Source: Thermoplasmatales archaeon SW_10_69_26 (lineage in GTDB: Archaea > Thermoplasmatota > SW-10-69-26). Taken from it: DNA of 27,354 bases. The notes below the pieces were generated by a model that was given only the letters and a program-made list of their open reading frames with translations, had not been told where the DNA came from and searched no databases. The DNA is taken from positions 1-27,354 of the forward strand of contig PXUB01000035.1 in the NCBI GenBank assembly GCA_003009755.1. The letters run 5' to 3'. The translations under genes were made by a program, and so were the position numbers. The number at the start of each line of letters is the position of its first letter. The stretch's first letter is position 1. Below are positions 1-27,354 of this stretch, piece by piece.

Positions 1-1
1 G

Positions 2-956
2 GCGAGCCTCTCGCGGGCCTTCGACCGCGCCGGCACGTTCCACGTCAGCGTCGTCACGCCCCTCCCAGGCGAGGAGGCGTTCCAGCCGGTGGCCCCACGG
101 ACGCGATCGAGGTCGAGGAGGGTCCGCCCTCGCCCGGGGCGCCGGTCGACCAGCCCCTCGTCAACGAGCGCGAGGCTCCAGCTCCGGGGACTACGAGCTG
201 TTCGGCACCTACGACCCCTACACCAGCGTGGGTCCCCACGGTCGCCTGCGGTTGGGCATGGTGACAGTGAACGCGACCACGCACGCGCCGGTGCCCGACG
301 TCGACTACCGGGCCTCGGTGCTCGATCCCGAGGGCGAGCTCGTGTTCCAGGCCAGCGGGTTGGCTGGCGCCGACGGGTTCGAGTACGTGACGACCAGCCG
401 GGCACAGACCGGCGAGTGCACGATGAGGGTCGACGCCATCAAGGACGGTTGGCGGGATCACGTCGAGCTGTCGTTCACGGTCGTCCCGCCGGCTGCGGCC
501 ACGAACGGGGGCCCGCTGTTCGTGTCGCCGAACGCGAGCGCGAGCCTCGAAACCGGTCAACCGGCTCGGTTCCCGATCGCGGCCGAGGATGGCGCCGGCG
601 CGCCGTTGACGCACGGCGAGGTCGATGTGCGTCTCCTGGACGAGCGCGGCGTGCCCTCGTTCGTCGGCAAGCTGCACGTGCACGAGAACGGGGCGCTGCC
701 GCTCACGGTCTCGCCGGTCGCCGAGGGCGAGCACGAGCTGCAGCTTCTGCCGCAAAGCTTGCAGCCGGCGCCCACGCCCGCGACCTACGGTGAGGACGTC
801 GGGCAACCGCCGACGTTCGCGCTCGACGTGGCGGCGGCGGGCGACCAGGCGGTGCCGTTGGGGGCCGACAGCGCCGAGCTGGAGCCCGACGAGACGCCGG
901 CGGCCGGCGCTTGGCTGGGCCTGGCGGTGCTGGCGCTGACGGCGGCGGCACCGTGA
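2..956 (+). CDS. Secreted/surface protein, 5' partial and frame-disrupted
   Basis: The gene enters from outside the window. Coding-like sequence is in frame 2 up to about position 95 (AGTFHVSVVTP...), in frame 1 from about 97 to 187 (TDAIEVEEGPPSPGAP...), and in frame 3 from 189 to the stop (DYELFGTYDPYTS...). An unbroken ORF with a start codon exists only from 228. The frame-3 part looks like beta-rich extracellular domains and ends in a hydrophobic stretch (AWLGLAVLALTAAAP), like the C-terminal anchor of archaeal sorted surface proteins, but it lacks the usual basic tail. Two frame changes within 100 bases mean either sequencing errors or a decaying gene. The family is not recognised. The 3' end meets the convergent lipoprotein gene at about 950, where that gene is also broken. 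Confidence 0.5.
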   Translation, partial: RASRGPSTAPARSTSASSRPSQARRRSSRWPHGRDRGRGGSALARGAGRPAPRQRARGSSSGDYELFGTYDPYTSVGPHGRLRLGMVTVNATTHAPVPDVDYRASVLDPEGELVFQASGLAGADGFEYVTTSRAQTGECTMRVDAIKDGWRDHVELSFTVVPPAAATNGGPLFVSPNASASLETGQPARFPIAAEDGAGAPLTHGEVDVRLLDERGVPSFVGKLHVHENGALPLTVSPVAEGEHELQLLPQSLQPAPTPATYGEDVGQPPTFALDVAAAGDQAVPLGADSAELEPDETPAAGAWLGLAVLALTAAAP

Positions 957-1473
957 ACTCGACCGACTGCGCCGGGCTGTCCTCGGCGAACACGCTCGCG
1001 GTCCAGTTGCCCGGCTCGATCGTCTGTGGGTCCGTGACCGGCTGGACGATCGGGCTGTCGCCGCTGGTGCTCTCCGGCGGGCAATCCTCGTTGAACCCGG
1101 CATCGCACGTCTCGAACGGGATGTCCATGTCGAAGAACATCGACGTGTCCGCGTCCCAGACGACCTCGGCCTGGATCGCCGTCGTCTCCCCGGAGACGTT
1201 GAATTCGAAGCTCGAGGATCCGCAGTCGAGGTAGCACACCGGTCCGAGGCCAGGCACGGTCCGCCCCTGGACGCTTCCGTTGTGCCAGGCGACCGTCACG
1301 TTGAGGCCCGAGTCCTCGGGCTGGACCTCGGTCCCGTTCGTCTGCGTCTCGTTGGATCCCTCGGAGGGGTCCTGGGAGGCCGCTTGGGCGTCCTCGCCGC
1401 TGTCGCCCATGCATCCGGCGAGCCCGGCGGTCACCAGCAGGAGGCCAACGATCCACGCTCGCGAAGCGGTCAT
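703..1473 (-). CDS. Four-Cys lipoprotein (paralogue 1), 3' end replaced
   Basis: Secreted lipoprotein of unknown function. A signal peptide with lipobox (TAGLAGC, Cys21) is followed by an acidic, Asn/Thr-rich linker and a domain shared with the products of 1534-2103, 2163-2771 and 5096-5698: a W-H-N-G-S-V motif, a PGLG turn, the Cys pair VCYLDC, and a second pair in TCDAGFNEDC before a Ser/Gly/Pro segment. Homology to the paralogues stops after SVEFTV at about position 955. The remaining ~85 codons (Pro/Arg-rich) are simply the antisense of the convergent gene, so the natural last ~20-25 residues are missing. ATG 1473 is preceded by GGAGG and a TATA-like box at 1498-1504. The N-terminal part is clearly coding; the annotated C-terminus is not native. 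Confidence 0.7.
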   Translation of the reverse strand: MTASRAWIVGLLLVTAGLAGCMGDSGEDAQAASQDPSEGSNETQTNGTEVQPEDSGLNVTVAWHNGSVQGRTVPGLGPVCYLDCGSSSFEFNVSGETTAIQAEVVWDADTSMFFDMDIPFETCDAGFNEDCPPESTSGDSPIVQPVTDPQTIEPGNWTASVFAEDSPAQSVEFTVPPPSAPAPPGPAKRRPPASRRAPARRCRPPTAPPGRPPPPRRARTSAVARRPHRRSRAWAPAASFAAEAAARARPRRPARP

Positions 1474-1497
1474 CGCCTCCTCGTTCCCCCAGGCGGG

Positions 1498-1504
1498 CTT
1501 AACG
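1498..1504 (-). promoter_or_regulatory. TATA-like box of the 1473 lipoprotein gene
   Basis: CGTTAAG on the minus strand begins 31 nt before the ATG, the spacing seen for most first genes in this window. Confidence 0.45.
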
Positions 1505-1533
1505 GTTCCCGATGCGAGATGAAACCGCGGCTC

Positions 1534-2103
1534 TCACGGGGCGGGGGCCTTCGTGTAGCCGGTGGGGACGCTGTCGCCGGTGAACTCGCTCACGACGACG
1601 GTCACGTCCACGCTCTGGTCGGGGGTGTCGCGCGGCCAGATCTCGAGGTTCCACTCGCCGCCGGGGACCTGGGTCGGGCGGACGGTCAGCGAGCTTTGAC
1701 CGGTCGCGTCCTCGGGAGCGCAGTCGTCGTTGGCGGTGTTGAACTCGCAGTCGTCGCCAGGCGCGTTGACGCCCAGGCGCATGCTGGCCGAGGTCTCCCA
1801 GAACGCCTCGACGAGCAGCGCACCGGTCCCGTTGGGGACCTCGTGGGTCCACTCGTGCGTGTCGCAGGGGTAGCAGTACTCGCCCAGGCCGGGGATGTTG
1901 TTGCCCTGGACAGTCGCGTTGAACCAGGTGGTGTTGATCTGCGGGCCCTCGGGCTCGGTGACGTCGGTCTCGTTCGTCTCGTTCGCCGGCTCGTCCAGGT
2001 CCGTCGACGAGGGATCGACCGCGTCGTCGCTGGCGTCGTCGCCCATGCATCCCGCCAGGCCGGCGGTGAGGAGCAGGACCGCGAGGATCGTCGTCCGCTG
2101 CAT
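1534..2103 (-). CDS. Four-Cys lipoprotein (paralogue 2)
   Basis: A 189-residue lipoprotein with signal peptide and lipobox (TAGLAGC), then a long Asp/Glu/Thr-rich spacer and a compact domain. Conserved features shared with its three paralogues: a W-x-N-x-x-V-x-G motif, PGLGEYC followed by a second Cys two residues later (CYPC), an FWE segment, a second Cys pair (DCEFNTANDDC), and a C-terminal beta segment (DQSVDVTVVVSEF). Function unknown; a binding or adhesion role outside the membrane is only a guess. ATG 2103 is preferred over an upstream ATG at 2127 because it gives a proper signal peptide and lies 31 nt from a TATA-like box. The gene lies downstream of paralogue 3 on the same strand, each with its own box. 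Confidence 0.8.
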   Translation of the reverse strand: MQRTTILAVLLLTAGLAGCMGDDASDDAVDPSSTDLDEPANETNETDVTEPEGPQINTTWFNATVQGNNIPGLGEYCYPCDTHEWTHEVPNGTGALLVEAFWETSASMRLGVNAPGDDCEFNTANDDCAPEDATGQSSLTVRPTQVPGGEWNLEIWPRDTPDQSVDVTVVVSEFTGDSVPTGYTKAPAP

Positions 2104-2127
2104 CGGAGGCCTATCGCGGTCGGGCAC

Positions 2128-2134
2128 CTAAGCT
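2128..2134 (-). promoter_or_regulatory. TATA-like box of the 2103 lipoprotein gene
   Basis: AGCTTAG on the minus strand starts 31 nt before ATG 2103. No Shine-Dalgarno motif is visible, which fits a leaderless transcript. Confidence 0.45.
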
Positions 2135-2162
2135 TGTCGTGCCCATCTCTTGGCCAGGGCGC

Positions 2163-2771
2163 CTACCCAGTCGGCACCTTGGACCACTGCCGCGGTGGGT
2201 CCTCGGCCGCGAACACGCCGACGACCATCGTGACCTCGGCCGGCCTGTTGGGGTTGTTCTCGGGCCACGCGGAGAAGGACCAGTCGCCGGCGTGCAGGTC
2301 GGCCGGGTTCGTGATCCGGAACTCCACCGGGCTCGAGCCGGTCTTGGTGTCCGGTTGGCAGTCGTTGTCGGAGGGGAAGTTCGTCTCGCAGGCCTCGGAG
2401 GGCACGTCGAGGTCCACGTCGAGCTGGACGTCGGCCTCCCAGAAGGCCTGGGCGACGATCATCGTGGTCTCGTTCGTGGCGTTGAACTCCATGCCGTTGT
2501 CTTGGCAGGGGTTGCAAAGCCAACCGAGGACGGGCAGGTCCTGGCCGCCGACGGTCGCGTTCTGCCAGTGGATCTCGGGCTGGGGGCCGGTCTCCGCCGA
2601 CGCGCCGGTCGTCTCGTTGGCGGTCCCGTTCGTCCGGTTGGTCTCCGAGGCGAAGGGGTCGTCGCTGCTGGCGGTCTCGGCGTCGGTCCCCTCGTCGCCG
2701 CCGAGGCCCAGGCAGCCTCCCAGGGCAGCCGCGAGGAGGATCGTGGCGGCGAAGAGCGCTCGTGTTCGCAC
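2163..2771 (-). CDS. Four-Cys lipoprotein (paralogue 3)
   Basis: A 202-residue secreted lipoprotein. The open frame extends much further upstream (to 4226), but only as antisense of the acyl-CoA dehydrogenase. The real start is GTG at 2771, which gives a short basic N-terminus, a hydrophobic core and lipobox (AALGGC), with GGAGG seven bases upstream. The spacer is Asn/Thr/Glu-rich. The domain carries the family pattern: W-x-N-x-T-V-x-G, PVLGWLCNPC, AFWEADV, a second Cys pair in ACETNFPSDNDC, then a final beta region (EVTMVVGVF). Function unknown. Divergent from the acyl-CoA dehydrogenase, with 123 bp between the two starts. Confidence 0.8.
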   Translation of the reverse strand: MRTRALFAATILLAAALGGCLGLGGDEGTDAETASSDDPFASETNRTNGTANETTGASAETGPQPEIHWQNATVGGQDLPVLGWLCNPCQDNGMEFNATNETTMIVAQAFWEADVQLDVDLDVPSEACETNFPSDNDCQPDTKTGSSPVEFRITNPADLHAGDWSFSAWPENNPNRPAEVTMVVGVFAAEDPPRQWSKVPTG

Positions 2772-2805
2772 GGGGAAGCCTCCAGCTGGGAGTCGCGTTC
2801 TGGCG

Positions 2806-2812
2806 TCATAAG
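2806..2812 (-). promoter_or_regulatory. TATA-like box of the 2771 lipoprotein gene
   Basis: CTTATGA on the minus strand begins 41 nt before GTG 2771, leaving room for a leader of about 10 nt that carries the GGAGG Shine-Dalgarno motif. Confidence 0.4.
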
Positions 2813-2862
2813 CTCTGGGATGGCGGCTCGTGGCCGACCGTGGCTTGCGAGGGCGGGACAAC

Positions 2863-2869
2863 CCTTGAA
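2863..2869 (+). promoter_or_regulatory. TATA-like box of the acyl-CoA dehydrogenase gene
   Basis: CCTTGAA begins 32 nt before ATG 2895, inside the inverted repeat ACCCTTGAAGGGT. Confidence 0.45.
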
Positions 2870-2894
2870 GGGTGGGAGGGGATTGGCGCAGGCG

Positions 2895-4046
2895 ATGGAC
2901 TTCGAGCTCAGCCCGCAGCAGGAGCAGATCAAGAAGGCGGCCCGCCAGTTCGCGGAGGAGCACTTCCCCGACCACGCCCGCGAGATGGACGAGGAGGAGG
3001 CCTACCCGCACGAGCTCGTGCAGCGCGCCGCCAAGCAGGGGTTCGTCGGGGCGACGCTGCCTCAAGAGTACGGCGGGGCCGGCGTGGATCTGCTGACGAG
3101 CGTGCTCGTGGCCGAGGAGTTCAACGCCGTCGATCCCGGGCTGGCCGGCGCGATCGGCAGCGTCGACTTCGGGACCGAGGCCATCCTGCAGCTGGGCACC
3201 GAGGACCAGCAACAGCGGTTCCTGTCGGGTGTGGCCGAGGCTGAGACGATCACGGGGGCCGCGATCAGCGAACCCGAGGCCGGCTCCGACGTGGCCGGCG
3301 CCACCTGTCGGGCCGAGAGGGACGGCGACGAGTTCGTCGTCAACGGCACGAAGATGTGGATCACGAACGGGACCGTGCTCGACCACATGGTCACGCTCGT
3401 GATGACCGACCCGGAGGCCGAGGACCGACACGATCGGCACTCGCTTTTGGTGATCCCATCGGAGGCGGAGGGCTTCACGGCGAACAAGATCACCGGCAAG
3501 CTGGGGATCCGCGCCTCCGACACGGCCGAGATCCAGCTCGACGACGTGCGCGTGCCGGAGGAGAACCTGCTCGGCGAGCCCGGCGAGGGCTTCGGCTACA
3601 TCATGAGCTTCTTCAACGAGGCCCGGATCGGCGTCGCCGCCCAGGGCGTCGGGATCGCGAAGGGCTGCATCGAGATGGCGCGCGACTACGCGACCCAGCG
3701 CCGCCAGTTCGGGCAACCGATCGCCAACTTCCAGGCGATCCAGTTCAAGCTCGCCGAGATGGCGACGAAGGCCGAGGCCGCCCGATTGATGACGTACAAG
3801 GCCGCCCGCCACTGCGACGAGGGCCAGCCCGTGCCCGAGATGTCGAGCAAGGCCAAGTGGTACGCCGGCGAGACCGCCGTCGAGTGCGCCGACGAGTGCG
3901 TGCAGATCCACGGCGGCAGCGGCTACGTGAAGGAGATGGACGCCGAGCGCTTCTACCGCGACGCGAAGATCACCGAGGTCTACGAGGGCACCAAGGAGAT
4001 CCACAAGCTCATCATCGCGCGCGGCCTGCTCGACCAGATCGGGTGA
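2895..4046 (+). CDS. Acyl-CoA dehydrogenase
   Basis: A 383-residue FAD enzyme of the acyl-CoA dehydrogenase family, the normal length. It oxidises an acyl-CoA to the 2-enoyl-CoA in the cytoplasm, in beta-oxidation or branched-chain amino-acid breakdown. Visible motifs: the helical N-terminal domain (ELSPQQEQIKKAARQFAEE), the FAD/substrate signature ISEPEAGSDVAG, W-I-T-N-G after it, the arginine-rich ATQRRQFGQPI segment, the QIHGGSGYV region, and EVYEGTKEIHKL, whose Glu (about residue 364) is the usual catalytic base of short/medium-chain and butyryl-CoA types. Chain-length preference cannot be read from the sequence. The start gives a standard N-terminus. No electron-transfer flavoprotein or other beta-oxidation gene is nearby; it stands alone among secreted-protein genes. 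Confidence 0.93.
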   Translation: MDFELSPQQEQIKKAARQFAEEHFPDHAREMDEEEAYPHELVQRAAKQGFVGATLPQEYGGAGVDLLTSVLVAEEFNAVDPGLAGAIGSVDFGTEAILQLGTEDQQQRFLSGVAEAETITGAAISEPEAGSDVAGATCRAERDGDEFVVNGTKMWITNGTVLDHMVTLVMTDPEAEDRHDRHSLLVIPSEAEGFTANKITGKLGIRASDTAEIQLDDVRVPEENLLGEPGEGFGYIMSFFNEARIGVAAQGVGIAKGCIEMARDYATQRRQFGQPIANFQAIQFKLAEMATKAEAARLMTYKAARHCDEGQPVPEMSSKAKWYAGETAVECADECVQIHGGSGYVKEMDAERFYRDAKITEVYEGTKEIHKLIIARGLLDQIG

Positions 4047-4077
4047 GGCTCGAGCCAGCTGTGGCCATCCCCCAAAC

Positions 4078-4084
4078 GTCTTCG
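4078..4084 (+). promoter_or_regulatory. TATA-like box of the phosphodiesterase-like gene
   Basis: GTCTTCG, preceded by CAAAC, begins 31 nt before ATG 4109. Weak match; the spacing is the main argument. Confidence 0.3.
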
Positions 4085-4108
4085 TCCCGCGGAGGTCATC
4101 GTCCCCCG

Positions 4109-5143
4109 ATGGTTCCCCGGCCCTGGTTGGTGGCGGTGCTCCTGGTGGCAGCCTCGGCGCTGGCTCCCCTCGGTCAGGCCGAGCATCCGGCCGAGGAGGT
4201 GACGCTCGTCGTCGTGGACGGGCCACGACACGATCTCGCCTTCGACCGCGAGGGCCCGATGCAGCCGCTCTACGAGGCGCCCGGTGTCACGTTCGCGAAC
4301 GACACGTGGACGGCGGGTCCGGCCAAGACCGTGCCGGGCCACGCCGCCTTGCTCTCTGGCAAGGCGCAGCCGGTCGCCAACGACGGCTCCCAGCGCCCCG
4401 AGGAGCCGCTCGTGTGGGACCAACTGGCCGAGGACCGCGGCTGGGGCGCCGATGAGATGCGCTGGCTGTACCAGAAGGACAAGCTGGTGGTGGTCGCCAG
4501 CGATCACGCCGGCGGCGGCCGGGTCGCCGGGGGACCGCCGGACGAAGCCATGCTCGAGGCGCTCGAGGCGAACACCAGCCAGGCGCAGGCTCGCCTGGTC
4601 GTGGCCGCGTTCGCCCGGCCCGACGACACCGGGCACGAGGGGGATTGGTCGGCGCATCGGGCCTCGCTGGCCACGATCGCGGAGGGGATCGCGCCGTTGC
4701 TCGAGCAGGCTGGCGAGGACGAGCTGGTCGTCGTCACAGCCGACCACGCTCGCTACTGCCAGGAGCCCGACGATCACGGCCGCGTGGGCCCGCTGGGCGC
4801 CGTGGACGAGTGCGATGCGCACGTGCCGCTGTGGGTCGCCGGCTGGCACACGCGGTCGAACGCGACCGTGGACGCGTGCCTGACGCAAGCCGACGTGGGC
4901 GTGCTCGTCGCCGAGGCGGCGGGGGCCGGCCTTCCCGAAGCCGAGGGGGCCTTCCCCGAGCCGCTGGTGAACAGCTCCGCGGCGTGGCCCGGGCAGGGAT
5001 GCCCGCCCGAGCGCGGCGGGGGCCCGCTGGGGGTGCCCGGCCCGGGGCTGGCGCCGATCGTGATCTCGGCCGCGATCGCTGCGGTGCTCCGCCGGTCAGC
5101 TCGAGCTGCCGTTGGCGGGCAGCGCGGAGTACCCTTGGGGTAG
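4109..5143 (+). CDS. Secreted alkaline phosphatase/phosphodiesterase superfamily protein
   Basis: A 344-residue exported enzyme of the alkaline phosphatase/nucleotide pyrophosphatase superfamily. The N-terminus is a signal peptide (LVAVLLVAASALA). Superfamily motifs in order: VTLVVVDG with metal-ligand Asp37; K-T-V-P-G-H with the likely Thr nucleophile (about residue 74); DDTGHEGDW (Asp and His ligands); VVTADHA; and DDHGRVG. The substrate is unknown; a phosphate mono- or diester hydrolysed outside the cell is expected for the family. The C-terminus has PGPGLAP, a short hydrophobic stretch and arginines, resembling an archaeal PGF-CTERM-type sorting/anchor tail. The last 48 bp overlap the convergent lipoprotein gene, so the residues after the arginines may be a readthrough tail. 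The start gives the signal peptide directly. Confidence 0.75.
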   Translation: MVPRPWLVAVLLVAASALAPLGQAEHPAEEVTLVVVDGPRHDLAFDREGPMQPLYEAPGVTFANDTWTAGPAKTVPGHAALLSGKAQPVANDGSQRPEEPLVWDQLAEDRGWGADEMRWLYQKDKLVVVASDHAGGGRVAGGPPDEAMLEALEANTSQAQARLVVAAFARPDDTGHEGDWSAHRASLATIAEGIAPLLEQAGEDELVVVTADHARYCQEPDDHGRVGPLGAVDECDAHVPLWVAGWHTRSNATVDACLTQADVGVLVAEAAGAGLPEAEGAFPEPLVNSSAAWPGQGCPPERGGGPLGVPGPGLAPIVISAAIAAVLRRSARAAVGGQRGVPLG

Positions 5144-5698
5144 TTGGCCCTCCTCGACGACGGTGGCCACGATCGTGGGCTCGATCTGGGCCGTCGTCGT
5201 CTCGTCGACCCAGATCTCGGCCGACCAGGTCCCGGTGTGGTTCGTGCGTTCGCCCTCGAAGGTCAACGCCAGCGGGCTGGCCCCGTCGGTGTTGTCGCTG
5301 GGGGTGCAGATCTCCCCGAGGAGGGGGAAACTCTCGCAGTTGGGGCCGCTGACGTTGAACCACGCGTTGGCGTCGGCCTCCCAGGCGGCCTCGACGACGA
5401 TCGCCTGAGCGCCCTCGGCGACCTCGAACTCCATCGTGTTCTCGCACGCGGAGGTCGGTGTACAGTAGTAGCCGTCGGAGGGGATCGATCCGCCCTCGAT
5501 CGAGCCGTTGAACCAGGTCCTCGTCAGCTCCTGCATCGGCTCATCGGGTTCGTCGGTCGCGTTGGGCTCGGTCTCGTTGGGGTCCTCGTCCAAGCCCTGG
5601 GGATCGGTCGCCCCGTCGTCCCCGTCGCCGATGCAGCCCGCCATCCCGGCCGTGACGAGCAGGATGGCGACGATGAGCGTGCGCGCGTGTGCGGACAT
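5096..5698 (-). CDS. Four-Cys lipoprotein (paralogue 4)
   Basis: A 200-residue lipoprotein with signal peptide and lipobox (TAGMAGC), an acidic Asn/Glu/Pro spacer, and the same domain as the three genes at 0.7-2.8 kb: T-W-F-N-G-S-I, YYCTPTSAC (first Cys pair, wider spacing), AAWEADANAWF, a second pair in NCESFPLLGEIC, and a final segment ending LPQGYSALPANGSSS. Function unknown. Two adjacent ATG codons (5701 and 5698) are possible; 5698 puts a TATA-like box (TCTTGAA, 5724-5730) at 32 nt, matching neighbouring genes. A longer form from 5743 would add an N-terminal stretch not expected before a signal peptide. Convergent with, and overlapping, the phosphodiesterase gene. Confidence 0.8.
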   Translation of the reverse strand: MSAHARTLIVAILLVTAGMAGCIGDGDDGATDPQGLDEDPNETEPNATDEPDEPMQELTRTWFNGSIEGGSIPSDGYYCTPTSACENTMEFEVAEGAQAIVVEAAWEADANAWFNVSGPNCESFPLLGEICTPSDNTDGASPLALTFEGERTNHTGTWSAEIWVDETTTAQIEPTIVATVVEEGQLPQGYSALPANGSSS

Positions 5699-5809
5699 CA
5701 TCGTTAGCCATGGCTTGGCGTCCTTCAAGAGCTTGGGCGTCACGCGGCGGACAACAAGGTACCTCGGCCCCTGGCTGCGGGCGTCCGACCGACTCCTCCC
5801 CCGACGGGC

Positions 5810-7015
5810 TCACGCCCGCGAGGCCATGACGATGGGCGCGGTGATGCCGTGAACGAGGATCGAGACGAGGACGACGAACCCGGCGAAGGCCCACAGCCGG
5901 TCGGCACCCACGAACCCCGTCTTGTTGATCGCGAACGACAGGTAGTAGAAGGAGCCGATCCCGCGGATGCCGAAGAACGCGATCGCGTTCCGCTCGGCAG
6001 GGTACCCGACGAGGCCCGCCACGCCTGCCAGCGGTCGGACGAGGAGCACGATCGCGAGGCCGACCGCCGCCGCCTCCCAGCTGAGCGAGGACAGCAGGCC
6101 CGCCCCGATCGCGCCGCCGAGCAGGATCAACAACAGAGCCATCAGGCTCCGCTCGATGGCCTCCGAGAAGTCGTGCATCTCGCGGTGGTACTGGTGTCGG
6201 CGCTCGTGGGCGCGGATCGCCGCGGCGGCCACGAACACGGCCAGGAACCCGTAGCCGCCGAGCAGCTCGGTCACCCCGTAGGCGAGCAGCGTGGCGGCCA
6301 ACGCCTCCACGCCCTGCATCGCCCGCTCCAGCTCCGTGTCGGCCGAGAACTCGAGCACGAACCGTGCCATCAGCTCGCCGATCGCCCACCCCGCCAGCAG
6401 GCCGACCGCGACCCGGTAGACGAGGTCGACGGCCAGCCAGTCGAGCAGCCAGTCCGAGGGGGCCAGCCCCTTCTCCGCGAGCGCGATGGCGAGGTAGGTG
6501 AACGGGAAGGCCAGCCCGTCGTTGAGGCCGGCTTCGCTGGTCAGGCCGAACCGGATCTCGTCGGCGGGGCCCTCCTCGGGGCGTTCGATCTGGACGTCGG
6601 CGGCGAGGACGGGGTCGGTGGGGGCGATCATGGCGCCGAGCAGCATCGCGGTCGGGACGGCCAAGCCCATCGCCCACCATCCGAGGAGCGCGGCCGCTGC
6701 GATCGTCAGCGGCATCGTGATCGCCAACAGGCGCCATGTCGTCTGCCAGGTCCGCCAGCCGGGGGCGCGCCCGATCTTGAGGCCGGCCCCCATGAGGGCG
6801 ACGATGACCCCGAGCTCGGTCAGGTGCTCGGTGATCGTCGGCTGTTCGAAGGGGTTCGGTGTGGGAAGGCCGAGAGGGAGACTGAAGACCAGGATGCCGA
6901 ACCCGACGTACACGATGGGGAACGCGATCGGTCGGCCCTCAAGCAACCGTGGGAGCGCGATCGCGCCCACGATGGCCAGCCCGACGACCACGAGCCCGAG
7001 CTCGTAGACGACCAC
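5810..7015 (-). CDS. Na+/H+ antiporter, CPA1 (NhaP/NHE) family
   Basis: A 401-residue integral membrane protein with about 12 hydrophobic segments and no large soluble tail. It exchanges cytoplasmic Na+ for external H+, or the reverse, and so serves pH and salt balance. The core signatures are present: APTDPVLAADVQ in the unwound helix region and SEAGLNDGLAFP, whose Asn-Asp pair is typical of electroneutral CPA1 carriers. The arginine near the C-terminal core (GIRGIGSFYY) is also where expected. The start is GTG 7015, with a G-rich stretch (GGGGGGCGAGG) upstream that could act as a Shine-Dalgarno; no good TATA box lies at -31. The gene stands alone between a lipoprotein gene and the LVIVD cluster. 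Confidence 0.88.
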   Translation of the reverse strand: MVVYELGLVVVGLAIVGAIALPRLLEGRPIAFPIVYVGFGILVFSLPLGLPTPNPFEQPTITEHLTELGVIVALMGAGLKIGRAPGWRTWQTTWRLLAITMPLTIAAAALLGWWAMGLAVPTAMLLGAMIAPTDPVLAADVQIERPEEGPADEIRFGLTSEAGLNDGLAFPFTYLAIALAEKGLAPSDWLLDWLAVDLVYRVAVGLLAGWAIGELMARFVLEFSADTELERAMQGVEALAATLLAYGVTELLGGYGFLAVFVAAAAIRAHERRHQYHREMHDFSEAIERSLMALLLILLGGAIGAGLLSSLSWEAAAVGLAIVLLVRPLAGVAGLVGYPAERNAIAFFGIRGIGSFYYLSFAINKTGFVGADRLWAFAGFVVLVSILVHGITAPIVMASRA

Positions 7016-7121
7016 GATCTGCCTCGCCCCCCGGCCTCTGCCGGGAGGTGTCGGTCAGCGGAGCCCGACGCCAAGTCCGCTTGGACGGCCTAGCTTGTGG
7101 GCGTCCACCGATCGATCGCTG

Positions 7122-8342
7122 CTAGCCCGCGAACGTCCAGACGTCCATGCCGCGCTCGCGGCCGACGCCGAAGGCCCAGCCGTGGTGGACCTGGACGTCG
7201 ACGACCTCGCCGACGGGGTCGTGGTCGACGACCTGGGGCGCGGTCACGTCGGCGAAGTCGATCGTGTAGGTGCCGCCGGAGAGGAACCCGACGACCATCT
7301 TGTCGCGGTCACCGACGATCTCGCCGAAGTGGGCGGTGCAGGAGCCGGTCTCGGCGCGCATCTCGCTGGCGGAGATCCAGCTTTGCGGGGTCGGCGCTTG
7401 CTCCTCGCTGACGTCGTAGAACCACAGGGCGCCGACGGGGTCGGTCGTCGTGCCGCCGGTGGCGGGGTTCTCGGCGCTGGCGCCGGCGCAGCCGTTGGCG
7501 GCGTCGCTGGCGGCGCCGGCGAGCTCGTCGCCGATGACGAGCGTGTCCCCGTCGTTGGCGGGGATCGCCCAGTGGTGGATGTTGATCGCCGGGTTGGCGA
7601 TCCGGGTGACGATCTCGGGCCGCTCGGGGTCGGCGATTTCCCAGATCTGGGTCTCCCGGACGCCGGCGCAGTAGGCCCGGTCGTCGGGCATGTGGAAGCT
7701 GATGTCGTGGCAGGTGAGGTCGTTGAACGTCCGCACGAGCTCGGGGTTGGCGGGGTCGCTGGCGTCGACGATGTCGACGCCGGGCGTGTCGACGGAGCGG
7801 GAGTTGTAGATAAGGTGCGTGCCGGGGACGACGGCGATGTTGTGGACGTTGCCGTCGTCGCCGCCGAGGACGTTGGCGACCTTCTCGGGGTTGGTGGGAT
7901 CGGTGACGTTGATGATGTCGATCCCGCTGCTCGTGGCGGCGTTGGCGACGAACGTGCGGCCGTCGTCGTAGTTGAGGACCCAGGGGTCGTGGCCGAACGT
8001 GTCGGCGACGTGGCCGAGGACCTCGGGTTGCATGGGGTCGGAGATGTCGACGGTGTAGAAGCCGGCGTTCCAGGCGGAGATGTAGGCCATCTCGCCCTGC
8101 ACGGCGATCTGGTAGGCGCTGTCCAGGCCCTCGTCGGGGCCCAGCGTGAGCTCGTGCTCGACGCCGGTGATCTCCCCGGGCAGCTCCCGGGCGAACGTGG
8201 GCTCGTCGGGCGACGTCTCGGGACCCTGCTCCTCGACGCTGGCCGTCTGGGCCTCGTCGAAGCCGATGCAGCCGGCCAGGGCCGGCGTGGCGAGGGTCAA
8301 GGCGATCGCCAGAGCCAACCAACGGCGAGCACGCGAGCTCAT
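7122..8342 (-). CDS. LVIVD-repeat beta-propeller lipoprotein (copy 1)
   Basis: A 406-residue exported lipoprotein: signal peptide, lipobox (PALAGC), acidic spacer, then propeller blades built on the LVIVD pattern: FYTVDISDPMQPEVLG, GIDIINVTDPTNPEKV, GVDIVDASDPANPELV, TQIWEIADPERPEIV and ALWFYDVSEEQAPTP. Conserved Cys residues occur in TCHDISF, AYCAG, NGCAG and SCTAHFGE. LVIVD propellers occur on archaeal and bacterial surfaces; their ligands are mostly unknown. ATG 8342 lies 31 nt from a strong TATA-like box. It is closely related to the two genes just upstream on the same strand, but separated from them by a 359-bp gap holding an anti-sigma-like fragment on the other strand. Confidence 0.85.
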   Translation of the reverse strand: MSSRARRWLALAIALTLATPALAGCIGFDEAQTASVEEQGPETSPDEPTFARELPGEITGVEHELTLGPDEGLDSAYQIAVQGEMAYISAWNAGFYTVDISDPMQPEVLGHVADTFGHDPWVLNYDDGRTFVANAATSSGIDIINVTDPTNPEKVANVLGGDDGNVHNIAVVPGTHLIYNSRSVDTPGVDIVDASDPANPELVRTFNDLTCHDISFHMPDDRAYCAGVRETQIWEIADPERPEIVTRIANPAINIHHWAIPANDGDTLVIGDELAGAASDAANGCAGASAENPATGGTTTDPVGALWFYDVSEEQAPTPQSWISASEMRAETGSCTAHFGEIVGDRDKMVVGFLSGGTYTIDFADVTAPQVVDHDPVGEVVDVQVHHGWAFGVGRERGMDVWTFAG

Positions 8343-8366
8343 CGTGCGAGCAGGCGTGGCAGGCCT

Positions 8367-8373
8367 TCAAAAG
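8367..8373 (-). promoter_or_regulatory. TATA-like box of LVIVD copy 1
   Basis: CTTTTGA within ACGCTTTTGAAGGC begins 31 nt before ATG 8342. The box is nearly palindromic and could also serve the rightward ORF starting at 8390. Confidence 0.5.
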
Positions 8374-8389
8374 CGTTGCTGTCCGCGGG

Positions 8390-8704
8390 GTGGTCGGTCT
8401 CACCCGCACCGTCGGCTCTCCCGTGGGCCTTCACGCTCGTCCCTGGCTGTCCGCCGAGGCCTGGCTCCTCGACGAACCGGCCGGGGAGTGGATCTTGCTG
8501 GGTCGGCGCACGCCGGGAGCCGACGGACACCGGGTCGACGCTGGTCGAGAACGCGTCACGCTGGGGGACCAGGACCGGTTGCTCGTCACGATGGAGCCCG
8601 CCGAAGCCGACGCCGGCCGGTCGGGTCCCCCTCGGCGCCGTCGAAGCCAGCTCGCTGTTCGACGTGTCCACGCCCGCCCTCGCCCGCGAGGCCGCCCGTC
8701 GTCA
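8390..8704 (+). pseudogene. Anti-sigma-K (RskA)-like extracellular domain, frameshifted
   Basis: Fills most of the 359-bp gap between two LVIVD genes. Frame 2 from GTG 8390 encodes AEAWLLDEPAGEWILLG, GADGH and DRLLVTMEPAEADAGR. At about position 8625 the coding-like sequence moves to frame 1 (PLGAVEASSLFD). The pattern 'AWLL...W..LG......G.......LLVT.EPA......P.G' is that of the extracellular domain of bacterial anti-sigma-K (RskA-type) factors. The usual N-terminal sigma-binding domain and membrane helix are not seen. Archaea have no sigma factors, so any role would be different. Either a small single-domain protein with a sequencing error or a remnant. The 3' end runs straight into the stop of the convergent LVIVD gene. 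Confidence 0.4.
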
Positions 8705-9892
8705 GTCGCCAGTGGGCACGACGACGTCCAGGCCGCGCTCGGTGTCGCCGCTGAACAGGTATCCGTTGTGGTAGCGGGTCTCCCAGTTGTCGCCCACGGG
8801 CAGCGCGTCGTCGAGGATCTCGGGGTTGCGGACGTCGGCGAAGTCGACGAGCACGGAGCCGGCAGCCCGCCAGCCGACGACGATCTTGTCCTGGCCGGGC
8901 AGGATCTCGCCGAAGTGCGCCGTGCAGGGGGCCGGCGGCGTGTTGTCGGCCGGGACCGGCGGTGCCACCCAACTGATCGGGACCGGCGTGGTGGGGTCGG
9001 ACACGTCGTAGAACCAGATCGCGCCCACCGGGTCGCTGGTCGTGCGCTCGAGACCCGGCGTATCCACTCCGGCCAGGCAGCCGGCGGCCGCGTCGGTCGA
9101 GCCGGCGAACTCGTCGCCGATGATCAACGTCTCGCCGTCCTCGGTCACGGTCGCCCAGTGCTGGATCTGCATCGAAGGGTTGTGGATGCGGGAGACGATC
9201 TGGGGGTCGAGGGGATCGGTGATGTCCCAGATCTGCGTCTCAGCGTGGGCCGGGCAATACGCCGTCTCGGCCTCGGGGCCGAAGCTCACGTCGTGGCAGG
9301 CCAGCTGCTCGCGCGTGTCGACGACCTCGGGGTTGGCGGGGTCCGAGACGTCGACGATGTCGACGACCTGGTCGCCGGTGCTGCGGGCGCTGTAAACGAT
9401 GTCCGTGCCGGGGACCTGGCCGACGTTGTGGACGAGGGCGTCGGTGAGGGCCTCGCCCACGATCTCGGGGGTGCGGGGATCGGTGACGTCGGCGAACAGC
9501 ATGCCGTCGCCGTTGGTGGCCAGCACGGCGATCGTGCGGTTGTCCTGAAAGACGAGGTCGACGTCGCGGGTGTACCGGCCGGTGATGTTACCGAGGACCT
9601 GGGGGTCCTCGGGCGTGCTGACGTCGACGACGTGGAACCCGCTGTTCTGGCCGCTGACGTAGGCGTGGTCGCCGTGGAGGTCGAGCCCGGCGCCGGCCTC
9701 GACGTTCTCGACGTGGGCCAGCGGCTCGAGCCCGGTGACGTCCTCGGGCAGCGGGCGGGCCCAGTCCTCGCTGGCGTTGGCCTCGGAGGCGGCGTCGGCG
9801 GCCTCCTCGATCGGCTCCTCGCTCCCGAGGCAGCCGGCGGCGACCAGCGCCAGGCAGGCGAGCCCGATCCAGGCGAGCTGGGACCGATCCAT
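8702..9892 (-). CDS. LVIVD-repeat beta-propeller lipoprotein (copy 2)
   Basis: A 396-residue lipoprotein with signal peptide and lipobox (VAAGC), an acidic spacer and the propeller repeats FHVVDVSTPEDPQVLG, MLFADVTDPRTPEIVG, VVDIVDVSDPANPEVV, TQIWDITDPLDPQIV, IWFYDVSDPTTPVP and VLVDFADVRNPEIL. Cys and His landmarks match the other two copies (ACHDVSF, AYCPAH, AGCLAG, PCTAHFGEI). It begins only 2 nt after the stop of copy 3, and GGGGAG lies a few bases before its ATG, so it is the second gene of a two-gene operon translated from a Shine-Dalgarno site. Cell-surface location is inferred from the lipobox; ligand unknown. Confidence 0.87.
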   Translation of the reverse strand: MDRSQLAWIGLACLALVAAGCLGSEEPIEEAADAASEANASEDWARPLPEDVTGLEPLAHVENVEAGAGLDLHGDHAYVSGQNSGFHVVDVSTPEDPQVLGNITGRYTRDVDLVFQDNRTIAVLATNGDGMLFADVTDPRTPEIVGEALTDALVHNVGQVPGTDIVYSARSTGDQVVDIVDVSDPANPEVVDTREQLACHDVSFGPEAETAYCPAHAETQIWDITDPLDPQIVSRIHNPSMQIQHWATVTEDGETLIIGDEFAGSTDAAAGCLAGVDTPGLERTTSDPVGAIWFYDVSDPTTPVPISWVAPPVPADNTPPAPCTAHFGEILPGQDKIVVGWRAAGSVLVDFADVRNPEILDDALPVGDNWETRYHNGYLFSGDTERGLDVVVPTGD

Positions 9893-9894
9893 CG

Positions 9895-11112
9895 CTAGCT
9901 CCCCGTGGGGACGAAGACGTCCATGCCGCGGTCGGTGTCACCGCTGAAGACGTACCCGTTGTGGTAGCGGGTCTCCCAGTTGTCGCCGACCGGGGTCACG
10001 TGGTCGACGAGCTCGGGCGCGGACGGATCGGAGAAGTCGACGACGTAGGTGCCGGCGGCCCGCCATCCGATCACCATCTTGTCCTGGTTGGGGAGGATCT
10101 CGCCGAAGTGCGCCGTGCAGGGCGTCGGCGGGACGTTGTTGGCGGGCAGCTCGGGCGCGACCCATCCGAGCGGGACCGGTTGGCTCTCGTCGCTGATGTC
10201 GTAGAACCAGACGGCCCCGTAGGGATCGGAGACGGTGTGGTCGTCGGTCGGGTTGTCGGCGGTCGCGTAGCAGCCGGCGGCGGCGTCGGTGCTGCCGCCG
10301 AACTCGTCGCCGATCACGAGCAGGTCGCCGCCGTTGGTGACCGTGGCCCAGTGGTGGACGTGCATGAACGGGTTGTAGATGCGGGTGAGTACGTCGGGGT
10401 CCTCGGGATCGGAGATGTCCCAGATCTGGGTTTCGCGGACGCCGGCGCAGTAGGCGCGGTCGTCCTCCGCGGAGAACGTGATGTCGTGGCAGGTGAGGTC
10501 GTTGAACGTCGCCACGTGCTCGGGGTCGTCCGGGTTGGAGGCGTTCACGATGTCGACGCCGGGCGTGTCCACCGACCGCGAGTTGTAGACGAGGTCCGTG
10601 CCGGGCACGACGTTGGCGTTGTGGACGTTGCCCTCGCCGCCGCCGAGCGCCTCGCCGACGACCTCGGGCTGGGTGGGCTCGGTCACGTCGATGAACACCA
10701 TCCCGCCTCCACTGGCGGCGGTGACGACGACGCTTCGGTTCCCGTCGTGGAGCATCTCGACGTCGCGCGTGAACTGGTCCTTGATCTCGCCGACGACCTC
10801 CGGCTCGTTCGGTGTGGTCAGGTCGACCACGTAGAACCCCGTGTTCTGGCCGCTGACGTAGGCGTAGTCGCCTTCGGTCCAGAGACCGCCGGCCGCTTCG
10901 ACGTCCTCGACCTGGGTCAGGTGCTCGATGCCGGTGACGTCGTCCGGCAACGGGCGGGCCCAGTCCTCGGCCTCGTCGGCGGCTTCGCTGTCGGGCGTGC
11001 TGGCGGTCTCGGCGCTTTGCCCTGCGTCACCGATGCAGCCGGCCAGGACGGGTGTGGTCAGCAGCAGAGCGAGCGCGATCGCGACCCCCGGAGCCGTGGG
11101 CTTGCCTCCCAT
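9895..11112 (-). CDS. LVIVD-repeat beta-propeller lipoprotein (copy 3)
   Basis: A 405-residue lipoprotein, first gene of an operon with copy 2. The frame is open to 11457, but the signal peptide (MGGKPTAPG..., lipobox PVLAGC) begins at ATG 11112, 33 nt from a TATA-like box; upstream codons translate a repeat region. Blades: FYVVDLTTPNEPEVVG, MVFIDVTEPTQPEVVG, GVDIVNASNPDDPEHV, TQIWDISDPEDPDVL, VWFYDISDESQPVP and YVVDFSDPSAPELV. The Cys landmarks TCHDITF, AYCAG, AGCYA and PCTAHFGEI are shared with copies 1 and 2. The three genes clearly arose by tandem duplication. Function unknown beyond a probable surface binding propeller. Confidence 0.87.
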   Translation of the reverse strand: MGGKPTAPGVAIALALLLTTPVLAGCIGDAGQSAETASTPDSEAADEAEDWARPLPDDVTGIEHLTQVEDVEAAGGLWTEGDYAYVSGQNTGFYVVDLTTPNEPEVVGEIKDQFTRDVEMLHDGNRSVVVTAASGGGMVFIDVTEPTQPEVVGEALGGGEGNVHNANVVPGTDLVYNSRSVDTPGVDIVNASNPDDPEHVATFNDLTCHDITFSAEDDRAYCAGVRETQIWDISDPEDPDVLTRIYNPFMHVHHWATVTNGGDLLVIGDEFGGSTDAAAGCYATADNPTDDHTVSDPYGAVWFYDISDESQPVPLGWVAPELPANNVPPTPCTAHFGEILPNQDKMVIGWRAAGTYVVDFSDPSAPELVDHVTPVGDNWETRYHNGYVFSGDTDRGMDVFVPTGS

Positions 11113-11138
11113 GGTAGCGGGGAGCCGGCCTCGCAGGA

Positions 11139-11145
11139 CTAAAGG
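11139..11145 (-). promoter_or_regulatory. TATA-like box of the LVIVD copy 3/copy 2 operon
   Basis: CCTTTAG, preceded by a purine-rich ACAAA element that could be the BRE, begins 33 nt before ATG 11112. Confidence 0.45.
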
Positions 11146-11165
11146 TTTGTGGGGGACGCGGCGGG

Positions 11166-11273
11166 CGTGGAGGGCACAGAGGGGGTAGAGGACGCAGAGA
11201 GCCACCCACAGAGACACAGAGGACACGGAGAACACACAGAGAGGAAGGAAGGGCGATGGGAGGGGAAGAGGGA
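11166..11273 (+). repeat. CACAGAG-type repeat array, left arm
   Basis: Degenerate units of about 9-10 bp (GGCACAGAG, CCACAGAG, ACACAGAG, ACACGGAG) followed by a GGAAGG/GGGGAAGAG purine run. An inverted, clearly similar copy lies at 11931-12032 on the far side of the GxxExxY pseudogene. The array ends about 20 bp upstream of the promoter of the LVIVD operon. No protein coding is supported in it. Confidence 0.7.
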
Positions 11274-11290
11274 GGTAGTTGGGGGAGAGA

Positions 11291-11871
11291 TCAACGGGCC
11301 AGTCGATGGAGGCCCTCGACCAGCGTCTGGCGGTGGAAGTTGACGATGAGACCGAGGGGGAACTCTCCCTTGCTGAGGTAGGTGAGCAGCTGGGCTCGAT
11401 GGACCGGTTGGACCTCGCTGACGGCTTTGATCTCGACGACGACCCGCCCCCCGACAAGCAGGTCGAGCCGGTAGGAGGCTGACAGCTGTTCGCCTCGATA
11501 GCGCAAGGGCGGGGTTCTGTAGCTGTCTCAGCCAGACGGAGTCTATTTGATCTCCAAGGCCTCTAGCGGCTATATCCGGCCCCTTCATCGCTTCAGCCGT
11601 CACGATCGCTTCGAGCGACAAAAGTCCGTGGTGGAGGGCCTTGTTGTCGCTAGTTCCTCTCCCAACTGAGACACGTTTAGAACCTCGGCGCAAGGGTAGG
11701 TGGACCTGGGACCGGCAGCCGATTCCCTCGTCGGTCGAGCTCCGCCGAGAGCGCCTCCTCGCAGGCGCGCTCGAGGAGCCCAGGCCCGAGGCGGTCGTGG
11801 ACCTCGACCGCTGCACCGATGACGTCGTCAGTGACCTCGCTGAGTTTCGCGGGCGGCTCCTCATCCACCAC
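11291..11871 (-). pseudogene. GxxExxY family protein (PDDEXK-like), broken by MITE and a one-base insertion
   Basis: The N-terminal half (from ATG 11871) reads LSEVTDDVIGAAVEVHDRLGPGLLE, the family signature with G-P-G-L-L-E. The C-terminal half (11291-11506) reads YRLDLLVGGRVVVEIKAV...HRAQLLTYL...LGLIVNF, matching the second half of the ~120-residue family. Between them sits a 178-bp insertion (11510-11687) flanked by a 9-bp duplication. A second lesion is also visible: at about 11723 an extra base shifts the frame, since the continuation GIGCRSQVHLPLR is in another frame. The family has a PDDEXK-nuclease-like fold; its biological role is not established. The gene is bracketed by inverted CACAGAG repeats. 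Confidence 0.75.
11510..11687. mobile_element. 178-bp MITE-like insertion with 9-bp target duplication
   Basis: The ends are imperfect terminal inverted repeats: GGTTCTGTAGCTGTCTCAG on the left and, reverse-complemented, GGTTCTAAACGTGTCTCAG on the right (17 of the first 22 positions match, counted from the outer C). Both sides are flanked by the direct repeat GCGCAAGGG (11501-11509 and 11688-11696). The interior is too short for a transposase, although one minus-strand frame stays open through it. This is the signature of a non-autonomous transposon moved by an enzyme encoded elsewhere. It interrupts the GxxExxY gene. Confidence 0.8.
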
Positions 11872-11930
11872 CGACGAGTTGCCCCTCCAGCTCTTGAAGG
11901 CTCTCCGGGAGCTCTACGCGCTCCCGTATG

Positions 11931-12032
11931 CTCTCCCCTCGATTGCCCCCTCCTTCCCTCTGTGCATTCTCTGTGCTCTCTGTGCCTCTGTGGTTGGCTT
12001 CTCTGTGCCCTCCGCGAGGCTCCGTGCCCTCA
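11931..12032 (-). repeat. CACAGAG-type repeat array, right arm
   Basis: Read on the minus strand: GGGCACGGAG, GGGCACAGAG, CCACAGAG, GCACAGAG, GCACAGAG, then GGGAAGGAGG and GGGGAGAG. The order of units and the trailing purine run mirror the left arm at 11166-11273 in inverted orientation. The outer boundary coincides with the stop codon of the site-2 protease gene (12030-12032). Confidence 0.7.
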
Positions 12033-13232
12033 CAACCCACTGATGGGCGTCGGGATGAACGTGATCACGATCAACAGCAGCGTCGCGATGGCGAGGATGC
12101 TGCGTTTCTTGTCCAACGGCGTGACGCTGTTGAGCGTCGGCGGGTGCTTGGCGCCGATGAACAGGATCAAGATCGCGAACACGAGCCAGCCGCCGTACCC
12201 GGTGATCCACTGGTCGGGCGAGAACGGCGGGATGCCGAGCCCGAGCAGGATGAGGCCGCCGAGGGCGACGTAGGACAGCGTGCGGGCGTGCTCGTCGAGG
12301 AGCGCGCTGGCGACGTGGCCGCCGTCGAGCTGGCCGCTGGGGATCAGGTTGATGCCGGTGACGAGCAGACCGACCCAGCCGGCCATCGCCACGGGGTGGA
12401 TGATCGCGTCCCCGGGGATGGCGAAGGGCCAGGCCAGCGCGTCGTACAGCAACGGCGTACCGAGCATGACGGTACCGCCGGCGCCGGCGGTCGTGACGGG
12501 GTCCTGGCTCATCAAGAACCCCCCCAACAGGACGGTCGGGATGGCGACGACGAGCCCAGCGAGGGGTCCGCTGGCGCCGATGTCGAACAAGGCCTTCTTC
12601 GAGGGGATCGGCTCCCGCAACGAGATGAAGGCGCCCAGCGTCCCGATGTTGACGGCGAAGATCGGCGGTAACGGGATGAAGTAGGGGAACGAGGGCGTGA
12701 GGCCGTGCTTGCGGCCGGCGAGGTAGTGGCCGGACTCGTGCACGCCCAGGATGAGCATGAGCGGAAGCGCGAACTGCAGGAGGCCGCCGAGCAGGAAGCT
12801 GGTGCCGGTCAACGGCAGCAGCGCGCTCTGAGCGCCGTAGCACTCGTAGCAGAACCCGGGGTTCTGGTAGCCGAACACGGCGAGCGCACCGGCCAGCGTC
12901 GTCGTGACCCACGTCGCCAGGAACAGCGCCCAGTTCACCCATTCCCGTCGGTCGGGGCTGCGGGGCTGAGGGAAGACATTGAGGATGCGTTCGCCGCCCT
13001 CTTCACGGATCGAGGCGGCGTAGCCGTGGGTCTCGGCTTGCGCGAGCACGGCGTCGAAACGGTCCTCGATCTCGCCTTTCTCCTCGTGTACGAAGTAGGT
13101 GCCGATCGGACGGTCCTCGTGGGCTTCGTAGGGGGAGAAGTGCTCGCGGACGGCGTCCTGGATCTCCTCGGGCACACCCTTGTGCCGGGGGGCGTCGACG
13201 CGATCCTGGAGCCATTCGGGGGGAGTGGCCAC
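12030..13232 (-). CDS. Site-2 protease family intramembrane metalloprotease (M50)
   Basis: A 400-residue membrane protein. Residues 1-95 form a soluble, acidic N-terminal domain; several membrane helices follow. The zinc site is visible as HESGH at 165-169 (HExxH), and the second motif NLIPSGQLDGGH at about 295-306 supplies the third ligand Asp, as in NPDG-type motifs of S2P. Such enzymes cut membrane-anchored substrates inside the bilayer, often regulators. The frame is open up to 13586, but the upstream part is Arg/Pro-rich and unlike coding sequence. GTG 13232 is chosen because a CTTTTCA box starts 32 nt upstream, matching other promoters here. The stop codon abuts the CACAGAG repeat. Confidence 0.9.
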   Translation of the reverse strand: MATPPEWLQDRVDAPRHKGVPEEIQDAVREHFSPYEAHEDRPIGTYFVHEEKGEIEDRFDAVLAQAETHGYAASIREEGGERILNVFPQPRSPDRREWVNWALFLATWVTTTLAGALAVFGYQNPGFCYECYGAQSALLPLTGTSFLLGGLLQFALPLMLILGVHESGHYLAGRKHGLTPSFPYFIPLPPIFAVNIGTLGAFISLREPIPSKKALFDIGASGPLAGLVVAIPTVLLGGFLMSQDPVTTAGAGGTVMLGTPLLYDALAWPFAIPGDAIIHPVAMAGWVGLLVTGINLIPSGQLDGGHVASALLDEHARTLSYVALGGLILLGLGIPPFSPDQWITGYGGWLVFAILILFIGAKHPPTLNSVTPLDKKRSILAIATLLLIVITFIPTPISGL

Positions 13233-13257
13233 CGAGGCCGGCCACCCGCAGGCCCCG

Positions 13258-13264
13258 TGAAAAG
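13258..13264 (-). promoter_or_regulatory. TATA-like box of the site-2 protease gene
   Basis: CTTTTCA within ACGCTTTTCACGGG begins 32 nt before GTG 13232 and decides that start over upstream candidates. Confidence 0.5.
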
Positions 13265-13408
13265 CGTGTCGGCTCGGCAGGCGCTCGCCGCGACCCGACC
13301 GCCGGTGGGACATCCAACGCCACCCGACCGTCTCCGAGATAAGTGAGGTGGCTTGATCGCCAAGTTCACCGACGAACCGCCGGTTGCGGGTCGCGGGTCG
13401 GTCTCCGG

Positions 13409-13846
13409 CTAAAATGAGAACGGGTTCACAGGCTTGGCGAGACGGTCGAGGTCGCCGACAACGTCGAAGCCAGGCTCGAAGCTGTCGATGTAACGGATCT
13501 CCTGCCTGCGAGCCTGCACGACCTGCATCGCGTCGACAAGGGACAGGACGTCGATGCGACGGAAGGTGTCGCGACCGTGCTCCCAATCGGCCTTGACGTG
13601 GTTGGCTAGCTCGAAACTGGGGCTGGCTTCGAGGCGCGAGAGGAGGTCCTCGGCTTTGTGTGCTCCGAGGTCGCGTTGGACGCCGTTGATCGTCTCGACG
13701 AGAGCGACGCCGGGAACGACGAGCTGGGGAAGCTCACCTGCGTCGGTCCTCCTGACGATGGAAAGGCCGGTCTGGTGTCGAGCTCGCTCCGCCCGGTTTG
13801 CGGCAGCATAGAGTACCGTCGTATCCACCAGTGCCTGCTGTGCCAC
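13409..13846 (-). CDS. PIN-domain ribonuclease, VapC-like toxin
   Basis: A 145-residue PIN-domain protein. The acidic active-site residues are in place: ALVDTTVLYAAANR (Asp8), VALVETING, LSLVDAMQV, and the C-terminal YIDSFEPGFDVVGDLDRL, which matches the usual FDxxF end of archaeal VapC proteins (YSFDxDFD...RL...NPF). The family cleaves RNA, often tRNA or rRNA, and is held in check by a cognate antitoxin. GTG 13846 gives the standard start just before the first active-site Asp; the frame is open much further upstream but not coding-like. The probable antitoxin gene lies immediately upstream on the same strand. Confidence 0.85.
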   Translation of the reverse strand: MAQQALVDTTVLYAAANRAERARHQTGLSIVRRTDAGELPQLVVPGVALVETINGVQRDLGAHKAEDLLSRLEASPSFELANHVKADWEHGRDTFRRIDVLSLVDAMQVVQARRQEIRYIDSFEPGFDVVGDLDRLAKPVNPFSF

Positions 13847-14045
13847 ACTCTGTCCTCCGCACTCGCTCGATCGAGACCGAAACGATGGTCTCCTCGACGA
13901 CGTCCACGCCTGCCTCTGAGGAGCCGGGTTCGAAGTCCTCGAAGACGCCCGCTTCTTGCCGGACGACGGATACCTCGATTCGGTCTCCGAGGACTCGCCA
14001 GCGGAGGACATCTCCGTCCTCGATGTCGAGATCGTGGTGAACCAC
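13734..14045 (-). CDS. AbrB/SpoVT-like antitoxin, N-terminal frame uncertain
   Basis: The segment DLDIEDGDVLRWRVLGDRIEV...GVFEDFEPG resembles the DNA-binding antitoxins found upstream of VapC in haloarchaea (GDxLRW...GxFDDFEP). From GTG 14045 the frame misses the N-terminal beta strand. The coding-like sequence continues upstream in the same frame (RTFDDDARTLGLRGDG) until an in-frame stop near 14152, without a start codon, so a sequencing error, frame lesion or unusual start is likely. The 3' part overlaps the PIN gene by about 110 bp, more than normal, and the real stop may be earlier in another frame. Expected role: binds the PIN toxin and represses the operon. Confidence 0.45.
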   Translation of the reverse strand: MVHHDLDIEDGDVLRWRVLGDRIEVSVVRQEAGVFEDFEPGSSEAGVDVVEETIVSVSIERVRRTECGTAGTGGYDGTLCCRKPGGASSTPDRPFHRQEDRRR

Positions 14046-14143
14046 GGCGGCTCGATCGAGGCCGTCCCCTCGGAGGCCGAGGGTGCGCGCATCGTCGTCG
14101 AACGTCCGCTGTGAGCGCCTCGACCAAGCGTTCGCCAGGAAGG

Positions 14144-14150
14144 CTTTTCA
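14144..14150 (+). promoter_or_regulatory. TATA-like box of the CocE-like operon
   Basis: CTTTTCA begins 40 nt before ATG 14184, leaving a leader of about 10 nt that contains GGGAG. Read on the other strand, the same AT-rich block (TTGAAAAG) could drive the antitoxin/PIN pair. Confidence 0.45.
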
Positions 14151-14183
14151 ACCGCCGGCCTCGCTGGTCTGTTAGGGAGTCCC

Positions 14184-15890
14184 ATGTCGGAGGTCAAGGT
14201 CGCCTTGCTCGCCGTCGCGATGCTCACGATGGGTCTGTCCGGGTGCATCGGGACCGGCGAGGATCTCGAGGAGCAACGCGTCGACGACGTCGGGGAGGAC
14301 GCCGTCGACAGCACGAACGGATGGAGCACGCCGACCGAGCCGCGGCGGTACGAGATCCTGCCGGGCATCGAGGCGTCGTTCACCAGCTTCGACGACACGG
14401 AGATCTCGGTGGGCGTCTTCTTGCCCGACAAACCGGCGTGCGACTGGAACGCCAGCGAGCAGCCCGAGGAGTGCCAGCTGCCGGTCGTGATCGACGCCGG
14501 CCCCTACTGGGGTGACGGCGAGGAGGACAAAAGCTTCCGTCCACCGCTCGTCGAGTGGCTGGTGCCCCGCGGGTACGCCGTGCTGCACATGAGCGTGCGC
14601 GGTACCGGTGAATCCGGCGGCTGCATGGAGTTCATGAGCCAGGCCGAGCAGGCCGACGTCGACGAGACGATCACCTGGGCCGCCAAGCAGGCCTGGAGCA
14701 ACGGCAACGTCGGCATGATGGGCCGCAGCTACGACGGCACCACGCCCCTGATGGGCGCCGCCAGCGGCAACGAGAACCTGGAGACGATCGTCCCCATCAG
14801 CGGCGTGTTCAGCGTTCCCGACCTCATGTTCAAGAACGGCACCAGCGAGACCCGCGGCCCCATCATGCACAGCGTCGTCTACTGGGGCCTGTTCGGGATG
14901 GGCGCCATCTACGGTGCCGAGGCAGCCGACTTCCGCGCCGAGCACTGGGCCGAGCAAGCCTGCGAGGAGGTCGTCGTCGGCCAAGCCCAAGGCGGCTACG
15001 CCACCGCGACCGGCGACGCCAGCGACGAGTACTGGCAGGTGCGCGACTTCACGGAACCGATCCTCGAGAACTACAACGGGTCCGTGTGGGTCGTCCACGG
15101 GATGCAGGACTGGAACGTGAATCCCAGCCAGGCGATCCCGTTCTACCAGGCGATGGAGGAGGATCCGGACATCGAGACGAAGGCCTGGTTCGGCCAGTGG
15201 GACCACGCCTACCCCGACCGCGTCGACGAGCACCGCAACGTCCGCTGGGACTGGGCCGACAGGACCCTGGCCTGGTTCGACCACTACCTCAAGGAGGACG
15301 AGCAGGCGCCCACGCCCGATCTGACCGTCGAGGTCGAGGACTCCCTGTACGTGTGGCGCACCGAGGACACCTACCCGCCCGAGGACGCCGAGCCGACCAC
15401 GCACGAGACCGACCTCAGCGGGACGGTGGCCGCCAACAACGCGGTGTCGTGGACCAGCGAACCGCTGGACGAGAACGTGCGCGTGGCGGGCCTACCGAGC
15501 GTGGAGGTCACGGCCACCCCGACGACGACCGAGGGCGGCTGGGTGTTCGCCGAGCTGTACGACGTCTACCCCGACGGCGTCAGCATGCGCGTCGGCTGGG
15601 GCGCCCTGAACCTGGCCTACCACGAAGGCGGCAACACCGACCCGGCCACGCTCACGCCCGGCCAACCGATCGAGACCGAGATCACGTTCGAACCGATGGA
15701 CGCCCACATCGGCGAGGACCACCGCCTGCGGTTGGTGCTCCACAAGGACGGCGTCGAGGACATCCCCCAAAGCCCCGACCCGTCGCCGGTCACCGTCGAC
15801 GACGTGAACCTCGTCATGCCGCAGATCGACCGCGACGAGACCCTGGCCGAGCCGACCCCGCCCGGGCTGAACGACATGGAGGTCCGCTGA
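14184..15890 (+). CDS. CocE/S15-type alpha/beta-hydrolase lipoprotein (copy 1)
   Basis: A 568-residue secreted hydrolase of the Xaa-Pro dipeptidyl-peptidase (S15)/cocaine esterase (CocE) type. Signal peptide with lipobox (GLSGC, Cys21). The catalytic domain has RGTGESGG, then GRSYDG with nucleophile Ser182, Asp309 in VHGMQDWNVNP and His341 in QWDHAYPDR, giving a complete triad. The C-terminal jelly-roll domain typical of the family follows (EGGWVFAELYDVYPDG, GWGALNLAYHEGG, GEDHRLRLVLHKDG). Anchored outside the cell, it would cleave esters or prolyl peptides; the substrate cannot be told. First gene of an operon: the next gene starts one base after its stop, and a GGAGGT Shine-Dalgarno for that gene lies inside its last codons. 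Confidence 0.92.
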   Translation: MSEVKVALLAVAMLTMGLSGCIGTGEDLEEQRVDDVGEDAVDSTNGWSTPTEPRRYEILPGIEASFTSFDDTEISVGVFLPDKPACDWNASEQPEECQLPVVIDAGPYWGDGEEDKSFRPPLVEWLVPRGYAVLHMSVRGTGESGGCMEFMSQAEQADVDETITWAAKQAWSNGNVGMMGRSYDGTTPLMGAASGNENLETIVPISGVFSVPDLMFKNGTSETRGPIMHSVVYWGLFGMGAIYGAEAADFRAEHWAEQACEEVVVGQAQGGYATATGDASDEYWQVRDFTEPILENYNGSVWVVHGMQDWNVNPSQAIPFYQAMEEDPDIETKAWFGQWDHAYPDRVDEHRNVRWDWADRTLAWFDHYLKEDEQAPTPDLTVEVEDSLYVWRTEDTYPPEDAEPTTHETDLSGTVAANNAVSWTSEPLDENVRVAGLPSVEVTATPTTTEGGWVFAELYDVYPDGVSMRVGWGALNLAYHEGGNTDPATLTPGQPIETEITFEPMDAHIGEDHRLRLVLHKDGVEDIPQSPDPSPVTVDDVNLVMPQIDRDETLAEPTPPGLNDMEVR

Positions 15891-15891
15891 C

Positions 15892-17697
15892 GTGCGCGCT
15901 CTCGCCCTCGGGCTCGCCGTCACGATGCTGACGATGGGCATGGCCGGGTGCGTGGGCTCCAGCGAGAACCTCGCGGAGGCCAGCGAGCCCACGGCCGACG
16001 ACGACGAGGACCTGAACACGACGCGCGGCTGGAGCTCGCCCAGCACGCCCCAGACGTACGACGTGCTCGAACCGGTGCACACCTACGTCGAGAGCGTCGA
16101 CGGCGTCGAGGTCTCGATCGCGTACTGGCTGCCGGACAAGGACGGCTGCGACTGGAACGCGACCGAGCTGCCCGAGGACTGCCGGCTGCCGACCGTGCTC
16201 GAGGGCGGCCCCTACTTCCTGGACGGGATCGACGAGGAGGGCTTCCGCCCGCCGAAGGTCCAGTGGTTCGCCACGCGCGGGTACGCTGTCGTCGACATGA
16301 GCCTGCGCGGCACCGGCGAGTCCGGCGGCTGCTACGAGTTCAAGAACCCCAAGGACGTCGACGACGTCGACCATGTCGTCGACTGGATCGCCGAGCAGGC
16401 CTGGAGCGACGGCGACGTCGGCATGATCGGCCGCAGCTACGACGGCACGGCCGCCTGGGCCGGCGCCGCCAGCGGCAACGAGAACCTGGAGACGATCGTC
16501 CCCATCAGCGGCGCGCTCGACGGCCCCGACCTCTACTACAAGAACGGGACCAGCGAGACGCGCGGCTTCGCCCAGCCGGCGTTCTACTACCTGTACGCGT
16601 TCGGGCTCGTCAGCGACGATCCGACCTACCGCGTGCCCGATTACATCAACACCCTGTGCCCGCAGGCCGCCGCCGAGGACTGGACCCGCGGACCGAAGGC
16701 CGGCATCACCGGGGACGCCTCCAGCGACTACTGGCAGTCGCGGGACATCAGCGACGAGATCCTCGACAAGTACGACGGCTCGGCTTGGGTCATCCACGGG
16801 ATGCAGGACTACAACGTGAACCCGAGCCAGGTCGTCCCCTTCACGCACGAGATGCGCCACGAAGGCATCGAGACGCTGGCCTGGCTCGGCCAGTGGGACC
16901 ACGCCTACCCCGACCGCGTCGACGAGCACCGCAACATCCGCTGGGACTGGGCCGATCGCCTGCTCGAGTGGTTCGACCACTACCTCAAGGAGGAGGGCGA
17001 GGAACCGTTCCTCGGCGTCGAGGTCGAGGACTCGTTGTACGTCTGGCGCACCGAGGAGGCCTATCCGCCCCACGACGCCGAGTGGCGGGGCTTCGAGCTC
17101 GGCGCCGACGGCGAGCTGACCGAGCCCGGCGAGGCCAGCTCGGGCCAGTTCGCGCTCGCCGGTCCGCCGGCGGGCGCGGCGGCGGACTGGAACGCGGGCG
17201 AGGCCGGCTCGCAGATCACGTTCACGTCCGATGCGCTCGCCGACGACATCCGCATCGCCGGTCTGCCGCGGCTGCACGTCGACGTGACGCCCACCACAAC
17301 CGAGGGCGGCTGGCTGTTCGCCGAGCTGTACGACGTCTACCCCGACGGCCAGTCGCTTTTCTTGGGCTGGGCCGCGATGGACCTGCGCTACCACGACGGG
17401 GGCAACACGGACCCGGCCACGCTCACCCCCGGCGAACCGGTCACCGCGAAGATGCAGTTCGAGCCGATGGACGCCCACGTCGCCGAGGGCCACCAGCTGC
17501 GGCTCGTCGTGCACAAGAACGGCGTCGCCGACATCCCCCAGAGCCCGAGCCCCGAGCCCAACGTGCTCAACTTCGGTGACGAGGCCAGCGTGCTCGAGCT
17601 GCCGACCGTGGAGCGCGACCTCGCGCTGCAGGGCGACGGCGAGCCCCGGCAACGCGACCCGGCACCGACGGCGCCGCCCGCCGACGTGACCCGGTGA
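15892..17697 (+). CDS. CocE/S15-type alpha/beta-hydrolase lipoprotein (copy 2)
   Basis: A 601-residue tandem paralogue of the preceding gene. Signal peptide and lipobox (GMAGC, Cys20); RGTGESGG; GRSYDG with Ser182; Asp in IHGMQDYNVNP; His in QWDHAYPDR; C-terminal jelly-roll domain with EGGWLFAELYDVYPDG. Compared with copy 1 it carries an extra ~30-residue Gly/Ala-rich segment between the catalytic and C-terminal domains (around GPPAGAAADWNAG) and a longer Pro-rich tail. GTG 15892 is set by the GGAGGT motif eight bases upstream and by the signal peptide. Translation is probably coupled to copy 1. The divergence in the insert suggests a different substrate from copy 1, an inference only. Confidence 0.92.
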   Translation: MRALALGLAVTMLTMGMAGCVGSSENLAEASEPTADDDEDLNTTRGWSSPSTPQTYDVLEPVHTYVESVDGVEVSIAYWLPDKDGCDWNATELPEDCRLPTVLEGGPYFLDGIDEEGFRPPKVQWFATRGYAVVDMSLRGTGESGGCYEFKNPKDVDDVDHVVDWIAEQAWSDGDVGMIGRSYDGTAAWAGAASGNENLETIVPISGALDGPDLYYKNGTSETRGFAQPAFYYLYAFGLVSDDPTYRVPDYINTLCPQAAAEDWTRGPKAGITGDASSDYWQSRDISDEILDKYDGSAWVIHGMQDYNVNPSQVVPFTHEMRHEGIETLAWLGQWDHAYPDRVDEHRNIRWDWADRLLEWFDHYLKEEGEEPFLGVEVEDSLYVWRTEEAYPPHDAEWRGFELGADGELTEPGEASSGQFALAGPPAGAAADWNAGEAGSQITFTSDALADDIRIAGLPRLHVDVTPTTTEGGWLFAELYDVYPDGQSLFLGWAAMDLRYHDGGNTDPATLTPGEPVTAKMQFEPMDAHVAEGHQLRLVVHKNGVADIPQSPSPEPNVLNFGDEASVLELPTVERDLALQGDGEPRQRDPAPTAPPADVTR

Positions 17698-17781
17698 GGC
17701 CATCGCTCGCCCGGCCACCGATGACGAGCGTCGGTGAGGTGACCGGGCGGGCTCTTGCCACCGACCTCCAGCGTTCGAGAA

Positions 17782-17788
17782 CGTTTTT
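17782..17788 (+). promoter_or_regulatory. TATA-like box of the 17814 gene
   Basis: CGTTTTT within GAACGTTTTTCC begins 32 nt before ATG 17814 and favours that start over one at 17694. Confidence 0.45.
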
Positions 17789-17813
17789 CCGATGGTCAGA
17801 TGATGATCTGTTG

Positions 17814-18818
17814 ATGTCTGTGGGAGGACCTCGTGCTGTCCTGCTGGGAGCCTTGTTGTTGACCGTCGGTCTCGTGCCCACCGCGGCGAACGCGCAAGAG
17901 ATCTGCGCGGACGCCGGGCCCGCCGAGCTGTGCGTGGCCGATCCGCTCGTGCACGATGCCGGCGAGATCACCGTGACAGGCCAGGACGTGTCCGCCGAGG
18001 CCAACGGCGGGATCGCGACCGGTGTCGGAAGCGCCACGTTCGCGGTCGACTACACGATCGACGCGCCCGCCCTCGCCTCCGACGAGCAGCTCGTCGTCGA
18101 CGGCGACCTCGTCATCCGTGACAGCAACGGGTACCTGGTCGCCCGCGAGGACCTCACCGAGTCCCTGACCGCCGGCGAGTCGGTCACCGGCGAGCTCCAG
18201 ACCACCGTCGAGACCGTCGCTCCCCTCGTCGACGGCGGCTCGATCACCGTCGATTCCTCCGCCGACATCGTCCAGGGCTACGAGCGCACCAGAGTCGGCG
18301 CGGCCCAGTCGGCCTCCCCCGTCACCGTCGTCGCCACCCCGCACCAGGACGTCGCCGACCGCACCACCGCCGGCGACACGATCACCGTCGGCTACGCCGA
18401 AGCCGGCCCCACCCAAGCCGACGCCGACGTGATCGACGGCGAGCTGATCGTGGCCACCGACACCGCCGTCCGCCTCGAGATGACCGGCGAGCTATCCTCG
18501 AAGACTTTCAACGGCGTCGACAACCTCCGACAGGACGCTAGCGCCTCCCTCCGTGCGTTCAACGCCGACGGCTTCTACGAGCGGGTCCGGCTGGCGCCGA
18601 TCGAAGAGCGGTGCTATTCGAACTGCTCGACGCAAGACCAGACCGTCCCGGTCGAGCTCTCGATCGTCATCCCCGGCGACGCCGAGAACCCCGACCAGGA
18701 CCTCCGCCTGCAAACGGGGGCCAGCTGGTCGGCGTTTTATTACGACGGCTTCTACCAAGACGAAGCGTTCTCCGACAGCGCCGAGGGCCTCAACGACCTC
18801 CTCGCCGCGGGCACCTAG
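17814..18818 (+). CDS. Secreted protein of unknown function
   Basis: A 334-residue protein with a classic signal peptide (AVLLGALLLTVGLVPTAANA, probable cut after ANA) and no lipobox Cys, so probably released or held by another means. The mature part is acidic, Thr/Val-rich and beta-like, with Cys residues near its N-terminus (EICADAGPAELCVADP) and a later pair (ERCYSNCSTQD). No known domain is recognised. No C-terminal membrane anchor is present, unlike the other surface proteins here. The stop codon TAG is part of a repeat (CTAGACTGCCGG) that begins exactly there, so the native 3' end may have been altered when that element arrived. Confidence 0.75.
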   Translation: MSVGGPRAVLLGALLLTVGLVPTAANAQEICADAGPAELCVADPLVHDAGEITVTGQDVSAEANGGIATGVGSATFAVDYTIDAPALASDEQLVVDGDLVIRDSNGYLVAREDLTESLTAGESVTGELQTTVETVAPLVDGGSITVDSSADIVQGYERTRVGAAQSASPVTVVATPHQDVADRTTAGDTITVGYAEAGPTQADADVIDGELIVATDTAVRLEMTGELSSKTFNGVDNLRQDASASLRAFNADGFYERVRLAPIEERCYSNCSTQDQTVPVELSIVIPGDAENPDQDLRLQTGASWSAFYYDGFYQDEAFSDSAEGLNDLLAAGT

Positions 18819-18859
18819 ACTGCCGGCTGTGCTTGGGTTAAGCTCTCGCTCGGCCTCAG
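18815..18859 (+). repeat. 45-bp repeat, copy A (left end of hairpin element)
   Basis: Begins CTAGACTGCCGGCTGTGCTT and continues through GCTCTCGCTCGGCCTC. An inverted copy lies at 19351-19395 and a direct copy at 27255-27299. All three share CTRRACTGCCGG, a T-rich stretch, TTANGCTCTCGC and CGGYCT. Confidence 0.8.
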
Positions 18860-19350
18860 GCGGTGAAAGCGCGGAGCCGAGGCGAAGGAGTAGCCGGAGG
18901 CTACTTCGATGTCGAAGGCGACAACGCTTGGAAAAAGTCACAACCTGCAAGGATTGCATCATCGCCGCCTGAGGACGGCCTCACGTGGAGGCGCAGCACG
19001 GATCGAAGATCTTCCCGAGCCCGGGAGGGCTCGGGTGCTCGCGCGGATCCGCGCGATCCGTACGCGTCGCGGGATCGGGCAGGGACGGGCCGATCCCGTG
19101 AGCGTCCGACCGCGAGTCGCGGTCGGGCGGACCACAGACGGCCGGCGGCCGTCTCTGGCGCCGGCGTGAGGCGCCCAATCTCTTTGTCGCGCCCGGAGAT
19201 CTCGCCCGAGGGCGATCTCCGGCGCGTCCGAACCCCCTGTGGTTCGGACAGCGTCCGTCGCAAACCATCCAGGTTTGCTTCCTTTTGCCTCGCTCCCTCG
19301 CACGAGCCCTCCGGGCTCGTCCTCTCGGCAGACCGTGCCCGGTCTGCCGA

Positions 19351-19395
19351 GACCGGCGCGAGAGCCTAAGCAAAACACGTCCGGCAGTTTAGTGG
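19351..19395 (-). repeat. 45-bp repeat, copy B (right end of hairpin element)
   Basis: On the minus strand it reads CTAAACTGCCGGACGTGTTT, then GCTTAGGCTCTCGCGCCGGTCTC; inverted relative to copy A and very close to copy C. Confidence 0.8.
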
Positions 19396-19415
19396 GGTCC
19401 TCGAAGGAGCCCGTC

Positions 19416-19458
19416 TTTCTCTGCGCCTCCGTGGCTCCGTGTCTCTGTGTGGTCCGCG
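19416..19458 (-). repeat. CACAGAG-type repeat, short third copy
   Basis: On the minus strand: CACACAGAGACACGGAG then CCACGGAGGCGCAGAGA, the same unit type as the arrays at 11.2 and 12.0 kb. It lies between the hairpin element and the HD-domain gene. The rest of 19396-19522 holds nothing else recognisable. Confidence 0.6.
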
Positions 19459-19522
19459 GCCGCCGTGAGCGCACCGCTGGCCGCCGCCAACGTCATACCG
19501 GCCTCCCGCCTTGGCCTCCGCG

Positions 19523-20110
19523 ATGGCGGAGTTCGACGAGGACGCCGTGCTGGACTTCATGTTCGAGATGGGCCAGCTGAAGCGCCTGCCTCGCACCGGC
19601 TGGTTCCGCGCCGGCGTCGAGGACCCCGAGTCCGTCGCCGACCACAACATGCGGGCTGCCCAGCTCGCCTACATCCTGGCCTGCATGGAGGATCATCCCG
19701 AACCCGAGCGGATCTGCACGATGATCGTCTTCCACGAGATCGGGGAGGCCCGCGTGACCGACCTCGACCACGTCGCCAAGCTCTACACGAGGCGCGCCGA
19801 GGACAAGGCCGCCGAGGCCCAGCTCGAGGAGTTCGGCGCACTGGGCGACGAGATCTACGACCTCTGGGACGAGTGCGAGCACGGGACGACCGAGGCCGGC
19901 GTGATCGCCAAGGACGCCGACAAGCTCGAGGCGGCCATCACGGCCCGCGAGTACGTCGAGAACGGCCACGTCGCCGCCGAGGCCTGGATCGAGGACACCC
20001 GCAAGATGCTCACCACCGACAGCGCCAAGCGGCTCATCGAGGCTCTCGAGGACAAGAGCTTCAACGACTGGTGGCAGGACCTAGACTTCTCCGAGATCCA
20101 CTCCCCGTAG
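19523..20110 (+). CDS. HD-domain phosphohydrolase (YfbR/HDDC2-like)
   Basis: A 195-residue all-helical HD-domain protein. Metal-site residues: SVADHNMRAAQLA (first His), IVFHEIGEARVTDLDHVAKLY, and KDADKLEAAITAREYVE (last Asp). This arrangement is that of the YfbR/HDDC2 group, which removes phosphate from deoxynucleoside 5'-monophosphates. The signature doublet His-Asp is His-Glu here (FHEIGEA), which may change metal binding or be normal for this archaeal branch. ATG 19523 is chosen over TTG 19511; a weak TCATACC box sits 30 nt upstream. Cytosolic, single gene. Confidence 0.85.
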   Translation: MAEFDEDAVLDFMFEMGQLKRLPRTGWFRAGVEDPESVADHNMRAAQLAYILACMEDHPEPERICTMIVFHEIGEARVTDLDHVAKLYTRRAEDKAAEAQLEEFGALGDEIYDLWDECEHGTTEAGVIAKDADKLEAAITAREYVENGHVAAEAWIEDTRKMLTTDSAKRLIEALEDKSFNDWWQDLDFSEIHSP

Positions 20111-20122
20111 GCGGGGCTGGCC

Positions 20123-20539
20123 TCACTCGCTCGGCTCGAACGCCAACGCGGCCGAGTTGATGCAGTAGCGCAGCCCGGTGGGCTCGGGCCCGTCGTCGAA
20201 CACGTGGCCGAGGTGGGCATCGCAGGCAACGCAGACGACCTCGGTCCGAACCATGCCGGCGCTGGTGTCCTTGCGCTCGCCGACGTGGTCGTCGACGGCG
20301 GGCCGGGTGAAGCTGGGCCAGCCCGACCCGGATGCGAACTTGTCCTCGCTGTCGAACAGCTCGGTCCCGCAACAGATGCAGCGGTAGGTGCCCTCGCGCT
20401 TCTCGTCGTACAGGTTCCCGCTGAAGGCGTGCTCGGTGCCCGCCTCACGCGTCACGCGGTACGCCTCGTCCGACAAAAGCTGGCGGTAGTCGTCGTCGCT
20501 GGCCTTCTGGGGATCCAGGAACTCGCGCTCTTCGGGCAT
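20123..20539 (-). CDS. msrB: Peptide-methionine (R)-S-oxide reductase MsrB
   Basis: A 138-residue protein, standard MsrB length. It reduces the R epimer of methionine sulfoxide in oxidised proteins. Motifs: YRVTREAGTEHAFSG near the N-terminus, CICCGTELF and CVACDAHLGHVF (the four zinc Cys), GSGWPSFTRP, and the catalytic Cys in GLRYCINSAAL. The start at 20539 (MPEEREFLDP) is preferred over an upstream start at 20593, which would add a non-conserved tail; a box-like ACATTCA lies 34 nt upstream. Convergent with the HD-domain gene, 12 bp between the stops. Confidence 0.95.
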   Translation of the reverse strand: MPEEREFLDPQKASDDDYRQLLSDEAYRVTREAGTEHAFSGNLYDEKREGTYRCICCGTELFDSEDKFASGSGWPSFTRPAVDDHVGERKDTSAGMVRTEVVCVACDAHLGHVFDDGPEPTGLRYCINSAALAFEPSE

Positions 20540-20645
20540 CGCGAGCCCATCTGGGCCCAGGCATGGTGAATGTTGGCTTGCCGGCCCCGTCACCGCGGGT
20601 CTGGGCGGTCCACCAGCTCTGCGACCCCCTGGTACCGACCGAAAG

Positions 20646-20652
20646 CGTTTCC
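20646..20652 (+). promoter_or_regulatory. TATA-like box of the Nudix gene
   Basis: CGTTTCC after GAAAG begins 33 nt before ATG 20679. Confidence 0.4.
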
Positions 20653-20678
20653 AGGGACGGGGCAGCCTGTCCTAAGGG

Positions 20679-21119
20679 ATGCCCGACGAACGCTCGGCCG
20701 GCGCCGTCGTCTACCGGCCCGTAGACGACGACCGGCGATACCTCCTCCTGAAGTACCGAAGCGGTCACTGGGGTTTCGTCAAAGGCCACATCGAGGAGGG
20801 TGAATCCATCGAGGACACGGTCCGTCGCGAAGCGATCGAGGAGACGGGTGTCTCCGACTTGACCTTCGACGAGGACTTCCGGGACCACGTCATCTACCAC
20901 TTCCAGCGGAGCGGTAACACCGTCGAGAAGCGCGTGGACTTCCTGCTCGCCCGCACCGAGACCGAGGAACTGGAGCTCGGCAGCCCCCAAGAGCACGTGG
21001 ACATGGCCTGGCTCACCTACGACGAGGCCCAGGACCGGCTGACCTTCGACGACATGCAGGACCTGCTGGCCTCGGCCCGCGAGCACATCGACAAGCGGTC
21101 GACGCTGAACAGCTACTGA
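20679..21119 (+). CDS. Nudix hydrolase (Ap4A hydrolase-like)
   Basis: A 146-residue Nudix protein. The complete Nudix box GX5EX7REUXEEXGU is visible as GHIEEGES...RREAIEETGV, with the magnesium-binding glutamates intact. N-terminal SAGAVVYRPVDDDRRYLLLKY and the short length resemble asymmetric diadenosine tetraphosphate hydrolases, but the substrate could be another nucleoside diphosphate derivative. Cytosolic. The 3' end overlaps the convergent GNAT gene by 7 bp. Confidence 0.92.
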   Translation: MPDERSAGAVVYRPVDDDRRYLLLKYRSGHWGFVKGHIEEGESIEDTVRREAIEETGVSDLTFDEDFRDHVIYHFQRSGNTVEKRVDFLLARTETEELELGSPQEHVDMAWLTYDEAQDRLTFDDMQDLLASAREHIDKRSTLNSY

Positions 21120-21718
21120 TCGGGTTCCTCGGCCGCCACGGGGCTGGGCTCGGGGGTCTCCGGGCCACCGTTCGTCCCGCCGGCCGTCTGCTCCAGCTCG
21201 GAGGGTTCCGGCGCCGGCCGGTGCTTCAACCGCTCCTCGCCCAACCACACCGCCATGAGCCGCGTCGATCGGTCGGGGAACGGCAACGGCGAGGCGCGCT
21301 CGACCCAGTCCCCGATCACCGATCCCACCGACGTCGATCGCCCCGGCACGAAGCTGACGGTGTGGAACCCGCGAGACCGAGCCAGCGCCAGCCCTTCCTC
21401 GTTGTCCAGATGGACGCCCAGCATCCCGATCCGGTTGCCGTGAAGGGCGATCTCGGCCAGCCCGGCATCCATCACGCGGCCGCCCAGGCCGCGACCGCGA
21501 GCCTCGGGTTCGACCCACAGGCCCCCGAAGACGCCGGTCCGCGCCGCCATGTCCCGCACCCAGCACGTCCCGACCGGCTCGCCGTCCCGCCGGGCCACGA
21601 TGAACTGCTTGGTCTCCCGATCGGCTAGGGGGCGCGTCAGGTGGGGGTGGTCGGGCACCAGCGACTCGATCAGCTCGTCGTCGCTGGTCCGGTGCACCTC
21701 GATCGTGTCCTCACCCAT
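21113..21718 (-). CDS. GNAT-family N-acetyltransferase
   Basis: A 201-residue protein. The acetyl-CoA site is clear: GLWVEPEARGRGLGGRVMDAG (R-x-x-G-x-G/A loop), preceded by FIVARRDGEPVGTCWV and followed by LGVHLDNEEGLALARSRGF, the usual GNAT C-terminal element. The substrate is not evident. The last ~40 residues are a Glu/Pro-rich low-complexity tail, possibly disordered. ATG 21718 is 34 nt from a TCTTGAA box. Confidence 0.87.
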   Translation of the reverse strand: MGEDTIEVHRTSDDELIESLVPDHPHLTRPLADRETKQFIVARRDGEPVGTCWVRDMAARTGVFGGLWVEPEARGRGLGGRVMDAGLAEIALHGNRIGMLGVHLDNEEGLALARSRGFHTVSFVPGRSTSVGSVIGDWVERASPLPFPDRSTRLMAVWLGEERLKHRPAPEPSELEQTAGGTNGGPETPEPSPVAAEEPDQ

Positions 21719-21745
21719 CGGCCTGCCCCGCCATCGGGTTCGTCG

Positions 21746-21752
21746 TTCAAGA
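21746..21752 (-). promoter_or_regulatory. TATA-like box of the GNAT gene
   Basis: TCTTGAA on the minus strand begins 34 nt before ATG 21718. Confidence 0.4.
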
Positions 21753-21797
21753 GTCCACGGGCAAGCTCAGCCCGCGCTGTAAGGATAAGAAACGGGG

Positions 21798-21925
21798 GGG
21801 GACCACCAAGTACGCGAAGGGACGCCAGGGCACAAAGGGGAGCAGCTGCCGTGACAACGCCGCCCGGCGGCGAGTCACAGGCCCTTCGTGGCCTTGGCGA
21901 TCCTTCGTGTCCTTCGCGATGCGAG
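21798..21925. repeat. Inverted ACGAAGG-type repeat around a central GC hairpin
   Basis: The left arm (ACCAAGTACGCGAAGGG, GCCAGGGCACAAAGGG) and right arm (CCCTTCGTGGCCTTGG, CCTTCGTGTCCTTCGCG) are imperfect inverted copies. The centre folds as TGAC-aac-GCCGCC-c-GGCGGC-ga-GTCA (about 21851-21878). Together this could form a ~125-nt hairpin. The right arm runs into the first codons of the membrane-protein gene at 21919. Confidence 0.65.

Positions 21926-27354: not shown

Follow-up and report, generated by a model that had tools for sequence, protein, structure and literature searches.

A gene-less block of hairpins in a Thermoplasmatales genome is very probably a miniature IS630-type element with a mosaic palindromic interior

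In contig PXUB01000035.1 of Thermoplasmatales archaeon SW_10_69_26, a block of hairpins lies between inverted repeats. The question raised by this locus is whether it represents a large ornate non-coding RNA or a palindrome-rich non-autonomous transposon, the two options left by a sequence-only reading of the 27,354 nucleotides analysed (the window). Judging from its ends, copies and insertion sites, the block is very probably a miniature non-autonomous transposable element (MITE) of the IS630 (Tc1/mariner-like) type, and the mobiliser of this gene-less element is probably the single IS630-type transposase of the genome.

The hairpins are real and far exceed chance. Eleven non-overlapping ones, with at least 7 pairs and at most one mismatch, were found between 18889 and 19352, and the bases in stems of at least 7 bp numbered 196, against a mean of 20 and a maximum of 72 in 60 dinucleotide shuffles. 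Folding z-scores were -10.2 as DNA and, as RNA, -9.1 for the plus strand and -9.95 for the minus strand. The many perfect hairpins with unrelated stems described earlier were borne out by the hairpin scan and the shuffles: those at 19226-19249 and 19014-19035 were recovered with 9 bp each, the 12-bp hairpin at 19324-19351 proved to be one pair longer (13 bp, 19323-19352), and the 16-bp palindrome at 19040-19055 gained two bases as a perfect 18-bp one at 19039-19056. Their number and density had been overstated, since about 11 hairpins and not about 16 are robust, and they take up about 55% of 18889-19351, where nearly every base had been claimed.

The block, earlier placed at 18815-19395, is the same one found here, but the element proper is a 576-bp repeat of A-type at 18816-19391, the outer TA being counted at both sides. 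Its ends are inverted as had been proposed; they are not clean 45-bp copies, however, but imperfect terminal inverted repeats of 34-35 bp with about 80-83% identity. The list of open reading frames holds no convincing protein gene inside 18816-19391, in agreement with the earlier reading. According to the comparison of ends across copies, the elements of this family span TAGACTGCCGG to CCGGCAGTCTA, and their termini read GACTGCCGG...CCGGCAGTC with a TA on each outer side. The features in the window are the following:

18816-19391, plus strand: whole A-type element, with paired ends TAGACTGCCGG...CCGGCAGTTTA and about 40 homologous places in the genome
18816-18849, plus strand: left terminal inverted repeat, 34 bp, with 27 of 34 positions in inverted match to the right end; conserved among A-type copies
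19358-19391, minus strand: right terminal inverted repeat, 34 bp, an inverted match to the left end
18816-18817: left TA, presumed target duplication (site CTAG), from paired-end and junction comparison
19390-19391: right TA, presumed target duplication, from the same comparison
18816-18818, plus strand: TAG, the start of the element and the stop codon of the upstream gene 17694-18818 (list of open reading frames; in-frame coding test positive)
18816-18995, plus strand: A-type left block, common to about 20 copies at 81-97% identity
18889-18905: hairpin slot S1, in which copies differ in the stem on both arms
19011-19131: centre with hairpins 19014-19035, 19039-19056, 19070-19098 and 19106-19126, present in this copy only, with no match elsewhere in the genome
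19132-19242: module with 97% identity to a degenerate relative on contig 11 (18590-18700)
19226-19249: hairpin slot S7, with different stems in other copies
19285-19391, plus strand: A-type right block with slots S2 and S3 (repeat search; copy alignment)
19323-19352: strongest hairpin, 13 bp, slot S3 (hairpin scan)
27257-27354, minus strand: second copy, right end first, truncated by the contig end (repeat search; end pattern)

The host genome is archaeal and 2.82 Mb in size; its SSU rRNA matched the archaeal model over the full length with 1498 bits, and archaeal SRP RNA and RNase P RNA are present. A search of this assembly with the element gave 73 matches at about 40 dispersed places, among which the ends recur most and the middle varies, and complete copies measure 83-576 bp. 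The copies were gathered as separate genome stretches, and their list may be incomplete. Several lie at contig ends, as is expected where a repeat broke the assembly. The pattern of TAGACTGCCGG, 10-30 bases and CTCTCG occurred 67 times in the host genome and 0 times in the reversed-pattern control; the same pattern was found 0 times in 30 relatives, and nothing was found in collections of genome contigs and viral contigs. No DNA match to the element was obtained in 59 relatives. The earlier reading held that a lack of transcription, of further copies in related genomes and of covarying stems would leave only a chance or decayed region; dozens of copies exist in the host genome, but none was found in any other genome searched.

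Some variants were observed among these copies. Related elements that carry a TAGCCTGCCGG-type end on one side or both occur at L048:2262-2720 (contig 11), L066:5423-5581, L125:1583-1683 and L128:1278-1425, and the one on contig 11 has lost its right end and has hairpin modules in common with the window copy. An A-type copy at L066:3000-3340 (contig 14) is split by a second insert with ends GGGTGCTGA...CAGCACCC, and the A-type copies in L107 and L116 (at contig ends), L037 and L123 run into GAGGGTGTGTAGCTGTCTCAG or a close variant of it, which is probably a further IS or repeat that has inserted there.

A profile search detected a single DDE_3 transposase in the host genome, and it lies in the only full IS630-family element found there, an IS of 1132 bp on contig 32 (89545-90676) that is bounded by the termini of the hairpin family. 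Its transposase consists of two open reading frames, which match HTH_33, HTH_32 and DDE_3 and together matched the IS630 model NF033545 over 9-133 and 136-292 of 299. Where the two frames overlap, seven consecutive A offer a plausible frameshift site. Since there is a single copy and the transposase lies in two frames, the IS may be inactive now. B-type ends match those of the IS over most of about 28 bp, and the A-type ends, the kind found in the window, are close to them over the first 11 bases only and diverged inward. Nothing recognised in the interior of the element is in common with the IS; a simple internal deletion of the IS therefore does not account for it. With ends matching the only full IS630 of the genome, it is best read as a non-autonomous IS630 element, putatively mobilised in trans by the IS630 transposase. 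This enzyme would bind the shared ends, excise the element and insert it at CTAG, duplicating TA. A profile scan for relatives of the transposase in the collection of genome contigs found none.

The ends of the copies are consistent with such a target. Among 67 ends, 53 read CTA, 9 TTA and 5 ATA, and TA is present at both ends in nearly all copies; a duplication of TA is what these ends suggest. After removal of the element and one TA, the window copy reads CACCTAGTGG. The coding test used here asked for an open frame with high third-position GC, and by this test 18 of the 25 two-ended elements had an in-frame stop with a neighbour, compared with 25 of 82 other CTAG sites (p=0.00035), the latter being taken from the DNA around the elements and not a random sample. 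An in-frame stop with both neighbours was found for 5 of the 25 elements and for 3 of the 82 sites. Because each end begins with TAG, insertion at a CTAG stop would keep the stop of the neighbour in either orientation and would do little harm, and such insertions would hence accumulate. To explain the enrichment at stop codons, no more is needed than purifying selection against insertions that fall within genes.

The joined flanks were searched as empty sites against all the DNA collected, and the search returned no true empty site, only the flanks of the elements themselves or weak chance matches. In a genome of the same family (G001), the orthologue of the downstream gene adjoins msrB as in the window, with another upstream neighbour and no element; this different neighbour means that the locus cannot serve as a clean empty site. 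For the upstream gene 17694-18818, G001 gave no match. Elsewhere in the window, 703-5743, 7122-11457 and 14184-17697 contain runs of secreted or lipoprotein-like genes that are paralogous to one another, with four small and three longer genes on the minus strand plus two adjacent CocE/NonD-like hydrolases, which suggests tandem duplication.

The interiors of the copies are mosaics of palindromic, interchangeable hairpin modules. The window copy combines an A-type left block (94% identity to contig 40), the unique centre, the module resembling contig 11 (97%) and an A-type right block. Fixed slots hold different stems in different copies, and these stems are mostly complementary; in slot S1, for instance, three pairs have both sides changed in 8-10 of 23 copies. 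Whole modules are absent from many copies, and copies C19, C30 and C36 carry chimaeric arms, which point to exchange followed by correction. We infer the origin of the palindromes and their near-perfect upkeep as follows: modules would spread through recombination between copies, and the arms would be kept complementary by DNA-level correction inside the hairpin, through template switching or gene conversion, or alternatively by selection on the form of the DNA and not of an RNA. It is conceivable, if doubtful, that the palindrome modules have a function at DNA level, either for the element or for its host, and are near-perfect by selection and not only through correction of hairpin arms; possible examples are cruciforms or single-strand hairpins in transposition or module exchange, and two-way barriers at gene ends. 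As a separate observation, an insert GTGAGGGGGGTCACGGAGACCGCTCCCCCTCG...GGACCGGAAATGTTCTGG that forms an inverted repeat of its own recurs inside L112, L117, L119, L123 and the majority of A-type copies whose interior is long, and copy C45 has two diverged versions of it in other slots; it may be an older nested element.

The option of a large structured non-coding RNA, whether independent or part of a mobile element, with the terminal repeats as its closing helix, would agree with the very stable folds predicted on both strands and with stems that change on both sides, but it is very unlikely. A selected RNA structure would tolerate G-U and not its mirror, A-C. Pairs in the slots comprised 333 Watson-Crick, 4 G-T and 9 A-C, with slot patterns that favour recognisable hairpins equally for G-T and A-C, whereas the SRP and RNase P RNAs of the same genome gave 19 G-U and 1 A-C (p=0.00016 against the slots); these two RNAs served as the pairing control in place of a tRNA scan of the loci, which was useless for it. 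A permissive hairpin count showed more G-T than A-C, yet C-T exceeded A-G at a similar ratio, so that the G-T excess most likely reflects composition; this count is noisy and was given no weight in the conclusions. Moreover, the covariance search of the element against Rfam gave no match, whole modules are lacking in many copies, and both orientations are equally common beside genes, with stops at 12 of 35 left ends and at 11 of 26 right ends. The lack of G-U bias, together with the likeness of both orientations beside genes, argues for DNA-level palindromes. The stems do covary, which had been proposed as a check, but they do so in a strand-symmetric manner, as expected of DNA palindromes. 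Thus, of the two options left by the sequence-only reading, the RNA lost ground on the counts of Rfam, G-U and orientation, and the transposon gained it through dozens of copies, shared termini, TA at both ends and an IS630 with the same termini; the palindromes look to be maintained as DNA and not as an ornate RNA.

Other explanations start from the location or from the palindromes themselves. The elements often abut stop codons, a fifth of the two-ended ones at both sides, and palindromes act alike on both strands, so that the host might keep copies derived from a mobile element as two-way barriers to transcription or at mRNA 3' ends. We consider this unlikely, as purifying selection accounts for the location without any benefit, just two weak terminator-like sites were seen, and termination in archaea generally needs no hairpins. 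In addition, the IS and small repeats of pneumococci likewise cluster between convergent genes (PMC3049150). An array of the REP/BIME type, mobilised by a RAYT (IS200/IS605-like) transposase, is hardly credible: it would match the mosaic of short palindromes, and REP termini too often supply TAG stop codons (PMC3733652), but what is seen, namely long (34-bp) terminal inverted repeats, TA ends, placement at CTAG and a DDE transposase gene bounded by matching ends, agrees with IS630. Finally, a chance or decayed palindromic region could be suspected from the centre 19011-19131, which exists in this copy alone; the shuffle controls, the defined ends and above all the dozens of copies refute it and leave it practically no probability.

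Read as a MITE, the element forms with its IS an archaeal IS630/MITE pair in which insertion into CTAG stop codons appears to do no harm, owing to ends that start with TAG. The dozens of copies, with changing yet mostly complementary hairpins and no sign of RNA selection, constitute a natural set and a test bed for the creation, exchange and correction of DNA palindromes. They also give a warning that strong covariation alone is no proof of a structured RNA, from which the comparison of G-U with A-C can tell DNA palindromes apart. If the DNA-level role were true, the element would count as a modular DNA-structure transposon, for which the literature search returned no counterpart.

MITEs as a kind are well described, and this particular family was not found in the collections searched; the combination of traits seen here was not found in the open-access literature searched. 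Like the MITEs of archaea (SM1-SM4 of Sulfolobus and others), which reach 25-44 copies per genome, the element is non-autonomous, but a hairpin-module interior and placement at CTAG stop codons are not mentioned in the parts of that source consulted (PMC10969869). REP/BIME sequences share the mosaics of palindromes and the termini giving TAG stops (PMC3733652), whereas REPs measure 20-40 bp, go with RAYTs of the IS200/IS605-like type and are devoid of long terminal inverted repeats. The nearest described relatives are two repeats of pneumococcus. RUP (repeat unit of pneumococcus) is a MITE for which mobilisation by IS630-Spn1 has been proposed, and it resembles the archaeal element in being gene-less, with terminal inverted repeats as in a resident IS630, a TA target and many copies (PMC2229807); it differs in being 107 bp, AT-rich and uniform, while the archaeal element is 83-576 bp, GC-rich and modular with stop-supplying ends. 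BOX of Streptococcus pneumoniae is likewise a modular mosaic, of up to 637 bp, strongly folded and predicted to pair its terminal repeats (PMC3049150), but its three modules are fixed and it is linked less strongly to an IS (ISSpn2), whereas the archaeal slots hold many hairpins and a matching IS630 is present. The element is thus closest to RUP in its IS630 ends and presumed TA target, and to BOX in its modular build.
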